Shown: one piece after another, positions 1 to 64,000 of the stretch | Numbering within the stretch: the stretch's first letter is position 1 | Layout of the letters: every line of letters begins with the position of its first letter | Source of the DNA: Polytrichum commune | Lineage: Eukaryota > Streptophyta > Polytrichopsida > Polytrichales > Polytrichaceae | Assembly: GCA_950295325.1 (NCBI GenBank) | Contig: OX485803.1 | Location: 69,019,554 to 69,083,553 of the forward strand | DNA: 64,000 nucleotides | Direction: 5' to 3' | Notes under the pieces: model-generated | What the model was told of the DNA's origin: nothing | The model's input: the letters and a program-made list of their open reading frames with translations, nothing else | Databases searched by the model: none | Translations under genes and position numbers: made by a program

Positions 1-951
1 TCAATATGAAAGTGGGAGGGGGCGGGAGGTATTGTTTCCTAAACCCCTTCAAGGTAGGTGCCATGTGGGATCCCTAGCTCACTTCTAACCATTCCTTTTA
101 AAGATATAAATGTATTTTTTCGAGTAGAAAGTTTAGCGAGTCTAATTTAACTCTTAAAAATCGGTGGTGTTCATGAACATGTTACATATGTCTTGCTATG
201 TCCTACCACATGATGATGATGATGATAATCTCTATTTAGAATGAAAGATGGTCACGAGACCTCCACGATGGCATCCATAACATGTGATTTGCCTACGTAA
301 GACCAAACGTCATCAATGACATGTTTGTGGTGTACTCTTTAGACGCCCACGATGGGCAACTGTCTTGATTGAAGGTACTAAGCTTCAAGGACACGCCCAT
401 ATTTCCTATTCGCATGGCCTATTGTGTGAAAATCCTTAACCCAAAGAGTGATCATAATCTCAAATTAAGTATATATGTTCTTAGAAATGTTCGTGTTTAC
501 TAACTTGGGCCAATCTAAACTAGCGCTTGAGGGCCCTAGACCCGTGATAACCAAATCATGTGATTGGTTGAGGAGCCGGAGACGGTCCAAGTTCACTTTA
601 CACTAGATGATGAGGGGTAGAGGCATTCAACAAATTTGTGGGGACGAAATTTCTATTGGCACCAAATGAACAATGTTCATAGTCTACCATATATTGCGTT
701 AGGTCCATTAAAAAGAGTTGTGCCTACCACAAAAACAGGGGCCGTGGCAAGCAATTTTCTTGTCATTGGCTCCTAGAAATGTTATATTGTCACTTTGGAT
801 CCTGAATTGCCTATTATTCTGGATATTTTGTAGAAATGGCTAAGCTAATGACAAACAACTTGGTGATCAATATTGCAGGTCATGACAAATTTTGCTGATT
901 AATATGTGATGATTGTCATGTGTACCATCAAGAGTTACCAAGTACACATGT

Positions 952-985
<34 letters not shown>

Positions 986-2800
986 TGTTGTAATAATAAT
1001 AATAATAATAATAATAATCGATATGATACATGGGACTAATACCCTCATATTTCATTGCACACATATCCTATACTTTTGGCAAATATGAGAACTACTCAAA
1101 CCTGGAGCCTTTATACAACCAATGCACAACCAATGGAGACCACTTTGGATCTCCTAGGCACTTAGGGGTTAATCTAATACTAGTCTTAATACTTATGCAA
1201 ACACCTAAATTTAAGTGATATATGGCAAGGCTAGTAGTTACAATGAACACCTAAAAGACACATGTTACGATGAGATTGGACTATGTGGTCAAATAAGGAC
1301 ATTGTTTTAGGTTCAGTAAGTAAAACAATTAGGAGAGGGTGGGAGAGTCTATGTGATTGCTAAGAGAGAAAGAAGAATCTTTGCTTTGACCTCCTATAAG
1401 TTTTGCACCCCAAATTCAATTTTGACACTTGAAATGAGAATCCTGATGATTTACTATTGCTAACCAAATGATAATTTGTGACCCCATCCCATGGCCAAAA
1501 ATGCATGTGGAGTTGGAGGTGCATGTTATAGGCATGTCTACCTCAGGGTAGAATCCAAACTTGGACCATACTGACTTTCTTGACCAATCAAAGGTTTGAT
1601 GACTAGCGTGGTCTTAATTGAGTGGGTCTAAAATTGACATTTTTCTCTATGCACAGGATTCTTGTAGGATATGAAACATGTGATTAGTGCATGATGATTA
1701 GCAAACAAAAATTGTCCATGGAGCTACTTTCCTCATCATTTGGAGCATGTATGAGTATTATATTCATTGTCAAGTGAATCTTCCTTGAGTTATTAAACAA
1801 TCATATAGGTCTCCACCCCCCCCCCAAGATGTTGATTCTTGCATCAAGAATAATTAACAAAGATTGAGCACGTTATCCAATCTCTTTTCAACACATCTTT
1901 TTTTAGTGTTTGTTCTTGGATTCACACCCCACCATTCACTACTCAACTATAGGTGATTGTCTAAGATCCGACACCCAATTAGGCAACTCTACCTTAGATG
2001 CAAACCACCCCTAAGGTATGTGGATGTTAGTTGGTTTCTTTTCTTAATTGGACACCCATATTTAATTGATGTGTAGTTGGGTGAGGATCAAAAAAACAAA
2101 CACCATAAAAATACATGTTTAAAGAGACAGTGAACTATCTTATCAAATTTTGTCAACTATTCCACACTCAATAGTGAACACAATTGGGAAGACCTATACA
2201 TTCAATTCAAACTGAAACAAACATGCATTTCTTATAACCATAATTATATTAGGGAAGGTCCGACCTTTAGTCCTATTTTTTTGATGATGCTTTATCATAA
2301 ATTCGCACAAGTTTCGTTGTGTAAATAAAACTGGACGAAGTTGGAGAACATGGAAAACGAACCGAATAACGCCCACATACCTTAAACCAAGTCCCATTTT
2401 CAACTTTGTGAGGATTCATGCCATCAACTCGAGCTTTGTGTAGCTGAGGGTTCTTTGTCCAAGTGGTACCATATAGTTATATCCCAAGACGGGGCAACAT
2501 GAGTGAACTGTGCATGTAATCACGAATCATCCAACAAGTGCATGTTTAGTTACCCCTAAAGGACCACTGTGAGCCCAATTATGTGCCCACATTTGAAATT
2601 AACCTTAGGAATGCCAAAATCTCTGAATTAGTGTTGGTTGAGTTGGTTAGAAGGACTAAAGAGGATTAGAAGCTTAAAAGTTTAGATAGAATTACATTAA
2701 GTGTTCTTAGTCTAGGAATCATTGAAGGAAAGAAAACCAAAAATGAGAAAAATAGTTGTTTAGGGGTTGATTAAGGCTTAAGCCCAAGAGGCTAGAACCG
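1..2800. other. Intergenic, no gene seen
   Basis: AT-rich DNA without a convincing reading frame on either strand; the few ORFs are short, start in low-complexity sequence and show no recognisable domain. The only structured features are an AAT microsatellite (952-1018) and a ten-base C run (1816-1825). Confidence 0.6.
952..1018. repeat. AAT/TAA microsatellite in two blocks
   Basis: Two runs of AAT triplets are separated by the short sequence AACATGTTG. An ACATGT motif precedes the first block and recurs in the spacer, so the second block may be a local duplication of the first together with its flank. Confidence 0.9.
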
Positions 2801-3860
2801 GGGATTAATTGTTTGAATTAGGGGGTCCCAGGTGGGATTTGGATAACCCTGGTTTTCGAGGGCCAGGAGAGCTCGGAGGCCAGGGGGTCTCTCCCCAGTC
2901 TCACGTCGGGAAAACGGAAGGGGAGCTCGGCCAAGCTCTTGACAAGAGGCACCAAGCACTGGTCCAGATCTGGATTGAAAAAATGGGATTCGGGATGCGT
3001 CTAAAGGAGAGGCAGGGACTGGGACGGAGCGAGGAAACCTTGCCCGGTGACAGAAGTGTTGAGGTCTGGGGATCGGAGGAGCTTATGACAGAGTTCAAGG
3101 GTGGGTTCGCAAAGCACCGCGGAAGGGGATAGACCCAACTGCGGAAGCACTGGTCTCCGCTGGTTTTCGCTGCTGCCACTGCCGTCGAGGCTAACTCAGA
3201 TCAGGCTGCATTGTCTTCGTGAGTGAAGACCGAGGTGGCGGTTGAACGTTGAGCTGAGTGTGGAGAGAATAGCTCAGCGGCGAGGGACTACTAGCAACAT
3301 CAAAGGAGGACTGTCGCCGGGGTTAATTCAGAGTAGGCCGCATTGTCTTCGTGAGTGAAGATTGAGATAGCTCGGCGGCGAGGAACAACCAGCAGCCTCA
3401 AGGGAGGATTGCAGACATGTGATCGGAGGGAATCCGAATTTCTGTGGTGCGGGGTGGTTGAGCTTATCATGCTGTTGTTTTCCCTTGAGGTTGTCAGTGT
3501 GGACATGCATTCAAGTGAAGGGTGGAGGGAGAAGCCCGAAGATTGGCGGCTGAGGGAGGAGGATCAGGATGCGGTCCGAAGAGAAGGATTCTCTTGCTGC
3601 TGCCGGCACCAAGGCTGCAGGCTAATCTCCGAAGTGACTAATGAACTGAGTATACGAAGGTGGATTGCGGGCAATATTGGAAGGACCTGATGCGAATCAG
3701 GAGGGAGCGATAGAGGATGGCCGCATTACCAAGGAGGAGTGCTTATGGAGCCGAAACCAGGTGGTGAGCAATACCTCCGCTCAAGCAAGATGAAGCTAGG
3801 GGGCATCCCCTGGTGCAATTTACTAGACAACATAGGAGAGGAGGATGGAGATGGGTTTCA
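2800..3860. repeat. GC-richer stretch with a tandem duplication
   Basis: This kilobase is clearly richer in G and C than its surroundings and gives overlapping ORFs on both strands, none with a recognisable domain. It contains a diverged tandem duplication: the motif TGCATTGTCTTCGTGAGTGA at about 3209-3228 recurs at about 3340-3359 (as CGCATT...), each followed by an AGCTC-GCGGCGAGG segment and an AGCA..TCAA.GGAGGA segment. It may be a fossil gene or untranslated region; I cannot assign it. Confidence 0.45.
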
Positions 3861-4595
3861 AAGGTGAAGGGGGTAGGTAGGGTTAGTTAAGTGTGTAGTT
3901 AATAATTAGTGACTTGATCAAAGGCATTTGTTAATGCCATTGTATGGTTCTCTTCTTAATGATAAAGCGTGTTGGCATTTTAATTCCACTCAAGGGTGCA
4001 TTACAAGAATTGGTGGGTTGAGGGGGATTGAGTTAGTACATGTGAGTCAGAGCCTTCACCCGGACACTGATGCATATAAGGGTGGAGGTTTGGGCTCACA
4101 ACCACGTGTAGATCGAAGTAGATTTTACAATAATTTTCACATTTTCATTTAGGGTTGTTAACGTGGGTATTAATTTAGGGTTTTCTTATATCATCCTTAT
4201 GGAATGAAAATAATAGTGATTAGGGCACAATAAGAAGTCTTATGCCACTCAAGAGCACTTTGACCTTTGAGATGAAGCCATGAAAACCCGATGATGGAAT
4301 AGGTCAAGGGGTGCCCAAGTTCCCGGGGGTTGCACCTTTCATTACACATATGAGTATATGTGAGTGCACAAAAGAGGTATTAATATGAACTTTTTCCTAT
4401 TACGTATACATATGCTACACAAAATATAACTCATAATTATGTACATGTATGGAGGACCTCTAGAAAATATGCACTATTTGTACTTGTATGTTAGGGTCAA
4501 TATACTTTGTGGAATAAGTACTTAATAAACCCTCACCTTAAGCTAGAATTATCAAAAAGACATCATGGTAGACCAAAATAATTAGCTTCAATTAA

Positions 4596-5665
4596 GGTTT
4601 GGTTTGCTGGGAGGGTTTAGAAAATGCATTAAAAATTGGTAATCTTTGGGTGGAGTATAGGGATGTAGTTGACTTGATGGACCTTCCATCAAACATGGAG
4701 ATTGGTTTATGTTGGTATCAAAATGGAACCAACAATAAGTGGACTTACAATCATATAGATCATTTGATGTTAGATTCAAAAACAATGATTGCAATAGCTT
4801 CTATGGCATGTATTGTAGAGTTAGATGCTTATGAGTTACATATGGGGGATGAAAAAATGTTTAATGATGCTATTAATGAATGCTAGGGTTCTACAATACA
4901 TATGATAAGGGTTCATTGTCATTCAAAAATGTATTTGTCTCGGAGGGTGCACTTATTGTTAAAAGTATGGGCTTATGTGGGTGTACAAAATGGGTATTAA
5001 TTGTGCCTAGGGGTTACAAAATATACAGAAGGTATGGGTATTATTTATTCTAGCTTTGTAAATATACTAGGCATATTATTCATGCACTGCTACTTGTATT
5101 TCTACATTTAGGCCCAAAATCAATTATAATGGAGTGGATAATCTACAAGAGATTCAAATGAATATTTCATCCAATATGTGAGTTGAATGGTAATCCCACA
5201 TTATCCAAGGATAGGTTCACTAGAATCAAGTATGGTATGTTGTATGTCAAACCTAAAGTTCAACTATCTAGAGTCAGGGATAATGATTACTCATTGAAAT
5301 TGGGGTGTGATTGTGCGGTATCGTTTGTCTCTCAAACAATAGTTGAAGGAGTGAAGAAAAGAGGAATAAAAAAGAAGCAAGTAGGCTAGAACATTGACTA
5401 CCAAGACTTGGTATTTGGGAGGGGTCTCTAAGAATGCACCACAAAATTGGCAACATGTAGATTGAGTATCAACAACTAATTGACCTCTAGAACCGGCCTT
5501 CCAATATGGAAATAAGATTATGTGGGTACTAAAATAAGAATGGGTCAATGTGGACCTACGATTTGACAAATCATTTGATGATAGAGTAGAAGCCATCATT
5601 GCATTGATCACAATGACTTATCTTTTAGAATTTTTTTGTATGAGTTACATCCAATGGATGAACTA
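4596..5665 (+). pseudogene. Two diverged copies of an unknown degenerate coding segment
   Basis: A plus-strand ORF (about 4599-4886) contains the words PSNMEIGLCWYQNG and WTYNHIDHLM. A second stretch at about 5400-5660 gives the same order of words (a degraded form of the same phrase, then MWTYD, HLMI, then ELH) but broken by stops and frame changes. The intervening DNA (5100-5390) holds another short ORF. This looks like two copies of one ancestral exon that have both decayed. The family is not recognised. Confidence 0.4.
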
Positions 5666-5699
5666 GTATCCAATGAATTATGTACATGGTGTATATAAT

Positions 5700-7249
5700 C
5701 ATGATAAGTCTTGAAGTGTCAAAATCTTCAATTGTCGTTAGATGGGCGTTCTTGTGAGTAATTTATGTTGTATATTAGCTAAAAACCAATTTTGGGACAA
5801 TCTAAGGTCCAAAATGTGTACTGATTGAGTAAATTTCTTGTATAAGATACCATGAGTTTTATTGCATGAGTAATGACTTTTCGACATGAAAGCCCTCCTT
5901 TTTTTCAAGGATTTTTGGTTTCTTTTGCATTCAACTAGTGAATATAGTTTCAATTGGTGTTTAAACTTTCAGTTTTATACAAAATAAATCTACATGTGCT
6001 CTTTTAATACCTAAGGAAACAATGTACTTATGATGTTGTTTATGTATTTATAGACACCTAAAGTGTCATTTGCTCAAATATGTTTGGTGAAACATCATAC
6101 ACATATATGTGTACAACATCATAAAGCTTGCAACATCATAAACATTTATGGTGTGTAGACTTCCCTCCAAGCACATCAAAACAATGCGAACTCAATTTCA
6201 CACCACTGCCATCCACTCCCTCCCTGCCATCATCCTTAACAAACACAAACTCAAAACTTAATCCCACATAATCTCTACAAATGCTCCTCCTGTAACCCCT
6301 CCCCCTATCCTCCCCCCCCCCCTAACAAAAATACAATTAACATTAGGAAAAAAAAAAACTCCTATCCCCAGATGGGGATCTAGTTGGTTACGCTTGATCT
6401 AGTCAACTACATAGAGTCCACCACTGAAAGGTGAAAGTAGGTTGTGCGCGAATTGACTCTTCATTCATGATTGCTTGCATGGGAGGTCAACATTTCTACC
6501 TATCTATCTATACGGTGTGAAAATCACTGGTTGCACAAGAATAGTGCACACACTCGTGATTAGACAAGAATAATCTCCATCCATATATATATATATATAT
6601 ATTCCTTATTCTCAAAAGTCACAGATGCAATTAGAGCAAAACTTATCTCATTTGAAACCCTATCGTCTCTCGTTAGGAATTGCTCATATGAACATAAAAA
6701 TTCATATGCAATATTAGAGATTAAGGAACTTTGGAACATGGTCTTTTACGATTGTCGATCTTGAAAACACCCACTAATAAGATTTCATTCGCCAACAAAC
6801 TGAATCTTACGGTTTGAAAATTATAAACTATGACTAAGATCACTCAATGCCACAAGACACACTATAATAAAGCATACTCTTATATACATACATGTGTAAA
6901 ATGATATAAAAATGATATAAATATAAATATAGACACACACACACATGCCCAAATTGGCCCCAACTGCTGATACTATGCACTGCTGCATGCGTAGTTTGTA
7001 CAGAAAGAAAGCCCTTCCGTTGGCCCTCCTCAACCGTATTGGGGGTGGGGGGTCCACCGGTGCACCAGTTGGGCTTGTCGGGGTTTGAGTAGCCCTTGGG
7101 GTACGGGATGGCCCCCTCTGCATTGCATTGCATGGCATGGCCTCTTGCTCGTCAAAAAGAGCAACCAAACTATCTACCACTGCAGTAGATTTGCGATAAG
7201 GTTGCCCAAAAGCTGCAACCAAAATGATAGCAATTCAGACTGATCCCAT
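5700..7249. other. Intergenic, no gene seen
   Basis: Contains an 11-base C run (6312-6322), a TA microsatellite (about 6583-6602) and a CA-rich tract near 6930. Open frames on the minus strand around 6821-7222 run straight through the CA/TA-rich tract and are not credible in their present form, although 7000-7220 could be the decayed tail of the relic that starts at 8998. Confidence 0.5.
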
Positions 7250-8998
7250 GAAGTTCTTCTTTGTACTCACGGAGTGGAGGAGTATGTCGTACATACTACT
7301 TTCTAGCCATGTCCTTGAAGACTGAAACCTCAACTGCTTATTTCTCAAGCTCATCCCCTTCATCTGGAACTACACTAAAATATGATATTTGGGAGTGGTG
7401 GTTGATTCCGGACACCATTGTGGTGAATTTGTCTTTGATCCGTTTCCTCCCAATCTTGCATTAGCGCGGTGGAAGAGCTTCTCCAATATTGGCGGGTTTT
7501 GTTGTTCAGTTGTGTTCCATTGATGTTGCCTTTATGTTTTGTAAAGTCGACCCTTCGCCTGAGTATGTAGGCGGATTTGTTCACCCACTTGGTGTAGACC
7601 ACAACGTTAGACATTGCATATGGCACCAACCACATTGCTTCTCCTCTTTGTGGTTTTGTGTGTGATCGAAACTTACTTCAACGATGTTGCCTTTGCTGCA
7701 AAGCCTTTTGATGGTTGTCACTGTGGTGGATTGAGATTCTATTTGAGGAAGATTGTTGATGACAAGCATTGTACTAATAATGTGGAGCTTGGAAGGATTA
7801 CCCGTCTCTTGATCACAGGTGATGCTTACAATGAGTTTTTCACCGTTGAACTTGAGGGCGTTCTTGAGGATGACGTCGCGCTCGGGGTCCAGGTTGGCCA
7901 ATATCAAGAACTCATGAGGTCTCCCCACATAGTAGCTCTTCCGCACAAATTTTTTGAACATGTCATGTGCGGCTTTACCTCGGAATGTATCACCTTTGAG
8001 GTGTAGTCGGAGGTTGCGAGCTTTGGTGGCTAACTCAAATCCTTTCTCCACCTTGCGGATCATCTTCTTGCTGACTTCCATCTATATCACAAAAAGTCGT
8101 TTGCCTTTCAAGAATGCAATGCCATCCTTGTGTGGGTACTTCATGTGGAGCTTAAAGATGCCCACCCAATTTGTTGGTGATGATGTTGATGCCAATGTTT
8201 GATAGGTTGGTGTATTCCGATCTTTGGTGAATGTTCATCATGCACAATCTTTTTAGACATGTTTTTTTTCTTTTCACTCCTACTTATGTTCTTGCGTCCT
8301 TTATCAAAGCGTATGGTGATGTAGAAGTCGTCGGATAAGCAAGTTTCGGGGTTAACCTTCTCATGGTGCGGGAGGTGTGTGAAGTGTAGATAGTGTCCCG
8401 GCACGGTGTCTAGTCTTTCATGCGGGTAGAACCATCGTTTCACTCTTGGGAATGCACGGCGGAGTGTTTGGAATTCTTCTACTTCGTTAAGTGGCGTGTC
8501 CATGATGAGGAATTCTTTCATCTATGCACTTCTCTTTCACTATCCTTGAGCCTTGTTGAGTTGCCTTGGCCTTGCATATGGGAAATCCGAGCCACATTTG
8601 TGTGATAATTCAATCCTTGGGATCTTTTGCCTTGCACAACTTTGTGTGTATTCAACCTCTTGGAGTTTGTTTGGGTTCGTGGTAGTGGTGAATTCTTCTA
8701 TGTCCAACTTCCTTTGCTTGGCATTGTGTGGGTTGCAATCCTCCTCCTTCCTTGGGCTCTTGTATGGGATGGTTAGGGGAATGCCTTCCGCCAGATGAAC
8801 AATGTTGTGCATTTTGTGGGTTAGAAGTGGATTACCAAAGGGATAGTCATGATTGGAAACTTGGAGTGAGCTTCCACCTTGTACCCGAGAGATGCTCTCC
8901 GATTCCATGTCTAGCTCTTCGTCATGATGGGGTTCATGATCTTGCTCTCTGAGTGGATATCTTGGTTGGCGGCTTCTTGGATGATAAATGGACTTCAT
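7250..8998 (-). pseudogene. Decayed minus-strand gene of unknown family
   Basis: Three minus-strand frames follow each other with good protein-like composition: 8998-8540, 8521-8141 and 8081-7581, then 7635-7375 in a shifted frame. The frame of the second segment is picked up again just past 8141 (words VGIFKLHMKYPHKDG and AFLKGKRLFVI) and meets a stop directly before the ATG at 8081, so the pieces were probably one reading frame that has gathered at least one in-frame stop and one or more frameshifts. The middle piece is rich in charged residues and reads like a folded domain (GRPHEFLILANLDPERDV). I do not recognise the family; a retroelement or host-gene origin is equally possible. Confidence 0.4.
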
Positions 8999-9329
8999 GT
9001 GCTACTTGTTGGACTCATGTGGGTACTTGTTGTTCTCCTCCTCTTGTCAGCCTCATCCATGCTTTCCTGGTTTTGCTCGCAAATTGCTAGATTATGACTG
9101 CCTTCTCCACTCCCATGTCGTTCTACTAGAGTAATTGTGGCCTCTTCTGTCATTACACTTGCTCACTTGCCCCTCTGTGGTATTCATGGCAACATGTTGG
9201 AGATGTTTGATGATTGCGGCTTGTTTGCATGGTTTTTGTAGTAGTTTGGTACTGGTATTGTTGGAGAATTTGCTGGAGTGATCATACCATTGTGGGGGTT
9301 TGTTTCGGCTACTTGTGGCTAGCTGAGGC

Positions 9330-9827
9330 CACGGGTAGATCACTTAGTGCATTTTAAAAACGATGTGCGGCATAATATAGAGAGGATTAAAATCATTTGA
9401 AATAAAAATTATAAAGGAATTCCAAATAATGAAGGGGCCATTAAATGTAGACAATCCCATTATAAGTAAGTTAGATGGACATAAAACGTGGGCCATTATT
9501 TTTTTGTAAAATTAATATAGGGGCTGAAGATAAGGATCCTAGAAGGTATGTTTAGTATGGTATGTAAATGGGTTTAGGACTCACGGGGATGGATGATAAT
9601 TGGGATTTCCGTCTGTCCAAAATTATTTAAAAGGAATATAGAGTACAAAAAATTGCAGTGACTTGGACAATATAAGTAATGGAAGGGTGCAAACAAATGG
9701 GCCATTTTTGAAATTTAAGTAATTATAGGGAGGCTTTAATTCAGCCCTTGAAGGTAAATAGCCCCCCAAAAAAAAAACCCCAAGCTGCACGTGGTGCACA
9801 AAAATGCCTTAAAGTGATCTACCCGTG
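9330..9827 (-). mobile_element. hAT-like MITE, copy 1
   Basis: A 498-bp element with terminal inverted repeats starting CACGGGTAGATCACT, flanked by a perfect 8-bp target duplication GCTGAGGC (9322-9329 and 9828-9835). An 8-bp duplication and CA..G termini fit the hAT superfamily. It encodes nothing convincing, so it is non-autonomous. It is the reverse orientation of copies at 13254 and 24683 and is very similar to the first over its full length. Confidence 0.93.
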
Positions 9828-10984
9828 GCTGAGGCTTGATTTTCTCAATCAGAGTGTTGTAGCCATTTGGATAATTGTAATTTTAGTGTTGAGTTTGTGT
9901 TTTTTCAACAAGTATTTGTATCTCTATATTGTGTGCCATGTATGGATTTCCAACTAAGGTTGTGTGTGTAGCTGGGATTGGTTGTGTTCAATAGGCGATA
10001 TTGGAGGTGGTTTCGAAGGCTATGCTTCGTTTTGGGTTGTATGCGCTTGCAAACCCAATGCATGTGATTTGTTAGATGTGGTTTTTGCCTATGTGTGTAC
10101 CTAGGTTTTGTTGTGTGCAGATAGGCAGTGCCATTCTTTGTAGCTTTGGTGTTTGCGAGGTTAGTGTCGGCCAAACACTTCGGTGGGGGCTGATTTGTAT
10201 ATGTGTAGTTGGTGTTGTGTGGGTGTGTTGTCGAAGGTGGTGTAGGGAGTTTTTGGAAGTGATTGTGTGTTGTTCAATATATGGCGGTGAGGTGGTGTGG
10301 TTTGCTGGTGCATGAGAGGGCCGGCTAACTTTGAAGGTAAAATTGTAGTTGCTTGTTTTTTGGTGTTGTGATTTTCATTTAAAAAAATATTTATGGTAGT
10401 TTGTGGGGTGTGAAAGTGCTTATTGTTGGTGTTTTGTGGTTGAGGGTCGGAGCTTGGATTGTGTTTTGCAGCTTGGTGATTTGCGGTTGGAAGAATGTAG
10501 GATTGTTGTGTTGGATCTGGAAAATTACATGGGGGACCAAGCTAGAGAGCAAGGTGGGTCAACGTACAAAGGAGTAGCTTGATTTTGTTTTGAGTATTGA
10601 TAGGATTTGGTGGGTTTCAACAAATCGGCTTTTTGTGGAGGTTGGTACATTGTGCTTTGCTTGGTGGATAGGTGTAATCCTGTGTGAATAACATGTATTG
10701 TTGATAGTAGGGTTGCCTATGGTGTTGTTTGTGGTTGCCATGCAAATGAGTGTGGGCTTCGAGCAATTTTGGGAGGCACATTTTTGGTGGTAGTTCCATG
10801 GTAGGACCTGTGTCGTAGTGCTTGTATGTAGCTCATGATGTGTATGTAGTGTGAATTTTGTGGAGTGTAGAGTTTCTACAATGGGAGAGAGTTCTGATGG
10901 AGGCAATGTGGACGGAGTTGAGAGAATGGAGAGTGACCCTTGGGGTGGACTCCTTGGTATAATTGCAACTCTCTTGGAACTAAA

Positions 10985-11150
10985 TGTAGTGAAGGCATTT
11001 ATCACATGCAACTGACAATCTTAGTATAAATACACAAATTCATTATTTAGCATGTTGTTAGTACATGTACATATATATTTTTCTATAAACTTCCCTTATA
11101 CAAGGGGTTTAATTTCATAGTGACCCATGCACATCATTTTGATTTCCAAC
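10985..11150 (+). repeat. Dispersed repeat A, copy 1 (possible LTR fragment)
   Basis: About 165 bp that recur, diverged, at 54774-54938 in the same orientation. Shared landmarks in order are ATGTAGTG.AGGCATTTA, TTAGTATAAATAC (a TATA-like word), TCTATAAACTTC and GGGTTTAATTTCATAGTGACC. A TATA-like word followed by a transcript-like tail suggests a retroelement LTR, but no TG..CA ends or primer site were found. Confidence 0.6.
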
Positions 11151-11519
11151 AATTGCCCATGAGAGTTCCAAGAGCCATTAGTTTGCAAAAACCTAGAACA
11201 CAAATGCAAACCCTAACAAGAACATACATGGTAGTCATTGAGGACTATGACCATATGACAACAATGGATAAAATGTGAAGTGGATGAAACCAACACATCT
11301 ATTGTCAATATTTTCTCTAAACCTTAGGGCTTTTGTACATCTACATTCATTTAAAAAATATTAATAGCCTTTTTAGATGTACACACTAGAGAGTAATAAT
11401 ACTTCTCCCCTATGTATACTATGTACTCTAATGCAACAAATAATACTCCTTCTTACACTCACGTTAGTTTGTACATGGTACAAAGAGGCCACCCCCTGGG
11501 AGAGTGTGCAAGGAGTTTT

Positions 11520-11766
11520 TGATGTGTTTGCAGTTGGAATTTTGAAGGGTATAGGGTATCTCTAGAGGGAGGAGACTTTGATGAGCAATATGGATGGAAG
11601 CAATGTAGGCGGAGTTGAGAGAATGGCAAGTGTGCATGTAGCTATTGATGTGCCTGCAGTTGGAGATTTGAGGACCGTATAGTATCAATAGAGGGAGGGA
11701 GTTTTGGTGGGCGATATTGATGGAAGAAATACGGATGGAGTTGAAAGAGTGGAAAATGTGCATTGT
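11520..11766 (+). repeat. Two-unit tandem repeat, about 127 bp each
   Basis: Units begin GATGTG...TGCAGTTGGA at about 11520 and 11647 and share GAGGGAGG, GGAGTTGA.AGA.TGG and ATGTGCAT blocks. A related single block lies near 10890-10930. It explains the internally repetitive minus-strand ORF here. Confidence 0.7.
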
Positions 11767-12320
11767 AAGACATGTATCTTTGTGGATTTTTTGATGAGGA
11801 GATTTGACATTAGGGGAGTGTGGAATATTGTGGGGATTTCTTCGTCGGTAGGGAGTGTGTATATTCATTGGGTTGTAAGAATAAAGAACATCAATGCTGC
11901 TTGGATTAGATATCATGGTTGCAATATGCTCCAACTTGTATATGTTGATGCATGATGTTGGCCTTGGTTAGTTCCATGTTTGAATGGTTCTTGTACAACT
12001 CCTTGCATAGTTGGTTGAGTTGTAGCTAAGGTTGTTGCTTGTATCCTCTCTATTTTTCTTGGATTCACAATTATGGTTGTGTGGCGTGTTGGAGTAGTGT
12101 TCTTCAAGAAATGGTTGTTGGCGCTACTCCTTGGTGTTGCCGCAGTGAGTTCGGTGATGTGCTACTAATGGCAAGGTTGGCATTTTTGCTACCGGTGGTT
12201 GTTCACAATTCTCATCTTTTGTTGTGTAGTCTATGTGTTTTTTTGTGTGTTTTGTGTAGTGTTGATGTGTTATATTGTGTTGTGCTTTGGTGTTTGTTTC
12301 TGCTCTTGCTCATGATATGA

Positions 12321-13253
12321 TGTGCACTCCTATTGGATCCGGCGTTAGTTTGTGTGCGTCGTTGCGGCGATAGGTTTCTTCAGTCTAGTACCGCAGGAGC
12401 AAGTGCTCCGTAGCTTTTTGTCATCGCCCTCCCCCACATACACACACATTTTTACAAAGTTTGTCTACCGGCATGCATAGGCAGTTTGAGAATTAGCACA
12501 AAATCACCCAATTTTCTCAATGCTTAAAATATCATCCATTCATCTCATTGTAAGTCATGTTTTGGCTATCAAATCTTTGCTACTATGAAGGACCTACGGC
12601 CTCCCAAAAATTGTCAAAAACAAAAAATAAAGTGTGGTTGATTGCAATTTGCAAGCTGACATCTATGCAACTAAGTTTCTAAAGAAAATAACATGTCCGG
12701 TCTCTTGGGAAAGAAAAAAGAAAGAAAGAAAGAAAAACCTAAACTATTGTTGTAGGCAACATGCATAAATGAAGAGTCTTTTCTTCCATAGACTATTGCC
12801 ATCTTTCAATGGGGACTCTATCATATGGGGTCGGGGGAAGTTAACTTGGGGGGAGGGGGTTTCCCAAAAACGTTAGTTGGGGGTAGCATGTTAACCTCCA
12901 TGTAAAAGAAATGATTAACCCTAGTAACTTTGGGGCATGCACTTAGTACAATTTGTGATAGACACGTGCATTAAAAGGGTAATTATCTGGGCCATTTTTT
13001 TGTCATTTTATTATTATTATTAACCCTATCGTTAATTATATGGTGTAGGAGGCATAAATATATAGCATGCTATGTTTGCTAGAAAAGGCATTTCTTGACA
13101 TATAAATTTGGTTGTACCAAAACATACATGCTTGAATCCAACATTCATACACATAACATATATAAATAACATGAAACACTTCAATCTTGTAGTTGAGGCC
13201 ACTCGAATTCCCATGCATATATCAAAACCATATGAGAACCATCATACACCACC
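12321..13253. other. Intergenic, no gene seen
   Basis: AT-rich sequence with an AAAGA tract near 12715; short overlapping minus-strand ORFs near 13040-13218 show no domain. Nothing else stands out. Confidence 0.5.
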
Positions 13254-13751
13254 CACGGGTAGATCACTCTAAGGCATTTTTGTGCACCACGTGCGGCTGG
13301 GGGTTTTTTGTTTTGGGGCTATTTACCTTCAAGGGTTGAATTAAAGCCTCCCTATAATTACTTAAATTTCAAAAATGGCCCATTTGTTTGCACCCTTCCA
13401 TTACTTATATTGTCCAAGTCACTGCATTTTTTGTACTCTATATTCCTTATAAGCCATTTTTTGACATACAGAAATCCCAATTATCATCCATCCCCGTGAG
13501 TCCTAAACCCATTTACATATCATACTAAACATACCTTCTAGGATCCTTATCTTCAGCCCCTATATTAATTTTACAAAAAAAATAATGGCCCACGTTTTAT
13601 GTCCATCTAACTTACTTATAATGGGATTGTCTACATTTAATGGCCCCTTCATTATTTGGAATTCTTTTATAATTTTTATTTCAAATGATTTTAATGCTCT
13701 CTATATTATGCCGCACGTCGTTTTAAAAATGCGCTAAGTGATCTACCCGTG
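13254..13751 (+). mobile_element. hAT-like MITE, copy 2
   Basis: 498 bp with the same terminal inverted repeat (CACGGGTAGATCACT... at the left, its complement at the right) and a perfect 8-bp target duplication ACACCACC (13246-13253 and 13752-13759). It is nearly collinear with copy 1 read on the opposite strand, so both were mobilised from closely related sources and neither has lost an end. Confidence 0.93.
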
Positions 13752-13759
13752 ACACCACC

Positions 13760-14571
13760 CTAAGCAAACAACAACCATGTCCCACCCTAAGAAACACCTA
13801 AATCCAACATTCTTACAACCCTCATGTGAATCCAAAATTATGTCACTTGCAACTACGCTCACACCAATATTGCCCGGATGCGAAATCCATGCATGGAAAG
13901 AAGCGTTGCAAACCTTAAACCCTCCCAAAACATTTCAAGGAAGCACCCTGCTCCGGACCAACAAAAGAAATGAACACAAGCAAAACCTTCAAACCCTAAA
14001 ATTAACATAAGTTGGCTTCTTGGTTTTCCCTTGGACGAAGGTTTGATGAAGAAATTTGATTCTAAAGTTCAAATAAACCATAAATTTGATCCTTTGTAAA
14101 TTAAATTTTTTAGACCCTATTCTTGGTAAGCTGTGTTTTTTCTAAGCGCGACATATAGATTTGATGAATGACAATGAGGAATTTTTTTGTGGTCCACATA
14201 TAGCTTCAAGTCAAATTAGTTCAATTGTTGAGTAACTTGGTCATTCTATTTATGATGGAAATGGTTATTTGTAAATCACATGCAAAACATTAAGTAGCAA
14301 TGCTAATGGGGTACCCTTTGTGTACCCACAATAGTAATACCTCAACAAGAAAGGAAAAGCTTGCAAAGCAGCATTGAATAAATGGGGAATTAATAAAAAA
14401 AATAGCTTGAAAAGGTGTCTTGCTTTAAGGGCTTTGAAGAATCTAAGCTATAGTAAGGTCTTGAAAATTACATAAAAGTCATATTAATTATAATTTATAA
14501 AGCAAGGGTCTCCAAAAATAGATTAGATCAAACCAAATAACTTCCCAAGAAATACTTGATTTACGCACATA
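13760..14571. other. Intergenic, no gene seen
   Basis: AT-rich DNA between the second MITE and the left end of the giant element. No credible ORF; only the inverted repeat at its right border (from 14570) is of note. Confidence 0.5.
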
Positions 14572-14598
14572 ACACTATATTCGTTAAATTGAGACTTT
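14572..14598 (+). repeat. Left terminal inverted repeat of giant element
   Basis: Begins ACACTATATTCG after a TA dinucleotide and matches the complement of 31771-31797 without a mismatch, including the flanking TA. Confidence 0.75.
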
Positions 14599-14695
14599 TT
14601 GGGCATTTTGAGACATTCACATAAATAAGAACAAGGATAAATGGAACACATATTGGAGAAAGTTGTAAGATGCGAACACTTTGTGTCGGGTATTT

Positions 14696-14975
14696 AGAAC
14701 AAGAACCCCATTAATAACTCATATTTGGGATTGTTTAGGATGCGCAATCCAAACCTTAGGCCAAATTGAAGGGGAAATCTTAAAACATTCATATTATCGC
14801 ACACAAAATATGAGATCTTGTATGAATATGTTTTAGGTAGGGCACTCCAAACCCTTAGACCATATTGAAGGGGAACTATGTGAACCAATATAATATAACA
14901 TACAAAATATTCCAAACTCATATTTGTGATGGTTTAGTTAGGGCAATCCAAACCTTGGACCATATTGAAGGGGAA
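14696..14975 (+). repeat. Left subterminal tandem repeats (three units of about 100 bp)
   Basis: Each unit carries a GTTTAGG...CCAAAC core (14733-14754, 14830-14852, 14932-14953) followed by TTAG.CCA.ATTGAAGGGG. The cores have the length and outer letters of the 22-bp palindrome seen elsewhere in the element, with altered inner bases. Tandem cores next to a terminus are typical of transposase-binding subterminal repeats. Confidence 0.75.
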
Positions 14976-15118
14976 ATCATGTGACACTTATATTATTGCA
15001 AAAAAAACATACAAAGTATGGCATGTAAAATGCATAGCATGCTAACACCACACATACATTGGATAGTGCGACCCAAAATGATGTTGCCTATGGCCCAAAA
15101 CCCTACGCCTACTATGGC

Positions 15119-15925
15119 CTATCTAGCCTCGGAGATTGCCTCTTTTTCTTTTGCTTTTTTATCTTTTGCCTCTTTTTCTTTTGCCTCTTTTTCTTTTGCT
15201 GCGGCTTCTTTTGCTCGCATTGCTTCAACATTCCTGAAAATCTCCGCCCCGCGACTATAGCCATTCTTGGGGTGACCGCCATCCATAAGACATTTTGGAG
15301 TCCGTCGGCCGCCCGAAATATACGTCGAAGAATTCGAATACGATGAAGTGGATTGTCTCGCATTTCTGGTCATGGCGTACATACGCTCGAACTCGATGGA
15401 CGCACTAGACCGCATAGGTTTACGGGTGGGAGCAACCTGCAACGCGTCATTGCAAGACCACATGTGTTAGTTTAGGGAGGAAGACCCAAACGTGTCACAC
15501 GATCATTTTTTAAGTGCAAAATGATTGTAATGCGCGGTTAACCATGTTTTAGAGAGGGGGGGGGGTTCACCTTGTCACCGGGGGCGTTCCCATCGGAGTT
15601 GGCAAGGAGGGGCAAGGCGTCCCGCAAAGGAATAGGAAGGGTTCCACTCTTCGTTGGCCGTGCGTCCATCCGCAGCCGCCGTTGAGGTGTAATACTTCCG
15701 CCGGGCCGAGAGGGGGATGTCCGGACGCATTTGCGATTTATGCCCTTGAGCGGCGACGGGGACGGAGATCGCCGTAAGATTTGCTTGGGTGGGGGGCTAT
15801 CGACGACGCCGGCGTCAATAGGCTCCTTGGAGTAGTCAATGGTTGACGCGGCGTCGTAAACGGTCTCGTAGAAGAAGCTCCCCAACTCTGACTCGCTGAC
15901 GATGTCAATCGAGGGCTCCAAACGC
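15119..15925 (-). CDS. Two exons of a charged, unrecognised protein
   Basis: The first exon starts after a strong pyrimidine-rich acceptor (ending TTTTTGCGCCAG) at 15925 and ends at 15569 with donor AAG|GTGAAC; the second starts after GCGTTGCAG at 15439 and stops at 15119. The junction is phase 0 (...NAPGDK joined to VAPTRKP...). The product starts acidic, then is rich in Ser, Pro and Arg, and ends in a lysine/alanine/glutamate coiled-coil-like tail with AKEKEAKEKEAK-type repeats. No start codon is seen ahead of the first acceptor, so a donor further upstream is needed. Candidates are phase-0 GT sites (CCT|GTAAAC near 16171, TTT|GTTAGG) inside the phosphatase-like exon, which would make these alternative 3' exons of that gene. 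No function can be given. Confidence 0.5.
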
Positions 15926-16030
15926 TGGCGCAAAAAAGGAAACGAAACAAAACCCAAAGGAAGAGGGTTTGCTAGAGCGCGTGAAAATCAAGATACATAT
16001 GAAGCATATATTACACAAAGTGGGCGGACG

Positions 16031-16057
16031 CATACACACACACACACACACACACAC
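16031..16057. repeat. CA microsatellite
   Basis: An uninterrupted CA run just 3' of the phosphatase-like exon; on the gene strand it reads GTGTGT and could offer cryptic donors. Confidence 0.9.
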
Positions 16058-16065
16058 GTGCTGCC

Positions 16066-16878
16066 TCAAATGAGCTTGTTAAATTTCGCGTGAGAGAACA
16101 ACTCTCTGTACAAATGGTCTCGTGGATCCAAGTATCTCTCGCCTATCGGATTATTCCTAACAAAATTGTTTACAGGTAGTCCGCTTCCCCTGAGCGCCTG
16201 GAGGTATTTACTAAGGTCTAACAAAAATCGGTCCCGGACCTTCTCGACCGTCCACGTAGGGCAAACTATTAAGTTGGCCGTCGGGTTCAACATGTTCTTT
16301 GCGGCGCTGTCGTCCACCATGAGCGTGTTCTCCCGGGTGGGACGGACGTCGTAGGGGACACCTATCAATGACGGACGCTGGTCCCAAAAAATGGGCTTCA
16401 AGACCTTGAGGTATTGGGGGGAAGCGGGGTTGTTTGGTTTTTTGACGACTTTGCCGTCCGGTGTGTACAATATTCTACAGGCTTCCTGTGCTAGGACCAT
16501 GCAGGGGGGCTCGATGCCCTTGAAGATGAACTCCACGACTGCATTGGTGTTCTCGGCCTTCATGGAGCTCCACACGACCACCCACCATCGTTGTTGGGCG
16601 ATCTGGAGGAAGGTCCGAAGCCACGGGCGGAGGTGAACTAGCTTGCTCTTTATGAACGTGGGCGGCCCGTCGTAATTCGCGTCCTCGGGCTTGCAAAAGG
16701 GCACCGTGGGGGTCCTCGGGCAATGAACGCATTGGACGAGGACCCCGTTGAGGTCTAACACCAGGAACCGGGTCTTAGGCGGCAAAGGTGGAACGGGTAA
16801 AATGGGGGGGACCATCGCGCTACCTTCCTCGCTTCTTGGAGAGGCCCGGCGGGGAGCCGCGACGCTATGCTCCGATCC
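16066..16878 (-). CDS. FCP1/NIF-like phosphatase domain exon (exon 4)
   Basis: This exon alone encodes a recognisable HAD-superfamily domain of the FCP1/NLI-interacting-factor type: FLVLDLNGVLVQ (motif I, with Asn where the second catalytic Asp of DxDx normally sits, as in a plant subgroup carrying DLNG), VVVWSSMKAENT (motif II area) and MVDDSAAKN (motif III/IV area). Members with DxD dephosphorylate serines, for example on the RNA polymerase II tail; the Asn casts doubt on ordinary catalysis. The frame stays open upstream of its first ATG (16815) to an acceptor at 16879, which is why I join it to the gene above. It could instead be a separate gene starting at 16815 with a product of 249 residues. 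Confidence 0.7.
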   Translation of the reverse strand, partial: GSEHSVAAPRRASPRSEEGSAMVPPILPVPPLPPKTRFLVLDLNGVLVQCVHCPRTPTVPFCKPEDANYDGPPTFIKSKLVHLRPWLRTFLQIAQQRWWVVVWSSMKAENTNAVVEFIFKGIEPPCMVLAQEACRILYTPDGKVVKKPNNPASPQYLKVLKPIFWDQRPSLIGVPYDVRPTRENTLMVDDSAAKNMLNPTANLIVCPTWTVEKVRDRFLLDLSKYLQALRGSGLPVNNFVRNNPIGERYLDPRDHLYRELFSHAKFNKLI

Positions 16879-19800
16879 CTGTGGAGACGAGCGACATAAG
16901 GCGGGGGAAGACTATGTCATGCTATGTCCACTTAAAGTGAATACAATATTTTCTGTGAAAAATACAAGAACCACTATGCATAGGCGGCCATACAAATGCA
17001 AGAGGGGGCAAGAGGAAAAAAATACATTTGAACACGAAAACAAACATAAGGGCACAAAATAATAATTTTATTGTTTGCAATGCTCTATGTACAAAATGCC
17101 TAGGGGTGCGAAGCCGCGTTGAACGATCCGTTCAAACTATCCTAATTCAACATCTACAAAATTGTGTGCACGCCTCCAAGTTCGAGTAAAATCGTGGGAC
17201 GGGCAACGTTAGTGATCGTCAGGGGGGGGGGGGGCTGAAGGGATGCGAGAGCGGATGGACGGGGTGGGGGCAGTTCCTCCTAGCTAGGGGGGACACGACC
17301 ACGGCAACAAGACAATAGACCAGGAGTTTGGGTCGAGCGACCCAAACTGAGGAGGTCTCAGTGTATTACCTCTCCCTGGTCATGCCTGGACGCCATGGAA
17401 GCCTCCACCGCCTCCGCTTGTCGTTCTCTCTCGCCACCGCCTTCTCCGACGATGTCAGCACCCCTCTCCTGCAAGCGCTCAGTGTCAGGACCTTCTCCTA
17501 ACCCAACCTCCGCATGTGCATCATGCATAGGTTCATCGATTGGGATAGGAGTAGAGGTATCACCAGGCCCTCGAGGACCTTCAACATCAGGCATGGGTGT
17601 GTCTCTTTCAGACCCATGCTGGTCCATTGAAGACTGAGCGGTAACGGGGTTTGGGTCGGCCGACCCAAACTCTCGTGCATCATGAGATTGGCCTTGTTGC
17701 ACTGTAAGGGGGGGCGGGTTTGGGTCGGACGACCCAAACATGTGGGGGTCGTCCTGCTGATGGGGCGGGGGGATCACCAGGGGCGGCCGAAGTGGTGGGG
17801 GGGTCACAGGTCTAGAAGACCCGGGAAGGCGCCATATATTGGGGTCATCCGCTTGTTGAACCGGCGGATACGGACGGACGTGGGGGGGAACCATGTGCTG
17901 AAAGCTGAAGGAGGATTGCGGCACGGGCTGCGGAGGAATGTTCTGGGGAGGGAAGCCGGGGGGCAAGTGTGGAAATGAGCCCGGGGGAGCCACCACCAAA
18001 CCCTGCGCCCACATGCCTCGAATCACTTGCGTGATCAAGTCCGCACTAGTTGGAGGTTGCGCCAATGCCCGCAGTCGCTCTTGCTCCAATAAGAGAGCCC
18101 TTAGCTCTGCCACTTCGTTCCGCACTGAGGGTTCTTCAGCAGCGGCCTTTTGCAAGCGGACGCGTTGTTCTTCGTCCCTTAACATCTTCTCGTTGGCTTC
18201 TTGCATGGTGAGGACTTCCGGCTTCACCTTCACCATCCCTGCGAAGGCACCTGGAGAGGGAGGGTCCGACCTGAGCCGTTTCGCGAGCTCCATGTCGTCC
18301 TCGTCTTCGCTGCTAATGGCAATTGTCTCCTCGATGGCATAGTCGCCATAGAGTTTCTTGCCTTTTAGTTTCCTCCTCTCCCTGAACGCGGCAGTCGCAT
18401 CCCTGGAGTACATGTCGCGGGCATCATCAACCGTCAGGACGGGCACCAACTTACTTTGTGGAGTTGCTACCCGCATTGCCTTCTTTCGTTGAGGGGCTTC
18501 AGATTCCTGAGTGAAGCCTGTTCCCCCTTCTTCGACCTCGCCCTCCACTTTAGCCTCTTCTTCCTCCTCTTCCACCTCCTCATCCTCCTCCTCCTCCTCC
18601 TCCTCGTCACGTGGTTGCCGAGAGGATGTGCCTGGATGCACTTGGACCAGAGGCTCTGGTACAGCAACTGGAACCTTTATGGCCAATTCTTCAGGGTTGA
18701 CACGCCTCGCCTTATCCAGCGGGCTCTCACCCCCTTCAACAGTCTCCTCGGCGTAGCTCCCAGGGATCCAGTCTAGTATATCCATCTTCTTCGCCAATGA
18801 TTTTTGGGCCTTGTAGAATTGGATGTCATTAAGGTCTACATAGCTGTACACGTTCAGCCCCAACATCTGCAGAAATCCCACCAGATGTTATTATATGGCA
18901 TAACATGTGATTCCACCGAAAAGGGGAAGTACATACAAGACCCAATATCAATTGCAAAGGTTATAGTTTGGGTCGAGCGACCCAAACTAGCATCGGTGTT
19001 AGTTTGGGTCGCTCGACCCAAACTATGAAAACAATTATGGTAAGGAGCTTACCATGCCAGCGAAGACGGGCTTGGTGCCGCCGAAGACGTTGAATATACA
19101 GTCCCCTCTTCTTATCAAGGCCCTCATTATTCGGAGATAGAATTCCATCCGCAACTCGTCCGAATGGTATATGGCATATTTTGCCTCGTCGTAGAGGGAC
19201 TTACTTGCGCCCAGGCCTTCTGGAACTTGGAATAGTTTCTGCATCCGGGTTATGGGGTGGTTCTCCACCTTCAGCAAGGTTGCTTTGAACACAAAATACA
19301 AGCACAACAAATTCATGACTTTGGTTTTCTTGTCCTTTAGTGTCGTGTACACCCCCTCCGCCGGTGCAGCAATGTAGTGAGACTTAGACACCGCATACTC
19401 AGGCTGCAATTTCCTCACAATTTCATACACCTGCTCTGCTCTCCTATCCTCTACTATCCACAGCCACATATCGACCTCCCTAAGCTTAGGGCTTGCATAC
19501 TCCACGAACTTCGACATGAAGGGCTCGTAGAAGGGTGTACCCATTGTGCCCTCAAACGTACTCCCAGGAATGCTCCGGAAGTCTATTATACCAAAGGGGA
19601 ACCGGTCCGCTGCTCTTACTCGTATTTCTTTCCTGGAATCAAGGCCGGGCCATCCCTGGATTTTAATAGGGTCAAAAGCGACAAGGTTGAAATGCGCATC
19701 CCCCTCAAAACTTACAATCTTCTTCTCCTTTATAAAGTTTGAGAAGGCACGCGTCGAGTGTTCTGGAAGAGCCAGGTTCTTCCCACCCTTCACCAGTTTT

Positions 19801-21986
19801 GACTTTAGGAAGTCTTCTCCTGCCTCCCTGATCAGAGCTGCCATGGATGCACTGGTGAAGTTGTATTCAGCCTTGAACGCTCTCCAGTTCACCTCGTTCA
19901 CCTCGTCATCGACAAAAATGTTCTTTTCCGGGATTAGCTTCTGCAGCTCCTGGACGATCGTTGTTTTCTTCTTCCTATTCTCCGCCCATTCCTTCATTGT
20001 GTAGCATGAAGGAACAAAGGATTTCGGCTTGGTGAAGACTATTTTGGGGTATACCCAAAATCTCTTAGGGGTCGGGTTGTTGTGTAAGATGTGCGTTGCC
20101 GCCTTCCCCATTTCCGCCTCCGAAAGACCCTGCAGACTTCTAAAGAATTTTCTCATGAGAGGCTTCATCGCCTTGAATCGAGAGGACGAGTTGAAGAGGT
20201 TGCATGTGTCAGGATCCATGAGATCCCCTGTCTCGTGTTTCTCAAACACTGTCTTCCACTTCTGCCAAACCATGTCGGATGATGTAATCAAGTAGATCTC
20301 TCCTCTTAGCTCATTGTACTTCTTTTGCTTGTGACTTGAATTGTCAATTGAGGAGAACTTGTTTATCATTTGGTATTTGAAAAGCTGCACAAGAGCATAG
20401 AATGCGTGTTAATTCTCAATATGTTGTTTCCAAACAAAGAAGAAAAATGATGAACAACAAACTGCGTAGACAAACACAAACTAAAACACAAGGTTTGGGT
20501 CGAGCGACCCAAACTGTATGAAGAAACACAAGGTTTGGGTCGAGCGACCCAAACTGTATGAAGAAACGCAAAGTTTGGGTCGAGCGACCCAAACTGTATG
20601 AAGAAACCCAAAGTTTGGGTCGAGCGACCCAAACTCTGTTTGAGAAACAATGCTCACCTCCCACTTTGGATTCTTGTCTTTTGCATTCTCCCTTTCTTTG
20701 GGAGGCCGGCCGTAGAACTCCCACACATCCCGCGATGCCATGATGTTCCTAATCCAAGAAGCTTGATATGCCCGCTTCTTGTTATTCATGTTGAAATAGC
20801 GGGAGATATCGCTCAGCCGGGTTTCGTCGTCCGACCACACGACCAATGCCTTCCATACCTTCAATTTTTCCTTTAGACCATTAGGATCATTCCACTCCGT
20901 CATCAGTTGAAGTTTCTTTGAAGCTTCAACACTGTGCTGACCGTCAATCAGCCAAAAATCGCCTTTCTCTATAGAAGGCCACATATCCGGTGTAGGCATT
21001 CTTTTGTGTCCCTGAGGCATGACAACAATAGTCTGCCTATCATGTTTAAACTGGTCGCTCACCATCTGGGCGATTAACCAATCAACATACGCATCTTCCT
21101 TTGCCCGAACGCACTTCTCTGGTGGCGCTAGGTGGCATTGTGCGATGTTGACATCAAACTTGAATTCTCTGCCCATGAAAGAACAATGTAAACACTTGGT
21201 GTCGAAATTGTTGAGTATTTTCTGGATCTCCGATGGCTCCACTCCTTCCCCGGGCTTGGGCATACATAGCTCCGGTGAAACAGGCTCATCTGTCATGGCA
21301 GATACTGACTCTCTCGGCCTCTTAGATGGTGTCGTCTGCCGGCTTTGTGATGGCGTCGGTGTTTCACTATCAGCAGGAGTTGCCGTAGGTGTTGTTCTCC
21401 TCGAGTCAGCTGGAACCGGTCGGGGCTTCCTCACTGTTTGAGGTCTTGACGACCCTGCGCCCTCTTCAGCAGTCGCCTTGCGCCTCACAGCTTGTTGAGA
21501 TTTTGACTTGCTTTGCTGGGTCTTGTTTATTGCGTTGATTGTCTGCTTAAGTTTAGTGAACCTGGTTGCAACCTTCGTGTTTGAAATGATCGCATCTATG
21601 AAGATTGTATCCGGTTTAACAATGTCTGGCTCAGCGCAGGATTCCTTCACGTATACCGGATCGAATGGCTCGGCTTGCTCATGCATGAACATGTGCACAT
21701 TTTCCAGAGAAGAGTTTTCCAGGATGACGTCAACGTGCTCTCCTAGAGCATGAACTAATGCCACCTCCCATCCCGTCAAAGCATCCCATGTGTGTTGCTC
21801 CTCTGTGCCAACCTTCAAAACAAGGAGGATTTTGAATTGAGCTGCCTTTACTACAAGAAAGGACCATGCAATTACAAGGTCTTCTTTTGCTACGTAGGAT
21901 TGGTTTTTAGGAGTTTCGTGCTCCTGCCAGATCGCGTCTGGTGCCGGCTTGAACCATCGTTCTCCAGGTCTTTTCTTGGGGGGCAT
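16066..21986 (-). CDS. Composite ParB-like / methyltransferase-like / FCP1-like protein
   Basis: Four minus-strand exons join in phase 0: 21986-20658 (donor GAG|GTGAGC), 20384-19053 (acceptor TTGTGCAG, donor ATG|GTAAGC), 18866-17370 (acceptor TTTCTGCAG, donor GAG|GTAATA) and 16878-16066 (acceptor CTCCACAG, stop TGA), giving about 1656 residues. Around residues 265-375 is a ParB/Srx-like segment with FWLIDGQHSVEASKKL (compare the DGQHR and GHRR signatures). Across the exon 2-3 junction (about 875-915), GDCIFNVFGGTKP then VDLNDIQFYKAQKSL copies the layout of motif I and the following acidic strand of beta-class DNA aminomethyltransferases, but no clear DPPY is present. An acidic run (about 976-1000) and a long proline-rich region follow, with two copies of FGS.DPNP encoded by palindromes. 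The C-terminus is an FCP1/NIF-like HAD domain. Start: the first ATG directly follows an acceptor, so a 5' untranslated exon is likely. Role unknown; DNA binding or modification for the surrounding element is inferred. Splitting into separate genes is possible. Confidence 0.6.
17326..17739. repeat. Three 22-bp palindromes in intron 3 and exon 3
   Basis: Arms GTTTGGGTCG and CGACCCAAAC enclose a 2-nt centre at 17326-17347 (AG, in the intron after exon 3), 17649-17670 (GC) and 17718-17739 (GA), the last two inside exon 3. In the coding copies the reading frame is kept and both encode FGS(A/S)DPNP. Confidence 0.9.
18966..19023. repeat. Two 22-bp palindromes in intron 2
   Basis: Perfect arms at 18966-18987 (centre AG) and 19002-19023 (centre CT), 36 bp apart start to start, in the intron between exons 2 and 3 of the composite gene. 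Confidence 0.9.
20493..20634. repeat. Four palindromes at exact 40-bp spacing in intron 1
   Basis: Perfect copies at 20493, 20533, 20573 and 20613, all with centre AG, separated by a conserved TGTATGAAGAAAC.CAA spacer. They lie directly 3' of the exon 1 donor and create an artificial in-frame extension of exon 1. Confidence 0.93.
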
Positions 21987-22010
21987 CTGCAAGTAGAAAT
22001 ACATATGTTA

Positions 22011-22766
22011 GTTTCGGTCGGGCGACCCAAACTCTTTCAAATCATATAGGCTTATGTCTGGGTTTAGTAACATTTATATATGGGGTTACTTTTCACAGGT
22101 TTGGGTCGAACGACCCAAACCTGTGCCTACAATGGCTAATGAATAATATATTATTTGGCTACGAAAACCAATCTTTAAGTTCATGGATACAACAATCATC
22201 ACGAGCTACTGTTTTAGTTGTGGGTCATTTCATTATTGCTTGGGTGTTTGAGTTGTTGTTTATAAGTGTAAGTATTGTTCGTAAGCAGTAAAAATTTACG
22301 CAGAGTTTGGGTCGTTCGACCCAAACTTTGTAGCGGTATGGAATGATCGGCTATGGCCTTAGATCATACCCAAGATGATGATTACCTAAATTATGAATTA
22401 CCATTTCATGCGCTGTTTGGGTCGAACGACCCAAACTCTGCAGATGGATTGGGTCGAGCGACCCAAAGCATGTGCTAGTTTGGGTCGAGCAACCCAAACT
22501 CTGCAGATGGATTGGGTCGATAGGGTTAGATATTCACCCAAGATGATGATTAAATTAATTATAAATGAACATTTGATGCGGAGTTTGGCTAAACCCTAGA
22601 CCCAAACAATGCTTATGGTTTGGGTCGAGCGACCCAAACTCTGCAGATGGATTGGCGCCCACGACCCAAAGCATCTGCTAGTTTGGGTCGAACGACCCAA
22701 ACCATCTTTAGAGTTTGGGTCGAACGATCCAAACCAGCTGGAGAGTTTGGGTCGCTCTACCCAAAC
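22011..22766. repeat. Palindrome cluster 5' of the composite gene
   Basis: Ten full or near-full palindromes start at 22011, 22099, 22305, 22415, 22449 (shortened), 22478, 22618, 22681, 22713 and 22745, plus half copies (22510, 22580, 22804). Centres vary: GG, AA, TT, AG, CT. Part of the cluster is a degenerate tandem with a CTCTGCAGATGGATT spacer. The copy at 22094-22125 is extended to 15-bp arms by CACAG/CTGTG. The cluster sits between the probable promoter (about 23.7 kb) and the start codon, so it is likely in a 5' intron. Confidence 0.88.
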
Positions 22767-22859
22767 CAGCTGCAAAGTTTAGTGTTTTAGGGTTTCAAAC
22801 TGAAGTTTGGGTCGTCTCTCGAAACACTTTTGATTCCAGAGACCTTTATAATGTGTTTA

Positions 22860-22897
22860 CGCAGCATATACAATGCTTATGCATTGTAGATGCTGCG
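22860..22897. repeat. Short perfect-like hairpin
   Basis: CGCAGCATATACAATGC and GCATTGTAGATGCTGCG form a 17-bp stem with one mismatch around a TTAT loop. It lies upstream of the palindrome cluster in the presumed 5' region of the composite gene. Too short for a typical plant microRNA precursor. Confidence 0.8.
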
Positions 22898-23048
22898 AAA
22901 CTCTAAAGAAATTGACACACATAAAGAAGTTGAAGAAATCACCTTGCTTTGCAAACTACACAACAAGCTGCTGTTGGAAGCAGTTCTAACAAGCTAGTCT
23001 TGGAAGCTGATTCTAGAAAGGATTGGATATCAGAAAACTAAGAACGCC

Positions 23049-23160
23049 TCACAAACATTCACTCTGAATTGAAGAAGCTTTCACAAACATTCACTCAGAA
23101 TTAAACAATCCCTCACAAACATTCACTCTGAATGTAACAAGTGTTTACAAACATGAACAA
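23049..23160. repeat. Tandem repeat of about 30-35 bp
   Basis: The block TCACAAACATTCACTC(A/T)GAAT recurs three times, with a fourth degenerate ACAAACAT. It is part of the 5' region of the minus-strand gene. Confidence 0.75.
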
Positions 23161-23401
23161 AGAAGCTATCTGAAGGCCACACATGCATCCTGATTTTCGA
23201 ACAATCATTCTAATTCCGAAATCACTCTACACTCACACATGAATGTTTCTAAGACCAGGAGGAACTGACACAACCAATTTGAAACAACACTCACACTCCA
23301 AAACAACAAAGACGTTCTGAAATGGCTAAAATGTATAGACTTTAATACAAAAACAAACCCTAAACTCATACTACACTCAGAACTCGGTCAATGCGCACTC
23401 A

Positions 23402-23760
23402 ATGAACAACAAAATAGATCAAAAGAAGAAGAGGAGTGAAAGAGAGAATGAGATAATGATGAAGAGGGAAGGAGAGAGGGAATGCGAGTTCGACAAGGAG
23501 AGAGAGAATGCAAGGGAGGAGGCGGCGCTTTCAAGAGCGGCGGCGCCTCCAGAAAGTATGAGGAACGTACAAAGGAGGAGGAGCTTGGAGCGGAGGAGAG
23601 AGAAGGAGAAAGTGCGGAGGGGAGAGTGAAAGGGGGAAGGTCACTCAAGGGCGGGACCCATTCGGGCCGGCGCCTTTCGTGTCCGTTCGGCTCATGGCCG
23701 CCACGTGTCACGGGGCACTCCATGGCCCAAACGAATACACAATCTGAGCCATTGGAGAGC
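23402..23760 (-). promoter_or_regulatory. Probable promoter and pyrimidine-rich 5' leader of the composite gene
   Basis: Reading on the minus strand, a GC-rich segment with a G-box core CACGTG (23702-23707, in CCACGTGTCA) is followed by about 230 bp of pyrimidine-rich sequence (complement of the GA-rich plus strand 23402-23640), which is typical of plant 5' leaders. It lies 1.7 kb upstream of the first ATG, whose position right behind an acceptor already calls for an upstream exon. No TATA box was identified. The minus-strand ORF through this tract (127 codons, mostly Ser/Pro/Leu) is probably leader sequence. Confidence 0.45.
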
Positions 23761-24371
23761 CCCAGGCCCATCGACGGTCGATAGGCCTCGCAGGTGGGTA
23801 TCCTTTAGCCACCTATCCCATACCATCCTTGAGGATACTAAAAAACCTTTATAGCCTAAGGTTTTTAATTTAATGGTCCCCCGATGGATTTGCTAATATC
23901 AAATAATGAAACTGTATTGGTTTTGTAATTTTAGTAATCTACACATATGCATGAATCGAGAATGATAGATACTAGACTAAGAGGAGTATTTAATAATTAT
24001 ATTGCAATCCTCGTAGGCAATTACATAATGGAATAATATAACTATGGTAACCATTTACACAATGAATGGTTTCGAGTTATATATTGTAATTATCTATGAA
24101 GGTTGTTGGTAAAGGACAATGCTATAGCCTACGATGGATCCGTTAACACATACCATTGAACTAAATCTAATTATACAAGTTTATGTAGTGTCATTCATTA
24201 TAATATGGAATTATGCAATATTAAGTGTTGACAACTTAATATCATTGTTGTTTGCGAAAAGCAACAAAGATGTTGTTTGATTTATAGCATGATGGAACAA
24301 TAACATACTTATTTACAAGTTTACATATTTATGAGATACAAATATATTGAAGCGGGTGTTTTTGCTGAAGA

Positions 24372-24497
24372 ACCCAATTAAGAACTCATATGAAGATGGT
24401 TTAGGTAGGACGACCCAAACATTAGACAATGTTGTTGTTGTTCATATATTTAGTTGAGACAAGATAAAGTCTACAAATATTGAATATAGTGATAGTA
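24372..24497 (+). repeat. Degenerate internal copy of the element's right end
   Basis: AACCCAATTAAGAACTCATAT at the left matches the flank of the left subterminal repeat (near 14703); GTTTAGGTAGGACGACCCAAAC (24399 on) is a palindrome intermediate; CATATAT..(A/T)TTGAGAC.AGA.AAAGTCT...GAATATAGTG matches the last 50 bp before 31797. It resembles a decayed terminus of a related element. Confidence 0.55.
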
Positions 24498-24682
24498 AAT
24501 GAGAGAAGCACCATGTATACAAATATGAAGCTATCAAATACTAATATGTGGAGTTCAACATTATATGAAGCCATTTAAGCAATCACTTTGTTGTTGGATG
24601 ATCCCTCCACATATATTAAACAACATATCTTATTAGGAAATGAGGCACAAATTACAGTAGATGGTGTTCTATATGGAAGCCA

Positions 24683-25231
24683 CACGGGTAGGTCACTCTA
24701 AGGCATTTTTGTGCACCACGTGCGGCTCAGGGTTTTTTGTTTTGGGGTTATTTACCTTCAAGGGTTGAATTAAAGCCTCCCTATAATTACTTGAATTTCA
24801 AAAATGGCCCATTTGTTTGCACCCTTCCATTACTTATATTGTCCAAGTCACTGCAATTTTTTGTACTCTATATTCCTTTTAAGTAATAAAAGCTAATCTA
24901 CTTCCTGTTAAGGGAAACCATGGAAACAAAGAAGGGTGCAAACAATAATATCATTGCAAACAAAGTTATGAAGAAAACACATAGGAGACCATAGCAAACA
25001 TTATACTAAACATACCTTCTAGGAACCTTATCTTCAGCCCCTATATTAATTTTACAAAAAAATAATGGCCCACATTTTATGTCCATCTAACTTACTTATA
25101 ATGGGATTGTCTACATTTAATGGCCCCTTCATTATTTGGAATTCCTTTATAATTTTTATTTCAAATGATTTCAATCCTCTCTATATTATGCCGCACGTCG
25201 TTTTTAAAATGCACTAAGTGACCTACCCGTG
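24683..25231 (+). mobile_element. hAT-like MITE, copy 3 (interior replaced)
   Basis: Same inverted repeats as the other two copies and target duplications GGAAGCCA/GGAAGCAA (24675-24682 and 25232-25239; one mismatch). Both outer parts align with copy 2, but about 130 bp in the middle (near 24880-25010) are unrelated to copies 1 and 2, making it 549 bp. It sits inside the giant element, so it inserted later or moved with it. Confidence 0.88.
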
Positions 25232-25254
25232 GGAAGCAACCCTGAACAACTACG

Positions 25255-25300
25255 AGGGTGTAGGGTGTAGGGTGTAGGGTTTAGGGTTTAGGGTTTAGGG
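25255..25300 (+). repeat. Interstitial telomere-like repeat
   Basis: Three TGTAGGG-type units followed by three TTTAGGG units, the plant telomere repeat. It begins within 20 bp of the right target duplication of MITE copy 3. A remnant of break repair or telomerase capture is possible. Confidence 0.9.
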
Positions 25301-27170
25301 TATATAAATGTGTCTTGTTGCACTCGAAGCCATAAATGAATGGCGCATAGGTCAAATGAGGGGGCCAAGTCGCTTGTGGTTCTAAAAACAAATGTATATA
25401 GATATCACAATAGTCTAATTCATGAACATGAACGTTGGTTACATTTCATGTTATGTTTGTTATGTATGTTATGTTACGTCGTAGATGCGTTCATATTTAG
25501 TGTATAAATCTCTAAATATCTTATTTAGTGTAGTGACACTAGAACACACCAACATGTATTTAAGGACATGTTCTGCTCAACTTGCATTGAATAGATACAA
25601 CTATATATGTTTAGATTTTTCATCAAACATTTGTTAAAACAAATAAAGTTGATTACATTTTTTTTGGCAAGCCAAATCAATAAAAACTATAGGTACAAAA
25701 CACAACTACAATAAGTATGATATTTAGTGTTTGATACACTAAATACAAGTGAATACACAATATATCAATAACCATATGAAAGTAATAAACATTAAATATA
25801 AGCTATAGTAATATGTGGCATTGACATGTTTGAATTTAGTGTTAGTAAGGATGTGAAAAGAAGAAATATACGTGAGAGTAGAAGGTAGCAACACATTTAC
25901 TTCTAACACTAACTGTCATAGGATTGAAAATTAATGTTGAGCATGTAAGGGTGGTAACCATAGTCCGCCAAGAGCCTAAGGCTAGTGTAAATGCAGCCTA
26001 CAAAATTTGTGACTTAGCCTATAAAATTTTGAAAGTGTAGGACAAAGAGCCTATGGACAATTTTAAAACATAGGATATCAACCTATGTGGTAAAAAACAT
26101 GTAGGAAATTTTGCCTACAAAGTTTTTAAAAGAGCGGATTTTAGCCATTCATCCTTCTTCAAATTGGGAAATTAGTTGGCCTAAGTACATATCTTTAGGC
26201 TAATACTCGGGGCTCTTGAGTGGCACATAGGCGGATATCAATAATAGCCCTAACTCCCTCCCCGTCGATCTTTACAAATACCACAGCCAAAGCCCCATCA
26301 CCGCATAGAGGTTGAATCAGAAGATGGTGAGGACTTTCACCCTTAAACTCATTTGAATTTTAGCAACCTTTCATAACTTATAATCAACTCTTTAAAAAGG
26401 AGTTGGTTAATCCTTGGCCTTCAAACGTGGTGAAGGGCTTAGCCAGGTTCAATTCCTGCCAAGGATACCACTTAGTACTCAAATTTTGAATTTAAAGCCT
26501 ACAACATTAAAAGATATGAAGGATTTTAACCTACTAAAAATTAGTTTTAAAGGCAATTGGCAGGTAACTTAAAAACTCAAAAGGTTTTCAACTTACAAAA
26601 ATTTGATATTGTAGGATGCAACCTATGCCATGAGGGAAATAGCCTATGCCCTTTTAAAGAGGTAGGCAATTAACCTCAATAACTTCAAAAACTTTTCGGA
26701 CACTGGTGGTAACAACACTACATATAATCAAATCCACACATCATATTTTGTGTAGTTATTTAATAGCGGAATTAGGAGGTTAGTTGTCCAAGGTCATTTG
26801 ATGGTTGGCGCCACGAAGAGGCAAGCTAAATATGGATGCTCTATTACCAACAAGAAGCGGGAAATTCTGTCAGAAGGTTTGAACTTAGGTTTAGGGTTTA
26901 CGTTCGGGCGGGAAAGGGATCCAAAGAGGAAGGCCAAGGCGGAGGCGGGTAGTATAAAGTACCAAACCCCCCAAACTTTGCTCCTTTTTTCTCATCTCTC
27001 CATTCTGAAATGGTTGCAAGCTCTCTCAAGTAGTGGTGGAGTGCAAGGTTCGTGTATGCATCCGTTGATGAGTAGCTAATTACAACAGCCATGCACGGCC
27101 TGAATTCTTCCAATTAGTATCCACGTAGCTGAATATGGAAGATTACCGCAATTTAAGGCGGAATTTGCGG
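25301..27170. other. Gene-free stretch inside the giant element
   Basis: AT-rich; contains a small palindrome (25722-25744, arms ATTTAGTGT) and a tRNA-like segment (26411-26465). A plus-strand ORF near 26798-27079 is biased and unrecognised. This is the region between the two divergent genes of the element, so regulatory DNA may be present. Confidence 0.45.
26411..26465 (+). other. tRNA-like segment (possible SINE head)
   Basis: TCCTTGG and CCAAGGA form a seven-pair acceptor-like stem, GGTTCAATTCC matches the polymerase III B-box and T-loop, and ACCA follows shortly after. A D-arm-like CCTTC/GAAGG stem is present but there is no room for an anticodon arm, so it is not a working tRNA. It may be the head of a tRNA-derived SINE or a deleted organellar tRNA copy. 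Confidence 0.4.
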
Positions 27171-27173
27171 AAT

Positions 27174-28008
27174 GTTTGGGTCACTCGACCCAAACCCACC
27201 CCCATAGTGAGGTTTGGGTCGAGCGACCCAAACCCACCCCTATCACGGGCTGGGCCTGGATTAGCAAGCCCATCCTGTCACGAGGTTTGGGTCGCTCGAC
27301 CCAAACCCACCCCCTCTCACGGGTTGGGCCTGGATTAGCAGGCCCATCCTGTAACGAGGTTTGGGTCGCTCGACCCAAACACACCTCCATTGTGAGGTTT
27401 GGGTCGAGCGACCCAAACCCACCCCTGTCACGGGTTGGGCCTGGATTAGCAGGCCCATCCTGTCACGAGGTTTGGGTCGCTCGACCCAAACCCACCTCCA
27501 TTATGAGGTTTGGGTCGAGCGACCCAAACCCACCTCCATTATGAGGTTTGGGTCGAGCGACCCAAACCCACCGCTATCACGCGCTGGGCCTGGATTGCCA
27601 GGCCCATCCTGTCATGAGGTTTGGGTCGCACGACCCAAACACACCTCCATTGTGAGGTTTGGGGCGAGCGACCCAAACCCACCCCTGTCAGGGGTTGGGC
27701 CTGGATTAGGAGGCCCATCCTGTCACGAGGTTTGGGTCGAGCGACCCAAACCCACCCCTATCAAGGGCTGGGTCTGGATTACCAGGCCCATCCTGTCACG
27801 AGGTTTGGGTCGAGCGACCCAAACCCACCCCTATCAAGGGCTGGGTCTGGATTACCAGGCCCATCCTGTCACGAGGTTTGGGTCGCTCGACCCAAACACA
27901 CCTCCATTGTGAGGTTTGGGTCGAGCGACCCAAACCCACCCCTGTCACGGGTTGGGCCTGGATTAGCAGGCCCATCCTATCACGAGGTTTGGGTTGCTCG
28001 ACCCAAAC
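27174..28008. repeat. Fifteen-copy palindrome array upstream of transposase gene
   Basis: Palindromes start at 27174, 27212, 27285, 27359, 27397, 27470, 27508, 27546, 27619, 27657, 27730, 27803, 27876, 27913 and 27987. Steps are only 37-38 or 73-74 bp, set by a short spacer (CACCTCCATTGTGAG type) and a long one that itself contains a hairpin (arms TGGGCCT/AGGCCCA). Centres are almost all AG or CT. The array ends about 190 bp before the probable start codon of the transposase-like gene. Confidence 0.95.
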
Positions 28009-28200
28009 CCACCCTCATGCACACAATGGGGATGTGCATAGACGGATCCTGAATAAACTGTTGTGCGCTCCATCTTTTTGGAACCCATCGATATAATATT
28101 CATACAACATGTGTTATGATAAGGTTTCTGTGTTTTTCTATTGGACCCTATAGCTTTTGTCAATTCTTTACAAGGTTCCATGTTCATGTGTGTAGGCAAA

Positions 28201-31200
28201 ATGGATGGGTATACTGGAAGAGGGTATTCGTCTGGAGAAGACATGGCCACTTGGCCATCTGCATCTGAGGAAGAGCTAGACATTGTCGGGGAGGCTACTA
28301 TGGATGAGAGTTCAGATGAAGAGCATTTCGATATACCTTCGCGTTCCGTACCGGACTGTCCCATTCCAGAGTGTGCCGTGCTTTCAAGAGCTTCATGGGT
28401 GAATTTGGATGTGTTACTTCTTAATGACAATGGGGTTGTTGTGGCGGAGGGTATCTGTCGTAACACCCATCCACAAGATTGCATTGATCAAAATCCGCTT
28501 GGCACCGAGGACGTTGGGATTGTCATATTGGAGTCACTCGTTCCTTCTGAGGTGGATCCCACTCATAGGTTCTCCCTCCGCAGGTGGCCATTGAGGAATG
28601 TCACGACTGATGGAGTTAGCTTGCGTGAACATGAGCAACGACACATGCAACTCGAAAAGGAAATGCAATCAAACATGCGGCCACGCAAGGGTCAAAGAAA
28701 GTACGATACTGTGGCACGTCCTTCTCCATCTGCAACTGATTGTAAACGTCAAAGGCTGCTTGGGGAGGAGTCCATAAGAGAAGTTGCCACAAAGGATTGT
28801 TGTGTGCATTGTTGTTGCCAATTGTTTCCAAGGGATAAATTGAAGGCCATCCGTGAAGAAATGTGGCTTGGAGATTTTCGTCTAAGATCCACAAAAAAAC
28901 TTGATGTCCATAGGGCAATACATGTGAATGGGACGGGTCGCAAGGTAATCACCATTGAAAGCATAGACGTGTGTTGTAAGGCATGGTACACCATTTACGG
29001 TGTGTCGAAGGCGGACTTCTATAGACAAGCTGCTTATGCCAAGGAAGGCCGCCGGTCCCGTCACCATGGGAACGTGGGTTTAAAGAAACCTAGGGAAGCA
29101 ACAAGGCAAGCAACGGCAACTCTAGCAACCATCATTGTCCCCCTTGCTGATGCAATGCCGCACAAAACACGCACACTCACAACCGGTGAAAAGGTTGTGG
29201 AGAAAGTTCTTCCCACAGGCACAAAATGGAAAGACATATTGTTGGACGTTAATGCAGTTGGCGAGAAGATTGGGTTGGAGCCAATTTCATTGTCAAAATT
29301 AAGTGCAATCAAGAAACAAAACTTTAGCGAATACATTACAAAAAGACGAGGGGACAAATTTGCCAGGTGCTCTAATTGCGAGAAGTTGAAGCGCCTCCGG
29401 GATGCACACACGATGGGTACCGAGTCATATGCAGCGCATCAATTGAACTATTTCAAGCACGTAAACATGCAAGAGGCACACCGTAATGATTACTACACAA
29501 ATAGAGCTTTGTCCATCTCCAGGCCCTTGGAGGTTCTTACGGTCATCCATGACAAAATGGACCATGCCAAAACAGCCTCCCCATGTTTTGCAAATCGAAT
29601 CAAGGCCACGGATGGGTTTTTTAAGTTGCCTGTATCGGTTACAGGTGAACTTCGAAACAATGTCATGACATACCCTAAATGTTGTGGTTTTTTATTCCGT
29701 GATGTACTGGAGAACATGGATTCCTTCATAATGGTTTATTCATACATAGATGCTAATCACGTTGGGTTGGCATTGCAGGAATGATTGCACATAGACACGG
29801 TGATGTCAAGTTTGCTCATTATGCTCTTGATTTGTATCCAGCGGATTCAAACCACACGATAGGATCATTTGCAAGGCTTTTACGTGATTTAGAGAAACCA
29901 CCAGCCTATTCTTCAGGATTGTTATTTGAGAACACGGGTTCAACACCTTTATATGAAGCGGTGTTGGATGGAAAAGATGTATGCTTGCATTCGTTGCCCG
30001 AGCCACCCAATGAACCCGTGATTGCCAAGAAGTTGCCTCCAACTTTGCGTGTCCAATTGGACAATTGTGCCAAGGACAATAAAAGCAGATATGTATTTGC
30101 ATATTGGTCGTTGTTGGTTGCGAAAGGCATTTTCAAGGAGGTTTTTGTGTCCTTCCTATTGGTAGGCCACACGCACGATGATATTGATGCATCTTTTGGG
30201 CGGTGGAGCATGAAGTTGCGGGAGGAGGATTTTCCTACAATCCCATTATTGATGAAGTCGTACATGGATTTGGAGAACGTTCCCGTCATCCCCCATATGA
30301 TTGAGGAAGTGCCAGACTTCAAGGCATTTATAGAACCTTATATTCGAAGTGGAGCTCACCGATTGATCGGGCATACGAAGGCACAACGATTCCGGTTCTA
30401 CATGCGTGACGATGGTGTCCCGGCCATGCAATACAAGTTGTTGTGCACGACACAAGACTGGAGCCCGCCGGAGGGTCTTCTTGTGTGGCGCGTGGATGCG
30501 GATGGGAAGACCATGTTACCGGATGGGGAGCCTAGCCCTTGTAAGCCAATAGCCATGAAGAATTTGGAGGATATTTTGAAAGGTATATCAGGCTTCATAC
30601 AATATTGGGAGAGTTTGAAGATAGCGGATGTTGGCGGATCATGTTGGCATCGTTATGGGAGTTGGATACATTATTGGACACGTGTTCGTGCCACCTTGGT
30701 AGACCTCCACCAAGATAGCCCTCATACTTTGAGGCATGGATTTTGGCCACAAACACGAGTCGATGTACAAGCTTCAGAGGCTAGTCTTTTGGGAAATGGA
30801 GAGGTTCGAGAGGAGTTTGATGTGGACGACCATTACGTGGGGCCTGCTAGTAGTCGTCCGCCACCATCTTTCCGCATTGCAGTGGATTGTCATGAAGGAT
30901 ATATGTTCATTTTGCGTCCTGGAGACGAGACATATGTGAAGTCAGTGTGGGTGGCAAGAGCTTTGTCCAAACCCAATTTTGTAACTTCCAGCCCTCATTT
31001 TCGACAAATACAAGTGGAGTACTACCGACCGACGGCAAGGAATGAAGATGTGATTCGGCATTATACAGGCTGGGATACAAACCCTAACTTTCGGTGGAAG
31101 GTGGATTCTGAGCACGGTCCATCTTGGGTAGATACAGATTCCATATTCATAGCATGGAAACCACGGAAAAATCATAGTGGATCAGTATCCATCCCTCAAA

Positions 31201-31265
31201 AGTACATAACTTTTGCAAAAGACAACCTTGCTCGGATCGCAGAAGAAGCAACCCACGTTGAATGA
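28201..31265 (+). CDS. DUF7869-type, DDE-like transposase gene
   Basis: Exon 1 (28201-29644) ends at donor ACAG|GTGAAC, a 134-bp intron follows, and exon 2 starts at 29779 after CATTGCAG; the phase-1 junction gives VTGMIAHRHGD, restoring a continuous product of about 976 residues. Without splicing the frame stops at 29784. Features: cysteine pairs CCVHCCC (about 197-203) and CSNC (about 390); a DVCCKAWYTIYGVSK segment (about 256-270) common in this family; then VIHDKMDHAK, VQLDNCAKDNK and VGHTHDDIDASFG, three acidic sites (about 450, 573, 612) that resemble a DDE/RNase H-like triad; and a C-terminal VQVEYYRP-like module near 895. I recall this family as uncharacterised, transposon-like proteins of non-seed plants and oomycetes. 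The first in-frame ATGs are at 28180, 28186 and 28201; I chose 28201. It lies within the giant element, right behind the palindrome array. Confidence 0.75.
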
Positions 31266-31570
31266 GAAGTTGATAGGATTGTGTTAGCATGATTATAGTG
31301 TAAACAGTAATTCTACGAACATATATTACTCATATGTGTGCTCTTCAAAATTGGGGCAGAGTTTGGGTAGAACTTACGAATACTATATTGTTTTGGAGTT
31401 GGATGAATATCCATTTACTATATTTCAATACAAATGTGAAGTTCATTTTTTTATTAAGTTTGGGACTAAATTGTCCATTGAAAAAATATGCATTTATTAC
31501 ATGCACTTTGTATGTTGCAATGTCTATATTCTATGGAGCATGCTAATAATAGAAATCATTATATATATAT

Positions 31571-31797
31571 TTTTGGGTGAAACTTGTTTGGAGTGCTCTA
31601 CCCAATGTGTTTTTGTTGATGAAATTGGTGTTGAGTGCTCTACCATATGTGCTTATGTCCGCACATCATAGGTGTGGGATATTAGAACATTTAATATATT
31701 TGAGATTGTTGACAATATAGTTTCAGGCATCTTCATGTTCTTTGATCCATATATTAATTTGAGACTAGAGAAAGTCTCAATTTAACGAATATAGTGT
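31571..31797 (-). repeat. Right subterminal motifs and terminal inverted repeat
   Basis: On the minus strand GGGTAGAGCACTCCAAAC (31603-31586) and TGGTAGAGCACTCAACA (about 31648-31632) match the left subterminal cores, now in opposite orientation. The last 27 bp (31771-31797) are the complement of the left terminal repeat. Confidence 0.7.
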
Positions 31798-32717
31798 TAC
31801 ATGCATGCAACATAACTTAGGCTAAGCGAACGCTAGGAGTGTGTTAGAATCAAGGATGTGCAAAATGGACGTAATGCAACCCCTAGACATCATAAGTCAA
31901 GACGTGACACCCCTTGACGTGGTAATTTGTTGTCTTTCAACAATGCTCTGAGGATTAATTTTATTTCATATGTTGGTCGTCTCCTCTAGTCAACTACTAG
32001 TAGCAATCAAATTCTAAAAACAAAATTTCAAATTTTTAGAAATAAAGGAATATTAGATATTGTTGAATGCAAGATCTAATGGTCTAGAATTTTTTTTTTG
32101 GTTTAGCTCGTAGTAGTTGACTAGTTGGTCAACTACTCTAGTTCAACTGCTGCAAACAACCAGGAGTGGCCAACCAACTAGTTGATTGCTCCAAACCTTC
32201 TTAGAATTGATTTTGAATTTTTATTTATTTTATTTTATTGGGTTGTATTTTAATTTTTGTCGACTACCATGTAGTAGTCAAATTAGCAATCAATTAGATC
32301 ATTGACCAAGGAGATGACCACATCAATTCACCTTGGGTAAACTGTCATACTTACACCTCGCCAACGTGACGTTTTTGGGTAGGGTGTCACATCGCTGTTA
32401 CAAGACGTGATAGATGCCAACATAAAATCTTTGAGTAGAATCCAAGCAAGCATCTAAGCAATTTACTTACTCTCAAGTCTATTTATCTATCTATCTACAT
32501 GATAATACAATACGTACCAATAAACATACTATTCTATATAAAGAGCCCAAGACAAAATTGTGCTAAAAAATCTAACTTTAATATCTAGGGACCTCCATTC
32601 TTTATTGATGTTGAAAACCACGTGCGACCACACAATTATATATAGATATACACACATTTATTTGAGCCATCTCTAATATATGTAATTATGTATAATTTTT
32701 ATTTTGAAAAAATACAA

Positions 32718-32805
32718 TTGTGTGTGTATGTATATATGTATATATACATATATACACACACACATATACATACATATATATATACATATATATACATCTA
32801 CATTG
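32718..32805. repeat. TA/CA/TG microsatellite, self-complementary
   Basis: TGTGTGTATGTATATA followed by TATATACATATATACACACA makes a long purine-pyrimidine alternating, foldback-prone tract. Confidence 0.85.
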
Positions 32806-35800
32806 TATTTTATTTTTGTCAATTTCTTAACCATGTTCTCTAAATTCTAGCAGTAAAGCCAAGTATGTATGTTTGTTCCCTAGATTTATCTAAAGGTTAG
32901 CAGTCAAGTTGACTAAAAATGTATGTATGCTTCAAAAGCTGAAGAAAAGTCAAAGAAATGACAAAATAAAAAAGGACAAGAAACAAAAGTTAAGGAACAT
33001 ATCACTTAAAATCAGTAAATAATTTTTTTGTTGAAAGTGACAACACACACAACGTCAAGTTAGATACCTGGTCCAGCCACACACTTTCACTTATGCTATC
33101 AAATGTGATATTCAAACCAAATTCATCATGTTAGCAAGCACCTGATTCTTGATTGATCTCAACAAATAATGACTGGCTTTTTCAATGTGGAACTCTTCAT
33201 TTGTGCAGTGCATGAATTGCAATGAACCAATAATTGACTGCAGATGAGCCGGTTCGTTTCCCTAATTCATAGCAGCAAAACCAAAAAGATAAGCAATTCG
33301 TGTCCAACTAAATGAAAAGTACAGGTACAGGGAACAAACAAATGATTTCACTAAACAGCTGACTGGAAGTGTGGATATATAGTGGCTATCAAGTTTCTCC
33401 CCATGCATTCACTGGTGAGGTGTCCAGTAGTGCAGACATTAAGTTAGCGGTACCACCATCTAGCAAAGTTAGGACGTTTGCTACATATTCCTAGAAGTGG
33501 GTGCTTCCTTGGGAAGCGTATAATTGACCTTGAAGAGTGACTCGAGGTTCAGGCAGTACAAAGTAGCACAAGTTCACATAAGCACAGTTCTAATCAGCTC
33601 ATCAAAAACCTCACAATTATAATATCTTTCCGGTGATGGAATTAAGAAATAGAGTTGAGTGACACCTCGGGTTCCTAATTGTCCTAACCAACCCGGTCTG
33701 GAAGCGACATGGCCTTTTGCCTTCCTTGTTTCAGACACCAATCAGAAAGTCTTGAGATTGTACGAGTCTACACATCCCAAAGCTACTTAACATGAGGATT
33801 ACTTTGGGAGACTTACATCAATGACCCTACACACCCAACATGTTCAAGGTCAAGCTATTGCCACCCTATGCAAAGTAGAAGGCAGAGACATATACATCGT
33901 AATGAAATATGATGACTAATTAACTGACACGCTATCTTTGATTGTGTTTGGAAGTTGTTAGAATGTGAGGACTATCAAATTTCCCTTCCTGAAGTGTCAT
34001 GCATGCCCACACTATGTTAGTAGAATTGCAATATGTTAAAGTTAGTTTCTTCCATAGTATTGTAAGAAATCATTGCTTCTCTCACCTGGATACACCTGGA
34101 TATTGGAAAGACCCCACTTGCCATCTGCAAACCTTCGTGCACCACAGGGCTGATGGAGGCTCTTTGTTGCTCCTCATGTATCTACATCAATACATACAAC
34201 CATGCAGTATCTCTAGTTTATGCGACTAGCTAGCAAGTTGACCAACCTAGTATTTAAATCTGCATATTAATGGTTGCGTGCCCCTTACACCAAAAGTGCA
34301 CGTAGTTGGCAAAGTGATTATCCACATCATCATCATGGTCATGCCTCACAGCTCTGGTATTATTCAGTCATGTCATTATTCGTGATCCGATTTATCAGAA
34401 GCTAAGCTTAGCTTGACTGCAGTAGCAAAGTTGCAGAGCCGCACACACAGGTCATGCAAGAGGCCGTACCAAGATTCTGTGCAGAATAATGTGTGTGCAT
34501 GTGTGTGTAGCCTGGGCCATGTCGGGAATGGAACCATACTCACCTTATTTGCCAACCTCATCATTTGGCAGCGGTGACCAGAAAGACAAGTTAGCAGATG
34601 GAAAGATTTGTAATGCATTGAGCTGGAGCAGAGCTGGAATGCGCACCCTTTAGCAAGTCTGGGAAGCCTATTCTACTTTCAACCCCAACACTTTGCACTT
34701 TCTTCACCCAGTCCGTCTGGAGAAACAAACCGGTGGCTTTCATTGGAGCTAGATCTGCAGACGAGTCCAATTCTATCAAGGCCCACCACAATTGGACTCA
34801 ACGCACTTTTATTACAGAATTTAGCTGCATACACTAGCAGCAAGGCTTAAGAGTTAGTACTGTGTGTTTAATCACTATCATTCTCTAATCCTTAATTCAG
34901 TGTCATTATCTATACATTATATTATATTTCTCCATCCTGATATGCTCCTACTTAGCTAACAACAACCCATATTAGATTCTGGTATTGATTTAGCAACCAA
35001 GTTGGAAGTTGAAACTCCAAACATCTGCAACCTAAGAAACATATTTAGTCAATTGCCTCACGTGAGTTGGGTCTACTCATGTAAGGGCCAGCCAACATAT
35101 GCATTGGTTGATAATGAAATGCATGTCTACTAAAATATGACACACTTGCACTTGAGGTGGCCCACAGATTGACATGTAGCATCATACATTGTTGTCTAAC
35201 ATATGGAAAACAAATTGAAGGCCGAGCGCGGTTTGTTCGGTTACTTGCAGATCTAGAGTCATGAATAGGAGATTCCATCACTTTGCTGCTTTGAGTGACT
35301 CCCAACCTAAGCCCACTCCCTTACTAAACTGCAGCCCTCCATTCCAACAGCATCATAAAGGCCTGACCAGAAGCCGTCCCATTTGAATTTTTACGGTTAT
35401 GTGGCAGCTGATGTCGGTCCCTCCACTTCCAAAGCTCTGCTGTACATGCAGGTTTGCAGGCTTAATATGACACGTGCCTAGGACAGTATTGCAACTCAAC
35501 GGCCATCATCATAAGGTGGAGGTGAACAATGCCCACATCATCCTCCCATTTTCACTCAATAAATCCAATGTAAGTATAATTGGGAGAAGAGTTTGCCATA
35601 AGTTGTCCATAACTGAATCAAAGATGGACATAAGCATAATGATGTTGCATGCACCAATAATCTATTCATATCATGCTTTTTACACAAGGGTTAAACAGTA
35701 TCTGCAAACGATCTATTCATATCAAGCCTTTTGGAAGGGTAAACAAATAGTTGACACTGACTTTCCATTAGTGTTTGGTAAGTAGGGAGAACTGGGCAAG

Positions 35801-36488
35801 ATTTTTAAGTACAAGCTGCCCATTTGTGCTTACCTGGAAACTGTAAACAATTAAATCAAATTACTGTTTTTCAAGTAAAGAAATTAGGTGGGTTTTCTGG
35901 GCACCTTATGCACATACGCTCCTCCACATGGCTCCTACATCAAACTGTTGCAGGACAAGTCCTTTTGAACTGAAGTCTGACAACTCCTCCTATCATGCAG
36001 GTTACCTTTCTTCACTGCAAAACAATACTCAGAAACTCTGAATCTTGATAAATAGAATTCAACCAATAAGAACATCGTTGGAGATGGAGTTCTATTTGGT
36101 CATGATAATGATTATTTGGAGTTACACAATGCAATAATGTCTTACTCAGAAATTCAATTTTTAATAATGAAAGTTCAATAAGTTGTTTGGACATTATAGA
36201 ACATAAATGACTTTGCTTGGTAAAATATTACATTCTTACTAAATAGTTATAGCACTGCGTAACTCCGAATAGTAACTCGCACTAATTGGGATAATCAGTG
36301 TAGCAGCGATGTCAGCCTCATTTTAAGAGTTACTGTCTCAAGAGCAAAATACAACTGAGAAGGCCATGATTGCTTTTATGCGTACTTACTCATTTGCACT
36401 GGGGTTGAAGCACAAGTAACACCTAGGGTATTCCCAGTCTTAGGACATGAGTTCATCTATAGTATTGGATAAGGTATTCTAAAAGTAC

Positions 36489-36825
36489 AAATAGCTTAGT
36501 CCAGAATAAATGAACAGGGAAGCTAAGCAGCAGTACCAACGAGGATTTCAGTTGTTCAGATGAAATAAGTTACCATAGTCACTTGCGAAGCCCTTGGGAT
36601 GAAAAACTCATTATTGCTGCAACAAGCTCTCCATCAAGGAATAAACCAAGAAATGCAGATACCTTAGTTTAGAATAAATGAGCAAGGAAGTTTAACAGGT
36701 GTAGGACCAAATGGAAGTTTAGATTTTTCAATGATTGTGATTAACTTGTTCCAATGAGATGGGTAAAAAACCACCATGAAGTCCTAGGGATGTGAAGCTC
36801 ATTATTAAGACAAGGTCTTCATCAA
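36489..36825 (+). repeat. Diverged direct duplication, about 170 bp per unit
   Basis: Shared words in order: AGAATAAATGA.CA.GGAAG, CC(T/C)..GGGATG..AA.CTCATTATT and CATCAAGGA. Units run about 36489-36645 and 36655-36825. Confidence 0.65.
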
Positions 36826-39549
36826 GGAGTGCCTCTGGCTTTGCATATGGAGAATAGGTTGTATAATTTTCAAGAATGTGGCATTAGGCCCCAAAGAGTC
36901 CACTCGATCCAAAATGAACATGAACAAAAAGAAGATATCCTTTTTGTAGCTCTCATAAGAAGTTTTCCAGCAATATATTAATAACACTGTCTTATCAACC
37001 AATGTTCCATTTTTTAACAATCATAAATAAATAGAGATAAATCCTATCAACTTCAGGTTTACTTTTATCAATGACTGACTTAAGTTACATTGGTTCTAAC
37101 TACATATCAGTTGTACTGAAAATGAGCCACGTGCGTCACCAAAATATAGTATTTTACTAAGTAGCCCCATCAAAACACAAGGTTAGACACCCTACACTAT
37201 AGCGGGGTTGTCCATCAAATACGTAGTGTGTGAATAAGGTAGACTATTCATTTGCTAGTGAAAGCACACTGACGGTGAAATAATGTTGAATTCTCTTTGG
37301 CTACTGTGTTGTACATGCAGGACACAAACTAGGACAGATTGCAGCCAGAGTGATTCCTTGGAGAATACTGCGCGCTTTGCACTCTCAGCAAACTAATTCA
37401 GTCATTATTTCCTAAATGCTTGCTTATCGTACCTTGACATCTGTGAATTTCCATTTACTTGGCAAGTTTGAAGGTTGCAGCTGTGGCCTGTGTCCCATTC
37501 TTTCGTAGTAACACCAAACAGGGCACATTACTCAGTTACTTTGAAAGCACATGATAAAGTCCTGAGCTAGCTTGAAACTGTAATGTGCAAACATCTCACA
37601 CACAACCCCATAGTATTTGATTCACACCTTCACTTGAATAAATTCCAAAAGCTTCTATACTCCTTGAATCTCGGTGTGCTTCATAAAGTCACAAGTAATG
37701 ATAAGTTTCAGTCATCGCTGTTGACTGCAGAAGTATGTTTAAGTAGGTACAGTACAGCAATGGTCAAGAGGTATTTCCAGCATGACAGCGGAATCAGGAT
37801 AAGATCCTGAATTTTCCCATCAAAGATTCCGAGATATCAAATAAAATATGTGCCGTCGAGGTATAAGTTAGACATCAGGTGTTATTCAAACATCTTTTCC
37901 TCAGGGAGCCCAGAGTGATGTAGGTGTCGAGGAACTTTTGTTCTGTGAGTGTAATAATACATAAGTATTGATTCACTCCATAAGGCATTCTAAAACTTGA
38001 GAGATTACACCCTGAAGAGTGATGTAATATCATATCAAATTGAATCCTCGTCATCCATCGCTCTGTGTTTTTCCCACCTGTGCATTTTGGTTTAGTGTTC
38101 ATTTTTTAATTATTTGATAGAGAGGATGCGAAGTGAGCTCACTTTGTTGAGACCTTGTAAGTTGTTCCAGTCCCGTGGATGAAGCGATTCATTTCATAGG
38201 CACTGCTCTGTAGTGAGAAGATCTCACCCCAACTTCAAGAATGTTGGCTCTCCTTAACTCGGTCTTCATGTGCACATGGACTTCAGAGAACCACCAAGAG
38301 GTCTGACAAGCAGCTTCCTGCATCCAGCGATGTGTCTACTGCAATCTACATCTCACATTAAAGCATCAGAATTCAAACACATACTCATTGTGTTAATTAA
38401 CCATGAACAGATGTTCACAATGAGACATTTTCTGAGAGGCTATATTATTTCCGTCTAGACCCCTGCAATCACTCGCTCTTGTTCAAAACAGAGAAGGAGG
38501 CTCCCTGTTCTTGGTGCCACTCTCTCCGTAATCACCAAGGATTTGAGTCATTGGACGTCTCAAGTTTAGTACAGGTGTACTAAACTAAACAATCTTGAAG
38601 CTTTCCGTAATTTGAATTAGTGAATTTCTAATCATCCAAGACTGCATCTTTCTGTAGCATACGAGGTCATGGCAACTAGACACCAACCGTACCTGACAAT
38701 TGCCGAATGGTTGCACTGGCAGCTTGTACTGAGATCCAAGACGAAAATAAGGAAAATAACCCATATCATGTCTATTACTAATGTAGACCTCATGAAGTTC
38801 TTTTTGACCTTGCAATAATACATAAAGTGAACCAAGCTCCAAAATGCTCCAATATGTACACTGAACATGTAATCTCGCGCATAAAATGAAAAAGAAACAG
38901 AAGTCGAGCAAAAGATAATTGTCTGATCGAATGGCATATGGTTGTTTAAATATCTTATCCCTACATTACAAAGGTAGGCATAAAGTACCACAGCAGCATC
39001 CAATGAAACACATTAAGCACATGACTTGCTTCCTCCAGGGCCAAACATCATTCACCAAAATCGCTAGTCAGTTCAGTAAGATTGGGAAAGACATAATCAT
39101 TCAGCTATGCAGTAACTACCTTGATATTCAAAGTTCCTGACCTACCAAGAACTAGTAAGTCAATCTCTTTATTCTTCAGGATCAAACCAACAACTCCACT
39201 GCAACAAACTCCTAGAGAAAATGATCTAGAGAACCACTTACTCTTGAAACGGTATGAAGGGCAAGGTTGAAAAGTTTTTCAATACGTGTCATGCCTTTGA
39301 GCCAAAAGTTCACCGTTTTTCAATTCGAAGTGAAGATGGACAACTTCACATCGTCTTCAATAAGAAAACATTTATTGGCTACGAACTGTGCCCTGAGCTA
39401 CTGACACGCTCACTGTATAGTATGTCCAGGATAGCATCACATTGACACCTTGCTTTGATAGGTTGAACTGGAGTTTTTCATTCAGAGCAAAAATTGGATG
39501 CTATTGTCAGTTTATGTTCTCTGCGATTCCTTTATCTCTACTTCAGGTT

Positions 39550-42500
39550 TTAAGGTGATCGTGCACTTCTCTGTAAGAACTCATCAATTTTGATCAATAG
39601 GAGGGACGGTCCGTTGAGGTCGGAAGAGTACACATCAGCACACAAGCTTGCCAGAGGATCTTTTCTATCGTATAGAGCCAGTTGCATTATCTGGCTGCCA
39701 CTATCCATATGCTGTAAGTCTGTCCAAAAACATGGCGTAGTTTGGACGTCTGGAATTCGTTCTCTGAGTACTTTTCTTCGCAGAGCCTGCCACATGCGAA
39801 CGATGTAGGATGTAGAAAGTCATAACCCACTCGATCCACCCCTCAATCATTTCCAAGCATGAGTCTAGATTGACATAAATGACACCTAGAGTACTAAGCA
39901 TTGGATGAATCTTGCCTGAAATAAATCGCACATTGTCTCCACTTGCTGACGATCCAACAAGGAGCCCTTTAGGAGCTCCACGAAAAGACAAACTGTTACT
40001 ACTGGCACACTTACGGAGGACCGAGTACTCGCTATGATGGCTGCGACAGCCTGACTGTTGAACACGAGTGGAACCCAGCTGTACGGTGGGGAAGCTTGCA
40101 AAATGGCCAACAGGACATAAGTACAGGAGTAAATTTCTTCCTTGGAGGTCAACTCTGCCTGACTACTTGGCGTGATGGACTCCAGTGATTTTTCTGCAAC
40201 CAGTTTATACCAGGAACTTCTTTCAACGGCCTTCTTTTGTTGCGGATTGAAGCGGTTTGTTATTAGCAACCTAGATATGCATAAACCCATATTTTCTCGT
40301 AAGAGTCCATTGCCAGACAAAAACGCTCCTTGCATAATCAAGGAAACAGCTTCCAGGTAGCGAACTGGGCTTTCACAAAGGTTCTCAAATGGGAGGTTAT
40401 CGTGAGGCCTGGCATCCTCTCTGCTATCGTCTGTTACAGGGCAGAGAATTTCAACCAGACAAGAAGACGTTAACGATTGTACAGGGAGGTTGCCGTAACA
40501 AAGGATCTGGCTAAGATGCTGATATGAGATGCTGAATGAACACTGGATTTTTTGTGTGGCACCCTTTATAGATTCGACAACAAGATCTTCATTGTGGTTA
40601 TTGTTTGAAAGAGTAGTCTGACTTTCTTCATGATCTTTATCGTATCGTCGTTGTGATCGGAAATAGTTTGTCTTCTCGCTGTAAAAAGCAATGTGCAAAT
40701 TGACTGTTAGATGACATATCGGTACTCCTTCATATGGATTTATGAAAGCAAAAGCACTGCGGACCTTAATGTTATAAGTAGGATCGATAAGATAGCTTCC
40801 ATTTCCTGGAAAAACTGCTTTAGTTTCTAAGTTTCAGGTTTTGAAATTCGCTTCTGGAAGAGGTTGTACATGGCTACGAAACAATGGGAGTCTAGAGCAC
40901 AACAGGTCGGATGGAAGAGTCAAAACGGAAAACAGAGGTAAATGGCTTGTAATTTCACAGAGCTGCAATCCAATCTCAGAGTGAATAGAGAGTTTAGGAG
41001 CTTACCATCTCAGCCACAGCAGGTGAAACAAGAGGGAATTGCTCAAAGTCATCCACTCATGAGAATTAAATTCCATGACGGATAGTCTGGGACCCTTCTG
41101 CGATGCCCCTATGATGTTCGATTCTAGAAGTCTTCGAAGTTCCTTGCTCGAACACAAATGATATGCTGCTTCCAGAAGGCAAGAGGAAGTGACATATTTA
41201 TGCATGATGAGTGCGACAAGATTTAGCAAAGGAACTGTTGAAGATCGAACGGTATGCGCCCCGTCCATAGATGTTAGGACCAATTTTTCCAACTGCCACA
41301 ATGAAATTGTATGTTAGGAATGAAAGAATCAGATCTTGTATAATTTGTAACAAATGTCTGATTGCGGCTTCGAGGACTGCGAGAACCTGGAAACAGAGAA
41401 CAGATCAGAGAACCGGAGGCGCTTATCGGAAAACCTATTACTTATGAAGTCATAGCTTACAGAAGCAAACAAGGGAGGTGGCAGATCTCGTTGTCCTATT
41501 GAGAAATTGTGTAGATAGGACGATATTTCTCCATAGTTCATAACCTGTATTGATTCGAAAAGAGAGTATGAGAGGAACACGTTTCCTATTCGTTGGGCTA
41601 CGAGTAGAAATTTTTCCGGTTAACTACTACCCAAAGTCGTACTGATTGGACGATGTCCAATAAAAGGCGCTTCCCATGCACTGTGAAGGCTTCCATCTGT
41701 CCATTATGTATTCATCAATAGACTGCAAAGAGTCAACGGAAGGCACGTAGATGAGGTTACATCAAACATAAGTACCTGACTGGCGATATCAATCCATGCA
41801 CCCTCGTCCACAGTCATCTCCGGATCCAGCCAGAGAAGTAGATTGAATAAAAGTTCCGCACAAGACGTCAGAGTAGGCTCAGGAGCTTTCGCACCTTGCA
41901 AAAGAATAAATCGCCTTAAGGTGGATACAGCCCCATGGTTGTGAAACTTGCTTGCGCAACCTGAGTTTCTTCTAATGATAGTTGTGATACCTGTCGCAAC
42001 AACTCTAATCTCTTCTTCATGATGTCTCTCCACTTCTTCAAGGAATAAAGAAAGAAGGGCTTCTGTCACGCAGTCGTCCTGTTCAACCAGCTGAGCCAAA
42101 GTGGAATGAAATGGATGATTGCTTTGTTCATTGGCTCTAGTAAATTGGAGAAGAAGTAATTTCTTACTCACATCAAGAAGAGTTTCTCGTTGCAGGATCC
42201 ACTTGATAGCCGAGATAGACAGCTCAGAAACGAAAGTTCCATTCATATAGGCTTGTCGTAGAACTTTGACCATTACAGCCTCGGCTGTGGTGCTGTAGAA
42301 GTAATTTTGCACGTCGGTGCTTTCTCGTGCACTGATATATAAACTGAAAAATTGCTGGAAAGTTGGGGAAGGGGGCATGTTCAATGCAGAGACATTGTTC
42401 ACCATAAGATGTTGTTCCAGGGAGCTACGGAGCTGGTTATCTTCCACAAGCCTGCATTTGATGCAGACGAGGTATTGAAGTGAATTGGCTATGGACTCAA

Positions 42501-45500
42501 AGGTTCAATGTAGTCACAAAGCACGTTACGGTACGAATTAGCAACTGAGACACGTTGATATTAATTGGACTAGAATTACTGATCCTCATCTTGTGGCAAA
42601 ATCATTCCTACTTCTCCGGAACGGGTCAAGGAGACCCCAATTCCTCAACGCTCTTCTCGAGTTTCCTGGTTGGTCAAGTCCATGGATCAGTATGCAATAT
42701 TCCACTAAGAGAAACAATTTAGTGATATAAATACAGTCAATACTGTTTACTATATATAATGTAGTAGTTGAGCCTGGATGTTTAATATGGAGTTGAGCTT
42801 TAAGTAGGGCGCAAGTAACGAGCTTTACCTATCACCATATGTATGGGTCGTAAACAGGAGGGCAATGATTGCCTGATGTGTTTGAATGAGCTGCATATTC
42901 TCAGAGCTTCGCGATTCTAATGTTATCAATAAGTCTTCTACATCAGTAGGCAGGTATGGAATTGCACCTCGAATTAGATCTCCACACGAAGAAAGCTCAT
43001 CGAGCATTACACTTATGCACTCATAGACAGTCTGCTTCAACTGCTTTGATGGGAATCTGGACATAGCCTGAAATGCCAGGCTGATCCAGAACCCAGAGAC
43101 CAAATTGTTGGCGAATGTACTTGTTCCGTTTTTATGTCCGTTCCGAAGAAATAGTTCAACAGTACGAAAGACGGCCAGAACTGTATCTTCATCTGCAATG
43201 GTTTTCATATTTGCTACAATTACAGGCAGCAGCCTCGACTCGCAAAGATCCAAAGAAGCCTCGCTTAGGTCATTACGAGGAGAATTGCCAAAATCTTGAT
43301 GCATTGAGAAGAGAAAGGATTCCTGAAGTAGTTGTGTAGCAAATCTTAGACCGTCGCTATGTAATGCATAGATTTTATCTCTACTGATGCAGTCCATCAT
43401 GTCCGTTAAACATTCGTATAGGATTAAGAAAATTGAGGGGATGCTTGTGCATGAAGGAGCTTTCATCAGAGCTAGAAGAGTCTGACAAGTCGCATTCAGC
43501 CCATCAGGAGTCAATCCGTAGCCAGATGTATCAGATATTGAGTGGTCTTCCATCACAATTGCATACTTGTGCAAGAGTTTCTGCAGAAGGGCCGTCAGTT
43601 GCTCGGCACAAGAGGCAGATAGTACTCCAGGGCGGTCAGATATTCCCGTGCTCATCAAAACTAGTGTATCTGTCTGCAGAGCACAGAAGGCTGATGAAAA
43701 CGTGTGCTCCAAGACGCGCAAAAGTGGCTCAACTCCGAGACAAAATCGAAGGGAAAATGCATGAGGTGCCAAATTACAAAGCACTCCAAGGGCCTGTATG
43801 GCTACGTTGGCAACACTATGAAGAGCACCTGCCATGAGCCAAAAGTGAAACTCAAGAATTAGGGTACAATTCCTACCGCTATTCAGCGCAACAACCACAG
43901 AGAAACCTAAAAACATTACGCTAGAAATACCAAAGTTCAATATCCCAAATCTTGTCAACAGCTTGAAGGTATTTACAAACCACACTGAAAACCAATCAGA
44001 GCCCAGTGCTTTTGAACAGAGAGATGTAATATTACAAATCATGCCAAGTATAACCTTAATTATATCTGCAGTTTACCTCCTCATCACCAACTACATTTTA
44101 TGTGTTGTAAATGCATACTACACTGTAAGTGCATCTGTGTTAGAGTCGCTCTCGAAGTATTTGTCAAAGCAAAAATCAGGACATAAGTCCTTCAGATATA
44201 GGTCAAGGATCTTGCATACCTGATGCTCTTAGTAACTCAAAAATATGATCCGTTATGCCTTCGTCGATAAGAATGCAAACCTCCTCACTGATGTCTTTAT
44301 CCTGGGGGCATACAAGGGAGATCAGCTGTAGCACTTCAATATGAATCTGAGTTTCTGTGGACATCAGAGATATATTCACAGCCTCGGCGAATTGTTTCAA
44401 AAAGGAAATCTTGAAGTGACTAGTCTCTGCTGTTTCTTGCGACAAGATTGTGCTGTTGGTTTTTTCCTCAAAGCCATCTGGTAAGAAGCTGATGTCGAAG
44501 ACAGATGCTTGGGCTAGTGCACTCAGGAATCCTGCCATCCAGATGCAGGAACTGTTACTTCAATGCAATTTAAACGAGTGAACTATTACATTCTTGTCAT
44601 TTTTTAGTAAGTTGTGACTGAATTGGTGAAAGAAGTGCTTACCTATTTAATTGAAAACATAATGTTATGCTGACATGTGTTATGTCCAATTTTAATGCGT
44701 GTGTTTGTCTAACGGCCTGGTCACCCTACTTGGACATAACACACGTCAACATGAAATCAGTACTTCGACTGCGCTGCCGTAGGCTGATTGTTCAATTCAA
44801 TAGGACTTTTCGTCGGGAGTAGGTCCCCTATGAATTTCCACTCATTGTTTTGAATACAATAAAAATAATTTCTTCCCACCTGTGATGCATGCTTGGAGGT
44901 AATGTTTGAATTTGAATGAAGAGCACCCTATTTCGATTTTATTGAGGGACTAACTCATTTCGGCACCTCTTGGCATGCCAAAATGAGTTTTGACCCTGAA
45001 TGAATCTCAATTAGAATGTTCTTCGCTCAAACCTCCACACAACTCGAAGGATGCACCGAAAACTTACCGAACATAGAAGGTGTTGTATGTGAAACAACCA
45101 AAGAGTCAGGTTGAATTAAAGGATAACTGGAAGCGAAAAAATCCACTTGGACCTAACGGAGAGTTCACGTCATGGTTTGCGGTAAGGTGAATTCTGCGTT
45201 CACTCCAGAGTCGAACGCGGCCTTGTCTACCGTCAATCTGGTTGAACATATTCAAGCAGGTCAAATCTTCTTATCGCAAGAGTAACAGAGGAATCCCTGC
45301 CGCTAACAGGTACCATATCCTCTAGTGACATTCGCTTCGTCCCTGGTTCGGTACTTCACTTGCACGTTTATCTCGATGATTCTATCAACTAAAATTCAAC
45401 AACTCGGGCAAGTAGACAGATTTCTCTATTCTATGATCCCGCACTATCAATGGTAGAAATTGTTATGAAGTGAAAAGGGATCGAGGTAACACCTACGCAG

Positions 45501-46864
45501 TTTGTCCTCAGAGGATCACTGTGTGTCTTACGCAAGGCTTGGATAGAGAGGGATACCAACGAGGGGCAAAATTCATGTATATTCTCAACACCATCTTGTA
45601 AGGTGGCCACGTTGTACAGAAGAGAGAGGATTTCTGTCCGCAACTCATCACTGAACACAATCAAAAGAGTCGTGAGGAACAATTCGCACAGAACAAGTGT
45701 ACATACTACTCTGAGACAGTACCTTCATATGCTATATGGGTTTCCTGAACGGATAAATTAGAACCTACTTCAAGAATTGTGTAAATACTTGAATAATACA
45801 TACGATGGAGCTAAGTATGTCAGAAAAAGGATAAAGCATTAATTAGCATTCACGAACCATTGGCAGGACTGAGGTATATCGACGATTTAGCCGGAGGGAA
45901 TAATCAGAGGCGCGACAAAGGCATAATGATGCTTGGTTCTTAATTAATGCTGCCATTTTGCTTGCTAAGGATCATAATGCAACAACCATTTTAGCTTCAG
46001 AGATGTGTCCGTTGTGTGTTTTTCTATGCTTACCATGGAATCTTCAAGGCATTGAGAACATTGTGCATGAAATCTGGTTGAAACTTCATCGACTGAGGTA
46101 CATGATTGTGCTGAAGGCAGTGGAACTCAAGTAGAAGGCTCAGTGCATGTAGCTGCTTAACACAGAGAGAAATTTCATTGAACAAAACAATGCCACTTCC
46201 GTCAGGGCGGGCCAGCAGAAAATGTAATCCATATCAAGATATTTGAGAAATGGAGACTTTCTCTGAAATTGTGAAAAAAGATTATTCACATCTTCGCACT
46301 TACTGTTAACTGAAACGAGAAACTATCCAACCTACAGGATCCTGTGAAAAAATATTTATGGAAATCGTCAATTCCTCAGTCGCCAGGTTGATTGAGCATG
46401 AAGGCGAAGGAATTACTTACACGAAATCGATGGCCTCGTCCCCATATTGTACTGCAATTCGAGCTCAATTGCAACCAGGCATGCAACAAAAATTCTTGGA
46501 GTAAGGTGGCATCAGTATCTAACGCCAGCATACACACATCACGGATGACTTCCACTAACGCAGTTGAAAGAACTTCATCCTCCGTGGAGCAAATAGCTTC
46601 TAGGAGAGGAGCTCCAAGACGATGCGCACGTTTCTGCATCAGTAGTGAATGACAGAACTTGGCGTCCTTGAGTGCTTCTTGAAACTCGGTCAGTGCTCCA
46701 GCTCTGTGCACACCAAGCGAAGAAGGCGCGGTGATCAGCTCTGAGAAGCACTCTAAACAAATTGCTCTATCGTGACCATAGAGAACTTGCGTCGACGGTC
46801 TATGGCCTTGTGAACAACAAACTCCGCCCGGACTAGGTTCATCGCTCTCCCAGAACCATGCCAT
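39550..46864 (-). CDS. PRD1-like meiotic double-strand-break protein
   Basis: Thirteen minus-strand exons: 46864-46421, 46152-46034, 45960-45858, 45810-45723, 45650-45493, 44531-44220, 43828-42829, 42451-41776, 41696-41643, 41544-41461, 41292-41006, 40678-39916 (or 39895) and 39786-39550, about 1440 residues. Phases agree from exon 5 onward; the join between exons 4 and 5 is off by one nucleotide in my reading. The N-terminus (CCSQGHRPSTQ, then AICLECFSELITAP, then LGAPLLEAI) matches my memory of PUTATIVE RECOMBINATION INITIATION DEFECTS 1, the plant relative of animal MEI1. The rest is leucine-rich and helical, as in ARM-type proteins, and the end (IDEFLQ) fits. PRD1 acts with SPO11 partners in meiotic chromosomes to make double-strand breaks; the size compares with about 1300 residues in Arabidopsis. 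Exon 12 may use a GC donor (CAG|GCAAGA). The assignment rests on remembered similarity. Confidence 0.68.
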
Positions 46865-47622
46865 AACAAGAATTGCTCAGAGGCAGGGCAGAAACGACAT
46901 CAGAAAGAGCAGCTCGCAGCTCCTTTCTTCGCGGAGAAGGATATCGTAGCGATAATTCTAGGTTCAGGAGCTTGGTAGCACATGAAAGCTCCGTAAGATT
47001 CTACATGCTCGTAACCAAGCCCTGTCACGCCTAAAGGTGTGTAGTCTGCTTCAGATCAATCTCTGCCTCTCATCTGCGACATAATATATATTATAACAAG
47101 GAAGAATTGCCCCAGGAGGGGAATCTTAGGTTTTCACGAGCCTCTCCGCAAGATAGTCCATAATCGACGTCAAGACTCGATAGATTCTTCAATGATAACG
47201 TGCCTATCGTGCTTCAGATCGATTTCTTCCTCCTCAAGTATAAGTTCTATGTGTCCAATGAATGCAATTATCATGTTGAGGTGAATAATTCCACCGTCTG
47301 CGTCTGCTTGAATGACTTCTTGATTCCCGCGCTTTTGGAGTAGGTTACTTAGGGCCGCTTTACACCTAGAGGCCGGGCCAAATCCCCCTGAGGCCGATTG
47401 CATGAAATTTCAGTCCTTTTTGGGTTGGAGGCCGGCCTCAACTACACATTACAATAAGATTATAAAGGGGGGCAATTTTCCCATATATAAAAGCCTAAGG
47501 GTCAAGAAACTAGGCCGATTCAATAAATTCAGCAAATTTCAGCCTTTTTCTCTCTCTCATCATTGTCATTTGTACAAGATGGATGAACGAAGATAAAAGA
47601 TTTTTGTGATTTTTGTGTTCTT
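46865..47622. other. PRD1-like 5' region
   Basis: About 200 bp of sequence of transcript-like composition precede the PRD1-like start. A GC-rich word TTAGGGCCGCTTTACACC near 47350-47367 could be the left end of the dead Harbinger element to the right, but no matching right end was found. Confidence 0.35.
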
Positions 47623-47639
47623 CATGGCCGTAAGACATG

Positions 47640-48755
47640 TTATGGCGGTTGTTGCAATTTTGCAAAAACTTGCTTTGCATCAACATTATGTTGCCTTGAT
47701 TATGGTTTTTGCTATGATAGTTGCGGAGAGCAATGCTTCTAGGAGGACACGGAGTATTTGGATGTATGACTAGAATATTATTTTTGTAGACAAATTATTA
47801 TTTGGATGTTACTTGGTTAAGTTATTCAAACAACATACAAGGTTACTTCTTGAATTATTTTTATTATTTGTGCGGTGTCTTATGTCCATCATTAAGCCGT
47901 AAGAATACAAATTTTAAAGCATTCATTCCTCTTAGAAATCAAATTGTTTTTTCTTTTAGTAGACTCAGTATTGGTAATTCATTACACGGTTGTGTTGAAA
48001 CTTATGAAATTCATGAAAATATTGCATTTATCATCGTTAAGGAGTTTTGTACAATAATTGAGAAGCATTTTAAATCATTAGTGATTGAGAAATAATTTTA
48101 AGTTATTTTAAGTAGATTTGCAATCGAATCTGAGAAGCTTAGGGAATTACCTTATGTGATTGGAGCGGTTGATGGAAGTGATATATTTATCAGTGTTCCT
48201 TTTGTAGATCATATTTCATATTATTGTAGAATAAAAATTATATTTAATTCTACTTGAAGATATAGTGGATAGCAAATGTAGATTTTGGAATTACGATTTT
48301 GGATGAACTGGTGTTGTCATGATTGGACTTTGTTCCAAAATTCTGATATTGAAAAGAGAATGATACATTATGAGTTATTACCTTACAAGCTTATGGGTGA
48401 TGTTGTTTATCTAATAAAACCATGGTTTTATTCTTCTTTCAAAGATAAAAATGATAAATTATCTAGAGCAAAGGTGCATTGGAATTTTATCCAATATCAA
48501 CAAGAATAGCAATAAAAAGACCTTTCGGTATATTGAAAGGGAGATAGACAATTCTATTAAAGAGAATTGACATGTCTCTCCGACATGCACCAAATTTGGT
48601 TACCACATGCATTTGCCTTCATAATTTATGTATAATACATCGAGATAAATTTGATGATGTGTGGATAAAACATGGAAAGAGAATTATGTATAGAAAAAGT
48701 ACAAAACAACTAGAACAGCTAGATAATGTTGATATTTTTATAACAACTACATAAG
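47640..48755 (+). pseudogene. PIF/Harbinger transposase relic
   Basis: Translating through several stops and frame changes gives the order expected of a Harbinger transposase: SFSRLSIGNSLHG and FIIVKEFCTIIEKHF (helical N-terminal part, about 47950-48090), LPYVIGAVDGSDIFISVP (first catalytic Asp, about 48145), HDWTLFQNSDI (a degraded HDSRIFRNS-type block, about 48310), LMGDVVYLIKPW (second Asp, about 48390-48425), then a degraded FGILKGR block and SLRHAPNLVTTCICLHNLCI (about 48575-48630). At least three stops and frameshifts interrupt it, so it is dead. No terminal repeats were found with confidence. Confidence 0.75.
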
Positions 48756-49387
48756 ATGTGAAGATGTGAATAATTTTTTTAACATTAAACATAAGATGCG
48801 AAGATGTGAATAATTAAACACTAAATAAATAGACAGTGTTTATTTTTTATCAATAAAGCATGATTTATTATATTTAAAAGAACGAGGAATTTATGTGAGG
48901 TTCAATGAATGTCTTTGGATTGGATGAGAAATTGCCTCAATTGACTAAGAGTTATCGAATTTAAATGTTGACAAAACTTGGGGTGGTCTCTGAGAGTTTC
49001 ATGATAGTGTTGGATTGTTTCAAGATAATGATGCAACCAAATATCATTTTATTTATTTGCATGTACCGTTAATATATCAATGCTAAAAAAATTTGTGGAT
49101 CAACATCAAAGTCTGCTAAAATTCCAACATTTTCATAAATAATATAGTTTACAAGAAAATAGAGCATATAAGATAATCTATAAAATAAATTCATGGTGTA
49201 GATTATATTTACTTATAGAGTCTTGAAAAATACCTCAAAGTACCATTTTATTTACTAATAGGTTGCCAATTATTGAAGAATTTAGATAAATAGCACATCT
49301 TTAATTAACCCCCAATTGCTTGTGGTTTACAAAAGTATATAGCTTGTGATCTCCTAGGGACTAGCTTGGACTTGGATTTGTGGCATC
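48756..49387. other. AT-rich, no gene seen
   Basis: Follows the dead transposase; may be the remainder of that element. No structure recognised. Confidence 0.4.
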
Positions 49388-49547
49388 CCGTATAACATTA
49401 TTCATATCTATAACAATGTTCTATGGGACTAACTGTATTCCCGGATATTCCCCACATTAGATTGAATGTGGGGATTATCCAAGAATACTACGTGGAATAT
49501 TGTTAGTCCCTCATAACATTGTTATGGATCTGAATAATATTATGCGG
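49388..49547. repeat. 160-nt foldback (imperfect inverted repeat)
   Basis: The left arm starts CCGTATAACATTATTC and the right arm ends GAATAATATTATGCGG; the arms also share ATAACAATGTT, GGGACTAAC, TATTC and CCCCACATT blocks, with a loop of about six bases near 49459-49464. Pairing extends over about 75 nt per arm with mismatches and small bulges. A foldback MITE or a young microRNA-like locus are both possible. No clear target duplication. Confidence 0.8.
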
Positions 49548-52500
49548 CCCATTGCCTCCATGCATATGATTTAATATCCCGGATCAACACAACCCAATCC
49601 ATGCATGCAACTATATGCCCACACTATATGTCTCCTTGTGCCTATGTGTATTTGCCATATGCATGTAACCCATGCCCTATGCCCCCCCCCCCAATGCCCA
49701 TGTGTACATGCCATATGGATGTACGCACATGCATGCTCATGCTCAAAAGCCCCCCACCCCATGACCCATCACCATGCCCCATGCCCATGCTATGTTGCCA
49801 CCCTAGTTCTATGGATGCCATCCCTTGGGTTTTCCCAATTGCTACCCACCTTTAGAGCTTGTAGCCCCCCCCCCCCCCATCCTGCCCCCTTTCCACATTT
49901 CTTTCCTCTTTTCTTTTGTTACATGTTTATTTTGAGGAGGAATCTTTGACATTTGGCCCTTTTTCTTTGAATTTTTTTTTAGTTTTTTAAGCAAGAACAA
50001 TGCGGATCTATGGCACAATTGCCTCATCACCACCTTCATCACATCTTCCATTGTATATAGATGGACAAACTCACCTAAGCATTTCATTCTAAACAAGTAT
50101 AGCCCAAGAATGGTCAACAAGCAATAATGTGGGAAGGACTCATGATCAGTGCCAAAAGCATGAGGGTGAACAACATTGAATGGATCATTCAAGAGGTTTT
50201 TGTGAGGAGAATCATCCACGAGGATGGTGTTAAATGAGCCCCTTTCTAATTTGTTGAATACAACCTACAAGTCTTTGAACCAAGAAAATATTGACATGTT
50301 TTATAGTTCCCTGTATCTAGATGCCTCACAATGCTCTTGTGAGAATGTGAGGCGTAAGATTGGCATGGGATGACAAACCCATGACAATGTATTTAGAAAG
50401 ATGACTAGCAATGTAAATTTGTTGTAAATTTGGCAACATATTTTACAAAAATTGTTTGACTCCTGGACAATAAATGCAAATAGGCTCCGAGTATTTCTTG
50501 CCACCACCTCACGGATTGGGAGTGGTCCTCAACAATACCCCATTAAAATTGAGCACCACGTAATAACTTTGGGTTAGTTGAGTGGAAAGTTGGTTTTCAA
50601 TTGGTTTCTCAATGTTCATTGTATGCACATTAATTCCAAATGGGCAAGTGATGTAAGGGCCTATACTCATATGGTCAAGAGTTTGCAAGGGGTGATGATT
50701 ACATGGTCATAGTTGCAAGATTATACGGTCATAATTACATGGCCGATAATTGAGATAGTGGTCATTATATTGAATGAGGCAATCGACTTTTACACAAGAA
50801 GAACAATGGTCGTGGTTATGAAGAAGTAAGGTAAATGTATCTTAAGCATTGCCGATACTTCTAAAAACTATAGTTTATTAGAAAAGTCACTATTGATGCT
50901 TAGATACCATTTTAAAAATAAATTAACAACTTCAGTCTATACATGCACTCTAAACATGGTGGACACTACATTTACCACTTTTCTCTTCCTCTCTTCCCAC
51001 CCCTACCTATGCAGGTCGATACGTGGCGTTCACAACTTTGTCGCATATCAAACCATGAGTAACCTCCTCTAGTGCTTTCAATTTTTCTTCGTTTAGCGTT
51101 TCCTTACTTCAAGCACTACATATCAAGCACACATACGTTAAACATAGGCAAACACCAATTATTATAATAAAAAATCGGTGTTTATTGCATATCCAAACAA
51201 ACAAAACTTTCATACATGTACATGGGCATTTTAAAGCCTTGTGAGACTTAAGAGCTTTCAAAAGACTAGGCATCATGAAGCATTGCCTCTTCTTTTTTTT
51301 TTTTCTTTTTTTAAGAAGGGGGGCATTACTTTGCATTTATAGAATTGTTTGAACCTATAGTTATTTAATTCTCTAATATATTCAATTATAACATCGTCTC
51401 GTGGGTAGTTCCAACTTGTTAGGGGACTTATTATTCAAAGACTATATTATATACTTGTCAGATTTTGAGATGATCTAGACATGAACTAACATATTGTAGC
51501 CCAATGTATTTTATACGTGGGTTGGAAATCAGGGTGGCCCACAATAATTTTGAACTTACTTCTATGCGATTTTATGGTTTTGTGTTCTCTTTTTGGAATA
51601 GTGTCACAAGATGAGTAGTGGGATTTGAGGTGAAGAAACGAAATTGAGTTAGGTTTAAGTAAGGTATCCTTAAATTCCATTGCCAATATGATAAGGAAGG
51701 TTTGATGTTCTCTTACTAACAGCAGCCTTTGACATGCTACCTTGTTTTATATGAATATAACTATATGATATTAATCCATATTCCTAGTTCTAAACATATG
51801 ATACCAGTGTATGCTAAAAAAAACATGGATCAAGATAAATTACATTGACATTATAGTGGGCCACACTAATAGTAATAGGTGTGATTGGTGTAGTTTTTGA
51901 GATGAGGATAATTTGATTGTATTTCATGAGAGTTGTTAATCATTTGAAATGATATTTTAAGCGATTGTCATCGTATTATTACATATTCCATGGAATACCT
52001 TCTTGCATTGAATATTTCATTATCATAAAAATAAAAAAATAAAAAATCAATTATCACTATTGAAGTCTATATGCTTGGAATATAAAGGCTCTAGGGTGCA
52101 AATGATATCACCAAGTGCTAAGTTGCCATTATCATTTATTGCTAAGTCTCAAATCTTAGGTTGTCTCAAGGCAATATTTATTTAAGCAAAAATGATCCAT
52201 CATGTCAATGCAACTTGTACCACTAGCTACTTGTCCAATTACCTTACATAATGTCAGAATTGCCATCAAATGTTATGTGACATATGAGGTGTCCCCTTAT
52301 GTCAAGTAAAGTGCAAAGATAACACTTAGTGTTTAGTTACCACCACTTACACTAAGTCTCAACTTTTAGTTCGAACCAAGGTGGTAGTTTACATGCTCAA
52401 AAAAATGACCTAGTAGGTCAATTTTAACTTTGTACCAGTAGGTGCTACCAATGACTCTATTGTTAACTTGTCACTCTTGATTGGTAGAATATCATTCAAC

Positions 52501-53552
52501 ATTTCGGGGGTGCTCTGTTCTTGTTGGTAATCAATTTCAAGATTTGAATATCTAGACTTTATTGTAGATTACATCACCTTGTTATTTCAAATCGTCTCAA
52601 TTGATAGGCGACCTAGATGTTCCACTAAATATGGAGCTCAAGCACGATTCTTTTAATCACAACTCTAATTTTGAAAAAGGTATTTAAAAATTCACATCTC
52701 CATATCATTTAGTTATGCAAGCCTAAGTCAAATTGGATATAACATAACTTAGCCTTGCTACTAGTATTCGTTTTACAATGTGTATTAAAAAAAATCCCAT
52801 TTACACTACACTAGTTGCATGCTAGGCACTTCGTTGAAAGACACCTAACTAGTGGACAATCTCTGCGATTTCTATGGCAATAGATTGGGCCACTGCAACA
52901 ATGGGAGGTAATTGACATTGGTGGGTGACAATGATGGATGTGGGTCACTTATACCAACCATAGCCTAGCTGCCAACCCATGTGTCATCTCTTTTTCAGAT
53001 CAAGGCCATTAGGTACAAGGGACTCATGCATGTATATTCCCGTGCCTTGAACCTAAATTTCCATTGACATGGTAAATGGTGAGTGAACTGGTAAATATTA
53101 TAAAGCAACTTTAATGTTTTGAATAATGTTATGGATATGATGTTGATAACGCTTTTATTTATTTATTTATTTTTCTTCCATTTTTCCATTTTTGAACCGC
53201 TAACACTAGTCACTTGTGGGCTGAACCTTTAAGCCACCTGCTTATATGATAATTAAATGAAATCACTTCCACATTGCCTAACAAGATTACATTAACGATT
53301 TTGTCTCCAACCTCCAATGAAAACGTGCACCTAGCAAAATGCTTCACTTCGAACTAGTGTGGCCCACAAGAAGACCACACTTACAAATTACCCCATACCA
53401 CCACAGTAGGTTCACACACTTTTGCACATATCTGTCTTTTCTTTTCTTTTTTAATTATCTAATTTAAATTTGAATGACAGACCACACTCACAATGGGTTT
53501 CATTCAATATGCATATTGACAAGTGACAACTCTTTGCTAAAATCTATCATGG
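49548..53552. other. Gene-free stretch
   Basis: Contains CCCATGC-rich low-complexity DNA with C runs of 11 and 14 bases (49682-49692, 49865-49878), a T-rich tract near 51290, and a diverged direct duplication (about 52116-52225 versus 52330-52440, both carrying TAAGTCTCAA.T.TTAG). ORFs here (for example 50219-49842 minus) are biased and unrecognised. Confidence 0.45.
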
Positions 53553-53626
53553 TACTCCCTCTGTCCCAAAATGTTTGGGACATAAAACTCCGGGGATAGG
53601 ACAATCATTTTGGGACGGAAAGAGTA
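53553..53626. mobile_element. Stowaway-like MITE
   Basis: A 70-bp element (53555-53624) with inverted repeats CTCCCTCTGTCCCAAAATG and its near complement ending GGGACGGAAAGAG, flanked by TA on both sides. Termini of the CTCCCTC.GTCCC type and TA duplications are the hallmark of Stowaway (Tc1/mariner) MITEs. Confidence 0.88.
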
Positions 53627-54300
53627 CCGCATTAGTGAACTTTGGGCAGAAGCCAATTTGAAATGTGACGATGCTAAGTTGACTTGTCAATCCCACGTGT
53701 GCCCCATGCAACTTTACACTACACTAGTTGACTCAACTAGTCCACACTAAAAGGTTTGTTGCCGGACTACCATGGCAGGTTCAATGTTTGCATGTCAATT
53801 TGTAATTTGTATTTACACCACATCATTTTGCACCAAGGGTATCGTTCAATAGGTTTGTGAAACATGACTCTTAGTTCAAAGTATTCGACATTGATTAGAT
53901 ACTGGCCATTGGATGGGACCGACCAAGCGGTAGGAGATTGCAAGCCGGGGCCACAAATTGAGATTTGCATGTCATTGAAAAGCATTTTAGAGATAATAAT
54001 ACGTTGGATCCACATTGGATCATGTGACATTTTTTAATGAGTTGAAGGGGTTTTAATGTGTGGTTTTCTTAAAAAAAAACTTTGGGTGGAGATCATAATC
54101 TTGTCTTGATGGAAATTACAAATCAACAACTATAACTCATTCTTCTTTTTAGTGTGGGATTTATTATTTCAAAATTTCATCACTAAATTAGTCAGTGCAC
54201 ACTTGGGGGTAGACTTTTCATACTATGTATGAACTAATGTGAGTGTAAGAAGGGTATTTATATGAGGCATTAGCGTACATAATATAGCACATAAGGGAGA

Positions 54301-54358
54301 GGTGTGTGTGTGTGTTTGTTTGTTTGTTTTTGTTGTTGTTGTTGTTGTAGTGTGTGTA
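54301..54358. repeat. GT/GTTT/GTT compound microsatellite
   Basis: GT dinucleotides pass into GTTT and then GTT units. Confidence 0.9.
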
Positions 54359-54773
54359 TTTAAAAGAAACTATTAAATAATTTTAAGTAAAGGTAGATGT
54401 ACAAAAAGGGGCCATGAGCTTTAGAGAAAAAAATTAACAATACATGCGTTAGTTTCATCCAATTCATGTTTTCACTTGGTATTGTCATATGGTAATAGTC
54501 CTTAATGACTTACCATGTCCATTCTTAATAGGGTTTGCATTGGGGTTCTAGGTGTTTAAAAACTGGAGGCTCTTGGAACGCTCATGGGCTTCCTTGAGTT
54601 TTGTTTTCCATATTAAGGCTAAGTTATTGTGCTCTTGACTTTGTTTGTTTGATGCAATCCTTGAGCTACATGCTATGGATGAGAATATGTTCAATGACTT
54701 TTCAATTAAACATCAAAAGTGGATTTTATATGCAACAAAGACCTATTTCATTCATGATGTATACTTTGTATAT

Positions 54774-54938
54774 GTAGTGGAGGCATTTACCACATTGAAC
54801 TGAAATGCTTAGTATAAATACATGAGTCCATTTTCTAGTACGTATACATGTACGTATACATTCGTTTTTCTCTATAAACTTCTTGTGTACAAAGGGTTTA
54901 ATTTCATAGTGACCTACACACATCATTTAGGTTTCCAA
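54774..54938 (+). repeat. Dispersed repeat A, copy 2
   Basis: Collinear with 10985-11150 (shared ATGTAGTG, AGGCATTTA, TTAGTATAAATAC, TCTATAAACTTC, GGGTTTAATTTCATAGTGACC) but diverged. See copy 1 for the LTR hypothesis. Confidence 0.6.
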
Positions 54939-55147
54939 TGAAGAGTCCACGTGCACATCATAGTGAAACACCACTATATTATACAAAACAAAGTAATCAA
55001 TGTACTGTGAAGACACTACATTTCATAATTTTATGTGGACTTACAGCTAACTGTGGACTTAAAGTAGTCCACCCTAATTTGATGGCACTCTATTGAAGTA
55101 CCCACACCAAATACTAGTAGAAAGAGAAGAAAAGGTGTAGTAAGTTA

Positions 55148-57855
55148 GAGCATCCCCACCAGACCGGGCACCGCCCCGGGCATAATTGCACCGGTGGCAC
55201 CCCGGGCATAGTGTGGGTTTACCCGACATATTGTTGGAGCCCACTAGCTCGGGTACATGCCCCTCTTCGAGGCCGGCCCCCGCCCGGTATTACCCCTTTG
55301 CCCGATTCCATTAGCCTTGCCCGATGTCTTGCCCGGATACCGATTCCGTACCCGATGTGTTGCCCGATTCCCTACCCGATCCCTTTCGGTTCTCCGCCCG
55401 GAAATATACTAAAATCCCTCGTTAACTAATTCACTGATTAACTAATTCATCTCCATTGCTCGTGTGCTTCCAAAGCCAATAGTGGACTTGCAATGCTTCT
55501 ACCGTGGGTTACTAGCAGCTTAGGCAGAAAATACACAATGAGTTTTCTTAAGAACTCTTGAAATAAGAGTTCAAAGACCTTGGGTGTTGCCTACTCAAGT
55601 TAGCAACTATCATCTTATCTAAATTCCCTACTAACTTTCGAAAACTAATAATTCCATTCACACCAAAGAGTTATTTAATAAGAAACTAGACAACCAATGA
55701 TGTATGACATTTAGCATCACTAAGCTTTAATGTAGGTGGACCAACATCAACCATGTCCATTCTACACTAATAACCCTAATTCTCATTAAGTTCCCAATGA
55801 TAAGTGTAGTTTTCCAAGTAGTACCCAAGTGAAAAAAAATGTATTTTAGATGTACATAACATAGATGAAAGGAATTTTAGCATTAACTTACCTCTATAAT
55901 ATGATACAACGGAGATTCTAAATGTCGCATTATCGAGCGTTGTACTCATATAAAAGAGGGAGTTTTGAGATTAAAAAATTGGGTCTTGCAAAAAATGTGT
56001 CGTAATATTGAGGGTGTCATATTAACGAGGTTCGACTATAGAACCCTGGTCTCTCCTTTCTTTTGTGTGCAGTGGTAGGATAAGGGCCGTACGTTGGGTT
56101 TGCACTACTAGGGTCCACAACCAAAAACTCTCCAGAATGTAGCGATTCTTATTAGTGGAGAGCCAAGAATGTCGCGATCTCTGTACAGAGTGTACTCGGA
56201 CCACATACTTTATACCTCCGAAGTGGTAATTTGTGGCGTCGCAATAATTTGGGACATAGTATAATAGATGATGATGTCCATGAGTTCGGGGCACGGTCTG
56301 GTAAAGGAAGGGAAATGAAAAGAAAAGAAAAGAAAGAGTGCCCAATACATGTGAGTGGGGATAACTGCATACACAAAAAACCTTAAAATAATACGAACTC
56401 AAAGATTCGACACTGTTAGTTGATTCGACACCGAAGGCCACTCTGAAGACCCCGACGCAATGATCAGGGAGAGTTTTAGGCATGATCGGTTGGGATCCTA
56501 GTGTTTGCAAGTCCAACCGGTTACATCATGTTGACATCCTTAGGGTTCTCCTTCGCTAAACTGGGTATATTCCTCTCTATACAGTCCTCCAGAAGATATG
56601 ACTTTGTTAGATTTTTTCTTCTCGTCTCCAATTATTTCTTCAACTCGAGACAGTGGTTTCAGAAGCTTGAGCGAGTTGGCAAGTGTGTGAGCATGCATAC
56701 AAATTGAAGCGTTACAATCTCAGCATAAGCCAAGACTCTGCCAATGATTACATGGTCCCATAACCGTCGTCAAAATCCCAAGTTGCAGGTATAAAGGAAA
56801 AAATTCATGGAGCTCCAGGGAGCTGGAGCGTGGCGTGGTTTGTGTTTGAGTTTGTTGACGCCGCGTTTGAAGAGACGTTGCATAACATTGCACATTGGAA
56901 TCCAATTAAGACAAATGAATTGTAGACATAAATCAGGAATACAAATACATAATTATGAGCCTAACTCTAACAAATACATAATTCAGATTCTTGAGCCCTG
57001 CAACCATGTGGATGGAGGGGAGATTTGCATATGTACAAACTGTTCCCGAATTGCAGGGGTCCAAAACTGGCCAAAAAGTTCATGAGGATTAGCAGAGAGT
57101 CGTCGACGTTGTGATGGGGGAGGGTTAATTGCGAAGTCATTAGGTTGAGAATCTAGGATGGTGGTTGTATCCTCATCACGATCCGAAGCTGGTTGGCCGA
57201 AGTCATTCCCAAAAGCATTTAGATCAGTTACCCTCCTCCTGTCTGCAAACAAGTCGGAGGAATCATCCTCACAATCATCATCATCTTCTTCATTCAAATC
57301 TCCTCTAAACCCTAAACCCTCACTCTTCCCACTCTCATTCAGATATCTCACTGACTGATAGCAACCACTGAACTTGGCGACAGATTGCTTGATGTCAGAC
57401 CATTTTGTCTCTAGAGACCTAGCAGGACGATCAGCTCCTCCCTCGGGTTTGTGTCTAGCATAGTGCGTTGCTACATTGATCCAAAATTGTGCATTCTTCT
57501 GCCCTATCCCTCTCCTGGCATCGGTGGAAGTATGCATAAAACTTCGGCAACGCTGTTCTTCCTCCTCCGGGCAGAAGTTCCTGCCCTTCTTGGTCCTCCC
57601 ACCCGTTGCAGGCACACCCCCCCCCCTTCCTGACATGGTGGAATAAGTCCAAAGTTGGGCTAACTGCCGGATGGCGTTGGCGGACAGAACACGGTACCCG
57701 AGGCCAATATACCCGAAGAGCTCCTCCCAAATGCCCGGTCCAGCACCCTTTATGGCGTTAGCGTCGACTGGTGGACGTTAGAACTTGGCGTCCTGGGCAC
57801 CGGATTTCCAGGAGTGCCGTTCAACTGACTTATACCTCTGCTGGTGGAGACGCTC
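55148..57855. mobile_element. PIF/Harbinger element with TTA target duplications
   Basis: The left end GAGCATCCCCACCAG and the complement of the right end GAGCGTCTCCACCAG are imperfect inverted repeats (13 of 15), and each is directly flanked by TTA (55145-55147 and 57856-57858), the 3-bp duplication typical of PIF/Harbinger. The 2708-bp element carries the Myb-like accessory gene on the minus strand; I find no DDE transposase in 55430-56980, so it probably depends on a transposase made elsewhere. Its left 250 bp are rich in CCCGG-type words. Confidence 0.8.
56983..57636 (-). CDS. Harbinger Myb/SANT-like accessory protein
   Basis: An intact ORF of 217 codons starting at an ATG at 57636. Residues about 13-95 form a Myb/SANT-like (trihelix-type) domain: GRTKKGRNFCPEEEEQRCRS, then GIGQKNAQFWINVATHY, then RSLETKWSDIKQSVAKFSGC. 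The C-terminal half is acidic (EEDDDDCEDDSSD) and then rich in Asp, Pro and Gln. PIF/Harbinger elements encode such a protein beside the transposase; it helps the transposase reach the nucleus and bind the element ends. Its place inside an element with TTA duplications confirms the reading. No stop or frameshift is seen. A domesticated host gene is less likely. Confidence 0.82.
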   Translation of the reverse strand: MSGRGGGVPATGGRTKKGRNFCPEEEEQRCRSFMHTSTDARRGIGQKNAQFWINVATHYARHKPEGGADRPARSLETKWSDIKQSVAKFSGCYQSVRYLNESGKSEGLGFRGDLNEEDDDDCEDDSSDLFADRRRVTDLNAFGNDFGQPASDRDEDTTTILDSQPNDFAINPPPSQRRRLSANPHELFGQFWTPAIREQFVHMQISPPSTWLQGSRI

Positions 57856-57858
57856 TTA

Positions 57859-60180
57859 GTATCCAAGCTGCCATGACGATGCTTAGTCTGGGAGAAAAGG
57901 AATTATTGTAAAAAAACAACCTCTCATTCATCCAACGTAAAAACTTTGAAGTAATATGCAGTTTGGAGGTTACTTTTGATAGTTGAGTTGACATTGAAAT
58001 TAGCTACACAAACCCCAAATGAGACTGCTCAAGATCATTTGAGATGAATCAACAACAAACCTATAAAGGGTCAAGTTTTTATGTTGGATGGATGAGAAGT
58101 ATGCTCATATACGATAATTCTCTCTCTCTCTCTCCCTTAGTTTACGGTATGAAGTTTGGAGTGGAAGCCAATTTGAAATATGTATGATGAATGTTAATAA
58201 GCTGACTCCTCAGTTCCCAAGCGTGCCACCTGCAACTCTAAGTACACTAAACTAGCTCATCAACTAACTAGTCTACTCTCCACTAAATCTAGTCTATTGC
58301 AACAACAGCGTCGCTTTAGTAGCACCCAGTAGTCTACCTTTCAACGCTCTTTCCCCTCGCCTCGATCTGCTTCCCCTGCAAAAAAATCTTCACCTCCACA
58401 CGCTTCAAGCTTTGATGCATCTCACCTAATAAGTAACACATGTGCACTGGATCAAATTCAAACGACAGGATTGCATACGTTTAGGTTAGTTGATGAATTA
58501 AGTGACGACCAGTTTAAAGTTTGCTGCGATCGTTTGAGTAAGTACGTTAGCTCGCAAACGCCATTGCTTTCCTGCCGGCGGGGAGGGATAGCACAGGAGT
58601 GGACTTTTGGGCCATGATTTTTTGCTTCATTGGATGTGAGTCATCAATGTGATCGCACTATTTGTTGGATGATGGGGGGCGGCTGGGTGGTGGTTGTGTC
58701 TTGGTCCGTTTTGGTCGCTGAGGAGATTTCAATTGATTAATTGGGGTGATGTTGCGTGTTATACAGAAGTAGTAAGATTGCGTGTACATGTGGCTTTTGG
58801 GTTTGTAAATGCTTGGAATTGGAGGTGGATGCGACCTTCTTCTAGCTCTGCTCGCTGCAGTGGGTGGGCGTCGAGTAATAAGTCAATGGATGTGCAAAGA
58901 AGACAAGGTTTGAGCTCGTCTTCAAGGTATGTCCAGACTCACCATGACGGGGTAAGTTTCTGAAATTACTGGTGAAGTTTCTGTGATGATGCTCAAGTGC
59001 CCGAGTGAAGGGGTGTAGTTTTACATCTGACTTGTTCCACTTACCAAAGTGATACAGTGAGGATCCTGGATCTGTTGACGGGGGAGTCGATCCTTTGGTC
59101 AGTCGATACAGAGGAGGACTCATGATCGTGTTCTTTACTCTTATAGTTTACTCAATTTATTCATTTTTCGCACCAGATTGGTGGCTTCGTTCTTGTGAGT
59201 GTTGTCAGACTCTAAGCACGCACAATTGATCGCTGTGGGTAACCTATCTTTCTATCAATTTGACAAGAACTCTTGCTTGTCGCCGTAGTGTTGAGTAGGA
59301 TCGGAGGAGGGCATTCAGCAAGCTGGTGGCCAACAACACAGAGAACAAGGTAACCTCACATGCTAACATCCTGTAGTTCCCCATCTATGTGCATACTTAT
59401 GCGAGAGCCGAGTGAGTTTTAATCTCGATACATCTTGTAGGGCTGTATGTATGGCTCGCCGAGGCTAAGATTTGAAGAACCCCCACCTGAATTTTTGAGA
59501 ATAGAATCTTTTGGCTCTGAATCAGCTCAAGCAAATTAGGGAGGTAGAAGGTTCTGCCTTGAACGTATATGTTGCACCCTACTGCCAACCTTTCCATTGC
59601 AGGGAAGGCCGCGACATAGCCAGTTGCCGTCCTTCGAAGCATGAGCAGATGGCGCCCAATTAGCAGCCCCGAACAAAGTAGCCAGGCAACCACAATTTGT
59701 TGTTTATCAGGATTCCCGGCCCCCATCCACCAAGGCCAAACATCCCAGAAAATGCACTTGTAGTCAAATTGTGCAGAACTGTCAAGTCTAAACTAGTACC
59801 AAATGGAACATTCTGAGTGCACTGTTTTCTTGCCACCATAGCCGCCGAGTTTGGTTCAACTAGCGTGGTAGCAGGATCAGAGTCACGTAATAGAAGGTAT
59901 AAACAATTGTGATGATGTCCAGTACCCCAAATTGAAATTCTTTCGATTATAATGAAACCGGAGCCCAACGGAAATCTCGTTACTCTAGAACCTTGAAGGG
60001 CACATATAGATAAAGGTTGAATTTACGTGCATTGCCATTGCCACAACTGATTAAAAATCGTTTATTAGTACTTCAGATTTAAGGTAGTAGTACTTCAGAG
60101 TATAAGTATGTGTGAAATTGTCTGCCCTCCATGTCTGCCCCAAAAATCTCCTTCACCCATTCGTAATTTAAGGAGGCAGG
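57859..60180. other. Gene-free stretch
   Basis: Contains a CT microsatellite (58119-58135). Minus-strand ORFs at 59968-59397 overlap in two frames and are not recognised. No other structure seen. Confidence 0.45.
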
Positions 60181-60215
60181 CACTTTGAATTGCCAGTTTT
60201 AGATCCAAATGAAAG

Positions 60216-60223
60216 TATAAAAG
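60216..60223 (+). promoter_or_regulatory. TATA box candidate
   Basis: TATAAAAG lies 234 bp upstream of the micro-ORF at 60450 and about 1.0 kb upstream of the fucosyltransferase start; the following sequence has the mixed composition of a transcribed leader. Confidence 0.4.
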
Positions 60224-60449
60224 CGGAATGGTTCTGGGAGAGTCCACCTATTTGCAGGGATTTTCATTCTACTTGTTTTTGTCCCTGCATAGTATGATTG
60301 ATCCATTGATGGTGGTACTTGCAGACTTCTCAGAGACATGTATGGTGCAATTGAAGGCATTTGAAGTCCCTACAAGTCCCTGACTCAAGGGGTTTTCACT
60401 CGGAGGCAACGAAATGTAATATTGTTGCACACTGCCCTTGAGTGCAATA

Positions 60450-60608
60450 ATGGAATACTTTGCACGAGAAATGAAGACGAAGGAGATTCCGGTGATTTAT
60501 GACGAGGACACTGCAGACCGCCAACGATTCTTCCGTGGGTTACTTGTTGGATTTATTGCTACGATCCTGGTCTTGTTTTTCTATGTCTTCTACCAACGAC
60601 TATTTTAA
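60450..60608 (+). CDS. 52-residue single-span membrane micro-protein
   Basis: ATG at 60450, stop TAA at 60608. The N-terminal half is charged (MKTKEIPVIYDEDTADRQR) and the C-terminal half is one hydrophobic helix (GLLVGFIATILVLFFYVFY) followed by QRLF, the layout of a tail-anchored membrane protein with its N-terminus in the cytosol. A TATA box precedes it by 234 bp and the fucosyltransferase gene follows on the same strand. It could be an independent small gene or an upstream ORF of the fucosyltransferase transcript. Family not recognised. Confidence 0.45.
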   Translation: MEYFAREMKTKEIPVIYDEDTADRQRFFRGLLVGFIATILVLFFYVFYQRLF

Positions 60609-61237
60609 CAGCGACTTCGGCAGCCTATCGGAGGTTGAGCACTCTTCACTATGAGCTGTGGTAATTTTCAGCTATAACCTGTCTACACAGAAACAAGTGG
60701 GTAATTATAAAAATTCGGAGACATTGAACTAAGCTTAGAACGAGATCAGCTGAGAGCTCCCGCCCTTGGAAGCTTAGGAATCTGTGACGTTTCAGAAACA
60801 CGATATAAAAATCTATCTCAGCGGAGAAGAGGATTCTTAAATCAGTTGGACCTTCTGTACCAAATGACCGCATTTTAAAGCTGTAGAAACCTGCCTGTTG
60901 TCACAGGCGCAGCTGGTGGGGGTACCAACGCTTTAAAGACAGGGAAGAGCAGGAGAAAATTTCAATCCTTTACACTCCGTACTCTTTCTTATCTAGTTGC
61001 TTAAGTACAGTAGTTCAACTGTTTCGTGCAACAACCCTAGCAATCCCCATATATTGTCTCCGGATTTCTTCTTCTTTTTATCATGACAGTCATTCCTGTC
61101 AAACTTCATGCATCAACATCTTGTTGCAACCAACCTCCGGAAGCTGCTGCTGAGAACAACCGAATTACTGGCTCAGGAATTTCAGGCTGCTTCCATGTGC
61201 CGCCAGGAGCCTACTTACTGTGATCAATCTCGAAATT

Positions 61238-63650
61238 ATGGAGAGGGGTCATATTAGAGGGATCATGCATAAATATTCTGTTTGGAGCCCATGGCTTCGA
61301 AGCCTGCCAAGGAGTTCAAGGACGCGGTTCGTCATTTTTATCATAGCCCTCTCTTTCTCTTTTGTAATCATCAGCACTGCCGTGCTTCAACGGCAGAAAT
61401 TACTGATGCACGAGACAAGGTTTGTGGAACTTGACCATCCTTCACCCCTGGAATACGAAGGTCCTACAGATGTGGCTGGGCTAATAGCAAATATTCGAGC
61501 CACAACGAAAATAGCTGCAGAAGGAGGACAGAAGAATGGGAGCAGCAAACTCTTCACACCTTCTATGCAGGTTCGGTGGCACAAACGCAACCCATGCCAT
61601 AGCCGCCGCGAGATCCACTCCCTGTATTCGCTGAGACGAGTCACAAACGACTTGAAGGCCAACCCGAAATGGGCATCGGTGTTGAAAGAGTATGAGGTGC
61701 TCCACCGGACATGCGTACTCCAAATGGGCGATGTCACCGATTTCTTCTTGAAGAGGAAGCACATCAATGGGTGCAAGTTTGTTGTGGCGGGGGTGTCTGC
61801 AGGCTCTGGCATCGGCAACAAGGCGTTGTCCATCGTGTCAGCTCTTGTGTACTCAATTCTGACGCAGAGAGTTCTCTTTGTGCCTCTTGTCACGGCTGTC
61901 CCCGGAGTGTTTTGTGAGCCCTTTGAAGGCTCCTCATGGATGGTAGACCCCAATAAGGTACTGGTCTTTGTGCACTAGAATTGCTCCATTTCTTGGGTCT
62001 CTCGATCTCTTGCACTTAACCCTTAGGAGGCCCGATATGAATCTCATATTTTCAAACTCAGGGACAAGCATTCAATTTTGTATTTGCTTTGGGACTGTGT
62101 TCTTTTTTTTGGGTGTGAATCAACTTCAGTTTACGTCTTCGAATCGCACTTAATTATGATACATCTCTGATTTCAGGTCGACTTCAAGTACTTTAGGGGT
62201 TGATAAATTAGTGATATCCATGTCCCTGACGACATACATACAGTGCAAGTTTAGAGCTCATGCAAAGAGAGAAGCAACTAACTCATGTACCCGGTGTTAT
62301 TTATTAACTTCCAGAATCCACATCTGTCTTTGGAGTATCTGACGACCCTGCACTTGAAACTTTTACCCATACCACGGACAAGTTAATCCAGTCGTACAAG
62401 ATTTCCCCATCTGTGTAAATGATAGCCCGGACTGTACATTTTCCTAGTTCGAGACTGTCCTTTCCAGGGTTGCCATGTTTAGGGCAGGGAGTAATCGAAC
62501 AATGGATAGTGTTGATGTTTAGTTTAGGTTACACAGGAATCTTACATTTTCTTGAAAACTGATGGATTTGTCACACCAGGTTTGGTCCGGAAACAAAATG
62601 AGACCAGATTTGTGGAGCTCCCTTGAAGAGTTTTACAATAGAGTTGATAATCCAGAGATGAAGGCCGGTGTGCTGATCAAACCGATCTATGCAAGCTCCA
62701 ATACAGAGGATTGGGACGCTCAGCCGGAGCCGAGGTTTTTCTGCGACACAGAGCAGGCACATTACACCCAAGTTCAGTGGATAAACTTCCGAAATAATCT
62801 TTACTTCGTTCCAAAGCTTTTCGGTGTTCCAGGGTTCCGGCCTGTTCTGGAGGACCTCTTTCCTGATCGAAAAGTTCTCACTCATGTGATGAGGTCAGTG
62901 ATGCTGCCATGTGATCCAGTGTGGGGACGGGTGAGGCAAGTGCATGATGCGCACTTCCGGAGTGCAGATCGCAGGGTGGGCATCCAGGTGAGGTATTTCC
63001 ATGGCCAACCTGATTTCGACCTCCTCCATGCATCGATGGAGGATCACATTGAAGAATGCTTAGTTACTCATGGTTTGCTCCCGGATCTCAACTCTAACAA
63101 AACACTCACATCACCACAAACAGAAGCCAATTCTTCCTTGGCTCCCTTGAAAGTCACCACCATTTTTGTCACCTCTTTGTACCAAAGCTTAAAGACTCGG
63201 TTGACCAACAAATACATTCGGTCCAGTTTAGAAACGGGGGATGCCATTGGGGTTATCCAACTCACACACGAGAACAAGCAGGACTTCGGTGTCGAAATTG
63301 ACCGGCAAGCCTTGACAGAAATCTTGTGCTTGAGCTTGTCCGACCACTTGATTCTCACCCCACAGTCCACTTTTGGGGCCCTGGCTCAGGGCTATGGTGC
63401 TCTTGTTCCATTGTTCATCGACCTTCGGATTGAGGCTGTCAGCCCCTGTGTGAGAGCTCAGACCGCTGAAACGTGCTACCAAATTCCTGCGTCCAAAAAT
63501 TACACATGTCCTCACGATGTCAACTTGAATGGGAAACTGTTCTCCGATGTGGTGCCATACATCTCTGATTGTCACCTTGTGGAGGATCCGTTTGTCAAAG
63601 TGAATGGGGCGGGGTTGGGCATGCAGCTCATAACAGCAAGCGAAGGCTGA
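61238..63650 (+). CDS. GT37 fucosyltransferase (xyloglucan FUT-like)
   Basis: Two exons, 61238-61957 and 62580-63650, joined in phase 0 (donor AAG|GTACTG, acceptor CACACCAG) give 596 residues: ...MVDPNK then VWSGNK.... It is a type II Golgi membrane protein: a short basic N-terminus, a signal anchor at about 29-50 (FVIFIIALSFSFVIISTAVL), a stem, then the catalytic domain. Family signatures are GVSAGSGIGNKALS (about 185-198, the G.GNR-type block with Lys for Arg), CEPFEGSSWMVD, DRRVGIQVRYF (about 371, donor-binding arginine), VTSLYQS and TPQSTFGALAQGYG (about 499). GT37 enzymes add alpha-L-fucose from GDP-fucose to xyloglucan, arabinogalactan or related wall glycans; the acceptor cannot be read from the sequence. 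Start: the first ATG of the open frame at 61238; a second Met is at 61265. Confidence 0.88.
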
Positions 63651-64000
63651 ACTTGACCGCCACTGGCTTGTGGGTTATTTTGAAGTCTAGTGTTACATAA
63701 ATTTTGCCGGGAACACCAACATCCTGACGAAGAACAGGGGGAGTGTAAATTTTGATATGTACAGTACAATCTTTAAAGAAGGCAAATTGTAATCATATAT
63801 AGTACCCAACAACCTGTATCAATATTGCTCAAAGTATCAAATCGGTTTCTAGCCTTGGTGTACAAGCTCATCTTGAATGTGGTATCCAGGATCACGTTGT
63901 TCACTGTAATGCCTTGATGATTGTTGGAAGGAGTGATATACGACCACAATATAATAAGCAGTGCAATTTTAGAGTGATTGGAGTAACAAATTCGCTATAC
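63651..64000. other. 3' region of the fucosyltransferase gene
   Basis: AT-rich tail with no further ORF of note; contains ATAATATAATAAG-type words that could serve polyadenylation. Confidence 0.4.

Follow-up and report, generated by a model that had tools for sequence, protein, structure and literature searches.

The locus raises two questions: whether a 17.2-kb region of a moss genome bounded by an inverted repeat is a single mobile element and, if so, what the many palindromes inside it do. The window, the whole 64,000-nucleotide stretch of Polytrichum commune DNA that was analysed, contains a complete terminal inverted repeat (TIR) DNA transposon at 14571-31798, as judged from its TIR pair, a 4-bp duplication and near-full-length copies at other loci. 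A repeat search of the window gave an inverted repeat of 28 bp without a mismatch: AACACTATATTCGTTAAATTGAGACTTT lies at 14571-14598 on the forward strand and its complement at 31771-31798 on the reverse strand. At three or fewer mismatches it has two matches in the window, against none in 100 shuffles. Comparison of the flanks revealed a target site duplication, ACAT, at 14567-14570 and 31799-31802. Since T14570 and A31799 are part of this duplicated flank and not of the inverted repeat, 28 bp are left for the repeat and 17,228 bp for the element, with a duplication of 4 bp. A sequence-only reading had put the perfect repeat at 29 bp; the inverted pair stands, and the 29th base pair is a chance match from the ACAT flank. 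The TA target duplication suggested there has to be given up. Elements of the Tc1/mariner type duplicate TA, and they are ruled out by flanks that carry a 4-bp duplication of varied sequence. CACTA/EnSpm elements have CACTA ends and a 3-bp target duplication, and are likewise ruled out: the earlier exclusion of this class was right, and its reason, that TAA/TTA does not fit, is replaced by the AACAC ends and the 4-bp duplication. The motif GGTAGRGCACTCCAAAC, noted in opposite orientation inside the two ends, was found again by eye. On the left, GGTAGGGCACTCCAAAC at 14836-14852 lies within subterminal direct repeats of period 99 (14716-14984, forward strand, by repeat analysis); on the right, GGTAGAGCACTCCAAAC was read from the sequence at 31586-31602 on the reverse strand. 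The direct repeats are putative transposase sites.

Genome-wide, the 28-mer with up to two mismatches has 589 forward and 595 reverse matches, and none in the control. Probes of 301 bp from the left and right ends yielded 889 and 1,040 candidates; the best 40 of each were full-length or nearly so, at 94–100% and 96–100% identity respectively. Near-identical ends are present on seven contigs, and seven contigs make up at least 404.6 of the 407.8 Mb of the assembly. Pairing was analysed for the 100 28-mer sites among the matches listed, which take in the whole of C1 and the beginning of C2. Seventy-four of these are neighbours in 37 convergent pairs with less than 50 kb between the ends; 21 of the pairs span 16.0–18.6 kb (median 17.4 kb), and only one divergent pair of neighbours among the sites listed is equally close. 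An estimate of about 590 copies of about 17 kb would bring the family near 10 Mb of the 408-Mb genome; complete copies must be fewer, because 26 of the 100 listed ends are without a convergent partner within 50 kb.

The flanks were read for the window copy and for 30 of 36 other end pairs. An exact 4-bp duplication is present in 30 of these 31 and a longer one in none, compared to 4-bp matches in 14 of 930 mispaired ends. The sole miss is a 36.9-kb pair (C1:14111120-14148032), perhaps the ends of two different copies. The insertion-site context leans to S|WNNW|S, with the outer S present in 25 and 23 of the 31. The window itself holds a paralogous empty site for the copy at C1:41524117-41541438: the joined flanks of that copy match window 11294-11493 (reverse strand) continuously, with a single TAGT at 11385-11388. 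When these joined flanks were searched against the genome, the best 40 matches were the two flanks themselves and 38 that run through the joint at 77–83% identity. These empty sites are paralogous, not allelic. The window also contains xyloglucan fucosyltransferase ORFs.

Ten other copies (A–J), picked from the end-probe and 28-mer matches, were read. A, B and H are 96–99.6% identical to the window copy in the main aligned pieces, over 17 kb; C, E and F form a second group and D, I and J a third. Copy G is a 4.8-kb internal deletion derivative that keeps the TIRs and the 4-bp duplication, and J is interrupted by another element. Eight of the ten have at least one in-frame stop in the exon alignments. 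The window copy, D and E have none, and the gene T of copy D is split by an insertion. It might be argued that the region is not one element and that unrelated DNA happens to be enclosed by the inverted repeat, a chance or composite border. The unusual size and the listed ends without a partner would suit this reading, which is refuted by the duplications, the empty sites and the three copies alike over 17 kb, and to which we give practically no probability. The proposal of one 17.2-kb mobile unit is thus borne out. The search it had called for, with the repeat and with some 300 bp of each end, returned inverted pairs and further near-full-length copies, the flanks gave empty sites and exact target duplications, and the convergent pairs contradict the case it had named against itself, a repeat that never occurs in inverted pairs. 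The region belongs to a giant TIR transposon family, recently inserted, that duplicates 4 bp on insertion. Inverted termini on dispersed copies and a duplication of fixed length are as expected of a TIR cut-and-paste transposon of class II, subclass 1.

The transposase-like gene expected in the interior is T, on the forward strand. Its two ORFs, 28123-29784 and 29757-31265, are joined across a 134-bp GT-AG intron (29645-29778), placed by comparison with a relative whose reading frame stays open there. Exon 1 (28123-29644, open from 28123) carries the first acidic motif, IHDKMD, and exon 2 (29779-31265) is a DUF7869 domain (PF25273, E 1.2e-41) with VQLDN and GHTHDDID. Four divergent DUF7869 families of the genome share these motifs in alignment, as IxDxMD, Q.(D/S)N and GHTHxDxD; in one family member the second has S. 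T is thus a DUF7869 protein with a DDE/D-like triad, a putative transposase. An AlphaFold2 model of exon 2 had a pLDDT of 33.7, too low for use, and an RNase H fold is putative. Compared with other subfamilies, T1 has a dN/dS of 0.23–0.36; that of T2 is 0.14–0.36 for copies with dS above 0.1, and 0.45 for one 100-codon piece. DUF7869 was absent from 14 control genomes, a pattern-based scan of viral contigs found no relatives of exon 2, and no mention of the domain was found in the literature searched.

The large composite gene was also correctly foreseen. M lies on the reverse strand and has three exons encoding 1,389 amino acids: exon 1 at 20658-21986 (443 aa, with FWLIDGQHSVEAS), exon 2 at 19053-20384 (444 aa, ending in NVFGGTKPVFAGM) and exon 3 at 17358-18866. 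The splice sites were placed by eye. M is without a significant match to known families, including DNA-binding ones, in Pfam, PHROGs, NCBIfam and PDB, and no relatives of exon 2 were found in viral contigs by a pattern-based scan. Its AlphaFold2 model, at pLDDT 29.6, was too low for use. Motif-like stretches seen by eye, DGQHS within FWLIDGQHSVEAS and NVFGGTK, had given rise to the idea that M combines a ParB-like nuclease with an N4/N6 DNA methyltransferase. Profiles for these were negative in the same four databases, and the idea was rejected; the would-be catalytic stretch varies, reading DPIK or EPLK, and AKGM in the sister element described below.

A third gene, P, is an FCP/SCP-like (NIF) phosphatase ORF of 281 amino acids from stop to stop at 16066-16911 on the reverse strand (PF03031, E 1.6e-15, over the cut-off). 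NIF phosphatases usually carry DLDxT, at the place of which P has DLNGVL. Downstream of P on the same strand, P2 (15538-15987) is a conserved ORF kept in other copies, possibly a further exon or a small gene. To our knowledge T, M and P are not normally found together, as the sequence-only reading had said of the genes in the interior.

Comparisons between subfamilies indicate that M and P are under purifying selection. M1 and M2 differ from other subfamilies at a dN of 0.11–0.16 and a dS of 1.4 to saturated, with dN/dS below 0.1 where dS is finite; for M3 the ratio is 0.07–0.19, and 0.55 for one 127-codon piece of copy D. P has a ratio of about 0.2 against the C/E/F group, P1 one of 0.12–0.22 over 272–281 codons and 0.04–0.29 on fragments, and P2 one of 0.20–0.50 against other subfamilies and derivative G. 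For the close copies A, B and H, with few changes, dN/dS ranges from 0.15 to above 1. Measured between the window copy and copy D, dS is 0.06–0.14 in T and 0.25 in P1, and it is saturated in M1 and M2. The genes within one element thus differ in divergence age, and the subfamilies seem to exchange segments.

The dense palindrome family that had been reported in the interior has the form GTTTGGGTCG-NN-CGACCCAAAC. All 26 copies in the window lie within the element, with none in the remaining 47 kb. A motif search placed three at 17326-17739 (two in M exon 3 and one just 3′ of the M stop), two in M intron 2 (18966-19023), four in M intron 1 in a 40-bp unit (20493-20634), five upstream of M (22099-22702) and twelve upstream of T (27212-27935). 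Palindromes thus lie downstream of M and in its introns, and most of them occupy the stretch that separates M from T and precedes both genes. In the window copy the palindrome nearest to either element end is more than 2.7 kb away. Thirteen sequences together hold 278 perfect sites, followed by 81, 25, 2 and 23 with one, two, three and four mismatches; shuffled DNA has none. Conservation falls off abruptly at the borders of a 22-bp block, 20 positions of which are fixed, and its flanks are near background; this profile was taken from sites with at most two mismatches, a selection that favours the block. In nine copies, excluding the palindrome-free G and the interrupted J, annotated exons take up 67,880 of 152,902 bp; 214 of the 231 palindromes counted fall outside them, and the other 17 are in M exon 3. 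The spacing within arrays is 32–177 bp, and arrays vary among copies in unit length and copy number. The spacer sequence differs between subfamilies, and palindrome positions are kept though much of the spacer is not alignable. Copy G has no palindrome at up to three mismatches, but its deletion may postdate insertion, so that it is no evidence on a need for the palindromes in cis. Genome-wide there are 9,231 sites, compared to none in the control, and viral contigs have none. Of 100 genome sites listed, 81 fall in sequenced stretches that were inspected, namely copies C and D, two of the unrelated elements described below (K1 and K3) and a stretch with near relatives of their accessory gene (K2); 16 of the other 19 adjoin a family terminus at C1:1174918.

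A sister element at C7:5154256-5171582 (17,327 bp, duplication TTGT) shares the first 16 bp of its TIR with the window family. Its gene order is the same, and its proteins are 64–66% (T), 33% (M) and 40% (P, over 243 aa) identical to those of the window element. It is an old relative that has kept size, gene order and TIR start. Because it too has T, M and P, the set is old in the lineage, not a recent accident. The first palindrome has no site in it at up to four mismatches. A different one, GTTTACGGACG-NN-CGTCCGTAAAC, stands upstream of T, upstream of M and in M introns 1 and 2, the intron sites deviating from their own consensus at two or three positions. This second palindrome has 847 sites genome-wide, against none in the control. 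Of eight listed clusters, seven lie within 20 kb of an exact 16-bp terminus in the right orientation, three of these seven with a convergent terminus pair, and one cluster has none; none of these termini is among the 28-mer sites listed. It appears that the whole palindrome set was replaced by another between two lineages with diverged M, a switch that is seen in one sister element examined in full.

The first palindrome also occurs in an unrelated element. An 11.7-kb insertion inside copy J is flanked by a 10-bp duplication, GTGTAGGCAG; a second copy (K1) has the duplication AGTTGGCATG, and a third (K3) was examined at the transposase side only. This element has a different putative transposase gene, with a SWIM finger at E 0.076, below the cut-off. 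Its accessory gene contains DGNHR and a stretch that matches phage DNA methyltransferases in PHROGs (1.3e-5 and 2.5e-5); the match to Pfam N6_N4_Mtase, 0.071, is below the cut-off, and PDB gave no significant match. The palindrome lies upstream of the accessory gene and between two putative transposase ORFs, in a stretch that is probably an intron. At K2, relatives of the accessory gene (80–90% identical) lie near further palindromes, together with a distant match pair (27–29%). No homology between the accessory gene and M is detectable (hhalign probability 1.1%). With the same palindrome in an unrelated element and a different one in the sister, the kind of palindrome present does not track homology to M in any simple way. 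Nothing speaks more strongly against a simple pairing of M and palindrome than the unrelated element, where the palindrome is shared and no homology to M is detectable. Behind the sharing there may be a host protein, or sites may have passed from one element to another.

The explanation we favour, as somewhat the more probable, is that of a giant transposon moved by T, in which an element protein reads the palindromes as a mark of self and P is a retained accessory enzyme. T would likely cut and join the TIRs in cut-and-paste fashion, and the subterminal repeats would give it additional places to bind; insertion is demonstrated by the duplications and paralogous empty sites, and excision is putative. 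A protein made by the element, for which M is the best candidate, would bind the arrayed palindromes, mostly in introns and upstream regions, and so mark the element as self. Binding might shield these noncoding regions from host silencing or else tune how M and T are transcribed, and P would serve as a long-retained accessory enzyme. M as the palindrome binder, and an anti-silencing or autoregulatory system of self-recognition like VANC with unrelated proteins, are suggested by analogy. A wider claim, that these are an unrecognised class of giant DUF7869 transposons with M and palindrome self-recognition, whose password was switched between sisters and is shared with an unrelated transposon, is more tentative and on the whole rather doubtful; under it, the unrelated transposon would have evolved the same key or would exploit the giant element's protein.

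Three other accounts of the palindromes have to be weighed. They could be sites of a host factor, or of T, that mainly drive or repress transcription, M having another role such as DNA modification. Two unrelated elements with the same palindrome are what would be expected if both exploit one factor, and the arrays are positioned upstream of genes; the different palindrome at the same places in the sister would, however, need a second host factor, and the window copy is free of palindromes close to its ends, where transposase sites are expected. We regard this account as unlikely, though deserving of attention. That the palindromes are a functionless short repeat, spread by array expansion and gene conversion between elements, is less probable still. 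The varying unit length and copy number are what tandem duplication gives, and the strongly differing dS of segments makes exchange between subfamilies seem frequent; against this, 20 positions are fixed while the flanks are near random, positions are kept between elements 33–66% identical in protein while another motif has taken over at all of these places, the rest of the window has none, and the 81 listed sites fall within family copies, 10-bp-duplication elements or near relatives of the accessory gene. In RNA, the palindromes can fold into perfect hairpins (-13 kcal/mol), and some lie in M introns, so that they might act in an intron or 5′ leader, in splicing or small-RNA control, and not as DNA sites. 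Pairing would suffice for a hairpin, whereas here the sequence itself hardly varies, either inside an element or from one unrelated element to another, and most of the copies stand upstream of both genes; this account is improbable.

If the wider claim is true, the palindromes would be an independent counterpart of VANC, with one address code in two unrelated kinds of transposon. Close to 1,200 ends, belonging to a DNA transposon some 17 kb long with several genes, indicate that a plant genome has tolerated repeated insertion. With retained accessory genes and a palindrome replaced by lineage, it could be tested directly by what means a large transposon evades silencing, and whether unrelated transposons share or steal self-recognition; the palindrome and its protein would be a candidate sequence-specific epigenetic tool.

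Among known systems, Sola elements duplicate 4 bp, and the likeness to them consists in this duplication, the TIRs and the plant host. The accessible part of one survey lists the Sola superfamily for Physcomitrella (PMC9033089). In the literature on giant moss transposons, ParB/methyltransferase carriers, captured genes and transposon palindromes, as far as its accessible parts go, no comparable element was recognised; the superfamily may already be in Repbase. The closest analogy is with VANDAL, the Mutator-like elements of Arabidopsis. According to the available portions of two accounts, VANC motifs occur in introns and upstream regions, evolve by tandem repeats and differ between relatives with diverged accessory proteins (PMC5735166; PMC10398659). 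Here too, short-motif arrays stand in accessory-gene introns and upstream of the transposase gene and change between related families, and the accessory protein is less conserved than the transposase. In contrast to VANDAL, the transposase is a DUF7869 protein and not that of a MULE, the duplication is 4 bp and the element exceeds 17 kb; unlike VANC, the three M ORFs contain neither DUF1985 nor DUF287 at E up to 1 in a Pfam scan, and the motif is a 22–24-bp palindrome. Fungal DNA transposons of several superfamilies carry TET/JBP epigenetic accessory genes, as described in the consulted part of a recent report (PMC12730594), a parallel in that related epigenetic accessory genes are spread over different superfamilies. 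The shared feature here is instead a cis palindrome, no homology can be detected between the two accessory genes, and Pfam revealed no TET/JBP domain in the scanned ORFs of the element. In size and in having several ORFs in a TIR element, the nearest parallel is an EnSpm/CACTA family of Chondrus crispus, enlarged to 16–20 kb with 4–5 ORFs in the excerpt available (cited in PMC6431247); it differs in its transposase and in its CACTA ends and 3-bp duplication, as against AACAC ends and 4 bp here.

Within the same two copies, the window element (14571-31798) and copy D of its family, the dS of the DUF7869 putative transposase gene and that of the gene for the 1,389-aa protein lie more than 10-fold apart. 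Judging by this difference, the subfamilies seem to exchange segments.

Copy J of this family is interrupted (oriented 15187-26913) by a second giant element, whose putative transposase gene is unrelated to that of the window element. This second element, of which K1 and K3 are further copies, has 10-bp duplications (seen for two copies) and the same palindrome as the window element. Its accessory gene is its own, with DGNHR and a methyltransferase-like stretch. Relatives of the accessory gene, 80-90% identical, are found at C1:463500-481000, and two more remote matches, with 27-29% identity, lie at most 9 kb from them; the palindromes at this locus are mostly spaced 32 bp apart. A relative (45% identical) of the second element's putative transposase gene lies at C7:5172287-5174443, about 0.7 kb past the end of the sister element.

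A further DUF7869 family with many copies and a 692-aa ORF is present at C3:7192400-7207300. No match to the 1,389-aa protein was found in the 9.9 kb upstream, and the window element's palindrome (3 mismatches) and the sister element's (4 mismatches) are absent from the locus.

The segment at window 11294-11493 is a copy of an old dispersed repeat, for which a genome search with the joined flanks scored 38 paralogues among the matches listed. The same kind of repeat took the insertion of a family member at another locus. The two flanks of the copy at C1:28402845-28417345 are alike (~86%), as in a tandem repeat. Elsewhere in the window, ORFs for xyloglucan fucosyltransferase (Pfam XG_FTase), which mark the genome as that of a plant, occupy 61154-63647.
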